Both the position numbers and the translations under genes were made by a program. A stretch of DNA of 64,000 bases from Ectocarpus siliculosus (Eukaryota; Sar; Phaeophyceae; Ectocarpales; Ectocarpaceae). The number at the start of each line of letters is the position of its first letter. Positions within the stretch are counted from its first letter, which is position 1. Shown here piece by piece: positions 1 through 64,000 of the stretch. The notes beneath the pieces are model-generated. The model had not been told where the DNA came from, did no database searches, and saw only the letters and a list, made by a program, of their open reading frames with translations. The DNA is taken from the NCBI GenBank assembly GCA_000310025.1, contig FN649740.1:4222514-4286513 (forward strand), in the 5' to 3' direction.

Positions 1-2247
1 CCAAGAACGACTTCATCTCCGCGGCAATGCTCTCCTTCCTCCTGTCCGCGAGGCCAGGGCTCATCGCCGGCACTGGCGCCGCCGCCACAGGCGCCGCCGT
101 TGTTCCCGCCGGGGCCGCCGCCGGCGCCACCGCCGCACCGTCGCCGTCCGCCGACGATGACGGTTCGACGGCGACCTCGAGGACCTCGACTGATTCCTCA
201 TCTCCATCCTCTTCCCCCGACCCCGCCTCCTCTCCGGCGGCGGCGGCGGCGCTGCTCTTGTCGGAAGTCGCGCCGTCCCCGAACCCCATGTTGGACGCCA
301 GCCCGGACATCCAACCGCCTCCCTTCTCTCCGTCGCCGGACACCGTGTCCGCCGTCGCAGTCGCCGGTTCCGGTTCCGGTTCCGGTTCCGGTTCCGGTTC
401 CGGTTCCGGTTCCGGCACCGCTTCTGCCGCAGCCGCCGGTCTTTCTTCCGCTAGCAACGCATCTGCTGCTCCTGCTGCTGCTGCTGCCGGTGCGGTCCCT
501 TCCGTAGGGTACTCCACGTCCTCGGGGACAGAGCCGGCTCTATCGCCTCCTTCCTCAACCACGATTTGCGCCGACGATCCCGCGGCAGAGTCAAGCCCTC
601 CTGCGCTTGACGCCAAATCTCCAATTTCCTGGAGGGAGGGCGACGGTGTGGGTTTGGGAGTAGCCAAGGGGGGCGAGGGGCGACGGTCAATTGCTGTTCT
701 CGAATAACCTCCACTGCGGACCATAGTTGTCCAGCTACGAGGCGTCTTGAGTGTTTTTCCGGGCGTGACATTCGCGTGTGCCGGGCGAGAGAGAGAGAGG
801 AAAGAGAGAGAAACTGTCAAATTGCGGAGGGGAATAATTCAAGCGTTGGGCGTCTTGGGCCTTTGTCAAGCCACAAGAGACGAATTTCGAAAAAGAAAAA
901 CGTCGATGTGCCGGTACCAGCACCGGCGGCCTCCCGGGGCCAGTTCTGCGATGGCTCCGACAAACGAATATCGTCCGCCACCCTTCCGTCCCACACCATT
1001 CCGAGGGAGACGACCGTGATAAAAACGGAAAACACGCAGGCCTTGCCAACCATTCGACACAATCATCGCCATGCATACTACTACATGGTCTGCGTCAAGC
1101 TGCTGTGGTAGCGGCCCTGGCCCAATCGACCATGCTGCTGCTCACCTCGGTGTGGAAGGTCGCGGAGTCGGAAACCGTGTTGAGCACGCCACTCGTGCCG
1201 CCGTCCAGCCCCTGTTGGACCAACTCTGACGCGGTCGCGGCCTCCATATCTCTCACTATCCCTCTCCCCCTTCAACGCAATACCCCTGTGAAAAAAAAAA
1301 ATTCCTCCTGCTTATCTCGTTTGCCTCTCGCCCCAAGCCTGGCTAGCGCTGCTTCACTTCTCAAACTTGCGAGTCAGCTCCGCGATCCTCCCGCTGGTGC
1401 TCCGCTTTCCGCCGCCGCCGCCGTTTCGACCACCCCCGACGCCCGCACTTGGACCGAGCCCCGCGCTTCCCAGCCTGCTCGTCAACCCCTGCACGGGGGC
1501 CGACGCCGATCCCCCCGCTGACTCTTGCTCCTGCCGCTGTTCTTTCCGGGTGTAGGGAGCGGGTGCCGACGAAGGTTCTACGGTCCAGCGCCTCGAAGAA
1601 ACCGAGCTCGCCGCCGCTGACGGTGTCTGCGAGGCGTCGCCTCGAGCGCTACTGCTTGCTGACCCCTTCCCGCTGCCGTCGTCGTTGCCGGGCGGAACCT
1701 CGACGTCCGCTGGTGCCGGAGGAGGCGGCGTCTTAGGCGCCGAGCCAGACGATCCAGCTACACCGCCGCTACTGCTGTCGGCCTTGTTGTTACGGAAGCT
1801 GCCGAACCGGCTAGCGCTGAGTTTTCCGGGAGTAGGCCTATCCGCACTCCCCGCGGCCTGGTCTCGCTGCTGCTGCTGCTGCTGCTGCTGCTGTGACGGA
1901 GGGTTCGGCAACGGCCCTGCGGCGGTGGTGCTTTCGGCGGCGGCGGAAGAGACCCTCCCGTCTACCTGCCCGAGCGACGCGAGGCAACCCCGGGGCCTCG
2001 GTTCGGACGAAGCCGCTGCTGCTGCTGCTGCTGCTGTTGGGGCGCTGCTGCTGTTGTTGCTCACGAGGGCGCCGCCGGCAAGGCTAGTTTTGGTCGTGGA
2101 TGGAGCTTTGTACGAGTGCCGCTGGGAGGATGGCGGCCCTGCTGTTGCCGCCGCAGCTGCTGTTGGAGCCGCTCCCGGAGCTTTGCGATTTGGAACTGCG
2201 CCGCCTGCTACCGCTAGCCCGTGCTTTGCGAGATCTTCGCGTAAGTA
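1..2247 (-). CDS. Disordered low-complexity protein, partial (three exons, runs off left edge)
   Basis: I do not recognise this protein. Three minus-strand exons fit in phase: 2247-1358 (acceptor CAG before 2247, ends phase 2 with the codon split AA/A), 1251-1146 (donor GAG^GTGAGC) and 628 to the window edge (acceptor CTCCAG). Exon one is Ala/Ser/Gly/Gln-rich with a nine-Gln run (1866-1892) and ends in a charged stretch, RIAELTRKFEKDME, spanning the first junction. Exon two reads as an amphipathic segment (ASELVQQGLDGG... FHTE). Exon three is acidic, with a Pro-Glu dipeptide run encoded by a TCCGGT microsatellite (366-415), the segment GGGWMSGLASNMGFGDG, and ends near AAEMKSFL at the edge. 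No ATG lies in the first exon frame (its frame opens upstream only with TTG), so the true start must be in an upstream exon above 2247 that I could not find. Phase agreement at both junctions is the main support; function unknown. Confidence 0.68.
366..415. repeat. TCCGGT hexanucleotide microsatellite
   Basis: About eight tandem copies of the hexamer. On the minus strand it encodes the Pro-Glu dipeptide run of the disordered protein; the plus strand reads Ser-Gly repeats. The length is probably polymorphic and in-frame. Confidence 0.9.
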
Positions 2248-2299
2248 CTGTCTCACGCGGCGGAACGAGGCAAGGGGGGGGGGGGGGGGGATACGCAAA

Positions 2300-5279
2300 C
2301 GGGAAGCAGATAGTCCGTGCCAGAAATCGACAGGTCAGGGTGTGGTGCGGCCAATAGGGCGACAAAGGAGGCAAATGATGCCGCTGCGCCGACCCCCACC
2401 CAACATTATTTGCTCCGGTGATAGCACGCAGGGAATCTACTGCTGTTACACACTTCCGGATTGGTGGTCCGGATCTAATGCGGGTACGTATGACACCGAC
2501 TTGACCGGCAGAACACCGGGTACCCGACAGTAGTATCCGGAAACTGCTGTATCGGCACCACTACGGCGGTATTGCGTCCGTCGTGTAACCGCAGCGACAG
2601 CAGTGTGTGCGTGCCGTGTGTCCAGGGCACCACACATACAAACGCTGCTGTTGGCTTGTGTAGACTGGTAAATTTCAGGTTCCGTGGGGTTCGGGTAGAC
2701 GGCAGCGATAGCATGTACAAGTAGCAGTTTGAATCTTTGGACCCTTCTACAAGCATGCATGTTTCGAAAACAGGGAGGAACTTCGCGCCTTCCCCCGGCT
2801 TCCTGCTCCGGGTAACACCCCTACAGCAGCATAATTGTATGACTGCCGGGCACGACGAGAGAAGGTACAAAATGCTCCTCTACATGTCCAAGAAGCACTA
2901 GAAAATGCACACCTTCCGGCACGCACAACAGCAGTCAGTCGTCTGGTTCGTCTGTCTTGATGTAGCGTATGCACACATGATGGATATCAGGTTGATGTCA
3001 CGGTTGAGCAGTTTTGGTTGAGAGAGCTTCAGTACATATGTACGTACATACCGGGATAGACTCATTGCTGTTAACGTAAAAATTTATGCACCTCGAACAT
3101 ACAGCAGTATCCCTTTTGACTTACAACACACATGTGGTGATGAAGGAAGCAAGAGGAAGAAGGAAGAAGTTGTGTGTGGACAACCATGATAGTTTGCTGG
3201 TGCACCGGGGACGGCGGCAGGCGGTGACAATTATTTACCCGTCTGGGGAAAAACACAGAAACTGTTCCACAGCCTTTCGTTCACGGTTCACACATCAAGC
3301 GTGCACCTACACATGCAGTGGCGGCCGCAAAGCAGCAACAGCCCAGCCCCAGCGCCCCCGGACCACTTTGACTTTGTCCAACGTTTGTCCCGTGCGGCAC
3401 AACACACGGCGCAAAAACTGTTCGGATGTTGTGCACATGCTAGATGCGCCCTCTGGAAGAGCTGAAAAACAGATTCCTCTCCCCAAAGATGTGTACATTG
3501 CATATCGTTCGGGTTTATTTCGCGGGACGCCGCTCAGCCGGGAGGGAGATACGAGAAGGGCCGCCAGTGGGCTCCGCTCTGGGTGCAAGCCACAAGGACA
3601 AAACATTGCACCAGCACGCGCACGACCCATGCTTCTTCTCGTTGCGGCGGCATCGAACTTCTCGTCCAAATGCTGATCTTGATGCTACTGCTTCTCTATT
3701 GCTGTGGGTCCTCCATCACCAGTCATCAGACTCATCATGGAAGTTTGTACCCTCTTTGTCTACGCCCCCATCATGTTGCGACTTGCGCCCCACCGCCAGC
3801 ACCACCAAGACCCCCCGGCAGCACTTGCAACAGAGGGGCAGAGCGGGAGAGTCCTCATTCCGGACGATTCGGGTACTGAACAAGAACACAATAGCAACAA
3901 CATAGACACACAATTCCAGTGCGGAATGCCGCAACACATACATGGCGTACCAGCCATGCTTGGTTGGTGCAAGGAAGGAGGAAGGAGTGACTTACCTCGT
4001 TTAGCGTTCCGTTTCGCTGAGCACGTAGCAGGCCAACGGGGTCCTGATTCGGTCAGTCAGTGTGCGATGGTGCGGCCGATACAGAAGCGAAAGGGATGCA
4101 CGCAGGCGAAGCGCGCGCGAGAAGAGAGGGGAGCAAGGGTTCAATCGCGTGTTGCTTGGTTGCTCCAAAAGTGACATCGGCAAGCTGGGATTCGCGGCCG
4201 AACAGCCAAAAACACGACGCACAAAGATAAGGCAGGGTGGTCTGGGCGTAAAGTTCTTGTGTGCAAGCAGCCCGCACTCGTTCGTTTGAATTGTTTGTGG
4301 TCCAAGCGCGCACGACCCCCCGCACATGGCGAACGAACAAGACTTTTTTTCCCGGTGAGCGTTAGGGGTCTGGACAAGCGAGGCGAGGTACACACAGCAC
4401 GGCAGACAGCAGTATTGTTCCAACCAAGAAACGGGCTCATAATAAAACACACAGGCACGGGACAACACGGAAAACACAACCACCCCTCTGTTCAATGTGC
4501 ATACCTCTTTGCGCTTCGAGCTTAGGATTTGGCTGAGTTTCCTCTGTCCTTCCGCTTTGCTGATGGTGCTCATATGTCGTCTCCCGGGACGTCTGTGTGC
4601 CTTCGGAGCGCGCCAAAAGGCCGAGCCGCCCTCCTATCCTCCCGGGCAAAAATATGACTTTGTAGACAGAGGGGTTGATGACAGATAGATGCTTGATGGA
4701 GAGGGAATCCCGCGCCCCTGGGTGGTGGGTCCTACACGCCTTTTTCTTCTCCTCTTTGTGTGTCTTGCCTTGGCAGTGGGTCAGCCTACGGCAGAACGTT
4801 GCAGATATGTCACGGCAGCTGTACGTCTCTCGGATCCAGCTACGTCTGTCCGTCTCGTCTGTCACACAGCAGTCGGTGAGTGAGCTGCCCGTTTTAAACT
4901 TCGGAAAATGGTGGAGCCCCGCCTGCTCTTCTCTTCTGCAAGCACGGGGCCACCTTGACCTTTTTTCGTGTGCGCTTGTGCGGTGGGTTGGGTCTCGGGG
5001 CTTGTACTCTTGTACACAGCACACAGCAGACCGTTGTGATCGTGTGTGTCGTCTCTCCCTACACTCCACCAGTCCACACACACGTAAGAAGTAAGGAAGA
5101 AGTTGGTTAGTTACAGTGGTAACCTAAGGAGGAGAGTTTACCCTGCAAAAGGTGAGACAAGAAGCCAACTTCACTGCTCTCGCTGCTGGCAAAGAACTGC
5201 TTCGGGAAGGTACAGCAGTACACACACGTTTGTGCCATCAAAGAAAGAGACGAAGGGGCCAGAGTGCGGCTGGAGTATC
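2300..5279. other. Intergenic, no supported gene
   Basis: Several short open frames on both strands overlap one another, and none combines good splice sites with protein-like composition. The stretch holds a poly-G run near 2275-2290 and several copies of the short motif ACAGCAGTA or its complement (near 2441, 3101, 4406 and 5212). The promoter of the plus-strand coiled-coil gene presumably lies at its right end and an upstream exon of the leftmost minus-strand gene at its left end; I cannot place either. Confidence 0.5.
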
Positions 5280-8200
5280 ATGGCAGCTATGAGAGGCGGG
5301 AGAGGTGGGATTGAGGATGATCTCATCGGCGCCGTGAAGGAGATTTCGAAATTGAGCAAGGAGAATAAGACGGTCAAGCGCGACCTCGCTTCGGCTGTGA
5401 GCGAGAACGCCAGGTGAGAGGAGAATCATGACACGGACCTGCGCTAGAGAGAGAGGCTATGTCCTACAGCAGTACAGCAGTTCGCCTACGACTCTGCTAG
5501 CGTACTAGTGCGAAGCCGTACCCGACAATAATGCCGCCGCTTGAAAATGTCGGGGTTCGCCGCTCAATGGATCCAACAACGATCTCTCACGCCGCGTGGC
5601 GCCACGTTGTCCACCGCGGCACATACATGTACCCCAACCCCAATTCCATTATCTAAATAACAAGTTACCCAGGGAGATAAACCTGTAGACCCATGAACAA
5701 TGCCGCTCGGGGAACCGTAGAATCATAGGTTGGTCGTTGTCGTCATGCTATGAATTCGTCGTCAACTTATCCCTGACTTTACCACCGTGGGTAGAGGTGA
5801 ATCTGTTGTGTTTTTTTTTTTTTTGAAAACAGAGGAGACTTCAACCAAACGCTGGTGTACGCCGAGTCTGCCACCGGAGTTGAGTTGATCCCTGCTGTGG
5901 TACTGGTGTCATTTTTGTAACGCGTAGAACACAAGGAGATTCTCCGCCTTAGTGTCGTCGATCTCGGTAAGTCCCAGGTCAGCCAAGCATGTTCTGTCTA
6001 CGGTAGTCTGATATCCTCCGAATCCCTGGTGAGCAACGCCAACTCGGGCGGCGCTTCTCTTCTCGCTTGGTCCTCCGCTGCTTGGGATTGAGCCATACCT
6101 TGGAGAGGGATCCCATCCAACACTGGTCCATCGGGGCCTTTCCTTCCCCAGCCCCATCACGGGCAACATGCTACGTGTTTTATCGTCACCCGGGCGTCCG
6201 CTTCGCGTCGCGGTGTATTGTTCTGCTGGGCCCGTCGTAGTCGGGGCGATTAGCTCCAGTGTGTCTACATGCGCTTTGTGTAGGTGCGCCTGCCAACAAG
6301 CGACACGCGAAAGTCACCGCACACACCCTGGACCGGCCTTCGCAACCCGATTGATTGCCCCGCAACTACTTCGGCAGTACCCACACACCCCGTACAGGAA
6401 GACAGGAGCCAGTTCTGAAACATTGGCTTCGATTGGCCCGAAAAAATATGAAAAAATAGCATACACGTAGACACACCGCTGGCCGATGGATCCTGTTCTA
6501 ATACCTGTGCAGCAACCGCTCTCGACGTGGGCGACGAACCATATAGATGAAGAGCCTCGACTCGAATTGACGTATAATATCCTGCTGTCTTTGGGCGCTG
6601 ACTGCTGTATGGTAATTACAACAACTCAACGATGATAAAACGCCTACGCTGACCAATTTGGATGCGCCAAGCACCGGCGGCGCGAAGTGCTGTTGTTTGC
6701 GTCTCCACCGTTTTCATTTCCTGATTTGGCGGGAAGTTGCACATGATCATTTACTTGCGGCCTTACATTTAGTCCTCACGTATTGAGATCATCAACAGCC
6801 AAATGTCTCTTGCGAAACATGGGTACAACAGTCTACATATGACCAAATCTTCGACAAACCACTTGAATTGGCTGTGTTTTCCAGCCCACCTTTCCCGTCC
6901 CGCCCTCACCTGCACTTCGGTTTACGTGCACCGGTTTTGTATTCCCAGCGAAATACCTGTTTTTCGCAACTTTTGAGAATTTTGCGAGAGTTCCACAGTT
7001 AACCGTTTGTGTGTCAGAGCTAGCGACCGCCGCGTTTCCCTGGCTTGCAGATTTCAATCGCGGTCTCACCACCTCGTTCGTCCTTTTGCCCAACGTTGTG
7101 CCCCAATCCCAACCCTTCGGTCGGCGCACGATTCGCCTCCACCAGGCTCGTGAAGGTGAGTTCTTGGGTACTGGTTTTAGTCAGCGTTCTGGCGCTCGCG
7201 CTTGACGTTGTTCGTACCGTCTGAACCTCTCACATCGACTCTCGTTGGTAGTTTTCGACGTTGCTTAAGGCTCGAAAGACAGAAGGATTGCGTGAGGTAT
7301 GGGCAGGTGGGCAGCTGTCGGTCGTTTCGAGGTAGTGGATGTACCCGTTACATGTCGACAGCGGCCGTTCCGCGTCGCCCCAAGTCTCCACCATGGTAGC
7401 GCCGGGCGTGCAGAGCATTCTCGTCCTTTAACCAAGGGTCACCGTTGAACGGTGAAAAAAAGTCTTCCCAAACTTGCTGCCTCTTGTTTTCGTCGTTATA
7501 TCACATGTGGGACTGCTGTCGGGCGTTGTTGATACCCGAAGACACGCGTTGCGTGCCGTTTACTCTCGCTGCGTAAGTGGCAATTGTGGACTGCTTTCGT
7601 CTTGTTCACCTCCCGCCGCGTCTTGCACTCTTCCTTCTGTCGTTTCGCGCCCAAAGACCCACGAAGACAGCCGCAAAAAGCTGGAGTTGGCCCACGCGAA
7701 AGAGATAGAAGACATGACGAAAGCGATAGAAGACGCGAAGAAGAACGAACGGGAGGCGATCGAAACGGCCGAAAAGGTGGGGGCACCGTGCTCCAATATA
7801 TTGGGAGACGGGTGTGTGGGATGCGCATTTGGTGTTGTTCGTTTTTCTTCGTTTTGGTTTACCTTCCGCAGCGTCTTGCACCCTTTCGTCCATCGTGTCG
7901 CGTCCAAAGATTCACGAAGACGGTCGGAAAAAGCTGGAGTTGGCCCACGCGAAAGAGATAGAAGACATGAAGAAAGATGTAAAAGACATGAAGAAAGAGA
8001 TAGAAGACGTGAAGAAAGAGATAGAAGACGTGAAGAAGAACGAACGAGAGGCGATCGAAACGACCGAAAAGGTGGGGGCACGGGAATTCAACATTGGGAG
8101 ACGGGTGTGCGGGATGGTCGTTACTGTATGGCGGGGGGGGTGCATGTCAGGGTGTCTCAAGAGATGAAAGGCGGAGTTCAAGCGAAATACCCTTGCGCTT

Positions 8201-9138
8201 TAAACATCGGGGGGACGTGTCCTAAATGGGGTGGAGGAGCGTATTGCACGCCCAAAAGACCAAAAAGTCAAGTAGCTACTTTTGAATTTGGACTAAGCAT
8301 CCTTGATACTTTCCGTTGCTTGTAATTGACCAAGCGAAATAACCCTGCACGCAAGATTTTCGACATAACCAGCTTCGGAGGAACCCACAGGTTTGAAGCA
8401 TGCACTCTCAACCAACCCTTAAGGTGCCAGGGACGAAATATGCCTTATTTAGTTGTTTGGTGCCGTTTTTTCTTGTTGGTCTTGGGGGTCTTTCGTCCCA
8501 AGACATAGCACATGGGTCATGCTCTTTTGGTTGAGCTTTGTGCTACAAAGCCCGATCTGACTGGTTGGACAGCGAGTGATGCACGCGGTAGACCATGTGG
8601 GCATGTCGGGGGCGTAGTGGGGCCGATAAAATGTTCGATTTTCCAATGACCGAGCATTTTTGAACGCGTCGGGTCGTTTTGGTGGGGGTATCGACCACCC
8701 AGCTGACGCGCTGCAGCCGTCTTGCTCTGTACGGTAGTGGAGTTGTGTTCTCTGCAAGGGTTAACGTGAAGCAGGTTTCTTCCCGGTTTGGTGTGATTTG
8801 GGGTGTTTGCTGGCTGAAATAGTGTATTTTGCTGTCTGTGTTGATTCACGCCACAACCTTTTGCGACCCGGCCGGGGGTTTTGTCTTTTGTCCTATTCCT
8901 GCGCCTGTGTATCTGAGTGCGCCTCACTGCTGTTTTCCCTGATTGTTTGGCAGCCCCGTGGGGTGTCCGCAGAGTATTTATCGCACCGCATTTTGATCCA
9001 TGCCAAGTCAGGAGACACGCGAAACGCGGCATGGTGTTCTACACGAAGCATGTACAAATCACTATCGAGAATAGAGAGATGACTGTATTCAACAAGCGAT
9101 GACGTGCACTCCAAAGAGAGACGAGGACGACCTTCGCC

Positions 9139-9178
<40 letters not shown>

Positions 9179-9880
9179 TGGCAAGGCCGTTCTCCTCTAC
9201 GTCTGACAACGTCCCAGGGTGTTCATGTCCAACGACGACGTTGATGCACCGCCCCGGAGACGTCTTTCCAGGGTATTTCGATATGCTCTCCTGATATGAT
9301 ATGCTATAATAGTATGTGCTCTTGTGTGGTTGGGCGATAATGGCGGCCCCCCTTTGCTCGTGGTTGTCTGTTCGCCGCCATCACCTACAAGACTTTCGCG
9401 GAGCTGAAGAATTGCACAATAGAGAAGGAGAAGATTAAGACAGAGCTGGGCGAGGCAAGGGCGGCGCTGGCGGAGGCAGCGGCAGCGACTGCACGGGCCC
9501 CCGCCAACAGGCGTAGGGTCACCGCCATCGGAGTTCGTCAGATTTCTCCCGTCGGGGGGGGCGCGGGGCCAAAAGGAGGAGGGTCTCAGTATGCGATGGA
9601 AGACGGGGAGGATGACAACGGAAGGGGGACGGCAAGCGGGTTGGGGAGGGATGACAGCGGCGGTCAACCGATGGAGGGCGGTGACGACGAGGGACAGGAG
9701 GGCAACGACGATGAGGAACAAGAGGGCAATGGCGACGAGGGACAGGAGGGCAGTGACGACAATGAGGACGGGGAGGGGGGCGTGGAAGAGGAGGGTGACG
9801 CAGACGACAACGGGAAAGGAGGCGCTGGGTGGTTCGGGTGGATCACCGGGAGCGCCAAGAAGAGGCGTAGGGGCGAGTAA
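5280..9880 (+). CDS. Coiled-coil protein with duplicated exon and acidic, basic-tipped C-terminus
   Basis: No family is recognised. Likely exons: 5280-5413 (ATG; MAAMRGGRGG then a Lys/Glu coil; donor CCAG^GTGAGA), 7051-7155 and 7252-7296 (tentative, both phase 0, donors GAAG^GTGAGT and GAG^GTATGG), 7657-7776, 7910-8071 and 9392-9880. Exons 7657 and 7910 are paralogous: both start with (T/I)HEDxRKKLELAHAKEIEDM, end in NEREAIET(A/T)EK, are phase 0 at both ends and share intron sequence; the second has extra seven-residue units (KKEIEDV twice), exactly heptads. The last exon continues the coil (TFAELKNCTIEKEK...), then about 80 residues of Asp/Glu/Gly-rich sequence, then WFGWITGSAKKRRRGE, whose basic end could be a nuclear signal (inference). 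A small exon near 5834 (RGDFNQTLVYAES) fits the phase 2 end of exon one but has a weak donor. The 3' exons are the firmest; the 5' half of the model is provisional. Confidence 0.68.
5909..6169 (-). CDS. Hypothetical short open frame in intron of the coiled-coil gene
   Basis: An 86-codon frame opening with ATG and ending in a protein-like stretch, CLADLGLTEIDDTKAENL. No homology is recognised and there is no obvious repeat boundary. It lies antisense within the first intron interval of the plus-strand coiled-coil gene. It may be a transposon relic or chance. Confidence 0.2.
   Translation of the reverse strand: MLPVMGLGKERPRWTSVGWDPSPRYGSIPSSGGPSEKRSAARVGVAHQGFGGYQTTVDRTCLADLGLTEIDDTKAENLLVFYALQK
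7578..8071 (+). repeat. Tandem exon-plus-intron duplication, unit about 255 bp
   Basis: Two successive units each hold a T-rich intron end (CAGCGTCTTGCAC or CCGCGTCTTGCAC, then CGTCCAAAG or CGCCCAAAG as the acceptor), a phase 0 coiled-coil exon of 120 or 162 bases, and the start of the next intron, GTGGGGGCAC. Intron and exon are both strongly alike, so the duplication is recent and carried its own splice signals. The 42-base difference between exons is two extra heptad units. Confidence 0.8.
9142..9174. repeat. GT dinucleotide microsatellite
   Basis: About 16 uninterrupted GT units, in the intron just before the last exon of the coiled-coil gene. Confidence 0.95.
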
Positions 9881-11919
9881 CCAATCGTGCCGTGTCAGCC
9901 TCAAAGCCTGCATTACGTTCGAGTTAGGCTACCTCCCCCAGGAGTTATGCCGCCCATGGGGGTTTCACTCGCCCGTGGTTGGGTGGTTGGGTGTGACTTT
10001 GTGAACCGCTGTCTTTCAATCACACTCCCAATCCGTGCACTAGTTGGCGTGCGGATCTGACATCTTTCCCGGTGCTTTCCCCTCCGGGTCGAGTCCCAGG
10101 AGGCAGAAAAGGCGCTTGTACAGACCGGGAACTTTAACTTTGACTCTATCGGGCTAGAGTTCCAACCCGGCTATTTCACTTAGGTACCCTCCCGTGGCGC
10201 GCGTTTGAGGACTGTTTGTAAGGATGCAAAATCGGGTAAGGTATTACAGCATTTAGCCGACATTTGTCTACAGCCAAGAAGCCTTTATCAAGCTTGCGCT
10301 CGTGCCTGCATTCGAAGGCCTTCCGTTCACGTGTCGTGTACCTTTGTGTTTTGGGAGTTTTCACGGAAGCAATCGAAGCCGTATTCAACCACCGAGTGTG
10401 AAGCGTGTTTTTTGTCCCTGATGAATGATTCTACTGTAGCTTGAAGCACTGCGTGAGGTATCGAGGCTACAAAGTCCGGCCACCGTATTGTTCTGTTGTA
10501 TTTTTGTGTTGGAGGGTTTCTTTGCTTTCGAGGTGTTGTTAGAGAAGGTAGCACAAGTGTTTTAAAGTTGTAGTTTAACGAACACTTTTCGAGGCTCTGC
10601 CGTTTTGTGCAATGTGGTCGTCTTTCCGCTAAAAGTACACATCGCCCAGCGGCGTTGAGTCAACCGACGGCGTTGAGCCACGATTGGCGGTGCTTGTACG
10701 TGTAAGGATCGAGTAGTCGAGAGTGCAGACCACTGGTAAAGATGCTCGACAAGAAGGGCACAGTAGAAAACAGATTGTTTTTGGGGTTATTTGTTACTTG
10801 GCGCTTTTTGCACGAATACCTTCGAAGCGATGTGTGTACGTGTTTGTGGTACATCGATGCGTGTTACTCACCGAGCTCGTTTTTCTCGACGTTTCAGGGG
10901 ATGGGAGCGACTGCCGGACGTATTGCTACGCTGGTTGATGATGTAGCTCGGGATGTAGATACCGTTTGTAAATGCGGGCGTAGCTTCCCCGCATATCTGC
11001 GTAGTGTTGATCAGAGGAAGTCATGCATTGGGCGTACCATGCACAGTAACGGTTCTTGTCCGACCACCGACCCAGGCGCAATCCATGCAAACACAGATGC
11101 CGACGACTTTTATCATTGGCTAGGGCTATTTATGCTAGTTCCTCTTTTGGCGAGGCAGGTGGTGACAGTCAAGAGCTTAATGGTTTGTTTGGATCGAGTG
11201 TTGGTTGTCGAAACGAACAACTAGTTGAGACCGGAGGAGAGTTGATTGGAACATACCAGGAGGCTGTAGGCTGTGTTATTGTCGGGCGATGAACATGAAT
11301 ATTTCAATTTTTCGACACTATCCTGCTCTGAATTCGATGAGCGGTCACGACACACTGCACGTCTTCAAGATGTGGGCGCTGAAGCGGGGGGTGCCGAAAC
11401 CCCTTGAAGGCTGAAGCTTGCTTGGAGGCTTTCCTGACATGTGTTGAAGCAATTTGGTCGAAGCGAGCTCGACGACGTAACTTTATTGAACCGTCGCTAC
11501 CGGCATTAACTGCTGCGTGGCGAGAGTTACGGACGAGCCACCGAGGCGTTTCGTGAACCATCCACAGCAAGCGAAATCCGGCGTATCTGTATTATTAACA
11601 AATCAAAACTTTGCATGCATAGGCCATATAGTAGCATACAGTAAGACTAGTAGACCTGCACCGCTGTTGGTGAGAGATTTCACCTCGACCAATGTGTTGA
11701 CCGTGCGGTACGTTAACAACGTGCGTAGTGTTCCGTGTCGACGGCATACAGCACAATCACGTGCGGCGGAAACGGCAAGAAGCGGTCGGCGTGGTCGGTG
11801 AGGAACCCGATAAATCTCTAGGCACGTACTGCCTGGCAAGCTTGTCCCAGTGAAAACGCCTCATCATCAGCTTGGTCTATTGTAACAATGAACAAACACC
11901 TTCCCGATCCCCCTAAACG
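9881..11919. other. Intergenic, no supported gene
   Basis: Moderate GC, no open frame with convincing composition or splice sites on either strand. The 3' untranslated region of the coiled-coil gene should lie at the left end. Otherwise I see nothing to annotate. Confidence 0.5.
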
Positions 11920-12850
11920 CTACAAAAACACCACAAGAATACAAGCAACTGCCTCCTCAGTTGTCCGCACGGTCAACCCCTCCGCCTCCCATACCGCCTT
12001 AGGGTTGATTGAAATCGCACCTCATATAGACGAGAGAGATCTCGCGAGCTTTCCTGCATCTGGACGCACGCGCGTCCAAAGCGTCGCAATTTCTCCCTCT
12101 GCTGGGTGGAAACGTTTCGGCGGGACTGTGCCAGGCAGGGATGGCGGTGTCGGATATGATGCCATACACAAAAAAAACTGATGCCACGATAGCCGACAGA
12201 GAGGATCGAACTCTCGGCCTACACCTTACGAAGGTGCCGCTCTACCACTGAGCTATGCCGGCAAGTTGATGACTGTCAAAGGTGTTGGCATAATTTATTC
12301 AACAACTCATGACTTGTAGGGGGGGTGGGGGGTGTACTCATAGTGGTACATGTCGTAGACTAGTCGTTGGACCATTGACCTCGCATCCCTACAAAGTCGG
12401 GAAGGAGCACGACGGGTTCTCACCGGGCCAGGCTCTCACATCACCAAGCGCGAAACGCGGTGAGGTATTCGGCGAGTCGCATGGAGGGTGCGCTGCGTCC
12501 TGCTAAGGGTGTTCGGCATCTTGTGCTTCCTTCCTTGCATTCGAACGTATTTTCTGGTGCTTTCACTTCCAGAGTTGAAGGCACTGTGTAACTACCTCGA
12601 GGGTGATCAACGTGGTACTGCCATCCCCTTTGTGCGGAGTGTGAGGGTTCTCGCCCCCGCACAACACAATGACGTATCATATGGTTACCGCAAAAAAACA
12701 CACACAAAAAAAAAGCGGTATTATAGTATAACCTGGTTGTCGACCTCATGAAGTGATCGGCTTGTTGTTGTATATACAACGGTTGGCAAGCGACGAAAAC
12801 CTGACCCCGATGGCAAACACCGGGGCGAAAATTGTGAGGGGGGGGGAGCT
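11920..12850 (+). repeat. Dispersed repeat family, copy A (contains tRNA-Thr)
   Basis: Nearly identical to 18935-20010 from the block starting AAAACACCACAAGAATACAA through the tRNA gene, then similar past a poly-G stretch to the motif CAAGCGACGAAAACC and GATGGCAAACACCG near the right end. A minus-strand partial copy lies at 26395-26945. No transposase is visible and I could not see terminal repeats, so the class is unknown. The right end is followed by a TIR transposon. Confidence 0.85.
12192..12262 (-). tRNA. trnT-CGU: tRNA-Thr(CGT), copy 1
   Basis: A 71-nt cloverleaf on the minus strand: acceptor stem GCCGGCA pairs with TGTCGGC (one G-U), D arm GCTC/GAGC, anticodon stem GCACC/GGTGT with loop TTCGTAA giving anticodon CGT (Thr, codon ACG), five-base variable loop, T stem GAGAG/CTCTC with loop TTCGATC. 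There is no intron. An eight-T run lies about 14 bases past the 3' end, a good Pol III terminator. Box A (TAGCTCAGTGG) and box B (GTTCGATCC) are intact. Confidence 0.96.
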
Positions 12851-12897
12851 GTGGTAAATTTCTGGTAAATTTGGTCTAAAGGCCACAAAGTGATGTA

Positions 12898-13902
12898 CAG
12901 TAGGGGGACTTGTTTAGTGCCCGTATACGTGTCCAGATATTTCCCCGGCACTAAACCGGGCACCCGGCACTATTGCGAATAGTGCCAAAACGGCACTATT
13001 GAGGGCTGGCCAATCCCTCATTAGTGCCGGTGAGGTTGTGTTCCACTTATACGGTGTAGCGCCCACGCTTGCAGGGTCAACAGAGTACGAAATGGATCGA
13101 CACTACTGTTGAGTGAAGTTCCAGCGTCGGCGTGGGCAGACTTTCTTTCCTGCGACAGGTGTGGTTCGAACCTCCTGTGGAGCCCACAAGAGTTTGTTGT
13201 AAAATAAGATACAGCAGTAGTTTCGGGCTACAGCCTAACCAGGACTAGTCGACGGCGAAAGAAGACACGTCATATACTCGAGTAAACTGTGACGGCACAA
13301 ACTGCTTGTAATGCTCTCGTTCGTACAAAATATCACTGCTCGTTGCCTACTTCGATGATGTTGCAGAATGAAAATGAAGATAACTAAAAAAAAAAAAGCG
13401 CACCAAAGAAAACAGAAAAAACCCCTACAACTACAGCTAGCTGTAACCCCCGCCCTCACTACGTCGGGACAAATTCTCTCCTGTCTGCCTGGCGCACCCG
13501 CTTCGATGTTGCAAGAAAAAGCAAAAAAAACAATAAAAACGAGAAGCACGACAGGCAGCGCACCGCAACAAATCGAACAACCATCACTACCACAGCTAGC
13601 TGTACCCCCCGCCCTTACTCCGTAGCAGCAACAAACTCTCTCATGTCTACTTGGCGCAGCACGTGTACCCTATTTCTCTGTGTGGAGTCTGTCTTGTCTG
13701 CCTGGTGTGTGTGTGTGTATGTTCGCGCGCGCGGGGTAACCGGCACTATTGGGGGTGACAGCGGCGCCGAACGGGCCCTATACCGGGCAAGCTCTCAATA
13801 GTGCCGGCACTATTGAGAGCACCGCCTGTGTCCAGAGATTTTACCGGCGCTATATGAGGCACCTAGCACTAATCAACCGGCACTAAACAGGTCCCCCTAC
13901 TG
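12898..13902. mobile_element. Non-autonomous TIR transposon of about 1.0 kb (Tc1/mariner-pogo like)
   Basis: The ends are inverted repeats of about 26 bp with two mismatches (left CAGTAGGGGGACTTGTTTAG, right complement CAGTAGGGGGACCTGTTTAG), and each end is flanked by TA (12896-12897 and 13903-13904), as expected from a TA target-site duplication. Terminal CAG and a TA target fit the Tc1/mariner superfamily. Inside are subterminal GGCACTA motifs in both orientations and an imperfect direct duplication (13435-13520 and 13595-13665, each with CAGCTAGCTGTA). No transposase frame is visible, so it is non-autonomous. It sits between repeat copy A and the second tRNA-Thr. Confidence 0.85.
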
Positions 13903-13960
13903 TATGTCGAGACGGTGATAGCGGGCGTAATGTCAAAGAAAAAAAGATTACGCTGTGTTA

Positions 13961-14031
13961 GCCGACAGAGAGGATCGAACTCTCGGCCTACACCTTACGA
14001 AGGTGCCGCTCTACCACTGAGCTATGCCGGC
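13961..14031 (-). tRNA. trnT-CGU: tRNA-Thr(CGT), copy 2
   Basis: The 71-nt sequence is identical to copy 1, with the same anticodon CGT. A seven-T run follows within about 20 bases of the 3' end on the minus strand (AATCTTTTTTT). The flanks differ from copy 1 on the 3' side, but on the 5' side a related ATGACTTGT plus poly-G stretch and a AAATTGGTCTGAAGG motif recur, so this is a more diverged member of the same repeat family. Confidence 0.96.
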
Positions 14032-14039
14032 AACTTGAG

Positions 14040-15870
14040 TGCTCAACTCACGGCGACGGGATTCTCTTTGCAGCATTTAATGACTTGTCGGGGGGGCGGG
14101 GGCGGAGCGGGGGGGCGAGCGGTGAAATTGGTCTGAAGGCTACCAAGTGTTCTTGATGGCGAATCTGCACCGTGCCCAGGAAACCGAACGAGCTCGCAAA
14201 GCGTGGGAACTACAAATAAATGTTTGGGGTAATGAACATGACCAGGCGCCTTTTGAAGCGGGTGACCCGCAAACGCCCCGTCAGAACCAAGACCAGATGG
14301 TACATCAGCCATGGCTGCCTCGTTCAACTCCTATGTTCGAAGGAATTTACGTTAGCACAGTTCTCATTCAGTCGGCAGAGAAAAACGTTGCTTCCAAAGT
14401 GGGTTTTCCCGTTGTTTTTGCGCTTCAAAGCGCGTATTTGTTGAACCACGTGAACCCCGACCAAGCACAAGACTCGTACACAGCGATATACTTTCGTCTC
14501 GCCCATTTTTTCAATTTTTATCAGAGTTGAAAATCGAGCTGTTTTGAAGGTTTCTGGCGACGTAGCGAGCAAGAATTGATTGTGGTGTCATCTGGTCTCG
14601 GTTCGAAAGAGGGAAATTACCTGCGCGACGCATCGCACTTTTGAGTTTAGTTCAATAAATCTGTAGTACTCCCATTTACCAACGCTCAGAGTGCCAACAC
14701 CGTGACGCCAGGGTCGTGTGCCGCTGTCCAACGCATGGCGCGGTGATCGATTTGTCACTGCGATGGACGAAACGGATCTCGCCGCTCCCGCAAATTTGTC
14801 ACCGCCGCCCACTACAGGAAGAGCTGCCCCAACTGTAGCAAGAATCTATCAAACTTCATGTTGATAGAAAATTGACGAAGGTCCCTGTTGGATAGTCTCG
14901 GCTAGAGATCAATGATCAAATTCGTCATAACCATTCCTCGCCTTTCCGTGTTCTGTCGCTGCTACGTACATCAAACGCAATTGTTTCGCTCAGGCCGAGG
15001 CAACTCTCCTTAATAAGAAGATGGTCCTGTGCTCCTGCGTGTTGCCCCAATGTCCTCACACCTCTCACCTTTCGAAACACCCATTGCCAGGAATACCGGC
15101 GATGTGCCAAGGTGCAGGTTAGTTCCCGCGTCGATCATCTGTCTGTGTATTGGCCGTCACCGTGAAATCATGAGAGAACGGGAAAACATGTAACATGCCC
15201 GTTGGCCGCAGATGGCAAAAAACAAACTCGGGGCCATAGGTACCTCCACAGTCTAGTTGCACCGGCCGCCAAACGGAAGATGATGTGATTCTAAGAGCAT
15301 CATCGGTGCGCCTTGCGCGAGCGAATCGTCGGATGCGTGTCCTGCCGTGGTCTACTCTGTAAGTAGCTACCCGAGCCGCTCGCTCCTTTCCGAGATTGTA
15401 TGCAGTTTCTTGTTTTTTCTTCCACAACAAACCTTCATTCATTGTACATTGTAGATGTTCTTTTTTCAGGAACGAACGAAGGATCGGGGCCCCTCGCGCT
15501 CACGGGAAGTCCTCCAACACATCATGACAGTCTACCCTACTGCTGTACTTCCTTGCCCCGCTTGGGAAACGGGCTGCTTCGTGCAGAGAAGCGTCGGCGC
15601 TTCTTGCGCGCGGAAAAATAGCCCGACACATGGCTACTTGAATTTTGCATTCTCGCCTTCTTGCGAAATGTAATGCTGCTGATTCGTGGAAGGAAAGGAT
15701 ACTAATCGGTGCTTCCGCTGTGAGTGCGACAAGCATGGGACACGTCCATGTTTTCGAAATCGTCGCTCACAGTACTCTCCCAGATCACCAGAAATCAGTT
15801 GGTGGCCAAAACGAGAACAAGATCGATACTCCCCGTATTCTGTGAAATGATCAGATAGGTTGGAATGCAT
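14040..15870. other. Intergenic, no supported gene
   Basis: The left 100 bases retain repeat-family sequence (poly-G, AAATTGGTCTGAAGG). The rest shows short open frames only; none has protein-like composition together with splice signals. Confidence 0.45.
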
Positions 15871-15875
15871 AACTA

Positions 15876-16908
15876 CAGTAGTGGTCCCGATATAGTGGCA
15901 TGAAGTGGCAAGAGAAAATCATGTTACAATTCAGGGCAGAGCCACTATATCGGAGAATAAGTTTTGATGCTTACGCTACGGACAGGTGTTCCTTGGATCT
16001 TCACTCGTATGCGTTGTGAATGTATTTTAGGGTCCCTGTTTTGTTGTGCACCACGATCCGCGTGAAACGCAGGTGTCGGCCCATCATGTGTGCAATGACA
16101 CTTGATTGTTCTCGGGACAACGAGGCCTGCGGCGATCGCAACCTTCGCTTGTGTGCAGGCTGGGGAATGCAGAAACAAAGTAACATTTTTTTTTTTTGTC
16201 CGGCCATCCATCATGGGGTTCAACAGAAGCAAAACACACATGTTGACATCAATGTACGTGTAACATCAATGTACGCAAAACAAACCGGAGTAACCAAGTT
16301 GAAAACGTCAAACACTCCCCACTCCGGCGCATCAATCCCAACCGTCATGATGCCTGTAGGCCTCAACCGACCAATGCCACTACGCTATGGCTCTGATGTC
16401 CAACTGCCGTGCCGGTCTAGCGGCATGTGCTGCGAAGAATGCCATCTTTGCCTTACGGAGGAAATGCCCGGCCTCGCCAATGCCACACGACTCCGCGTAC
16501 TCTTCTAGAGGACCGAAAAGCCTAGACAGTTCCGCGAACGACGGCGGCGCCTTCATCCCTCCACCCCCCTCACTCTCAGAATCTTCGGTGTTGTCTAGCT
16601 CTACATAGCTCGTCGTCAGAAAAGGTGTCCTCTTGGACGTACGTGTGGCCAACCTTCTCAAAAAAAATCTTTTGCGCCTTCAGACAGAGCTTGCCGTGAG
16701 ATACAGGGGGGCTCCGACGTTTTGAAATGCCGTTATTGGGGAGATGAGATGCCCAAAATGCCATTATCGAGGGCCCCGTCCTCAATAGTGTTACAATCAG
16801 CTGGTTGCAATGCCACATTACGGGTTGAGATTGTGACAAGAGATTTTGATGCCACTATTGAGGGCATTTTTCACTATTCAGGGTGCCACTATATCGGGAC
16901 CACTACTG
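15876..16908. mobile_element. TIR transposon of about 1.0 kb with transposase remnant (Tc1/mariner-pogo like)
   Basis: The terminal inverted repeats are perfect over at least 25 bp, starting CAGTAGTGGTCCCGATATAG, and each is flanked by TA (15874-15875, 16909-16910). The first six bases, CAGTAG, and the TA target match the element at 12898-13902, while the rest differs, so these are two families with a common end signature. A minus-strand frame inside (16380-16661) looks like the C-terminus of a degraded transposase. The short length and the frame break mark it as non-autonomous. Confidence 0.88.
16380..16661 (-). pseudogene. Remnant C-terminal frame inside the TIR element (probable transposase)
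   Basis: The frame ends in a protein-like tail (AELSRLFGPLEEYAESCG..., then FLRKAKMAFFAAHAARPA) after an acidic linker, VELDNTEDSESEGGGG. A second frame just upstream (about 16590-16720, LKAQKIFFEKVGHTYVQEDT) appears to be the displaced N-terminal continuation, which implies a frameshift. The position inside terminal inverted repeats is the reason for calling it transposase; no catalytic residues are present in what remains. Confidence 0.5.
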
Positions 16909-17369
16909 TAGTCCCACCACGACTGCTGGAGCGCGATCCAGTAAGGCTGTATCTTCGGTGTCCGCGTCAACCACCACGTTCGACGAAAGTCGTAAGGTCG
17001 TCCCTTCAGTAGAGCCCAACCATTGTCCCTTTGGTTGTTTGGTTGTGCACTTCGTTTTGGCCGCAGTGCCAGGTGTCTCATGTGGTTCTCACTTTCTACA
17101 ACAGCTCCACACCTGTCTCGCTACTCCCTCCAGTTGTACGAGCGCTCTCGTCTCGTCTTTCTCCTCTTTTCTCTCTGCACCTTTTGTCTTTCCCTCGGTC
17201 GCGCGTGTGAATATATATGCGCTGCGGCGTCCACGGCACACGGCACACACGGCACACGGCATCCGGCACCCATCAGTAGTTCCGCCGCGTTGTAGCCGCT
17301 TAGTTCCGCCGCACGTCGTTTAATTCCGCCGCGTTTGTTCATCACATAATCTACGTGTAGCCTACCGTC

Positions 17370-18305
17370 CATCGTGCCTGTGATGGCGCCCATCGGTGAT
17401 TTCGCACCCATCGGTGTTATGGCACCGGGGTGCGCAAAAATATCAAGAACGACACGGTTTAATTGTATTTCCGCACCGGTATCGGTGTTATCGCACCCGG
17501 TGCGATATCAACGTTATAAAACCTGCTGAGGACGAAATTTTGCGTGCTTCCGCAAGGTACCGGTTCCCTCCGGGACACGTGTCGAACGGTATGTAACGCG
17601 GTTGGCAGGTACCAATTGGGCAGCATTTCATGTATGTATATCGTACCGTCGTGGTTTGCGCAGTAGAAACGCTCATGTAGTTTTTTCTACGGTAATTCGT
17701 ACATCGAACGCACTCACTCACTCAACCAAGCACACAGCAGTACACATCCAACACCTCCAACCAACCGAACAAGAAGGAGTTCGTAAACGGTACTACAATT
17801 GTACCGGTACCATGCCCCTTGAGTCAGACAAAGACAGAGGGAAGCACCAGCCAACAAAAGAGGGGCTTTCGACCAACAAAGAGGCTGGGAGAAAAACGAT
17901 ACCCCGCCGCATACATACATACCTTCCCCAGCAGGGAACCACAGCGAGCGTCTGTTCCCTTTGGCACACGCCACCCCAAACTCGGATGCGATCTCATCAC
18001 TATCACCACTCCTGGTTGCATGGTACCGTCTACGCAAGCTCCTACTGCAAGAGTTACAGTACGCAAGACGAAGACATCTACGCCTTTTCGTGTCTTGAGT
18101 ATCGCACCTATCGGTGTCATCGCACCGGGGTGCGCCTACTCAGCTCCGCATCATGGCCATTGTGATTTCTTCCATATAACAACCCATCGGTGTCATCGCA
18201 CCGGGGGTGCGTTAGAAATCTAGAACGAAACCATTTAATTGCATTTCCGCACCGGTATCGGTGTTATGGCACCCATCGGTGTTTTGGCACCGGGGTGCGA
18301 TAAAA
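17370..18305. repeat. Direct-repeat pair with ATCGGTG/GCACCGG motifs
   Basis: Two blocks of about 100-130 bp (17370-17515 and 18175-18305) share a T/C-rich core, TTTAATTG(T/C)ATTTCCGCACCG, and arrays of ATCGGTGTTATGGCACC or ATCGGTGTCATCGCACC units, in direct orientation about 780 bp apart. A further ATCGGTG-type unit lies near 18110. They could be subterminal repeats or degraded long terminal repeats of an unknown element; no coding sequence is evident between them. Confidence 0.65.
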
Positions 18306-18339
18306 AACAAGATAGGAATGATTTCAACAAACGAAAGGC

Positions 18340-18834
18340 GGGGGGGGCAGATTCATTCGTGGGGTGGGGGGGGGGGGGGGTACCCCTAATCCTGCCTGCC
18401 CTAATCCTTTTACCCTTTACCCCCCAACCCCACCAAACCCGGACCGAACACCCCCGGGTCTCCCCCGACCAAGCTCCCCCATCCCCCAACCCCAAACCCC
18501 CTGAGGGATTTTGCCAATCCCAAGAAAGGGGAACTTAACCGCCTCCCGCCAAAGGTGTTCCGCATCCTGTGCTTACCTCCCGCCTACCGAAGAAAACCGC
18601 CTAAAACTTAATTTACTTTCTGGGGCTTTCCCTTCCCAAAAAAGTTATAAACCCCCTGTAACTGCCCCCAGGAAACTTGACCATTTTAACACAACCTGGT
18701 GCGAACATCCCCCCTTGCGCGGAATGAGGGTTCTCCACCCCCCACAACATGATCTACTCCACCACCATTATGGTTACCCCCCAAAAAAAAAACCCAAGTA
18801 AAAAAAAAAAAACGGGAACCTGGTTGCCGAATTC
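18340..18834 (+). repeat. Dispersed repeat family, partial copy next to gap, poor sequence quality
   Basis: From about 18490 to the gap the sequence follows copy B (19500-19800) but with many G or T positions read as C and runs of C and A, e.g. CACCCCCCACAACATG in place of a cleaner GACCCCGCACAACATG. This pattern at a contig end looks like low-quality base calls rather than evolution. The same repeat appears again just across the gap. Confidence 0.7.
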
Positions 18835-18934
18835 NNNNNNNNNNNNNNNNNNNNNNNNNNNNNNNNNNNNNNNNNNNNNNNNNNNNNNNNNNNNNNNNNN
18901 NNNNNNNNNNNNNNNNNNNNNNNNNNNNNNNNNN
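18835..18934. other. Assembly gap of 100 N
   Basis: Exactly 100 N, the usual placeholder for unknown length. Both flanks are parts of the same repeat family, so the join is uncertain. Any open frame shown running through it is meaningless. Confidence 0.99.
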
Positions 18935-19202
18935 AAAAACACCACAAGAATACAAGCAACTGCCTCCTCAGTTGTCCGCACGGTCAACCCCTCCGCCTCC
19001 CATACCGCCTTAGGGTTGATTGAAATCGCACCTCATATAGACGAGAGAGATCTCGCGAGCTTTCCTGCATCTGGACGCACGCGCGTCCAAAGCGTTGCAA
19101 TTTTTCCCTTTGGTGGGTGGAAACGTTTCGGCGGGACTGTGCCAGGCAGGGATGGCGGTGTCGGATATGATGCCATACACAAAAAAAACTGATGCCACGA
19201 TA

Positions 19203-19273
19203 GCCGACAGAGAGGATCGAACTCTCGGCCTACACCTTACGAAGGTGCCGCTCTACCACTGAGCTATGCCGGC
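19203..19273 (-). tRNA. trnT-CGU: tRNA-Thr(CGT), copy 3
   Basis: The 71-nt sequence is identical to copies 1 and 2, with anticodon CGT. It has the same eight-T terminator spacing as copy 1, because the flanking repeat is also shared. Confidence 0.96.
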
Positions 19274-19805
19274 AAGTTGATGACTGTCAAAGGTGTTGGC
19301 ATAATTTATTCAACAACTCATGACTGGGGGGGGGGGGGGGGGGTGTACTCATAGTCGTGCATGCCGTAGTCGTTTGACCATTGACCTCGCATCCCTACAA
19401 AGCCGGGACGGAGCACGCCGGGTTCTCACCGGACCAGGCTCTCACATCACCAAGCGCGAAGCGCCGTGAGGTATTTGGCGAGTCGCATGAAGGGTGAGCT
19501 GAGCTGCATCCTGCTAAGGGTGTTCGGCATCTTGTGCTTACTTCCTGCGTACGGATGACAGCTGCGTATGACTTAATTTACTTTCTGGTGCTTTCACTTC
19601 CAGAGACAGTTATAAGCACCGTGTAACTGCCTCGAGGAAGCTTGACCATTTTAACACAACGTGGTGCGATCATCCCCCGTTGCGCGGAGTGAGGGTTCTC
19701 GACCCCGCACAACATGATCTACTCGACCACCATTATGGTTACCGCCAAAAAAAAAAACCGAGGTAAAAAAAAAAAAACGGTAACCTGGTTGCCGAGTTCA
19801 CGAAG

Positions 19806-19995
19806 TGAATTGGCTTCTTTTACAACGTCGTTGCCAAGCGACGAAACCCCAACCCCGATGGCAAACACCGAGTGGGGGGCTTGTTTTACAACGTCGTTGC
19901 CAAGCGACGAAAACCCAAACCCTGATGGCAAACACCGGGGGCGGCGGCTTGTTTTACAACGTCGTTGCCAAGCGACGAAAACCCAACCCCGAGGG
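19806..19995 (+). repeat. Three tandem units of about 60-67 bp inside repeat copy B
   Basis: Each unit contains TTTTACAACGTCGTTGCCAA then GCGACGAAA and GATGGCAAACACCG (the last cut short). Copy A and the minus-strand copy at 26395-26945 carry one unit each, so unit number varies between family members. Confidence 0.85.
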
Positions 19996-20568
19996 GGGGG
20001 GGGGGAGATTCATTCGTGGGGGGCGGACATTATCAGTACTCTAGGATTTGAGAGGAAATTACTCTAGGATATAGGAGGAAAGTATTGATGGTGCGCATAT
20101 TACGCTTTCGGCGCAAGAACGAGCTTGCACCATGGGTTCGGCTACTAGAGGCGATATCCGGTCTCACCGTACACGGTGGGAGTGAGTTCAACCAACGTTA
20201 GGGGTGCTCTACAGGCGGGCACTGTCTTTCCAATTGCCCGTTTCTGACGTGATCGAACCGCCCACTAATAATTCGCTTTCTGTGTTCGTTGTAGTAGTTG
20301 TTGTCATTGTTGGCGTTGTGGATGTTAAATTATATCGTCGCCCTCGTCGTCGGAATGATCGTATACATATTGCTCCCTGCACATCCAACCGGGTACCTCC
20401 ACAAAACCCAAAATACTCGAACTGCCACTTTTGCTTCACCGCAGGTTGAATATCTTCGGATCGGTGCATACACGTGGATCACGACGACATACACGTGGGT
20501 CACGACGACAAACTTGCGTGTCTAGGGCTTCGACTCCTCCGGGCGATGCCCGTCCTTCGCTCTGCTAG

Positions 20569-21388
20569 GACCCTTCCGTCGCTACTGCGGCGGCGGCATC
20601 AGCAGAAGCAACCGCTTTCGCAGAATCAGTCAGTTTGATGTCCGAGATGACCCTGCGCCAGTGGTCGACCTGGCAATTTTCAGACCCATCGAGTCGGCCG
20701 AGGAGAATGAAATGACGCGAGAGGGCACGCAATTTGTGTATGTCGGTGCTGGGTGAGGATGAATGAATTGGCGGCGATACGGTGAACCTCATTGCATGCC
20801 AGGCTTTGCTTGCGCGTCGCGGAGGACATTGTGGAGTCAGTCAGCCACCCTCTTTGGCTACAAGCAGGCATTTCCACCGATTGCTTGGAGGTGCTGCTGG
20901 AATGGTTAATTTCTGCTGCATTGGTTCCGTAGTTTTTGCTGTCGCCGTCGTTGTCTATTGCTGCTGTCCTCAATTTCTCTGTGTGCGAATTGCGGTCGTG
21001 CGTGCCGTGCTAGTTCCGTGTGTGCTTCACGGCAAGGAGCAATGAACGACACGCCAGCAGCGGACGGGAGACCGACTGACGACAAGAAGCAGTCACACGT
21101 GTACTAATCATGTCCACGTGTGGCGACCTACACCGTAGTTGTTTTGCCTAGGAAGAGGAGTGGATGGGACGTACTGGAGGGAGGCCAGATCAATCATGTC
21201 ATGTCATCACGAACACGTACACTGACTCTGCGCGATGAGTTGGATTCGCTAGGCTTTGATCGATCCAAGCCGATTTCCGTGTCTCTCATTTTTGCCTTGC
21301 TCTCCTGCAGGCTTGTACCGGTGGGAGTCCCAGCCAGGTGCGTGGGGCTGTTCATGGGACCGTGCATGGAAGACCTGACGTACAAGAG
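20569..21388 (+). CDS. Two candidate exons resembling the SLC4 anion-exchanger cytoplasmic domain
   Basis: Exon 20569-20752 (acceptor CTGCTAG, donor GCTGG^GTGAGG) encodes 60 residues ending TREGTQFVYVGA. Exon 21311-21388 (acceptor TCTCCTGCAG, donor AAGAG^GTGAGA) completes the split Gly codon and reads LVPVGVPARCVGLFMGP then CMEDLTYK. The core VGVPxRxVxLxxGP resembles the conserved strand in the cytoplasmic domain of band 3/SLC4 transporters, where VGVPVRFVFVLLGP-type sequence precedes a DY..LGR motif. Splice phases agree (2 to 2). I found no following transmembrane exons, so this may be the 5' part of a gene with long introns, a fragment, or a false resemblance. The family call is inference from one short motif. 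Confidence 0.35.
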
Positions 21389-21746
21389 GTGAGACGAGCT
21401 ACTGTATGTAGGGGACAGGAGGTGAAAAACATCGTGTCACGGCCACACCGATACCCGAATCACTTTCGACCGGCACGCTGCAAGTCACATCCATACGAAA
21501 AGAGACGTCAAGACATCGATTTTTCTGTTGCAATACGATACCCCTTTTTTCTTGAGCCTGGCGCTGAAGACACGCCTCGTTTCACCTAGGCCCTACCCCA
21601 CAACGCCACGATCCTGGAACGGACGATTTTTACCCGTCTCCGACAAACCTGTGGCAGCGCGGAGAATCTCTTGTTCGTGGCGGTCGCTCAAGACACGACT
21701 TCCGTTGGAAGCTCCCAAAAGCCGATAACTGCGGTACCCCCGAAAC

Positions 21747-22298
21747 GTGGCACGTGCCTATGCGTATTTTGCCCGACGCGGCCCGAACTCGCATTTACCG
21801 AGTGCCAGGGCCAACGTTTTGAGGACTACGGGCGTGCGTGACGATGAGCACGCCCTACTCCCACCCAACCCCTACTTTTCGCGCCACAAAACGCCTCAAT
21901 CTCGCAGCCAAATACCTGGCAACAACCTCGAACCAAAGCCCGAAAACAGGGGCAATCGACCTTCCGCTAATATTTGCATGCCCCCCCCTCCCTCCTATCA
22001 CAGCACGGAACGCCTCTTGTTCGACCCATCGCTGAGGACGAGCCACGCCCCGGTCTGCCACCGCGCCGCGCTAGAGTGACTGATACTGCCGCCGTCCTTC
22101 CTCTGGCCCGCGGGGGTCGCCGTGAATCCCTACGACCCCGACCCCGTCCGAAAGTGCCCCGCCAGCACCGGCGCCGGCGTTGCGCACGCACTGTTGCATA
22201 CTCACCGGTTGCTGTCACCGACACCGTTGCCGCGGTTAGCGCTAGGAGAGGAAGGACTCCGTGGTCCTCATTTTTATCCTTTTCCGGATGCCGCGACA

Positions 22299-22330
<32 letters not shown>

Positions 22331-23144
22331 TGCTACTTGTGGGGTACATTGTTTTCGCGGCGGGAGAAGAGACGAGCTGCCGATTGATGTCGGGCGGAGG
22401 CAAGGCCGTGGGGGTGTAGTCTCGTTTGAAGAGGGTTCCTCTCCTGCTTCGCACCCGTATCCCCCCGGCGGGGAAGAAGACAGCGGCGGCGGCGGCGGCG
22501 GCAGCAGCAGTAGCGCCGGAGTCGACCGGAGAGGTAGCGTACCCCTCCCCTACCAGGGGATGACAGCACGGGCCTCCCTCCCATCATCCCTTTCGACACC
22601 TTACCCATGACCCGGTTGCCAACCTGCCGGTGTTGCTGGCACTCCTGCTGATCGCAACGCTGATCCCGGGAGGGAAAATGCAACTGAAGGGCGATCGGCC
22701 GCTCCTCGTCTAGAGCAGCAGCCCATGCCCCGACATTCGTACAGCAGTAGCGGTAACGGGGGAGGTCATTTCTTTGGGGCGAGGACGGGCGCCGGTAATC
22801 GACGACCGTCGGGTGGTTCCGTCGCATCCGCGCGTCCTTTTCCGGTGCATCGGTGGGGCGTCGAAGGAAAGGACGAAGGCGGAGCGGATGTAGACAGTAG
22901 TGGCAATCTCGACGGCTTGAGAAGACATACGAGCATCGGGAATGAAGAGAGGCGGAAAGATAGCTTTGGTCCTGATTTTGCCTACGACGAAGCGAGGACA
23001 GGAGGGAGGAACAACATCTCGGGAGTCATTCGGAGGAGGAGGAGGACGAGGACGAGGACGAGGGAGAAGTTTCTGAGTTTTGGCGGGTGGGACGGGGGGA
23101 TATGTGAATGGAAGGTGGATACCACTCAAGGCACGTGCGTTTAG
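21747..23144 (+). other. GC-rich stretch with three consecutive same-frame ORFs split by single TGA codons
   Basis: Plus frame 3 is open over 21747-22079, 22080-22610 and 22611-23144, interrupted only by TGA at 22077 and 22608, and closed by TAG at 23142. The residues are Pro/Ser/Gly-rich with an Ala run (GCC microsatellite, 22300-22330), then a more charged part (GADVDSSGNLDGLRRHTSIG, NEERRKDSFGPDFAYDEAR). This looks like a disordered coding region, but other frames are also long because GC is high. No clean splice pair removes the two stops. It could be a decayed exon, an exon with missed introns, or chance. Confidence 0.3.
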
Positions 23145-23149
23145 GGGGT

Positions 23150-25330
23150 GAGTACGGCAGAGCATCACTCCCAGCGTAGAAGAGTCGTAAACAACAAGCT
23201 TGAACAATCCACAAGAAAATCCTTTCCTATGTGAGGGGGGTGGGCGGATTGCGGCCGGCATTTTCGCTGTTCTATCTGCATTTTGTTTTTGTTATGTTTA
23301 TTGCTTGCGTTGACGCTGTGTGTTGTTCGTTGGCTGCCGCTTTTATCGAGTGCGGCCGCGCCGTAACGAGGAATATCGTACACACGCGAACAATAAACAC
23401 GTTTTCCCCCTCGAGCGAGACTTCGTGCAGCCGGCTCGGAGAAATATCCTCTCTGGTTACCTTGCTGATCGCCTGCCTCATTGCCTGGTGGGTACTAGGG
23501 GGTGGCGGTTCAGTGTTGCGCGTAGAGGGTATCGAATCTTCTGAAGGATTCGCAAGGACGTTGGATTTTGGCTTTGAGCACTGCCTTTCGCCCAAACCGT
23601 TGCACGAACCCTTTGTGTGGCCCAACACCTGCCCGTCGGGTCACTTTGTGTAGTTTCCATTTTGTCGAATGTTGGCCGAGCGCTTGGTACTTCATACTCT
23701 GGATCCTAGTCCTGTCGACCTGACGGTCACTTGGGGTTGTTCATCACACGTCGGTGATTGGACTGGCAACGGCCGGACCGTTCAGCCACGACCGGGTCGT
23801 TCACGGCCGGCCATATGATGAGCAACAAGTAGGATCTGTGCATGCTTTAAAAAATGTTTGACCCAGCGTTGTTGTCCATCGAGAGAACGTGTGTTTTGAC
23901 GTATTCATCGTTAATTTAACCAGTTTGTGCACTGCTTGAATCAATAGGACATGTATTTTCGTTGGCACTCTTGGGAGAGGCCCATCTTTGGACGCCCTCG
24001 CCCTCGTGCTGCGTCTGCTCCATCAGATCTTTTGTGGAGGAGCAAGATGACCACTTAGACTAGACCACGAGTTAGCGCTGACTAGTGGTCTAGTGGTAAT
24101 CGGGCTTCTCAACAATTGACATGCCAACAGCCGTGTCACGGGCTGATCTCGCCCGCAGGTATGTTGCCTGTCTGTTTTTTTCGCACCCAAAATTACACTG
24201 GTGGCGAGAGGCAGGTTGTGGCTAGGTTGGGGCACCAACTACAACCTGGGGGGGGAGGTTGCGGGAGGTTGCAGCCCAAAGTGTGCACGTTATCCCGCAT
24301 CTTGGATAGAGGCGTTATTCAATCGATGAAGAAAGCGGTTTCTTCTGGCTTTCTGCTGTGTTTGTTGTGAGATCCTCTCACGCGCCAAACCCACTTCCCC
24401 ACACCAAGAGCGGGAAGCCGACAACACAGACAGCGGCGATGTGCCTGTTTCTTCTCGCAGCCGCACTCTCAACGCCCGGCCGAGAGGGCCAGCAGAGCAT
24501 TCTGAGAGCTCTGGGAGAGGGAGAAGCTAATGGGGCTGGCTACACATCACATGCATGGTAATCTTTCTCGCCTGTGATCAACCCACCGCTGGCTGCCGCA
24601 GCTACGTAGCTTCCGTTGGAAACAGGTGCTGTGTCGAGGCCTGCATCTTCAATCCACAGGATCCGGCTCTGGAACATGAGAGAGGACGGCCGTGTTGTGC
24701 TGCGATGGTTGGGTCTTGGGCGCGCAGCGCGATCTGAGGGCACTCTGGTGGAGGATTATTCTGGTGGTCTGGGGGGGTGGGAGCAAGTGGGAGAGGGGAA
24801 AACGTGAGGAGGGTCGTGAACACGTGGATCATTTTTATTTTTTTCGAGCCATCCATCGACTGCCGTGCGAAACGGTAAAAATAAGGTTCGCCACCGTCTT
24901 GTCGTTGCATGGGTTAGTGTTACGAAAACATTATTCCTGCGTCATGATGGGGCATCTGTTTCTGGTTAGAATCGAGATGTGTGCCCGCGCCATGGTGTTT
25001 ATAAATATGCCATTTTATCTTGCACATGGAACAATACTCTGTTGTGCTGAGTGCCACATTCAAATTAAGTGGTCACCGGTTTCGAATCGACCCACTCCTA
25101 GTGTACTTTGTTGGTACATACCGCACATAACGGAAGAACTCGGTAGGAGAACACACTAGGTCAAGAAGAAATACGCGTGCCAACATACTGAGCGATACCA
25201 CCGCAATTCCTTCACCACAAAACAAATAAATATTGCGAGGCCCTACCCCATCGACATGTTGGAGTATAGTCTACGTATTTCTCTTGTCGTGAATGTTGAA
25301 GCCTTGTCATTCACCATACCTACTACACAG
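23150..25330. other. No supported gene
   Basis: Several open frames (for example a hydrophobic one near 23231-23360) lack splice support or recognisable motifs. A TGGTCTAGTGGTAATCGGG stretch near 24085 recalls a tRNA D arm but no cloverleaf closes around it. Confidence 0.4.
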
Positions 25331-25444
25331 GAGTTGAGCCCGCACTTCCGAAACCTGGAGGGCTCAGAAATTCAGGCTATAAAGGAAAACTTGGCAACAA
25401 GAACAAGCGCTCACTCGAGGAGTCTACCAGTACACCGCATGTAA
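25331..25444 (+). CDS. Candidate terminal exon of unknown gene
   Basis: A good acceptor (ACCATACCTACTACACAG) opens a phase 0 frame, ELSPHFRNLEGSEIQAIK then ENLATRTSAHSRSLPVHRM and a stop (TAA, 25442-25444). The composition is protein-like. I could not place an upstream exon; the SLC4-like and disordered stretches to the left are possible partners but phase and function do not prove it. Confidence 0.3.
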   Translation, partial: ELSPHFRNLEGSEIQAIKENLATRTSAHSRSLPVHRM

Positions 25445-26394
25445 ATATATTCAGCCGGCGTTGGGCTACTCCATAGAATAAGAAGCGAGCCTCGACGAAC
25501 GAAGATGTTCTTGACTACGGGCGCCAACTGTAGTCGTCAAGTTTCAAGTAACGTACGGGCAAGTTCGTTGTTGTTACAAGAGAATCTCGTTACATACAGC
25601 GGTTCTAAAAAGTTCATAAAGATGGTACTGATTCACCTTGACCCTGCCCATGATCGCGAACGTTGACTGCTCACGGCGGTCTGAGCTTGTAGTCCTGTCT
25701 TCTCTCTGTATCGCCCCCTCTGTCTCGCTCTTGAGCTGGTGTCTGGAGGTGGGGTCTTGGCTTGAGTGGAGGTCAGACTAACGAATATTCGGTCTCAATG
25801 CGCTGGTATCAGCAGAAGTATCTGCACGTGATAGGAAGGACAAGAGGGCAGGCGTAAGTGTAATCGTGGGCGGGCTGCTCTCTCCCAGGTGGTTTTGAGT
25901 GAAGATGGATGATGGGCAGAGGCATTAGGACGAGACCGCCTCCTTGAAGAATCGAAACTGTTGCCTCTTCGTCGAAAGGTGCGGCTTAAGACCAGGGAGA
26001 ATCGAACCTCTCTGAGTCCCCGTTCTTATGTTCCTTATGTTTACCCTACTGTAGTATCGTGATCAATGGAGTACGGAATGTCACGTGCTCGGATTCAGCC
26101 ACGGCATCACCGTACCACACCTGAATATATCCACATATCCACATAGATGCCGCCATGACAAGATAAAAACGGTGGTTAGATTCCTAGAGGGGTTCATCAG
26201 CCGTAGTGGGTTAGGAGTCGGGGTGGGCCAAGAAAGTTTGTTGGTGTTGGTTGCTAGTCCCGCCCCCCCCGTCCCCTAAGAATCCACTCGACCTGCCCGC
26301 TCAATCAAGTCGTGAACCCGATGAGTTGGTTTTAAGTACTCTCTGGCTAAATAAATGAAAGCGTACTTTCGGAGGGGCACGTGAGCCGGATATT
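25445..26394. other. No supported gene
   Basis: I see nothing coding. A CAGGGAGAATCGAACCTC stretch near 25990 looks like a tRNA T arm on the minus strand but no cloverleaf can be completed. Confidence 0.45.
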
Positions 26395-26945
26395 TTATCC
26401 CTGCTCCCCCGCCCTCGGTGTTTGCCATCGGGGTTGGGTTTTCGTCGCTTGGCAACGACGTTGTAAAACAAGCCATTTCACTTCGTGAACTCGGCAACCA
26501 GGTTACCGGGTATTTTTTTACCTCTGTTTTTTTTTCTTTGCCGTAACCATAATGGTGGTCGAGTAGATCATGTTGTGCGGGGTCGAGAACCCTCACTCCG
26601 CGCAAGGGGGATGATCGCACCACATTGTGTTAAAATGGTAGAACATCCTCGAGGTAGTTACACAGTGCTTGTGGCTGTCTCTGGAAGTGAAAGCACCAGA
26701 AAATAAATTAAGTCATACGCAGCTGTCATCCTTACGCAAGGAAGTAAGCACAGATGCCAAACACCCTTAGCAGGATGCAGCGCACCCTTCGTGCGACTCG
26801 CCGAATACCTCACGGCGCTTCGCGCTTGGTGATGTGAGAGCCTGGTCCGGTGAGAACCCGGCGTGCTCCGTCCCGGCTTTGTAGGGATGCGAGGTCAATG
26901 GTCTAACGACTACGGCATGCACGACTATGAGTACCCCCCCCCCTC
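26395..26945 (-). repeat. Dispersed repeat family, copy C (minus strand, no tRNA)
   Basis: The reverse complement matches copy B from the poly-G stretch and ATTGACCTCGCATCCCTACA through CAACATGATCTACTCGACCA to one unit of the CAAGCGACGAAAACC repeat. It lacks the tRNA-bearing half, so the family has at least two modules. Confidence 0.85.
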
Positions 26946-27426
26946 CCGCCCCCTCGTGTTTGAGGTTCGAGGATGGATCGGTCGAGGCAGGGTCAGCTCT
27001 TGTGGCATGTGGAGCTGTCAGGTTGCTGTACAGGGCATCGGGGGCTTTTATGTGGTATTTCCTGACAGCTTGTGTTGTGGGCCTCGGTCTTACCTATTGA
27101 ATATCCGCTCAACACTGGGTAGATAATTAGAACGCCCTACAATAGAGCAATAATAACTTACCTGAACTACGTGCGCCATTTGGGGTTTTTCACCTCATGA
27201 ATACAGACTATATACTATTCCAAGCGTATCACACACGAAGCGGCGATGTGTTCGCTGTATGTGGCGCGCCTTCTTTGCACGAGCGCGCAATTATCGAAGT
27301 CCCTTTCGGTGCTTGGAGCATGGTCGAGCCCCGTGAAACGATTGGAAGCCGGGATGCCCAATGAACCCAAGGTATATCTGGTTTGGCACAGCAAACGCAA
27401 GAATGATGACCAGCTTCTGGCCATCC

Positions 27427-27510
27427 TCGATGAAAACCCGGCATATGACTCCGTCCCGGCATTACAGGGATGCGAGGTCAATAGCTCGATGACTACAACA
27501 TGCGTGTACA
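27427..27510 (-). repeat. Fragment of the dispersed repeat family
   Basis: The sequence around ACCCGGC...ACTCCGTCCCGGC and GGGATGCGAGGTCAATAG matches copy C with drift. It is about 80 bases long and separated from copy C by roughly 480 bases of other sequence. Confidence 0.6.
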
Positions 27511-28434
27511 GTACCAGGCGAGGGGGTAGACAACCCACAGAGTGGGCAAGGTTGCAAAGGAAATACAAGGGGGTGCGATACTGACAAACATTTTACGTTG
27601 ACAACGACAAGTGTGGGGTTCAAGGAGGAAATATCAGATGCTTTTTGGAGAGAGAAAATTGGAATCTACGGGAAAAACTAGTTAAAGGACGGTCTAGAAA
27701 TCTGGAATGATGAACGAAGGACCAGGGTTCAAGGAGTATTTGCACCGACCAATGGATGCTGGGACAAAGAAGGCCAACTTGGGACAGGGGACATTGACCT
27801 TCTTCGAGAAGATTGACAGAAGGTAGACAAAGACGACGGCATGTTCAATTGTGAACGCGGCTCCGAATATGAAGGCCGGTTTCATGTAGATGCAGACTGT
27901 CCGTCGTACGAAAAGAGAGAAATACAGATGACTGAGGTGCGGTGGGGAAAACAATAAGAAGTTACAGAGAGAAGCTTGAGGCCTGGTACAGCGAGGAAAA
28001 GGCGGTAGCTATCAGAGGTTCAGAAGAGGTCAAAGCCGATGAGAAGTGATACCGACAAGATTGGGAAACATCTTGAGTAGTGCGCACGTCGACTAGCGAG
28101 AAGGAACCAACGCTACGCCGGTACAGATCTCTTGTTCCAAACACGGACACATTGACCGTGTTATAACAGTCACTGTTATGCAACGGGAGTCCCGAATTTA
28201 CAGGACTGTAAGTAGGGAATGCTACCGACTTCGCTTCATGAAACGTCAAACATTTCTTTGTTTCGCTACTTGTGACGTCACAGATTCCCTGGGACCCCTC
28301 CGCGTTCAACTTCTACAAAGCCAGTCCGATAGAGTTCGTGCTTTCCCATGTACACGCCGAGCTACCGGTACGAACGAGAAACAGCAGCTTCTGCTTCTGC
28401 CACCGCTGCCGCCGCCGCTGAGCGGAGAACACAG
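27511..28434. other. No supported gene
   Basis: Short frames on both strands only; I see no motif, splice pair or repeat that I can support. Confidence 0.4.
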
Positions 28435-28657
28435 GCGTGGTGCCTGCCGAAACAGACGCAACAGCAGCAGGATCAACAGAAGCGAAAGCAACAAGAACAA
28501 CAGAAGTTGAGGAAAGCACGGCGGTAACAACATTCGCCACCCTACGCGGCGGCGAGATCGGCTTCCCGATACAATCGGAAAATGTTTTTCCTGCGGCGGG
28601 GTGCTCGGAAGCCTCGACGGAGTCCCCTCCGCTCCCCCTCCGCTGGACGCGGTATTG
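28435..28657 (+). CDS. Candidate exon, Thr/Ala/Glu-rich, unknown gene
   Basis: Acceptor GAGAACACAG and donor TATTG^GTGAGC bound a frame reading VVPAETDATAAGSTEAKA then TTEVEESTAVTTFATLRGGE and ending PLPLRW. The opposite strand is also open and reads hydrophobic-like (ANVVTAVLSSTSVVLVAFAS), so strand is not certain; splice sites favour plus. Confidence 0.3.
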
Positions 28658-29280
28658 GTGAGCATTCTACTTGTCGGTCCCGTGATCCTTCTCTTGACGC
28701 GCGGGTGAGCGACATGTACAAGATTTGAGAACACTTGAGAAAGCGAGAATATCGTGAAAGGTAGATACAACTGCTGTTGGCACACGTTGTGCTTCTGCCT
28801 GTTGTCGCACGGAGGGGGGCAGGGAAGGGGTCCGTTGCGCCCATCCTCCATCCGAAAAGGCCAGCGCAATATTTCCCCGGCTTTTTTCGCATCTACCTTG
28901 CCATGGTGGTTGCCACACTGTTGTAATGCCGTTTGTTTTTTCTGTTGCTTCCCGGGGAGAGGGTTGCCAACAATCAGAACGCTTGCGATATTATCACCAA
29001 ACGATAGGGCCATGGCCTCGACTGGCACTTCGTTGTTGGTAGATATAACAACCCGTAGAGTTCGGACGGCAAGTGACACTTCGAGTGGTGCCCGCTACAG
29101 CTGTAGAGAAGAGGGTCGTTAATTATGGTAGTAGGGTCCCGCCCGTCAATGCTCACCAGGCCCCAAACATCTCTCCTCTCGGTCTCGCGATCAGTTTCTT
29201 CTTTAGTTTTGTCCTCCCTGCCACCACGAATTGATGTCTTTGAATTGCGGAACCCCGCGTGACGATCGTCTCGGCCATAG
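28658..29280. other. Possible intron or ambiguous coding, both strands open
   Basis: Around 28970-29080 the plus strand reads PTIRTLAILSPNDRAMAST and the minus strand reads RTLRVVISTNNEVPVEAMAL. Each is protein-like and neither has a decisive splice pair. I leave the strand unassigned. Confidence 0.3.
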
Positions 29281-29453
29281 ACTGCGAAGATGGGCCAGAT
29301 CTACCTTCCATGTTTGCCAATTTCCCACCCAGGAGGCTCGAACAACATACCTCGTGGGCTGTGCAGAATGACAACGACACCAGCTTGTGCGCCCACCGTT
29401 TGCTTCAAGTCGAAAGGCCTCCCGGCAAACGTCGCTACGCCCCATTAACTTAG
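29281..29453 (+). CDS. Candidate terminal exon, unknown gene
   Basis: Acceptor TCGGCCATAG leads to a frame reading CEDGPDLPSMFANFPPRRLE then QHTSWAVQNDND and ending QVERPPGKRRYAPLT with TAG. The composition suits a C-terminus. The minus strand is also open across it. It may belong with the candidate exon at 28435-28657, but intermediate exons are not settled. Confidence 0.3.
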
Positions 29454-31149
29454 GAGTTCAACCAGATCTGCCTCCAAGTCACCGTGTCGTGTGTCTCTCG
29501 CAACCAGCGCAGACTGCGAAACAATGGTGAAAACTGGCAAAGAGCATCTAGTAGGATGAATTAGTACTGTGTGATCTTGTTTCAGCAGCCCACGTAGGCC
29601 CAGGGTGGCGCAAGGTGGGTATGAGTGGGCCACACTGCTTGCCCGGGGACGATAGGGGCAACAGCCTCTCATCGGAAAAAAGCCTGAATACTGAGGACCT
29701 ACAGTGTTCCAACGCGGTTTTCCCTACCCAGAACGCCACACACCGTCATTTCCCTTCGTTCCTGGACAAGACAAGGACTGAAACAAGGAGGTGCCTTCAT
29801 TCGTGACGGTGGTGGGCTTTAGTGGCGACGGTGCCGGAAAAGGCCGAAAAAAATGAAAGTACAATCATCCGGCAACAATTGCTGTGAATTCCGCTGGACA
29901 ACTCGTAGATCTGGTGTATGGTTGTCCCTCCCAGCGCGATGTTGATACTCTTCTTTCCGCGTTTCGCAATGGGCCGTTTGTTTTTGCAGACGACAAAAAA
30001 GACTCTTAGCGGGTTGCGGCCGCCGAAGGAAGGAGGGTCGGGCGAATAAGGCGCGGCTGACGTTGTTTTCGTGAGGAGAACGACCCTTTACGTTTAGTCT
30101 AACCTTTGCACAAATGGACATACTCTATATGCGTGTTTGTTGCGATCTTCGTGGTGAACTTGGAGCGCGCGCGGTCGACAGACGGCTCCGGCCGTAATCT
30201 TCCTGAGACCTTCCGCAAGGTATGTTCAAATCATTTTTCTACCCGTTCACCACAGGTACACCCCCACAGCGTACGACCGCGTATTCGTTCGCGTTGGCAA
30301 CAGACTTTGCCGATGAGCTGAGGGTGGACCCTGGGTTACGACTCGGCTTCAACAGCGCGGGCTCGTCGGCCTCGGAGAACGACGTTCACTTTCAGGCATG
30401 TGCGATAAATGCTGCGTCGACGCGTGTGCGGTAGTCTGCGTTGTGTGTGTGAATGCTGGCCGTTTTCCGTGGACAAAAAGACAGCTCATATTTATAGGCT
30501 ACGAACGTCTAATAGGGCAGGGGACACTCCGTCAGCAAAAGCAACCTTTATCTCGTCCCTTCAAGCCATCCATACTTTGCCCCCGAGTTCGGTGACACGC
30601 TGGTTTCGATGCTTCATTGTTTTCGGCGGAAAAACAGGATCTAGGCAGCGATAAGATGCGGAAATAGACTGTTCTTGACAGATTGCACGCCTCTACATGT
30701 CAACATGCATTACAAGCCTCTAACCCACAGATTTGGCGCACGGAAAGGTGTTTTTCCTTTCAGATAGAGCGTTGTTTGGGGGCATTCGGCACTCGACACG
30801 GATCTGCGGAGATGGAGATGTAGGTTTCGTGTATCATGGTGATAAATGTTTGTAGAGGGGCGATCCCCCTTCTGCGTGCATGTGCACGCATGCCCTGCGC
30901 ACTCGTTAATGGTACAAGACCTTAGTCAACCATATCTCTCTGCGCTTCTGACTACAAGCTGCCCGCCTCCAAACACGACCGATCGTATTTGGTTGAGGGC
31001 AGCAGGTATTAGCGTATGATATATTGTTGCGAGACGGGGTACTTCCGAGACGTGCTACAGCTAACAACTTGTGTGAAGGGCCGCGTCACTTCCGGAACGG
31101 CAGCGTGGGTGGTATTATGTTTGACGCCATGTCAATTTCGGAACGACCG
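29454..31149. other. No supported gene
   Basis: I see no coding exon I can support. Short frames only, with a modest A/T-rich part near 30660-30800. Confidence 0.45.
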
Positions 31150-31401
31150 CATGGTGTATCGTGTGTGTGTGATCATGAACTTCTTCTGGAGCTCGTGCGG
31201 CAAGAAGGCCGACGTAAAGCATGGCCGAGCCGGGGGCAGCCATCCCTGGAGAAGCTACAGGAGGAGAATGAAGGGCTGCGCGCGAGAATCCTGTTTGGTG
31301 GCGTTTCGGCGGCAGAAGGCGGGGGGGGGGCGCGGCGACTGCACCTGGCGCGGGAACTATCGCCGGAGATGACGTACATAGTTTTCCATGCCATGATTCG
31401 T
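31150..31401 (+). CDS. Candidate exon with short coiled coil, unknown gene
   Basis: The frame reads HELLLELVRQEGRRKAWPSR, QPSLEKLQEENEGLRARILF, a Gly run, then RLHLARELSPEMTYIVFHAM, and meets a possible donor CGTG^GTGCGT near 31411. Leu/Glu/Arg spacing suggests a helix. The acceptor is not clear. The frame stays open to 31707, running into the degenerate repeat array described next. Confidence 0.35.
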
Positions 31402-31599
31402 GGTGCGTCCCCCCCGATTCTTCTCCCTGCCAACCCTCTCCTCGTATCGGTTTGGTGGTTGTTAACGTGCCGTAGTCGATCTGGCATGCGCTACGTCTGC
31501 GTCGACGAGACCAGAGCCGGCATCATTTGCATGCCACAACTTGAATTCATTACCACATCGCACAAAGGAGCGTTCGAGGTCGTCATCCACGTTGACCTT

Positions 31600-32830
31600 G
31601 AAAATGGTTCCATAGTCAGGGTTTTCGGTGTCCCAAGTCCCAACGTGATACCGGGCCCCGACTCCGACACCCATGCCTCCCTGGTTGGGATCGCATCAAA
31701 AGCATGATACCACGGGGTGGCGTTGCGTAATGGTACATGTTGCTCTGTCAGCTGCAGAGAGGCTGCCTCGTCGAGGAAATCACTATGCACCTGAAATCTG
31801 CGGTTTCAGTAACACACGCTGTTGAAGAGATTGGTGTGAAGTATTTCGAGAATGATGTGATATTTCAACCGAAAATGGTATAGATCATTAAAGACATTGG
31901 GCTCCATGGAAGTGGGCATCGCTAATTTCTTCATTCTACCCACGACATTGATAGGCAGGGTTTTAGGTTTCCCAAGTCCGGCGTCCCCACTACCCCCAAA
32001 AAGCGGTTTCACTGTCGTAGCCTACGTGAAAGTGTTCACTCCTTCCATCATGTTCATGGTTTTCTGTGTTCTACCGACGTTAACCCGAGTCCCGACTCTC
32101 TCATCATAATGGCATCAACTCATTACCAAAGGTCTGGTTCACCTCCGGGACAAACCATGACAATTTCGCACTCCACTTGTTTTCACGCATACCCAAGGAT
32201 ATGATATCTATGTCCGAATTCCTGGTGTGAAACCGAGTCCTGACTTCCTCAAGCAATGGTTTCACTGCTGATTTCACAATGACAAATTCACAACATTTCA
32301 ATTCGATGACATTCATGTCTACCTTAGGTATTCTGGGTTCAGACCCCGTTGTGAACCCCGAGACCCACCTGCCGTACACATGTTTCCCTCGTTGGAGCAC
32401 AATTGAAAAACAGAATATTACACGGGGACAAAGATTTGGTTCACTTCCGTGAACACACGTGATAAATTTCATTATTTTTCTTAAAATTCACATCCAGGAA
32501 TACCTATGTCCGAAGTCCCGGTGTGAACGGAGTCCACATTCCCAAACACGTGTCTCCAAGGTTTGGATTACATCAGAAGCAAGAATAAAAACTCGGGGTC
32601 ATCGGTGAAACAGGTGTGGTTCATTTGCGCCTTGGAAGTGACTTCCTCGTAGGGGGAACCATGTATATGCATCTGACGCCAAATACTCTCCATATTTTGA
32701 AACACGACACTGCTGTTGAAGAAATGAAACTGCTCAAGACTAACGTGACAGTTCAGCACAAATTTGAACCTTTCGGTATTTTCAGGGCTTGGCGGAAACG
32801 GGCGTGGCAATTTTCACTCTTAGTGTCCAT
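31600..32830. repeat. Degenerate array of TCCCAAGTCCCGGTGTGAACCCGAGTCC-like units
   Basis: At least six related segments occur near 31620, 31965, 32050, 32205, 32320 and 32500. They share a core of the type GTxTTCTGxGTTCCAAGTCC followed by GTGAACCCGAGTCC; spacing is irregular (about 100 to 340 bases). Between them other segments also recur, such as GGTTTCACTG and ACACGCTGTTGAAGA/ACACTGCTGTTGAAGA. It looks like an old tandem or nested repeat, perhaps decayed coding exons. No unit keeps a clean reading frame. Confidence 0.5.
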
Positions 32831-33006
32831 GGCAGAGCCGATTCGGCTTTATTCCGAAGCAATGTAGACCTTACGTAATTAATGCCTTTCCGGTTGTCCT
32901 TCGGGTTTCGAAAGAGGTCCAAGAACGGACGGGCCCACACGCGATGTCATGCACGCTAAAAGCTCCAACTTTCCACACGGTAATCAATCGGTGTAGGAAC
33001 GGTGTC

Positions 33007-33110
33007 TCTTCGACCAGTTGCCTGCGAGTAGAAAGTCAGCATCGCATTCTGCACCGGAACTCTTCGACCAGTTGTCTGCGAGAAAGTCAGCATCGCATTC
33101 TGCACCGGAA
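33007..33110 (+). repeat. Two-copy tandem repeat, 54-bp period
   Basis: The unit begins TCTTCGACCAGTTG and ends TTCTGCACCGGAA; the second copy starts at 33061 and lacks four bases. It is near-identical, so recent. Confidence 0.9.
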
Positions 33111-33793
33111 GCCTGAGGGCTCATCGTGCGCGTGCGTATTGACTCGTCCTCCGCAGTAGCTGCAGCAGCCGCAGATGCCAACAGGGTCTGCCAGCAGGTT
33201 TCGTGCCCATTGAAGTTGTTTCAGGAAAGTTTCGCGCGATTTCGTGATACATGTATAGCGTATGTACGACACCGCCCAGGTGGTGCTGCGGCATCGGGTT
33301 TGGCCGTATCTCCACAACCTCCCGTAACATTGGGCCGACAAAGGGCTTGCATGGCAGCTGAGAGCCGAGGGAACGCAGTTCATGTGTCCTGGAAGCATTT
33401 TTGTGCGACAGCGCGCGCGGAAAAGTCTACAGTATAGATAATCGAGAACCCTTTCCTTTTCGGTTTCCACTTCACGGCGCACTCGACAACAATGGACTTG
33501 GAATACATTTTGCATGTGTGTATCTTCAGCAATACTCCGTTGTCCTTCTGTCGTCGACATCGGTATCCTTGGGTGACTGTGGTCTGGAGGAGGCTGTGGC
33601 GAATGTTTAGCCTGATTCAGGAAACTCGGAGAATCGGCACGTTGTCCAATACTAGGTGCATATGGGCAAGGCGAGCACTCAAAAGAAGGCACCACTCTGC
33701 ATCGGGTATCGTCGAAATTCAATCTCGTCTGGGAGAAACCGCCGTGCGACAAGAAACGAATCAATCAGATCTGAGAAAACGCCGTCGGTTCAG

Positions 33794-33900
33794 GCCCAAC
33801 ACTACTTTATATGTCTGTTCATCAGGGCTCCGGATATGTTCTCGGCGTGTCTGTTTGAGGCCTACAAGAGCTGTGGCCACAACTGTCTACTAAACCGTAG
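33794..33900 (+). CDS. Candidate internal exon, Cys-rich, unknown gene
   Basis: Acceptor CCGTCGGTTCAG and donor CCGTAG^GTGATC bound a phase 0 to phase 2 exon reading AQHYFICLFIRAPDMFSACL then FEAYKSCGHNCLLNR. It contains several Cys and aromatic residues and is well composed, but I recognise no family and cannot link it to other exons with certainty. Confidence 0.4.
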
Positions 33901-34385
33901 GTGATCGATACGGCCCTTCGCCGAACTGTGCCCCACGATATATTCCTGTTCCTGATCTTCAAGAATACAGCCGTGGGAGGTTAAAAATCAGAACGGACGA
34001 TCGCTTCTCCGACCAATGGGGAAGCGCGGGGGTTGGTGTTGTTGAGGTACTGTATAATCACGCGTCGGTAGCCAAAACTCTGTCCCGATCGCACTCTCTG
34101 AAACTACCTTTCATGAGACCGGTTGCACTGCTTTCCGGCGTAACCGCAGCCACATTGGCAGTGGTGGCAGCCACGTTGCCCAAAAGGTTTCCAACTCCAA
34201 CATTCTCTCAAATTTGGCTAACGTATTGTAGCACATTTTTCTTCCAAGAAACGGCGCTTTCTACATACAGTATTCTATAGCGAATTTCACATCGTCTGTT
34301 CTGCAAGAGAACGGGGTACACACTACACATTGACACCCTCAGGAACGCATGAGGTGGCGTCTGATCTGATCGTCGCCACATCACA
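33901..34385. other. No supported gene
   Basis: Short non-coding-looking stretch with modest A/T content; nothing to report. Confidence 0.4.
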
Positions 34386-34534
34386 TTACGAATCCGATAC
34401 TTCGTCTAGATGTACCCTCTCTTTCTCCACGTCCCCGACGAGGTCCTTGAGACTCTGCCCGCAATGAGCCATCAGAAAATCCCGGCACTTGTTTCGTGTT
34501 TCATGCGATACGGGGGTGAGGTAGAGGTGATGGT
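34386..34534 (-). CDS. Candidate terminal exon, unknown gene (minus strand)
   Basis: Acceptor GTGGACATTTAG is followed by a frame, HHLYLTPVSHETRNKCRDFL then MAHCGQSLKDLVGDVEKE and a charged end closed by TAA. Hydrophilic helical composition and the clean stop suggest a real C-terminus. Upstream (higher coordinates) lies a poly-G stretch at 34580-34615 and no exon I can support. Confidence 0.4.
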
Positions 34535-34577
34535 CTAAATGTCCACATACCATGGTTGTAGCATGTGGACCACGGGC

Positions 34578-34618
34578 CCTGGCCGGGGGGGGGGGGGAGG
34601 GGGGGGGGAAGGGGGGCG
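34578..34618. repeat. Poly-G tract
   Basis: Nearly unbroken G for about 40 bases; likely low-fidelity to sequence and to replicate. Confidence 0.9.
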
Positions 34619-35094
34619 AAAGCGTGCCCAGGAAACACTTTCCACACGGGACCGAAGAGAAAGCACTGGCGACTGGCGACGCGATGCGGTCGACATACAT
34701 CAACAAAATGCTGTGTTAACGCGGGCAAGATGAGCCCCCCGCACGTGAGATGCACGTGTTGAACCGGTTACAGTAGCATGTTCCTGTGATACAAGGGGTT
34801 GCCAAAAAATGGTAACTATTGTCCCCTCCACCAAAACCAGAATCCGATGCCCGAAGGAGAGGCCGCCTCGGTGGGCGGGTAGGGAGGTCGGGGGGTTCGT
34901 GGGTTCGTTTCCGGGGTCGTTCAAGGTTGGCTGATTATTGGGAGACAAATAATACCAGGTCGTGGCGTTGTGTGATTCATTCGTGATTCTGACTCTTTTT
35001 ATACACAAGCATATTCTTTTGAGGTCCTCCCCCCCCCCCGTCCCTCCTCTTGACTGTGCGACGTCTTCGACCGCCCTTTCCCATAAGGTGAGCA

Positions 35095-35224
35095 GAAACA
35101 CCCCACATCGTGAACCTTTTGTCAAGGGATACAAAAACACAATAAACGTCGAGGATACGCACAGCCTGTTTGAGTTGAGGAAGACCTTCCGCCCACTTTA
35201 CGGAGGGCAGTATTTCTGCTCAAG
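35095..35224 (+). CDS. Candidate exon resembling ABCC transporter N-terminal linker
   Basis: The frame reads NTPHREPFVKGYKNTINVED then THSLFELRKTFRPLYGGQY, with a possible donor CTCAAG^GTCCGT. In ABCC (MRP) transporters a segment of the type PL(V/I)xxGYKRxLxxxDxxxL precedes the first membrane-spanning domain; PFVKGYKNTINVEDTHSLF fits that pattern. No Walker A, signature or transmembrane exon is visible nearby, so this is at best one exon of a gene or a fragment. Family call is inference. Confidence 0.3.
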
Positions 35225-38200
35225 GTCCGTTAAATGTCGGGTGACCGGTGTTGCCTCGAGGTCTCGGAATACAGTACATATATCCACTTTTCACATCATG
35301 GTTCCAACAACCCTCTCCTTGAGCACGCACACACTCTCGCCATGTGCAGGCATTCATAGCCTTGCGCAACAGAGAACCTCCACCTGAACTCGTGAGCGCC
35401 CTCCGAACGCACAAATTTTGCCGGCCTCTCTTTGTGAGGAACATATGACACACCGTCTGGCCTTCCCAGTTCTTGGGATGTGCGCATGGCCACCCTTGCA
35501 CACGATGGCCACCTCCGGCCACGAAAATACGAGCAAATCCGGTGGAGCCCATGCACCGAGTAGAATTCTAAACGACGCTGGGTACAACGAAGTGTAAAAA
35601 CAACGTGGTACGCCCACCATTTCCATCACGCCCACCATTTTTATGAAAGCATTATGCAATGATTTGAAATATTGGACACTAAAGCCTTGATGTGTCATTC
35701 AAATATGTTATTCCGTATTGCCGTTGCCAAACGAAGCACCTCCAGCGACACCAAACAAAACAAAACACACGGATGTCCTCCCAAGAACACACTTTTCGCG
35801 TTGACGGAGTCTACGGATGGCATTGTCGGTTTGGGAAGACTCTTATCCATTCACCAAATACGGAAAGTCACCTGTGGGCAGGTTGGAGGAGAGCTACAGT
35901 TCCCGCAGCTCGCTGAGAGGTCAGATCTCGGTGGGATGTGACCTGCACGCGGAAGCAAAGCTAAGAACTTTAGCGGGGAATAAACACGTTCCAAATACGG
36001 CTTCCTTTTCCGCATTCTAGAACCCTTACGGTAGTGACAAGCGTTTTTGTTGGATAAATCCTGAAATTTCAGTGGAGAATATCGCCCTACGTGGTGACTC
36101 ACTACGTGACTCACCGCGTACCTGATGTTGGGGGGGGAATACTTTTGGCAAAGCGCCTAGACTTCCACGATCTCCGAAAAATAGGGCCTGCAAGCGGCAG
36201 ACCACACTACCACTCTGCAGAAGAGCCCAAAGATCTCTTCAGATTCTAGAACGTACTCAAAAACCTATAGAACTGGAGCATCGGCGGGACACCTTGGAAC
36301 TTGTTCATCTCGACGACCCTGTGGCTGGTTTCCTTGCCGGCAAAGCTTCTTTAGTTGCGCCAGGTTTCTGAGCTCCGGCGGAATAGGCCTGGAATAAACG
36401 GGGGTCCGATATCAGAAGAGATCTCATCGTAATGGGTAGGATCAAATATTGCACAGGGGGGTGAGACGATATTGCAGAAAAGCTCAATACCTCAATGAAA
36501 TATTTTCAGTAAGGGCTGCTACCAAGAGTCGCCAACGCAAGTATGAAGTTGTATTCTTCCTGTTGAAGGTCTCTCGCCCACGAGCTTATCGTGTCTCTCT
36601 TTTGCCTCGCCAATTTGATCAAGACTCCTTGGCTATTCGGGGGTCTTCCTGAGCAAGTCGTGCAGGGCAATAGTGTTATGCGTACTCTTCTACGTTGGAG
36701 CGATAAGCCATACATGGGCTAGCGACAGTCCATGCTACCGACCTTTTCGGAAACCAACCTTTACTGCACCATGTACTACAAACATATCAAGATTTATGAA
36801 AGTATTTCTTCTCCGATCCTCCAATTGCAGGATCGATCCATCTCTCGTCGTTTTGCTGCTACCAAATTTCATCATTCCCAAAGGCGAAGTCGCTGCCATA
36901 TGGGCCAAAACCCCCCTTCTTCTTTTCTATGCACCCTGTAATGCTGTGATCGTTTCAACTGGCTCGATGCATACAGTTATGAAGTCATCAACTTCAAGCC
37001 ATGATTATTGTATGAAATATTATTTCACATCTGGCGGGGGGAGAAAATACTCACCGTTTTGTCTGAAACGTAGGGTCAGACGATCAGGCATGACTTTTTG
37101 CATACCTTTCAATGGCGAGACTGTTATTACCTTACACCTTTTGGCTGTCTGTGTTCTCACGAAATGTTGCCTTCCCACAGATGTGCTTCACCTCCTTACC
37201 CTGGGGGGACATAAAGAGTACGTGAAATTTCCGTAACAAACAGACACGAGCTGATTGAGACACACGTTCCTACGGAAACCAAGAGGGTGCAATGACGAAG
37301 ACGATCCAACAGAACAAGTTTCAGAAACCATGGAATGGACCGGATGATCACCTCGCGACGGACCGATCAGGAGGTCATTCTGGTAGAAACAGAATCCGTA
37401 GCACCACAGTGTGAAGTATCGACCGGCTGAGGCGAGGAAAACCAACGCACGAAGCGATGATTGGCGCGTTCACATGGAATCCTGTGAATCCAATTTTTTA
37501 TGAGAATATACTCTACACCAAGTTTCACGTACCTCGACTGCAAACCAATATAGCTAGCGTACTTGTCATTGTCATCGCGTTGTGGTTCTTGTGGTTGTAG
37601 CTGTTGCTGTATGTTTCCAATCTAACTCCTTTCCCCAAAGATGCACTTACCTGGCCCTACCTGGCCTTGCCTGGATGTGCCTAATTTCACTCGGCAAGCC
37701 ACGAAGATGGGACCTGAGCATTCCCTGCCCGCAACCTGCTGCTAGGCGTTGCGGTGCATTCGCAGTTCCCCGAGGTTTTCGCCCGTTGGATCGATTTACC
37801 TATCAGCCTGGAAGATGCCACCTGGAAATGTCTCCGATCCTTCCTATGCTGCCCCCCCCAATACCCATTCATCTTCACGGTAATTTTTCATTCTCCACGA
37901 CATTCACAGCCCAGTCAAGCCGGCCAGCACTCTGATTTCAAATGAATAGCGCGCCAGGGAAATATTGTCCAGCGGTGCGACATGGTCATCTTTGATTGAC
38001 GCAAGTTTCGTGGGTCCACGACCACGTAAACTCTCAAGAGGCTCCCAAAATGGGCTTCTGTATTGCCACAAACCTACCCGTATGATGAATACGTAGGGCG
38101 ACCGCAGTAGTATCGCAATATGGTTTTCGTGGCCGCAACGTGAACGCTACTCGTCTCGTCCGAAGACTGCACGCACCTCAGCACGTGAGGATAACATGAG

Positions 38201-38675
38201 TTTGAAGCTGTTTTGGCGTTCACGGTTTCCGAGAACCCCGACCCCGCAGAGGGGCCAGTTTCAACGACACACTTCATTCGGTTTCAACAACTTTACTTCG
38301 TCGCATAGTCATCTCGAAATGCAGTCGGTGTTCAAGTCCTACCTTCAATAGGTATTTCAGCAACCGACACTCTTACGTTGAATGGCTTCGGGGTGGGTTG
38401 AACCCTGCACATCAACTATGAGAACCTCAGCCAGCGCGGTGTGTGCGAGCCTGCCCCGTGGGACAACCTCTGAACATATCTTCGTACGTGAGGCTGAGTA
38501 CTACATAGCTCGGGGATCCCCTCCCCCCAAATTGCATAAACTGGACTATTTGTCGAGAAAATATGGCACGTCGAGGAAAATGGTGCAATAACTCACTGCC
38601 GCTGCTTGGGAATGAAATCACCCTGTCATTATGTTTTTGCTCTTCACTCCTCTTTCATTCAGGAAGTCGTGCGCA
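35225..38675. other. No supported gene
   Basis: The longest frame, 36673-37236 on the plus strand (187 codons), has biased Leu/Cys/Ser composition, no motif and no start context, and I do not call it. Nothing else is supportable. Confidence 0.45.
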
Positions 38676-38870
38676 TCATATGACACGAGGCGTCGCCAGC
38701 AGAGCCCACCAATACAGTAAGCGCAGCTTGGCCGCTGTGGCGTCGAGCTTGGCCGCTGCCTCCACAATCGTGGGGAAGAAGGCCGCCTTGATGGTTGCAA
38801 GTGGTAGATCCAGCACATGTTTCCTGCCTTCGGGTACGTTCTTCAGCAGCAACAGCAGCAAACATCGTCG
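38676..38870 (-). CDS. Weak candidate exon, Ala/Leu-rich helix
   Basis: The minus strand reads EGRKHVLDLPLATIKAAFFP then TIVEAAAKLDATAAKLRLL and a stop. It is helix-like, but the plus strand is equally open (SKRSLAAVASSLAAASTIVG). There is no decisive splice site. Listed only as a lead. Confidence 0.2.
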   Translation of the reverse strand, partial: RRCLLLLLLKNVPEGRKHVLDLPLATIKAAFFPTIVEAAAKLDATAAKLRLLYWWALLATPRVI

Positions 38871-39471
38871 ATAAACATGCGTTAGCTCTATTTTCAAAGA
38901 GAAGCGGCTTTTTGCCGCAGTGGCAGCACGACCATGCCTTGGCATGTGCAGATTGGTACAGTAGGCACGTAATCGGGCGATACCTGTGGCGAGCAGTCTC
39001 GCCGTATATGCTTAACACGCCCCGTGCCGTGTAGCCGAACCTGACTCGGGCTTCGAGCGACCCACGACGATCTCCCCGTAAGAAGCGACCGCCACCCTGA
39101 CACTGGGGTATTTGTGTCCACCAATGGCGATGGTCCATTGAAGTAGCGAGCACCAAAATAACGGATAGGGATTGTACAGGACGAGGGTTGCAGGGGGCGG
39201 AGGAATTGACCGGTACCATGACCGCGTGGAATCCATGTTCAGTAGTTGAGTTGGGTTACCCAAGGCGTTGTTTTGGTCCGAGGGCTATCGTATGTTGGAG
39301 GGTCGGGATGTGTGGTGTGGATGTACGGGGTGTCTACAGTACAGAAGGCTTACGACGAGTGTCTACGCAGCCCACGCAGAGGGGTTTCCACAACATGTTT
39401 TGGCGTTTGTGTTCGCGCGCGAGAGAGGGAGAGAGAACGAGAAACACACACACGGTCGCCTTTACACCTCA

Positions 39472-39477
39472 GTGCTG

Positions 39478-39518
<41 letters not shown>
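39472..39518. repeat. CTG trinucleotide microsatellite
   Basis: About 12 to 13 CTG units just upstream of the plus-strand FNIP-repeat gene, probably in its 5' flank or 5' untranslated region. Confidence 0.95.
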
Positions 39519-39519
<1 letters not shown>

Positions 39520-39583
39520 GTCTCTCTCCGTTGCGTGAAGTGCAGTAGTAAACCCTCAGAAACAGAAGGGCCCGAGTCGGTGA

Positions 39584-41302
39584 ATGGGCGTGGTCATGAG
39601 TCGCCACGCTGTTGATGCTGGTGTCGCGGAAGAAATGGCGGCACCAGCCTCTCTCCCGCGCGAAGACTTCACCAATCTCGCACCCGTGCCTCAAGCTCCC
39701 TCTTCGTCACGATCTCCCTTCAGCCAGCCGCCCGAATTTCGCTCTGCTCACCATGTCGCCGCCGCAGCGGATGCCGAGAGCATCCCGAAGAAACGCCAAG
39801 GTCACCGCCTGGAGCCTGCGCGCGGAGTGGAGACCCGCAGTGCTGCCGGTACTGGTAAGCGAGAGGCCGGGACTTCAGCCTACAGCAGTAGTGGGACCGC
39901 AGGGCAAGTAGGCAAGCTGCAGTCCTGCCGTGACAGTCAAGCCAATCCCACGGGAATGATCCAGATGAAAATAACGTTGATGTTGTTCAGACCAATCTTG
40001 CCTGTGAAACGACACCCACACATGCATCTTGTATACTGCTGTGAATGTTGAAATTGTGAATTTGGCTGCTCACCAGGTCAGTATCTAGAAACTGTACAGC
40101 TCTTGTATCGCAGCACGCTACGTAGCAACACACAGACAGCATTTCATAGGAGTTAAGGGTACTGACCATTCATCTGGTCGTTCCTTCCATATCCAGATAT
40201 CCGCGGGTTGCCACAAAAGTGAAGCGTTGTCGAGAACTCGGCGAGGTCCTTTATCGCAAAAGCGTCTCTGTGTAGTCACATCACATCCAATTTCTCCGAA
40301 ATCGTCTCATCAGGTGGACGAGGACGAAAGAGCGCACGAGCACGACGCAGCAACTCTTCGAAGACAAGTAGAACTGCAACGGACCCTCGCCTGTCCGACG
40401 CGTTGAAGATTGTTATGCTCTCCAAGTGGGCTACCCTCAAGTCCGTGAAGCAACTGCAGCTCGCGTCACTCTCCATCTGCAGTGAAAGCCGAGCTTGTAC
40501 CGCGTTTCACTTGAGAGTGGTGAGGCGAACCCCTAAGCGCCTCTGGACCACCACGAGCTCTACAGGGAAGAGGGTCGGAACTGACGGCGTGCCACCCATG
40601 CGCGTTGACTGGCTGACATTCAGGGAGTATTTCGAGCCCGCTGTGAGGAACGTGGTGTGGCGGGCAGGCCTCAGGAAGATCTCGTTTGGGAAGCATTTCA
40701 ACCACCCTCTGACTGGGGTTACCTGGCCTGCGGGCTTGCGGGCAATCGTGTTCGGCTTCCACTTCGATCAGCCCATCGAGTCGGTGGTGTTTCCGCCTGG
40801 CCTCGAAGAATTGGAGTTTGGCCCGATGTTCGACCAGGATGTCAACAGGGTGAAGTGGTCAATCAATCTGAAGAAACTCGTGTTCGGCTGCCGGTTCAGT
40901 CAAGCATTGGAGCTTGCATCGCTTCCCAGAGGACTACAGAGGTTGCAGCTGGGCTGCAGCTGGAATCACCCTCTTGCGCCGGTTGCCCTTCCGGAGTCTC
41001 TGACCTATCTTCGTTTTGGTTATGACTTCGACCACCCACTGGATGAAGTGGCGTGGCCACCAGGGTTGACGCACCTCTTCCTGGACCACTCCTTCAACCA
41101 GCCGATCGACGGGATCGCGTGGCCGGCCCCCCTGCAGCAGATTTCATTCGGCGACGCTTTCGATCAACCAATCGCCGGAGTTGAATGGCCGGCCTCCCTG
41201 GAACAGCTATCCTTCGGCTCCAGCTTCAGTCAATCTCTTGCCCGAGTCGCGTGGCCAAGGTCGCTACGACGTGTGACGCGTTGCGGAGAAAGCCTGATGT
41301 GA
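39584..41302 (+). CDS. FNIP-type repeat protein, short paralog (two exons, about 419 residues)
   Basis: Exons 39584-39854 (ATG; donor ACTG^GTAAGC) and 40314-41302 (acceptor TCATCAG) join in phase 1 to give 419 residues. The N-terminal 100 residues are disordered (QPPEFRSAHHVAAAADAESI...). Then comes a conserved block (DALKIVMLSKWATLKSVKQL QLASLSIC split here for length) and ten 22-residue repeats of the form F(N/D)xP(L/I)xxVxWPxxLxxLxFGxx, e.g. FNHPLTGVTWPAGLRAIVFG. This matches the FNIP/LRR-like repeat known from Dictyostelium and some protists and large viruses, with WP replacing LP. Such solenoids are generally taken as protein-binding; no enzyme domain is visible. Starts at 39596 or 39635 are alternatives. 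Its paralog is 60462-62994, which confirms the exon 1 model through the shared stretch PP(E/D)F..(A/S)HxVxxAAxxExIP. Confidence 0.86.
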
Positions 41303-43372
41303 AAGCTGAGGTCTGCCGTGCTTGCTTCCGTGGTTCCGTTCTCCATCTTTAAAGACGTTCAACCGCAGGAAAGAGAGAAATGTGCGGTTGCCCTTTACGC
41401 GGGCACTGGCGTGAAGGTGAACCCATCACGTCTGCGGCCTGCATCCTGGCCAGCCATCTAGGCGGGTGTCAAAACTCGGCATCAGCGGCCATTCCACTCC
41501 ACCTGAGAAGCCCTGCATCCACCGGCTGGTCGCCGCAAGGGCAGTCCATTCTTAGCGGATATCCAGAGCTAGCTAGACTGCAAAGAGGCTGGCACGATCT
41601 CTGCAGTGAAAAATGGGTCTACTTGATTAGTCTCCATGTCGTGGGGTTGGTTGTCGATGATGAACCCACCCAAGCTGCTCCGTTGAAGACAAATGAGGAA
41701 GGTATTGGCCTGTTTGAGTTTCGTTCAGGGCCCATATGCATATTGATGGTTCATCGCCAATAGGTGGGCCATTATCTCGATCTCTCTTTTCTGCGGAGAT
41801 TATCAGCCGATGCTCAAAGCGGGCGCATGGAGAGATACAAATTGTGCCGGGAATCGACAACCTCATGATGCCACACCCCAACACGTCCTACTGTTCAAGG
41901 TACAATGTGAACGTATTAAACTTCACATTCAACGTTCACGACGCCACCAATGAACGCAGAGGACCCCAATTTGCGGGTGTCACCAGCTGTGATCATCGAA
42001 AGTGAGAAGGCGGAAGGCCACAACGCACCTATGTTGTTCCTCTCCTTGCTTTGAATTTCTTGGGGAGAAGGATTCAGCTCCCCCTACCTCTAGACTTCGA
42101 AGTAGCTCTACTTCCACACACATACTCGCGTCAAGTCAGCCGGACAAGCGTCCTGTACTTGAAGCCATAGTCGACCTTGACAAACGCTGAGAACGCAACA
42201 GGCCCGGAGCGAAAATCCAACACTGTATGCTCGAGTTAACCCTCACGCTAGAGGATTGTCACAGATGCTCACCAATATATGCTTTTGCCATATTGATAGT
42301 GAAGAAAAAAAAGCCCAATCTTTGCACAAAAACGGCCACGTGCACATATCTTGCGGCGAGCAGATATTGCCGCATCCCACGCAACAGGTGTAATGCTTAA
42401 TCTTCGTTACATTGTGCAAAATCTGTCGAGCGTCACGTCGCCTCCAACAAGTGAAATGATTGAAAGCAATCATCCCCTCTAAGACATCAAGGCGTGCCAC
42501 GGGTAAAAGCCATCCCCGGCCTTCGAAAACAAACAGCGCTTGAGCTTCAGACTCGTCTAAGTCTATCGCCGGACCCTCCTACCACATCCACCTCCGCATT
42601 GCGCTACAACAAGTGTTGCCAACATCAAAACAAGCTACGACCATTTTACCCTCAGGACATCGCAAGAACACAAGGTTCGACCCATGCCCGAAAACAAAAC
42701 AAGAGAACTCTAACATCACCATATAGGAGGGCGGCTGATGCTTGTTCCCTGCACAAAATACCCAATTGTGTCGTCGTATCTGAGGAAACCCCCGAGTACG
42801 CGAAAACCATAGACTCGCGAGAAAAACACTCTCGAGTATCAGGATACAATCTACGCTTCCCCCCCCCACCCCGCACAATTGAAAAAAAAGAAAACGCTGT
42901 CCACTCATTTTATGCCAAGGCACAACCGCCTTGCCCCCCACCTTCGCTTCTCTCGTTGAGGAGCTCTGTGCGGCTAACAGCGTCCAAACTAACCACTTAT
43001 GTACAAGAGTCATCTGCATGGTGAGGGTATACAACGAGGCCTACCCTCTCCCAACTCAAACCCAATCCAAACACGGTGCGCCGGAGTTTCGGCCAGTTCA
43101 TGTCTACATCAAACGTACAAGAACTTGTAAGAAAACATGGATTGTCCAGCGCTTGTCTTCAACTGTCCCGAACCATGATCAACCAGCCACCCTGAACAAC
43201 CTCAACGACACAAGCTTTTCCTGGAAACTGTGGCTCAGCAGAGCCGCCGTCCTCGCTCAACAGCCCGAACCCGCCACGCCAACCCCCGCCCGGAAATCCC
43301 ATGTATTTAGCCTACGAGAGTCCACATATCCCGGCAAGTTTTCTCACTGGGAATTTCTTTTTCGAATTTGTT
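41303..43372. other. Intergenic between convergent genes
   Basis: 3' flanks of the FNIP-repeat gene and the serine incorporator gene, which converge here. No supported exon, and short frames are Pro/Thr-biased by chance. Confidence 0.5.
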
Positions 43373-46300
43373 TTACGAGAAGTCCCGGTCGGGGAACACG
43401 AGAGGTGCGACCAGAGTCCACGCGTAGATGATGTAGCAGACCCATTGGCCCGTGGTGGTGAGCCACATCGCCGTCCATCCGTTTTTGGGGTCGCTCGACT
43501 CGCCGTCCTCGTTGATGTCCCCCCAGTTCGTCAGCATCATTCCGAAGAACATGGAGATCAGCACCATCACAACGTTGAACCTCCAGCCCTGGTTGCGAGG
43601 GGAGAAATTCACAGGGACAAATGCAAGATCACCACAAGGGATACAGCGGGGCTGACTCTACCGGCTCTACAACAAAAACGTGGGAAAATGTCTAGTGTGA
43701 TCATAAACCCACAAGGTCGGAGGTATGGGTTGCCCTACCGGTCCTGGACACGCTAGAAGCTCGTGGCGAGCAAAGCTTCCCAACCAGGGTCGCGAAAAAA
43801 GGAACGACGAGTGAAACAAGAAAAAATGCGCCGCCCCTGGCGCTTGAATCCCACCAGATAGCCAGGGTCAGCGAGAGCAAATATAATAGGGAGGCGGAAG
43901 GCCAAGGAAGACGCGAGGGGTGATAAAAACAATAGGCCATACGCAACGCTGGTGGGCGCATGGATTGGGATACGGAGATCGAGCACCCGAGAATGAGTAA
44001 ATCGAGTTACGGAGAAATCCGAACCATTCAGAACCATTCAGAAGTACGCCAGGAAGGATTTATTTGACCCAACAACAAACACGTGTAGTGGGATTTGACC
44101 CCTACCTTCAGAATCAATCACGTTGGCGCTGTGTAGAGCTCTCATGTCCGACTACAGGTGCAGGTTGTTGCTTTCCGTTGTTCGCTTTCTCTTGATTAAC
44201 GCTTTCCCAAGCCAACTCACACGGATCCCAAGCACACCCGATCACTATGTCGTAAGCATACTCAACAGAAGGGCACAATCCTCCGCAAAAAGTCCAAATC
44301 TTGCATGACGCCACGTCATCGCATCTGACGACGCGAGGCAACCATGGTCAAGCACGCTCACATGTCTACGTCCAAATACCTTGACAAATACGTTACCTGA
44401 GAAACAGACGATTTGGTCATCGACAGGAATTTGAGTGTTCGTACCTGGCATGGCCCCTAGTCTACCTTGCCGAGCGCAGCCGGCGGAGTTTCAACCGAGA
44501 AACACAGCACACCACCATGATAGAGCATAAGTCTGAAACCAAGATTGAAAGTATGAAGACTAGAACGACAATATACACAACATACCTCCGGAAGTAGCAT
44601 GCTAGACGATAGCTCTTGCCAAGACCGAAAAATAACAAGATCGGAACGATTCATCTCACCAATCCACCGTCGCTCTGGGCGGCGGAAGGAGTTCCGGCAG
44701 ACGCCGGGGTGGCAGGTCTCGGCGAAGCCCCAGCGCCCACGTCCTGGTCTTGGGCGGTAACGGCTCCTTGCACGAACGGCCTGGTCTTGTCACCGCCGCC
44801 AGACTCGAGCGGCCCACCTCCGTCTCCGCCTGGCGCTTGAACCGGGCCCGGGGCCTCTTCGACCTTGAATGCCGAGTTCATCGGTTGCGTTTGGAAAGGC
44901 ATCCGACCCCCCGTTTGGGGATGAACGAGAACAAGGGTCAGTCATGAAGCGCACAAAAAGACACGGCAAGCATGATGGGAAAAAGAAGACGCCACGCTTG
45001 TGGAACAAGTATCCGCGATTCTATACAACCAGAAGGACGCTCGCATGACAGGGGCATCATGCAAACGATACGTGCAAGTATGCACCCACATCAAAAGCGA
45101 GAGCGCACGAACAAAACGTTAACGAAAACCGTGAAGTAGTCACCTCGTTTGCCTGGCCACCTAGCAAGGCGGTCACGGTTCTGGCAGCATTCAGCGTTAC
45201 CCTGTAGTGCCACGGAGGAAAGAGAGCAGGACCAAACAAGGACGAGAAACATTAGGGACCCTAAGCGGGAAATTACGGCTTACAACGATATGCGTCAAAC
45301 ACAAACATGGTGCGGGGGGCGGGGGCGGCAGGCGTTGCGGGATATATCACATAACTCTCACAGTGCTCCCACACGGCGAAGACCCGGGTAGAAGCCGACG
45401 ATACGCTATGGGATGGGACTTTGGCCCTTACTGCTCATGATTTCCCTAACCCACCGCTGCTATTGGGGGGGGTTGCCTCTGAAGCACAGTGGCATCGCCT
45501 ACAAAGCGGAAACGGGTGTTCTGGGGACTATGCCCTACCTTGCTAGTTTCGGAGACATCTGGGAAGGTAACACGACTTCATGCTGCGCGGTCGCTACGAG
45601 GGCAAGAGTCACGGGAAGGAGGGAGCTCGATAAAGACCAAAACGGACACAAGAGCGCAAACAGGTCAACACAGCTTTGACCCTGCTGCCCTAAAAAACGC
45701 CAGAGAAAAGGCCAGCAAAAAAAAAAAACAGTGACGCACCAGAAGAGCGACAGCACAGTGAGCGCGATGCCGATGAGCACGACCGTGGTGTTGCTCTCCC
45801 CGACGAAGGGGTTGCAGGAAGAGGTTGGCGTTTTCGAAACGGCCGAGAAGCAGAGGAACGTGGCGTAAGAGGTCACCACCGCCGAGGCGAGCAGGTTTCC
45901 CTCGCCCCCCAGCAGCTGGAGAGCGGTAATCGCCTGTTGCGATCGAAGGCGGAAATTCCGGACAAAAAAAAGCGTAATGGGGCGCGAGCAAAGAAGAGGG
46001 GGCGACGCGAGCCGGGCAAAGAGGTTGACAGGCGAGGGTAGGCAATCACAACCAGTGTTATCGACCCAACCCAAATCCGGAAATAAATCCGGGCGTGACC
46101 CAAAAATGACAGCGGTTCAGCCGCGAACATGCAAGAGCTTCACCTTCCACCCAACCAAACTAACGCAACCTTTGGCAAATATATAGCATGCACCTACACG
46201 TACACGTCCCTTCGTCGTAGCAGCTGCAGCAACGGCGGCACCGCCACCACCACCACGCCCCAACACACATAAACAACTCACAGAGGCGCTACAGCAACAG

Positions 46301-49300
46301 GCCAGCTTCGCTTGGAAGACTCACCACCGCGAGAATCAGGGTCAGCGACATCACGAGCTCGTTCTCGGCGCACCCCTGGAAGTAGTGGAACATGGCGCCG
46401 ATGGCACAGAGCGAGCCGGTGTAGAGCACCCCGCTGGCCGTCAGCAGGGCGCAAAGGTATGGCTTGGCCTCCTCGCTGTCGTCGCCGTGCTCGCTCGCCT
46501 TCTCCACCAGACCATCGTTGATCCTGGGTGGGGGGGGGGGGGGGGTTGATGGTGGTTTCGGCGAATGCGGTGTTTGCTGCTGGTGCGGGATGTTCGAAAA
46601 ATGACGTCCGTGATCGACAGATATCTCGTGCATAGCACACCAGTGACGGAGGCGAGACTGCGAGGCATGTCGTTCACCTCCCGACAACGTATGCATTAGA
46701 CGTGGATACCTTCGAAGACAATTTAAATAGCAATCCGCGCCTACTGCATGATGGGTCAAAGACAAGGTACCGATACCATGCTTCTCTCTGACACATGCCC
46801 AGCCACCAAACAGACAGACGAGTCCAAAAAGCGTTTTACCACCATCCCCACGGCACGGACAAACGATGCCGAATGAGTACGATCAAGAGCAAAAAAATGA
46901 ACTAACAAAGGCTGGCAATAGCAATGCATGCGACCGTCTAGCTGGCCGCAAACCCGAACAAATATATTCACACGCACCGGCCATGACCATCCGCTGTTTC
47001 CGACGCCGCCTCTTTAGGCCTATCATTTTCAGGTGCGGGGTAGCCGGAAGAACGCGCGAAGATATACAAACACCCTCGACAAAACACACCTACCCAATTT
47101 TCAGCAAGCACGGACGGACGGACGGACGTACCTGTAGGCCAGGTCGATGAGGACAATCTGCTGCATTATCGTGAAGATGAAGGCGCCTATCCTCGCCACC
47201 CACACGTAACCGCTCGTGTCGAAAACGTCGTTCGTGATGAACAGCGTCGCGATCATCAGCACCGCCCACAGCATGAACTTGAAACCCCAGAAGCCGTGGT
47301 TGAACACCGGAGAGCAGCACGCGCACAGGGCCATCAACGCGAAGAACACCTGCGAATGTTCCACCGGCCAACACACGCACCGCGATCGATGGGAGGCGGT
47401 ACGTGAAACGTCTGTGCCTTTGAGCGCACAATGTTTGATGCAGAGCTCACAGCAGTCCCGCCAAATGGCACAGGTCGATCGTCGGCAGCGATATGAAATT
47501 TTTCGCAGGCTAGTTACGAGCCCACGCACAGACCCAGAGCGACCAACCATCCTACGCTAATATGGCCAATATTTGTCTGAAAACGACACTAGAATCCATC
47601 GCGAAAACAAGTTCAGAACACCGACTCCCTACCAGAGAGCCTGATTGGGGCCTCATGGTATTGGAGCAACAAGGGGACTGATTCAAATATCGATTTCTCA
47701 CGGAAAACAGCTCTCAGCCCCGTCGGATCCTCGGTCCTTTCAACGCATACATGGCTGGGGCACACGCCCTGATACTGAAGCTGATGCATTGGCGCTTCGA
47801 CTTCGCTGGCCGAATCCATTTGCCTACGGAAGCCAAATTTGAGAGGTCGGCATTGGTACATGAATTCGTCCGTCACGCCGCCTCAAGAAATTCCGAGCAA
47901 AAACAAGATGGACTGATCCTTTCGTCAACACGTGCTGCTACTTGACTTGTTCAGCCCTCGGTGGAAATAATAAACTCCAGAGGTGGATGTGAGAAGAAAT
48001 ATCGAACCGCAGTGTGACGACTATTCCTCCCTCCGCAGCCTCTTTAGGGCATCCGCGGACAGCAATCTATCTCACCGCATCCACGAAGCTGACCCGGTAG
48101 ACGGCGGTGTTTCCGATGCACACGTCCGTGAACTCTTCCGAGTAGGCCTCGTCGTCACAACTGCAGGCAGAACGAGACATTTTAGGTGTGACGAGTTCAT
48201 ATTTCGAAGAGGAAAATACATGGTATGGGAGGAAGAAAAAGAAACGGAATGGTATCTACACAGCTTCTTGTGGGAGCACGCGAACTTGAACCAATCACAC
48301 TCGGGTATTGTCGGGTCAGCAACTTCGTTTTTTCCCAACGCGCACGATAACCCCACGGTACCAAACCTTGGGCACGGGGTGGAGCAGAAAACTACCTCCC
48401 GCCCGCATTGCTATCGCTGTTGCTTCCTCCTGCAAAAAGTTATCGATGGAACATCACACCCGTGGCGGTCGAAAACACCGAACTTGCACTAGCCGCTCAT
48501 GGCCGTTGACATTCGTGCGTCAACACAAAATGTTTTTCCCGGGGCCTTCGGCAACTCACGGAGGCAGACTTGGGCATTGCCCAACAGCCCATGGCATCGC
48601 CTCCTTCCGGATGCCATGCATGAGGCAACTCGTCTAGTTTCGTCGAGATACCGATGAACACGGTGCCTTCCAATCGAAGCTGGAGAGGGGGTCTACGCGT
48701 GTCGTAGGGGTAGGCGTTTGACGCGGATTGGCGGCGGCGCGAAACTATTGTTCGACTTGTTGCGAGAAAGGTTCGTAAACGTTTGGTCCAGATCGCACGA
48801 TTTTTGTCAAAAGCAAGAGTATCCAAACTTTTTGCGCAACTTTTTCCTCTCAGAAGGAGCGTACACGAGAAAAGTTGCGATAAAAAATTGCAAACTTTTA
48901 ACTTTTCTCGTAACTCTATGCTCCCAAAAATGCGGTGTTAGGACACACACATGGCGTGCCAGCAAACTGATACCCATGCCCCCGGATAGTGCTGAGAAAG
49001 TCAGAGGTTGTGCGAGGCAAGGGGGTTTACTCGAAGTTCCAAGTATCGATAACCACCACGTACGCCCTAGGCATTAGAGTACTCTGGGACGCGTTGGTCC
49101 AACGCTGGCTCAGAGCCGAGGTGAAATAGCGGCACGCCGCCACCTTCACCATGGCCGCCGTCGACACTGCTTTCACTCTGTTGATCTTGTTCCAACCGCT
49201 TTGTCGCGGAAATTGCAGCCTTCATCGCTGTGGCTATGGTCTCTTGGTGTCCTAAAAAACACATCCCACCACGGGTCCCAACGACAAAAAAAAAAAAAAC

Positions 49301-49562
49301 ACGGAATCGGAGTCGAACGCCGCGCTAGAGGCAACGTCGTAGCCAGTGCTGGCGGCTGCAGAGTCAGAAAAAAAAAATCTCACCCGTCGTTCCACCAGTC
49401 GAAGCCGTCGAATAACTGGTACCACCAGTATTGCCCCGCCACCGCAAGAACCACGGAGATGAGCATGATGGTGAGCGCCCTCACGCGGCCCACCAGAGGA
49501 GCGTTGGCGCCATCGCCGCCCCCGCTGTTCGTGCAGCTGCCGCACGAGAACGCAACGTACAT
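43373..49562 (-). CDS. Serine incorporator / TDE1 family multi-pass membrane protein
   Basis: Exons (minus): 49562-49384, 48160-48076, 47349-47132, 46523-46325, 45933-45740, 44863-44660, 43588-43373. Phases agree at the first four and at the last junction; the join between 45740 and 44863 is unresolved (a small exon or other donor may be missing). Family features: N-terminal Cys cluster (SCGSC) and first helix (ALTIMLISVVLAVAGQYWW), CxGNTAVYRVSF, HNGFWFFK-type segment here NHGFWGFKFMLWAVL, hydrophobic FIFTIMQQIVLIDLAY, CALLTASGVLYTGSLC, SSCNP after a helix, MMLTNWGD, and the hallmark end YAWTLVAPLVFPDRDF then Ser and stop. Length about 430, near the usual 400-470. The poorly conserved loop exon 44863-44660 is Pro/Gly/Ala-rich. 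SERINCs are multi-pass proteins of the secretory and plasma membranes linked to serine-containing lipid synthesis or lipid scrambling. The ATG at 49562 gives a short N-terminus, so an upstream first exon is possible. Confidence 0.93.
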
Positions 49563-49709
49563 ACGTTGATTAAAAAGTCAAACTGGCACCACAAGGGGAA
49601 ACACCGCCAGATGAACATATAACACAGAATATGGAACAAGTTGTGTATTCTCGAAATGGGATGCAATGATTCCATTGACAAAGACCTGGAGAGAAGATCC
49701 AACAAGGAA

Positions 49710-50245
49710 ATCGACCCTCGCCACCGATTCGGCGCCGGACAGCATGGACGCAATCTACAGCGTGGCCACCGTGGTCAACGATCAGGGTGTCCGCAAGCGG
49801 TTTCGGCGCCGGACAGCATGGACGCAATCTACAGCGTGGCCACCGTGGTCAACGATCAGGGTGTCCGCAAGCGACTTCCCGGCAAGATTGCCGCAGCCGC
49901 TGGGCCGCGCGGGGCGGACACCCTGGCTCTCGATGACTGCCTCCGTGTGTCGTACATGCTAACGAACCTGTCGGACCCGGTCGCCCTCGTCAACCGCCGG
50001 CACCGGCGGTTGCCGGCGGTTGACGAGCGACCGGGCCCGACAAGTTCATCGCCTCGGGGCGGTCCGTTAGCATGTGCCAGATACGGAGGCAGCCATCGAA
50101 AAGCCAGGGTGTCGGCCCCACGCGGCCCGGCGGCTGCGGCAATCTTGCCGGGAAGCCGCTTGCGGACACCCTGATCGTTGACCACGGTGGCCACGCTGTA
50201 AATTGCGTCCATTCTGTCCGGCGCCGAAGCGGTGGCGAGGTCGAT
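49710..50245. repeat. Near-perfect inverted repeat (arms about 230-290 bp) with 74-bp tandem duplication in left arm
   Basis: The left arm 49710-50000 and right arm 50013-50245 are reverse complements with scattered changes; the centre is the short palindrome CAACCGCCGG/CCGGCGGTTG around 50006. Within the left arm the segment starting TTCGGCGCCGGACAGCATGG occurs twice, at 49728 and 49802 (period 74). Both arms carry the same coding-like sequence in opposite directions. The block lies just upstream of the serine incorporator gene. Confidence 0.9.
49740..50000 (+). pseudogene. Left-arm copy of a duplicated exon (MDAIYSVATVVNDQGVRKR...)
   Basis: The plus frame reads APDSMDAIYSVATVVNDQGV then RKRLPGKIAAAAGPRGADTL, ALDDCLRVSYMLTNLSDPVA and LVNR, which is well composed. 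The 74-bp upstream duplicate is out of frame with it, and no start or stop context is clear, so I treat it as a broken copy. The family is not recognised. The matching sequence on the other arm reads on the minus strand. Confidence 0.45.
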
Positions 50246-50266
50246 GTCGAGGAGGGCGCTACTCAT
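50050..50266 (-). CDS. Right-arm copy of the duplicated exon, with ATG (unknown protein)
   Basis: ATG at 50266 opens MSSALLDIDLATASAPDRMD then AIYSVATVVNDQGVRKRLPG and KIAAAAGPRGADTLA. Beyond that it departs from the left arm through a one-base insertion, so the part ALDDCLRVSYMLTNL is lost here. It points toward the serine incorporator gene and could be an alternative first exon of it, but no donor was found. More likely it is a separate gene start caught up in the inverted duplication. Confidence 0.4.
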
Positions 50267-53200
50267 GATGCCGAAGAGGGAAGAGCGGAGGAGCGGAGGA
50301 GCGGAGAGAAGAAATAGAAGCAGAGAAACCGGGAAAACACGCTGCTGCTGAACAGAACACGTAGGGAGAAAGGGATACCCACACGAGAGGCGACGTGCGC
50401 ACCGCCCTGCATGTGCGCTGCGACTGAACGGCCTCAACCGGTGCTCCCTGTTATCTTTCTGTTTTCCTGTCTTCCTGTCGAAGCAGGGTGCCACAGTGAA
50501 AAGTGAGAGCGGACCTCGTCCTCTAATAATGTTGGCTCTTTGTTGCGCGACATATCTGGAAAGATTGCATCTCTTTCCACCTTGGTTCTTGATAATACAG
50601 GTAGGATCGAGGCTCTGAACTTTGTCGATAGCGCAGGCTCACGACAGCTCTATGCATGCACAAACTGAATCCTCAAAAGTTATTAGTGCTTAGGGCTTGG
50701 AATGAAAATGGATACACCAACACAATATGGTGGTTCCGATAGTTGATGGTGACCCATGTACTGTAGTTACCATGGTCTTCTAGATGTGGAGTGGTGGAAC
50801 TTGGCCGAAATATTCAGAAAGAATCGCTGCGAGAATCTCGGGATGATTCCGCCTCACGACCGCAATTTTACGAAAGTCGCCCGGAGGCTCAAGCCAAGAC
50901 ACATGTGATACATGGCGTTTCCGCACAATACAACATCGGATCTGGGTACCTGTTGTCATCTTATGTTCTTGAGTTTGCGTATGTAGACTTCTCGGAGGCT
51001 CAATGTCTTACCTGTACAGCAGTATTCTCAAGTCCGTACGTTGAGCGCCTTCTGTACTCACAGGAAAACAAGTACCATCCCATATGCATACACACGCGGT
51101 GCAGATGTTTGGTCTAATTGCGTGAGGTGATGCAAATGTGCATAGAATCATCCTTGGGAGAGGACAAAAGCGAGCAGGCATCTGTAGAAAAATACTTCTT
51201 AAAAATAAAAAAATACAAAAATACAGCTCTCTAAATGATATGTAGACTAGAATTGCTGCCGACTGCTGTAGAATTTCATAATATCTGCCGCACTTTCCTG
51301 AGAAGTGTAAACATAGCACGTGCTCATTCGTCTTTGCGGTAGAGTGTGTACGTTCGAAATTGGGATGCGCTAGCTCCTTGTTCGTGCCCGTCCAACTCCC
51401 TCTGGTCGGTGTGGCGCACAGACCTACAGGAGGAGAGGGTGGTGCGAGAATACAATTAGTTCCCGATACACCAAAATGTCTGCACACGCTGAAAGAAGCA
51501 TTTCTCCTCGGTCCCGTGCGTTAAACCACGTTATTGTGAAAGCTAGAGATCAAATTCCTGGCCCTATTGAGAGCTGCTGTGCGAGTCGTTGGACATGCAT
51601 TCCGCAGTCTGCTGGTGCCTTCGCTATACATTCAACGCTGCGGACCGTCCTTGCGATGTGCGCATCTGACATCGGCCCGGTAAACAACCCGGCGGTCTAC
51701 ATCATCATTGTCCGAACCTCAGCAGAGGAAACTCACCATCCCAAGCAACTGCAGCAGATGCTGGCGACACTGACGCATGTCTGGCACGCCGCACAGGCGA
51801 GACAGGCACCCATGTTTGCCTCCTGTTTCCGGTTCTCTCTCGCTCTCCCTCCTCTCTGAGCTTAGCTCGCTCTTGTCTGGGTTTTAGAGCAAGTCCCCGG
51901 CCGCTGCTGTCACCGCACCGTCCCTTCCCCCTTGCAAACCCAGTAGACGGCACCCTTCCGAACCTTTTGGCAGGAACTACACCAGTCAGCAGGTACCAAG
52001 ATCAGCCAGTCGAGCAGAGTCAACAGCACAGCACGCAGCAGCGTAGAAAGAGAGGCAGCGGCTTCAGGAGTACGCCCCAAGGCCCTCAACAACTTGTAAA
52101 CCGTTTCTCAAAATTTTGGAGAACCGTCTGCAGATCGATCCGCGTTCGAAATTATTGGTGGGTACCTTGATTATGCGGAACCCCCGCGGCGGCGATGCGC
52201 CGAGCGGGTCAGGGGTGGTGCATCAGGTTCTTGTGCTGCATCAGGTTCTTGATGCAACTCGTCCTTCTTGTGGTGCCTGGCCAGGTAGCAAACCAGGAAC
52301 GCCATTTTTTCATAAGGTAAGTCGGCGAATAAGTCGAGGGGGCAGTGCTTGCGGCAGTCCAGCTAGCTGGACGGAAACTACGTTGTAGTCGGGTCAATTT
52401 TGCGGAACGTGGACCTTCCTTCGTCTCTGTCTCTCTTGGCACATGCATGGACTTCATGATATTGTAGCGCACAACAGGGGTTGACACTGATAGATTCGGT
52501 AAAGTGTTCTAGCACACCATGAAATGAACCAGTGGTGCGTCTCCACGGTATCCCTCAAAATCTATGCCCTCTCCCCATTTGTTGTGTTACCGGCGGTTGG
52601 GCATCTAGGACGTAGTGCAATGAATAGTTCCACCGCCTGTCAGAAATCTGCACAAATGTGAAGTTCATTTCCTGTCACACCTGTGAATCTCTTCTGACAG
52701 ATGTTGTTGTCGCCCTCACACTCCTTCATTCCTTCACTACAACTGTTCGACCGTCGAGAGGACTTATTTTATCCCCCGTGTGGGTGTTATCCTCGCCGGC
52801 GAATCACAGGAAAATATCAATGATCGTGTATGCCTCCAAGCATGAGCAATTAAGTTATTTTCTTGTACGCTATCAACGGCGTGTACACGCTCTCTGTGTG
52901 ACAACTCGAGCGATGGCGCACGGGCGTGGCATCATTCGAATTTGCCCCCAGTCACTAGGATACGATAGCACTCCGTAGGGGTGGAACTGTATTTTGATTC
53001 ATGCGAAGTCCATTACACCCCGTATTGTGCGATAGACCCTCGTATCCTCGTATACCATCACGTGCCTGATGGGTGCAGGCACAATCAGGGCCGCAGCTTA
53101 TGCAGAACCTATATTGTAGTACCGCCGTTCTCGCCTCTCGAACTGACTCACTTTATTTCCGTTGGGTTCCCCCAATATCCAGAACGTGTGCCCTTGTTTT

Positions 53201-54080
53201 GAATGTCCCCCGCGAAAATGCGAGAAGGCCAGGACGTTCACGTCACATGGCTGATATTTGAATGCCATCTCCGACGCTTTGTCGGCAGCATGCCTCTTGA
53301 CCCGTGACGGCGATGCCCTCAAGTTTGGAACGCGCATATCGCTTGTCTTCTTTTTGGGATGAAAGTTACACCTTTCGCTCGACCTTGCTGCCGACAGCAG
53401 TAGTGGCTTCGTCTGTTGCGGACGGCGAGGGATGACACCCACCGCCGCCCATCCGTACGGAGTTTTGCCCTCTCTCCGTTTGATCCGGGTATCATTCGAT
53501 TCGCAAATTTTTTTCGATGGTGGCATGCACAAGCACAGCAGGGGACAGGCGAAGCTGGGGGTGCGTTTTGTCCACGGCGGTACTGTGGCTGCGTTTGTGG
53601 CAGTGCTTGCACAAGCAGCCACCACGGCTGAACGTGGAAATGATTTGACTGGTTGTCACTTGATGGACTGCCCCCTTCGTCATGCCTTTCTCCCGCGTTC
53701 CACCCCAAATCGACTCTCTCTTGCAAATATGATTCGTAGAACACAACCCTAACCAACCAAAGTACAAATAGGGACCCGCCATCTTCACATAATGGCCCTA
53801 GCAGGCCACCGATGTGTTGGCAACCACAATACGAGTTGACTGTGCCGCACGAATGGGTTTACCTGGCGCAAGCAGATGCAGGCATGCGTCAAGCTCGGGT
53901 CGCGCAACGAGATCCTCCGCGACCTACCTACGTGGCGATATCTTGCCTGTTTCCCAAAGAGTCTCACCTCCAGCAATTTGCCCATTCCGCCACCGCTTTT
54001 TGCCCTCCCAAACATGTAGCACAAACGCCAGGGCAGGAGGAAGAAGTGCGGGCTAAGAATAAGAGGACGTTGTTAACGCC
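50267..54080. other. No supported gene
   Basis: Long frames at 51476-51859 and 53098-53756 overlap opposite-strand frames and lack splice or motif support. Frames near 52981-53202 (plus) and 53098-53280 (minus) are each somewhat protein-like but cannot both be real. The promoter of the plus-strand C2 gene should lie at the right end. Confidence 0.4.
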
Positions 54081-57000
54081 ATGCCGGACCTGAGCGATTT
54101 CGGCGGGCTGGGCGGCATTAGCGGGGCCGCCGGGGGCCTTGGCGCACTCGCGTCTCTCGCGGGGAGCGGCGGTCGTTCGCACGGTGGAGGCGGAGGGCTC
54201 GGAAACCTGGGCGGGCTGGGCGCGATGGGACTGCTCGCAGGTATGGCGGGCGGCGCTGCGGCCGGCGGAGGGCGCCGCAACAACCACCACCACCGGAACA
54301 ACCACTGCGGCGGTGGGGGATACCACCACGGCCACGGCGAGTGTTTTACAGTATTCTCTTTTTGTTTGTGTGGTCTCTCCGCTTGCTACGCCGCTCTGCT
54401 CTTGTTCCGCTGTTCGAGTCGGATTCTGACCACCGTGTCTGCGCTCCTGGTGTTCTTGTTCTGGTTGGTATTGTCTCTATGTTTCAATCCGGGTCCCGTC
54501 TCTGCTGGGTATCTTCAAACGTCTGTGCCGGTCAAACGGACACAGACGCCTTCCACGAGCACAGGGAACATACTCGGAATAGTCAGTCAACTTCATGATG
54601 TTCAAAGCAAGAATAAGGTGGGGGCCATGCCTAACGTAGTGTGTGCTTGCAAATACGGGTTTCGTGGAGGCCTCCTCGATACGGCAAGCACAGGGCACTA
54701 AAAGCACGTGCTCAAGCCGTGGAAGCACGCTGCAATGCTGACGATTGGTCACGAATATTATGCCCGTGGATAAAGATGGAACTGCGAAGCTCGCCGGCTT
54801 CATCGTGGTTAGTTTTCCAAGGTCTCAAACTTCTTGAATCCAAATGGCTCATGCAAGTCCGGCAGCAACGTCTCGGTATCAGAACTTGTGGTTCTAAGCA
54901 TCGACGCAAGCAGCGAATTTGTCCAGGCAACACGGGTAGCCTTGGCTTCGGCCATAGCGGGGGCCAGCACCAGCGGATCGGCGTGCGCGCCGGGGGGTGG
55001 GGAGAAACAAAGTAACTCCAGCCAAGAGTTGGCAAAACACCTCGACCACGAAATCCACACAGCACCAAGGAGTCCGCCTGCAATGCTGGAACAATTCATT
55101 GAGATCACGCACGCGCGTCGGGAGAATCGTCCCAAAACGTTTTAGTAAGACCTCTACCCGTGACTTGCATTCGGGGGACAGGGTGACGACCTGCATGAGT
55201 GCGCCGGGGATGTACCACTCCATACAATGTATGGCAACAACATAAGGTGGTAGATGCTGTGCTAGTTGGATACTGCAAGAATGATGCTGGGCTTTGTTGT
55301 CTATCTTTATGGCCTGTGAGTACTGCAGCATATCAGCACGTTCAAAAACAGCTTCACCGTGTAGGCAAATGCCACCAGGCGCACCCACCTAGACGGAGCC
55401 ACGACTATTAGCAGCACATGTGCATGTATGCATGTATGCATGAATGAGGAATACCAGAATACATATGCTGGCCCCCCCAGTCCCTACAATCCTCAAAGCT
55501 CACCTGCAGACCAGCTCTGTGTACTTGTTTGCGCATCGAACGCCACCGCGGTGTGTATGCGGGTGCGGGTTCGCGCGCGCTAATATCATACGCAATCTCT
55601 AAACACGACAGGCGGGCACGGGGGTTTCGGTGGCGGCGGAGGCTTCGGCCACCACGGCGTCGGGGGCGGCTACCACTACGGCCCGGGAGGGTTCGGGGTA
55701 GGCCTCGGCGGCATGGGGATGGGAATGGGCGGCGGTTACGGTATGGGGGGGATGGGCGGGTACCGCGGCTACGGCGGCGGCCACCACGGCTACCGCGGCT
55801 CGGCCATGAGGCTGCCTTGGATGGGGGTGCTGGCGGCGACGGCGGTGGCCGGCGGCGCGGCGGCGGCGTACCCCAGGGGCGCCAGGAGCCAGGTCACGTG
55901 GAAGGAGGGGAGCAAGCAGGTGTCCGCGCAGGTGTGTGGGTGACCTGCCGACGAAATTGACGGGACATTTGTTTTTCGGGGACGGGGGTGTACTGAAGGC
56001 TAACGCATGCCGCAGTCGTTAGACCATGGCGAGGGGTGTGTGTGTTTTTTTTTGTCAATGGGGTTGTCTCTGCTAACTTCAGGACTGGACCGCGGCACAG
56101 GGCTTGCGCTCTTTTTGGGTGTCTCTGGAGGTTGTTGTTTCTCGCCGACACGGAACAACGCCACGCAACACGGGCAGCTCCCGCCAGACCACCACTGGTT
56201 CTGTCGCAAGCATGTGTAGCTCGCGCGCCCTGGTCTACTTGCCACCCTTTTGTCCAATGTCTTCGCTATTCCCTCGCACGCGTGTCTGCGCGCGCGCTTA
56301 GGTCGGAGGCTTGACGGTCAACGTGGCCTGTGCTCAAAACCTGAAGAGCGTGTCGACCATGAGCACCCAAGACCCGTACGTCAAGGCCAAGCTTCTCGTC
56401 GACGGATACCAGGTTGGTGACATTTTTGCCGAGTCGCGGCTGTTCAGGCAACGGAGTGGTTCATTCAAGGTTCATTCAAGGCAATGAATCTGGACACTGT
56501 GCTTATATTTTTTGGCTGCAAAGGCGAAGCAAGGGCTAGTCGAACTGCGACATCTGTGCCGGCAAACTCTATTGTAGAGGCGCATATGACAAGAACTTAA
56601 CCCCGAGCGGTCGCTCGCACGTTGGAAGTGGCTCCAAATCGAGACGACGGGGCGGGGTCTCCCCATTCTACCACACGGCAAAAGGTGTCAAGGCAGAGTG
56701 TCCGGACTTGTCATATGAACTTGTCCATGTTTTGCGGACACCCCCCGGCGCGCCTCCTTGTCATCTTATGCCCACCTTTCGCAAAAGATCTCCGAGGTGA
56801 AGAGCGGGACGCACAACAACGGCGGCCGGAACCCCAGCTGGGCGAGGAGGAACAACTTCTTCACCTTCTACGTGCCTTCGAACGTTCCGCTGCGGAAGCT
56901 GGCGGTCGTGCTGGAGATATACGACTACAACACCATGTCCGCCGACAAGATGATCGGCACGTGCGGGAAGATTCCTCTCCAGGGGGTGAGTCATCCGTAA

Positions 57001-58043
57001 GAGAGAAGGGAGATGCGCTATTTGTCTGAGTTGCGATCCCTTCGGACCGCTCGGATGCACGTTGTTTTTTGGGTGTTGTTTTGTGTTTCGATTTTTTTTC
57101 GGCATTCACTCTGAACGCGCGCGTGCGGGTTCGATTGTGTTGTACATGTGAGGCACGTTTGCGTGTACCGTTGTTCGTTTTGCTGGAATCTTTCGTTCAT
57201 TTTGCCAAAACGCCGCCCCTCGACCGCCTGCGTCTTGCTTTTTTCGTTTCCCAAAGAAAGCGCTTGGCAGCTTCCCGGTCAGGCCACCGCTTCCGCGCCG
57301 TCCAATATTTGACAGCTTTATTCTCCCTTCACAGGCTAATGTGGCTGTGCCAGTGGAATCGGCCAATGTCCTCCTTGCTTCCCCATCGTGGGCACAGCGC
57401 TTGAATGTTTGGTTTTGGTGGAGATATTGGGTGGGATGATGCGGTAATGTACACAGGGACGAGCATGTCTCGTTCGGCACACGCAAATCAGCTCTGCCCA
57501 TCTCGACCTTCTTCGGAAACCATCTTCGGGTTTGACATGTTCTCCCCTCCCCCCCCCCGGGCGTCCATGTTTGTTGCTTTTTCTGGCAGATCGCAGACGG
57601 GAAGATGCGGTGGTGGACCGTCACGAGCGGGGGGCAGCTGCAGGCCTCTGTCTTCTCCGACGTGAAGTTTAACAGCACCAAGGCATCCAAGTCCGGTGGT
57701 CAGAAGCAGCACCAGAAGAAGAGCAAGCCCAAGAAAAAGAAAAAGAGCAAGACCAAGTACCACTACGGCGGCGGCGGCGGCGGAAGCCGGAACGAGTACA
57801 ACAACTACGTGAGTAGATTTGCTCGCACTGAGTGTAGCGTTGGTCCTAGCATGCGGCATGGAAGGTCATTCGTGTCGGCTGCGGTTTGTTCCGAAGACGT
57901 GTGTACGCGGTACAACGTACGCCGTTTCTTCGCCTGATTTGCGTCCGAACAGGTAAACGGCATGAACAACGCCGGCCGGAACCACGAGGTGCTGCCGTAC
58001 GAGGCCTGGGCCAACGGCCGATACAGGGACAACCGCAGGAGGG

Positions 58044-58077
<34 letters not shown>

Positions 58078-59052
58078 CAGCAGCAGCGACAGCGACTACG
58101 GCTACGGCTACGGCTACGGCCGCAAGCACCAATACGGCGGCGGAGGGCGCCAGCATGGCTACGGTGACAACCGCGGGCACACCAATTACGCCGCCCCTGC
58201 TGGCAGTAACGCCGGCTACGCACCGCCCACAGCCCCTCCCCCTTATACCTATGGCGCTGGCGGAACCCCCGCAAACTTTCAGGTCAGCAAACGCTACTGG
58301 ATGTTGAGGGCCCCAGTTCCTCCGGCTTTGGGCAAAGTGCAATTCTGTGCGCCTTTTAGATACCCTCCGTTCAAAGCTGATCGCTGCGGCTTATTTATTC
58401 CATCGTGGTAGCTTGCCGTAGCCGCAGCTATTTAGCAAGTTGTCTTTTAGGGAGCGAAGATTCCGCTCTTTCGCTTTGGCCGTGTTGCCTTGTGCCCTAT
58501 TAGATATCATGCTGACTGCAGGGAGCTTGTTTTCGGTCTTTGTCGCGGGTATCAAACGGGCCTTGAACGAGTACCCGCGGGCATGCATAACATACGCGGA
58601 TGACAGCTACATTATGGGCGTTAACCCTGATCGCTTGAAGCAGAAGTTGGAGGAACACCTCCCAACGTCTGGGTAGTTCACTCCCATCCAGGTTTGTATT
58701 CACCACCTTGGGAAACCTATGGACAAAATTTTGGCGGGATCCTCGATAGTATGTAGCTCCGTGTCAGAGAGGGTTGCATGGTCAATGTGTTGATTTCACT
58801 CCCACAATGAAAGAAACCCTCCCGTCCTCCATGCTTGAACCGTTCCTGCGTTGCGCCACCCTTGCGGCCTTGCAGTCGCCGGACTACCGCCCCCCCGCAA
58901 CTGCACCTTCCGCGCCTCCGGTGTACCCGGCGACGGCTTACCCGCCGGCTGCGAGTGCACCGGGACAACCGCAGGCTCCGCCACCGTACCCTGGCGCCAC
59001 CGCGCCGCAACAGGGCGGGGTGTACTACAATCAGCACGCCAACAAGAGGTAG
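54081..59052 (+). CDS. Glycine-rich C2-domain protein with poly-Ser, Gly-Tyr and Pro-rich tail (seven exons, 536 residues)
   Basis: Exons: 54081-54336, 55612-55931, 56302-56412, 56788-56985, 57590-57808, 57953-58282, 58876-59052; all junctions agree in phase and the total is 536 codons plus stop. Exons 1-2 are Gly/His/Met-rich (HHHRNNHCGGGG, MGMGMGGGYGMGGMGGYRGY) and end in a hydrophobic stretch, MGVLAATAVAGGAAAAY, possibly membrane-associated. Exons 3-5 form a C2 domain: GGLTVNVACAQNLKSVSTMS, TQDPYVKAKL, NPSWARRNNFFTFYV, LAVVLEIYDYNTMSADKMIG, then KMRWWTV. The Ca2+ loops keep only some Asp (TQDPYVK, YDYN..SADK), so calcium binding is doubtful. Exon 5 ends Lys-rich (KKSKPKKKKKSK). Exon 6 has a Ser run (AGC microsatellite near 58048-58090) and (GY)n. 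Exon 7 is Pro/Tyr/Ala-rich. Intron 1 appears to start with GC rather than GT. A role in membrane binding is inferred from C2; the low-complexity ends suggest a condensate- or wall-associated protein (speculative). Confidence 0.87.
54337..55611. other. Intron 1 of the C2 gene, with ambiguous open frames inside
   Basis: Around 54830-55145 the plus strand is open (SIDASSEFVQATRVALASAI ... EFIEITHARRENRPKTF-like end) and the minus strand is open in two frames (LPDLHEPFGFKKFETLEN end; VLLKRFGTILPTRVRDLNEL). Only one can be real, and it may be a relic of a mobile element. No splice evidence decides. Confidence 0.35.
58510..58676 (+). mobile_element. Reverse-transcriptase relic (YADD motif) in intron 6 of the C2 gene
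   Basis: The frame reads AGSLFSVFVAGIKRALNEYP then RACITYADDSYIMGVNPDRL and KQKLEEHLPTSG. ITYADDSYIMG is the RT catalytic C motif with its two Asp, and the preceding LFSVFVAGI fits the segment after the QG(S/D)PLSP motif in non-LTR elements. The fragment is only about 55 codons, with no endonuclease or other RT blocks in frame nearby, so it is dead. Confidence 0.6.
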
Positions 59053-60461
59053 CCCGGCAGAGTGTCTTGGAGCAAATCCCTTGGCGAAGCGATGGCAAGC
59101 GACGAAAGCGATCAACGGGAGTGTAGATGTATATATCTTGAGGCGGGACGTGGGACGGGGCCTCGTGTTGCGGTAGGGGGTCTCTCTTTGTGATATTTTA
59201 CGGCAGATGTTCTTGAGGAGCTTCAGCTTCTATGCTGCCTGAATGGGCGGTCTCGTTGTCACCATTATTGGGTGACCAAGTCAGACCGTTGTTGAGGGCG
59301 TCCCCCACATCACCCGCGATAATCCGGTGTTGAGACCAAGATCGAACCCGTCCGTGGCCCACCCCAGGCCGATACCAGCCTTTTGGAGATGGGTTTTGGT
59401 GTTGTTCGTGCCATGTGGGTTGCAGAAGGACAGCGTAGTCTCTGGTTTTCCATGTATTCTCAAGTTTGTCGACAGGGAAGTTATTGTCTGACCGAATCCC
59501 TGCGTGCACCCTTGTGACGTGAAGTACGTTTTGTTTCGATTGGGGAGTTGTAGCTTTCGGAGAGTAAATAAAACGGTACATGGGCAGATCGGAGGTTGGG
59601 GATTTTTAGGAGATAGAAAGGTTACGCTACAAAGCTGTATTATGTATGGGACAAGCAGAGTGCACGGAAGGCAGGTGGGCATAACACGTTGTAACTACCC
59701 CCAGAGCGGCGGGGTTTGCGGCGCAGCCTCGTCACATTTTTGCCCTTTTATCTGAAATGACGGTGGCCGTGAGGAGAGCATTGGCATTAAGGATTGCCTC
59801 CGAGGATTTCTGGTATTCTGTGTGTGCGGTAGGTTACGTTGTTTGGGGCGGGGTGTGGATTTCGCGACGCTTTTTGTAATGGGCGTATTTACGTTTGCGA
59901 CCTCTTCCTTTGCGAAAGATGAATATTACAACACCCATATTGCAAATGCTTCAAGTGGTGCTACAGGAGTTGTGTGGGAGACTCTTGGTTGCGTCTCCGG
60001 GGCTAATCGTTTCTCCTCATTCTGCGAAACGTATTCCTCGCCAACATTGCATCAACCAGGCAAGATTCCATGCCTTCCAATTCCGGGTCTATGTAGGCGA
60101 CGCCTTGGCGTGCGCTATGGCAACCGCCATGGGGAGGGCCTGAACGGTTCTTTGCAACTGCGTCGACCGTCCAGTAGCTTGGGACGAATGCCTCTACGCG
60201 TGTGTGAATTCTCGTCGACAACATAAAGTTGTGAGATCGCCTCATTTGGTTTGGAGTCTTCCATGTGTAGAGCGTGTCATGTCTAGCTATTCTTACCAGG
60301 CGACGTATCTATTGGGGGGGTGAGTCCCTGACCTTCTTTCTCAACGGATGACCACCTGTGTCATGAAAGTTCCACGCATCCATGCACACAGCACCGATCG
60401 CTGCATCCGATGCTCTGTACAAATGTATACAAATCTCCCCGACGTAACCCCCTAGAACTGC
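59053..60461. other. Intergenic between convergent genes
   Basis: 3' flanks of the C2 gene (plus) and the long FNIP-repeat gene (minus). No supported exon. Confidence 0.5.
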
Positions 60462-62994
60462 TCAAAAAGGCCATTCGACGGCCTCCGATTCTTCGGACGA
60501 GCCGCCCACAACGTGGATAGTCAAGCTCGCCGGCACATCGATGGAGTCTAGGTCCTCGGAGAAGCTCTGCCCCAAGAAGAGGGATTCCAGCGGCTCCGGC
60601 CACTCGTTGATATCAAGCGGGTAATCGAACGAATCTCCCAAGTACAGCGCCTTCAGGTTGGCCGGCCATTTCACTTCGTGCAGCGGCTGGTCGAAGCTGT
60701 CGCCAAGGTAAACATAGGCGAGGCTAGGAGGAAAGCGAACCTCGTCTAGCGGCTGATCGAATCCATCACCCAGGCCCAGGAGTTGCAAAGACTCGGGCAA
60801 GTCTACCCGTGCAAGAGAGTGGTCCCACAGGCAGCAGAACTTCAAGACAGCTAGTCCTCGGGGAAGCCGTGTGTGCTCCAAGGTCTTGTTGAACCTGCAG
60901 CCGAACTTGAGGTACTCGAGATCTGCGGGCCACTTGACACCACCAACATCCTACACGTAAAGACAACACACAAGAAGAGCCGGATAAGGAGGAGTCGAAC
61001 GAACAATAAGGCGAGAATGACGGCAGGCAAATGAGACGATCACAGCCGTTGTCAGAAGAATAGAAATGTTGGCAAGCTATCACATGGGCAGAGGTACACT
61101 AGAAATCACCGCTGAGGAAAGAATCCATCTATTTACTGTAACACCAAGCACGCCCAACCATTGCTCATCATAGACTACACTACCCTTACCAAGACAAGCT
61201 GTTCATGGTACCATGCTCTTTCGCAACCTGACACTCATTCATAACACGTACCTGGTTGAAATTCGCCCCGAACTCCAACCATTGCACAGAGGACGGGAAC
61301 GCCACCGACTCGATCGGGTGGTCAAACTCTTGGCTGAACGCGATCTGGCGAAGGCCCTGAGGCCACGATACATCACTGATGGGTTGGTTGAACTCTCTGC
61401 CCAACGCCAGTCTCTCGAGACCCACCGGCCACTGCACTCCACACACCGGCTGGTCGAAGACACCACCAAGGGCAAGTGTCTGCAGTCCATCGGGAAACTC
61501 CACCCCGTCCAACGGCTGGTCAAAGGCCTCGCCGAGCCCGAGCGACCGTAGCCCGCGAGGGAGCTTCACTCCAGCCAGGGGCTGGTTGAAGCCGCACCCG
61601 AAGGCCAGGCTCTCTAAGCCGTCGGGAAACTCCACTCTGACTAGCGGCTGGTCGAATGAGCACCCGAAACGGACGTGCACCAGCGTCCGTGGCCACTGAA
61701 CGCCGCTGAGGCTGTTGTCGAATTGCTTGCCGAAGGCAATCTCCCTCAATCGTTCAGGCCAGCGCATGCCGGTCACTGTTGGGTTGAAGCAATCACTCAG
61801 TGTCAGCTGCCTTACGAACACGGGAGGTACCCCGGGGACTCCTGCCGCTTTCCGGCTGCTTCGTTGACCACGTGCGTCTCGGCTGGCCGTCCAAAGGCGC
61901 CGGGGAGTCCGGGAGTTGACGTTGACGTGGAATTCGGTCAACTCGCGACAGTCTCCGCAGATCGATGAAGAGGCCAGCTGTAGCTGCTTGATGATCGTGA
62001 CGGATACCAACTCGGAGAGAAGAACAACCCTCAAGGCGGCCGAGAGGAGAGGCTGCGTTGGTGTTCTGCTGTTGGTGGTGATGTCAGCATTATCGTCTCT
62101 GCCCTCTGAACCGTCTACACCTGGCCCACCTGCATGCGTGTAAAAATGGCACGGATCTGGCTTTCACTTCCGGCTTGGTCAGATTGGGTGGTGTGTGATT
62201 CCGCTGAGCCACCGATGGACACCGGTAACTGCTCACAGAACGTGACCCTTTGACTCTAGATGGAGAATTTGGAATACATACAGTTGCGTGCACACCGCTT
62301 GAAAGCTACAGTGTAGCATGGAAGGGTCGTTGACCCTGGAATTTCGTGAATGCTTGAGGGGGTACTGTATGAAGAGGACATTGCAGTGGAAATTGCGCCG
62401 CATCGGGGAATCACAGCAAAAGACAGATGTTTCGTGTGATGGAGAATGGTGTGTGTCAAGGATGCCTTCAGGAGTCTCGGGGATCAGCATCAATAGTTGT
62501 GTACATTGGGAGCAGCGTATATCCTGGCATGTTCGATGCGCTATGCCAGGGCTCGTTCACTCAGCTGAACTTTCCCCGGCCGAGCCCTCACACCGAAGAG
62601 CTGACATTCCAGGAGAGAAGTGAAAAGTCACATCATCGCGGCTGCCATCCCCTAGACGCAACCGTTAGTAGCAACAGCAGGTTTCAAATGCAGGCAAGGA
62701 GACCAGCACTGCTCCTCTTCGAAGACGGAGCACCCCTTGGCCGGTGGCAAATCACCCGTGCTTTTCCAGCCCACCCTCACCTACACGTGCGCAGGTCTTC
62801 ATCCGGCGGCTGGATAGGCGCTGGCTTCTCCTCCTGTTCTTGAGTGGGATAACCTCCACGCCGGCAGCAGGTGTAACAAGATGGGATGCTGCGAAGTCAG
62901 GTGGCTCACAGGAGGAGAAAGACAAGGTCGATGCAGATGGAAGCGAAGTGGCATCGTGAGGAAGTGATTCCTTGGCCCCTTGAGTGAAGTCCAT
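60462..62994 (-). CDS. FNIP-type repeat protein, long paralog (three exons, about 526 residues)
   Basis: Exons (minus): 62994-62781 (ATG; donor GTAG^GTGAGG), 62129-61252 (acceptor GCATGCAG; donor AACCAG^GTACGT), 60950-60462 (acceptor ACGTGTAG; stop TGA). Phases are 1 and 0, total 526 residues. The disordered N-terminus (CEPPDFAASHLVTPAAGVEV) aligns with the short paralog, as does the block LRVVLLSELVSVTIIKQLQL before the repeats. It has about fifteen 22-residue repeats, e.g. FDQPLVRVEFPDGLESLAFG and FDQPLDGVEFPDGLQTLALG. Intron 2 falls inside a repeat, between FNQ and DVGGVKWP; the matching repeat in the short paralog (FDQDVNRVKW) has no intron. The final units turn acidic (FSEDLDSIDVPASL, GSSEESEAVEWPF). 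A protein-binding solenoid is the likely role; partners unknown. Confidence 0.9.
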
Positions 62995-64000
62995 GATGAC
63001 CTCTTGCTACTTGAAATGCAAGGAGTGAGTTGCGGTCGCCGGAGCCTTCCTTCTCTCTCTAGGACAGAGATTCTTGCAGGCGACACTAGTTGTCGCAGGT
63101 TGAATGTCTGGGGAGAGAGTGGAGATGGAGTGGAGGGACGAATGAGAGTGAGACCGGAGGGGGGAAGAAGTGCGAGGGAGAGAGGGGGGGACGAGAGAAA
63201 GTTTGTGGGAAAATGCCTCTCAAACCAATATTTGAACTCCCGGTTCGAGTCTGCGTGGTGCAGTCAGTTCGTGACTGTTGTACGTACTTCGGCAGAGATT
63301 ACCGCTCGCTTTCGAAGGCACGGATGATATGCCGGTCAATGTGTTGATCACTCTGCCATAGTGTACGTCAGCGACCCTGCAACATGTTGGAATCGAGGTA
63401 GAAGCAGCGATACGTACATACCATCGGAAGGGTCGCTGTGTCTGGGAACTGGGGACGGACCTGCAGCATGACCTTGGCAATCGGACAGGTCTTCCTTTCG
63501 GCCCCTTCACATCTTCCACGTAATGCAGCTCTAAACCACGGAGACGACTTTTGCCGCTGTGTCAAGTCTACAGTAGTCCGCGGTACAGTAGGAACCGTGT
63601 GATGCCTCTATTGTACAAGTCGGTTGAATTCCTGTCGTACGTAGTCACTCACGGCTCGGAGAGCAAGCACATTGCGCCGAATGACGCTTCTTCTGTGGGA
63701 AGTGGCTGGACCCCACCTTGAAGATAAGAGTGCCTATCAGGATGCGGCTTAACCTATGTAGGATCAATAGCACTACCTGTAGCGGTGTACCATGCTCACG
63801 TCCGCAGCTCTGGTTTGAATACGTGATACGTGCTCATTTGCAGGCGAGCCTTTAAGGCTGCTCTCTGCAACCATCTTGCTTGAGAGTCTAGACGAGAGCA
63901 CGGTCCTTAGCGGGAACCTACCCACATTGGTTTCTTTAGGAGCTGCGCTCTTGAAACTTTCGCATTGAGTAGCTTTGTGGACGCTTGCGGGGGGGAATGT
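62995..64000. other. 5' flank of the long FNIP-repeat gene; no gene seen
   Basis: Contains two neighbouring TACAGTAG sites (near 63568 and 63585) that match the end signature of the TIR elements but lack a paired inverted end in the window. No coding exon is supportable. Confidence 0.4.

Follow-up and report, generated by a model that had tools for sequence, protein, structure and literature searches.

The closest described counterparts of the genes analysed here are Crov588 and Crov539 of Cafeteria roenbergensis virus, viral proteins of 25 and 12 units, respectively, the former of which forms a closed circle according to the accessible part of the report (PMC9525666). Brown algae are likewise rich in such proteins: 121 FNIP proteins are counted in Saccharina japonica, and 104 with FGxxFN repeats in a brown alga whose name is printed as 'Endocarpus', in the available passages of two papers (PMC4421812; PMC9525666). 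One of these passages describes a repeat tree in which brown-algal FNIP proteins fall closest to a giant virus (PMC4421812), and an FNIP pseudogene is mentioned, in the accessible text of a third paper, within a virus-like insert of Ectocarpus (PMC2373305). FNIP/FGxxFN repeats may recognise many ligands, and their functions are described as little known in the section available (PMC9525666). Among the titles listed in literature searches, none concerned the exon structure of FNIP genes. Here we describe two FNIP-repeat genes of Ectocarpus siliculosus that differ in the number of their repeat units and in one intron placed inside a unit.

Results

Layout of the gene pair

The window, by which we mean the whole 64,000-nucleotide stretch analysed (from contig FN649740.1), carries two convergent genes: a short one on the + strand (S; 39584-41302) and a long one on the - strand (L; 62994-60462), whose coding ends are separated by 19,159 bp (41303-60461). 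Splice sites of both genes are predictions from in-silico splicing of the sequence, and the frame runs uninterrupted through the joined exons of each. The 419-residue S protein is assembled from exon 1 (39584-39854), bearing the start codon and an N-terminal stretch, and exon 2 (40314-41302), bearing a pre-repeat block, ten FNIP units and the stop codon; the intervening phase 1 intron (39855-40313) measures 459 bp. The 526-residue L protein is assembled from exon 1 (62994-62781, with the start codon at 62994), exon 2 (62129-61252, encoding a pre-repeat block and units 1-8 and ending three codons into unit 9) and exon 3 (60950-60462, encoding the remainder of unit 9, units 10-15 and the stop codon). 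Its two introns are a 651-bp phase 1 intron (62780-62130) and a 301-bp phase 0 intron (61251-60951), and all three predicted introns of the pair begin with GT and end with AG.

The reading frames of the three repeat exons all matched the Pfam family FNIP (PF05725), with E-values of 5.9e-36 for S exon 2 and of 4.4e-29 and 2.6e-22 for L exons 2 and 3; the corresponding scores of 122.8, 100.8 and 79.1 bits, set against a gathering cut-off of 21, place both genes in the family. Apart from FNIP, no Pfam family matched the frames of the three repeat exons at E<=0.1, and none matched the N-terminal parts of the two proteins, conserved block included, at E-values up to 10.

Paralogy and age

Several features argue for common descent of S and L. 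Intron 1 is phase 1 in both genes and splits the first Gly codon of an aligned Gly-Gly. The conserved block ahead of the units (S residues 91-196, L residues 72-185) is identical at 50 of 106 aligned positions, with a z-score of 36.0 and a local score reached in 0 of 2000 shuffles. The two first exons yielded no tblastn pairing at E<=1; shuffling nonetheless gave a z-score of 9.3, and again none of 2000 shuffles attained the local score, which rules out the similarity of exon 1 as an artefact. These results uphold the preliminary description, which had called S and L true paralogs with homologous first exons and the same phase 1 first intron, facing each other across about 19 kb.

Overall, 188 of 396 aligned residues (47%) are identical between the two proteins. 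Synonymous divergence (dS) by NG86 ranged from 1.14 to 1.76 over four stretches, exon 1 yielding no value, and YN00 returned 1.05 and 1.12 for two stretches; 21 of the 48 four-fold sites common to the two repeat arrays are identical. Given this level of protein identity and a dS of about 1.0 to 1.8, the duplication that produced S and L is, judged from their sequences, old. A larger inverted duplication carrying both genes was also considered and was ruled out, as self-comparison of the window (E 1e-4, low-complexity filter on) returned no DNA match between the genes or between their flanks.

Other features of the window

An apparent single Serinc gene of four or more exons lies between S and L on the - strand (43373-47556), four reading frames there matching Pfam PF03348. 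Nearer to L is a C2-domain exon on the + strand (56719-57000; PF00168, E 5.5e-6), flanked by Gly/Tyr- and Ser-rich frames at 55584-55943, 57536-57937 and 57938-58411; the first two of these frames gave no Pfam match at E<=0.01. The region 49707-50248 holds a 74-bp tandem pair matching at 100% (49728-49873) and an inverted copy that is 93.9% identical (50152-50248). Dispersed repeats over 11924-27503 contain three equally scoring tRNA-Thr(CGT) genes on the - strand (12191-12262, 13960-14031 and 19202-19273), a pattern that would fit a tRNA moving together with its repeat, and an assembly gap of 100 N (18835-18934) falls inside this repeat cluster. FNIP relics were sought across the window and none was found beyond S and L, a weak signal on the + strand at 52367-52456 (E 0.8 and 0.21) being judged noise.

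Correspondence of the repeat units

Both arrays consist of tandem, gapless 22-residue units with the F[ND]...P spacing typical of the family, 10 in S (40631-41290, 66 bp each) and 15 in L, a difference of five; the counts given earlier, ten and "about fifteen", were thus accurate. Over the 25 units, F is conserved at position 1 (23/25), P at position 11 (23/25), L at position 14 (24/25) and G at position 20 (21/25), while W occupies position 10 in 14 units.

Dynamic programming on whole units paired S1 with L1 and S2-S10 with L7-L15, leaving L2-L6 (61722-61393) unmatched, under all four gap-cost settings, and with the order of the L units shuffled the best score was reached in 2 of 10,000 trials. 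With the five-unit gap set after unit 0, 1, 2 or 3 of the S array, the scores were 534, 545, 525 and 520, respectively; since these are so similar, the place of the gap within L units 1-8 is known only roughly. Around the intron of L, S3-S6 and L8-L11 are identical at 48 of 88 positions, compared to 36 for the next best placement, and 41 of 20,000 shuffles did equally well. S unit 4 (40829-40894), which is unbroken at the site of L intron 2, has L unit 9 as its best L partner (13/22 identical).

Further downstream the correspondence is looser. S7-S10 match L12-L15 at 39 of 88 positions with a BLOSUM score of 196, and L4-L7 at 38 of 88 with a score of 213. Because the fit to L12-L15 is no better than that to L4-L7, we infer unit turnover, and more than one map is possible downstream of the intron. 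Similarities within each array point the same way: S8 and S9 share 13 of 22 residues (a 66-bp tandem at 70%), L12 and L13 share 14 of 22, and L3 and L5 share 15 of 22. Judged from these comparisons, units have evidently been turned over in both genes.

We built five trees on the 25 units; an alignment of 22 columns is too short to exclude partners of S4 other than L9. S4 and L9 were sisters in four of the five (support 0.90 with FastTree on DNA, 0.80 with FastTree on protein, 88 with LG+G4, and 92/84 in a repeat of the LG+G4 analysis). In the codon tree, S4 instead grouped with L2 (66), with L9 adjoining them (56). The repeat LG+G4 tree, in which 17 of 22 inner branches stayed below 80 and the bootstrap had not settled, also recovered the pairs S1/L1 (96/80), S6/L11 (91/89) and S5/L10 (85/83). 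By the AU test, grouping S4 with L4 was rejected (p 0.03), while grouping it with L13 (p 0.10) or L3 (p 0.20) was not. The preliminary description had aligned S4 with L9 and had proposed that a unit tree setting the flanking units of the two genes apart would count against this. Four of the five trees do not set them apart, albeit with weak power; the alignment is backed by these trees and by the best-partner result, and the codon tree speaks against it. As it stands, the correspondence of S4 and L9 rests mainly on unit order.

A predicted intron inside unit 9 of the long gene

The 301-bp phase 0 intron interrupts L unit 9 after FNQ, whereas S reads straight through unit 4, as previously described. 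Ten bases are identical at the L junction and at the unbroken S site (ACCAG/GATGT), so that the difference is precise whichever its direction. With the sequence CAG|GA, the S site is an ordinary proto-splice context. Once the 301 bp are removed, unit 9 regains its 22 residues exactly and the junction resembles the S sequence, while reading through adds 21 residues before a stop. The length is not divisible by 3, and several stops are spread over the three frames of the gene strand.

We considered several possible sources of this intron. An origin from former repeat units was ruled out, in that an HMM made from the 25 units detected no FNIP signal in its open segments of at least 15 residues. 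Its best match elsewhere in the window was 19 bp (E 0.19, not significant). The 7-mer TACGTGT occurs near both ends, and 5.3% of 20,000 random GT/AG pairs from the window reach a match of 7; with this repeat at chance level and the best window match at 19 bp, a target-site duplication or introner-like origin was likewise rejected. The GC content (0.458) differs slightly from that of the other two introns (0.488 and 0.530).

Predicted structure and putative function

Structure models of S and L, made from a two-row alignment, show a strand about every 22 residues, with a cap strand followed by 10 strands in S and 15 in L. The 10-residue mean pLDDT was mostly 70-96 over the repeats, and roughly the first 175-190 residues were poorly modelled, the conserved N-terminal block appearing there, at low confidence, as helices and one strand. 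No F-box was detected by Pfam up to E 10 in the N-terminal parts, a poorly modelled region in which a very diverged F-box would be possible.

In a PDB search the best three rows for each model were chains of Crov588 and Crov539 (TM-scores 0.28-0.67), with best E-values of 4.7e-13 for S and 1.1e-15 for L; these values concern predicted structures, and Foldseek also uses sequence. A search of the PDB with the S sequence likewise found Crov588 and Crov539 closest. Among the first 34 rows of a BFVD search, run with the L model, 29 were named FNIP proteins, 32 named a giant virus and 2 were nameless. Taken together, the models place S and L in the FNIP/FGxxFN class of LRR solenoids, with a predicted layout of a probably disordered N-terminal stretch, a short conserved block and then a curved solenoid, which in L would be lengthened by five strands through the five extra units. 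From family and fold, the solenoid of both proteins is most likely a protein-binding surface.

Search for further relatives

No third family member was found among viral contigs, bacterial and archaeal contigs or phages, collections that hold few or no eukaryotes and are uninformative on brown algae. In viral contigs, S exon 2 retrieved 5 stretches, 0 of which were confirmed, and two degenerate DNA patterns retrieved 7 and 39 stretches (45 loci), which gave 0 tblastn matches to the S and L proteins at E<=0.05; the rows returned by tblastn against the first 7 stretches alone all had E-values between 0.099 and 0.48. In bacterial and archaeal contigs, query A1 and L exon 2 retrieved 119 and 43 stretches, respectively, with 0 confirmed. 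Phages gave no tblastn match to the S repeats.

Discussion

We consider it reasonably probable that S and L are old FNIP paralogs in which a block of units and an intron changed separately, with a lean toward loss of the intron. After the old duplication, recombination between units would have added a block of five units to L or removed one from S, and a single spliceosomal intron at the CAG|G of L9/S4 would have been lost from S or gained in L. The polarity of either change cannot be told from the sequences of one gene pair. The two genes match in unit number from the intron to the end of the array, and the extra units lie upstream of the intron, in the same exon. As far as can be seen from this arrangement, the unit change and the intron change appear independent, and a dS of about 1.0 to 1.8 leaves ample time for two independent changes. 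The preliminary description had presented the pair as a clean local case of intron change together with unit expansion. Paralogy, the one intron difference and the five extra units stand; that the changes were linked, recent or polarised does not, a joint event being unsupported with the extra units upstream of the intron, and the "expansion" in L could equally be a deletion in S.

Regarding the direction of the intron change, we lean weakly toward a precise loss from S with its 5' intron kept, which could have come about through conversion by a partly reverse-transcribed mRNA. S retains the 5' intron and is without the 3' one. Intron loss by reverse transcription in Dictyostelium is precise and occurs further from the 5' end, according to the accessible part of the study (PMC4683709), and the retained 5' intron together with the precision of the change in S fits that pattern. 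The converse, insertion of the 301 bp at the CAG|G proto-splice site of an unbroken L unit 9 after the duplication, we rate at somewhat less than an even chance. It would agree with the unbroken S array, with the proto-splice context of the site and, slightly, with the lower GC of the intron; yet no source for the intron was found, the terminal 7-mer is not unusual, no target-site duplication is apparent, and gains are rarer than losses in Dictyostelium, as far as the available text reports (PMC4683709). The position of brown-algal FNIP proteins nearest a giant virus in the published repeat tree, as given in the accessible passage (PMC4421812), also bears on this alternative: were the family of giant-virus origin, its ancestor would have had an unbroken array, which would raise the likelihood of gain in L. 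An extended form of this account, in which the family came from giant viruses with an unbroken array, the unit 9 intron was gained after the duplication and the N-terminal block is a joined host module, seems unlikely to us. If it were true, S and L would descend from a captured viral repeat gene, and a large local family would offer a record of when an intron gain took place and where the intron came from.

Loss from S and gain in L both treat the intron change as an event of its own. That intron and units changed in one event, for example by recombination through the intron in the manner of ROCO-LRR exon shuffling, is suggested by the position of both differences within the same array and by brown-algal ROCO LRR repeats, which are shuffled as one-repeat exons in the account available (PMC11378527). 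We nevertheless regard a single event as very improbable: the array of 15 units has a single intron, phase 0 and inside a unit, in contrast to the 72-bp phase 2 exons reported for ROCO genes, the extra units do not touch the intron in the best alignment, and S3-S6 match L8-L11 across it. We give still less credence to the idea that the 301 bp are no intron at all, and that the L model is wrong or L is a broken gene or two genes. Although the splice sites of L are predicted from sequence and read-through gives a short extension ending in a stop, splicing restores an exact 22-residue unit with an S-like junction, the 301 bp shift the frame, contain stops and lack an FNIP signal, and the exons on both sides are open FNIP frames.

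Compared with known systems, the S/L pair belongs to the already known FNIP family, for which brown-algal families of about a hundred members are reported in the accessible literature, and adds one well-described pair to this large repeat family. If the intron were polarised over the roughly hundred family members reported in a kelp and in another brown alga, intron gain and loss could usefully be tested on this family, whose genes are suspected to be of viral origin. A small additional lead is the block conserved in the N-terminal parts, which has no named family. By their published description, the brown-algal FNIP proteins resemble S and L in that the units mostly have WP ends. In contrast to the F-box/FNIP proteins of giant viruses, S and L carry no N-terminal F-box recognisable by Pfam. 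The brown-algal ROCO LRR genes share with S and L arrays of LRR type with variable unit number, but combine a ROC-COR domain with repeats carried singly on 72-bp phase 2 exons, as described in the part of the report available (PMC11378527). S, on the other hand, has its 10 units in one exon and L its whole units divided 8 and 6 between two, with one lone phase 0 intron within the array and no match to ROC or COR in either protein. The closest likeness is to Crov539 and Crov588 (PDB 7zal and 6nyr), which share with S and L 22-residue units of an LxxLxFGxxFNQPIExVxW/LPxx-like consensus; S and L differ from these viral proteins in unit number (10 and 15), in containing introns and in an additional N-terminal stretch.
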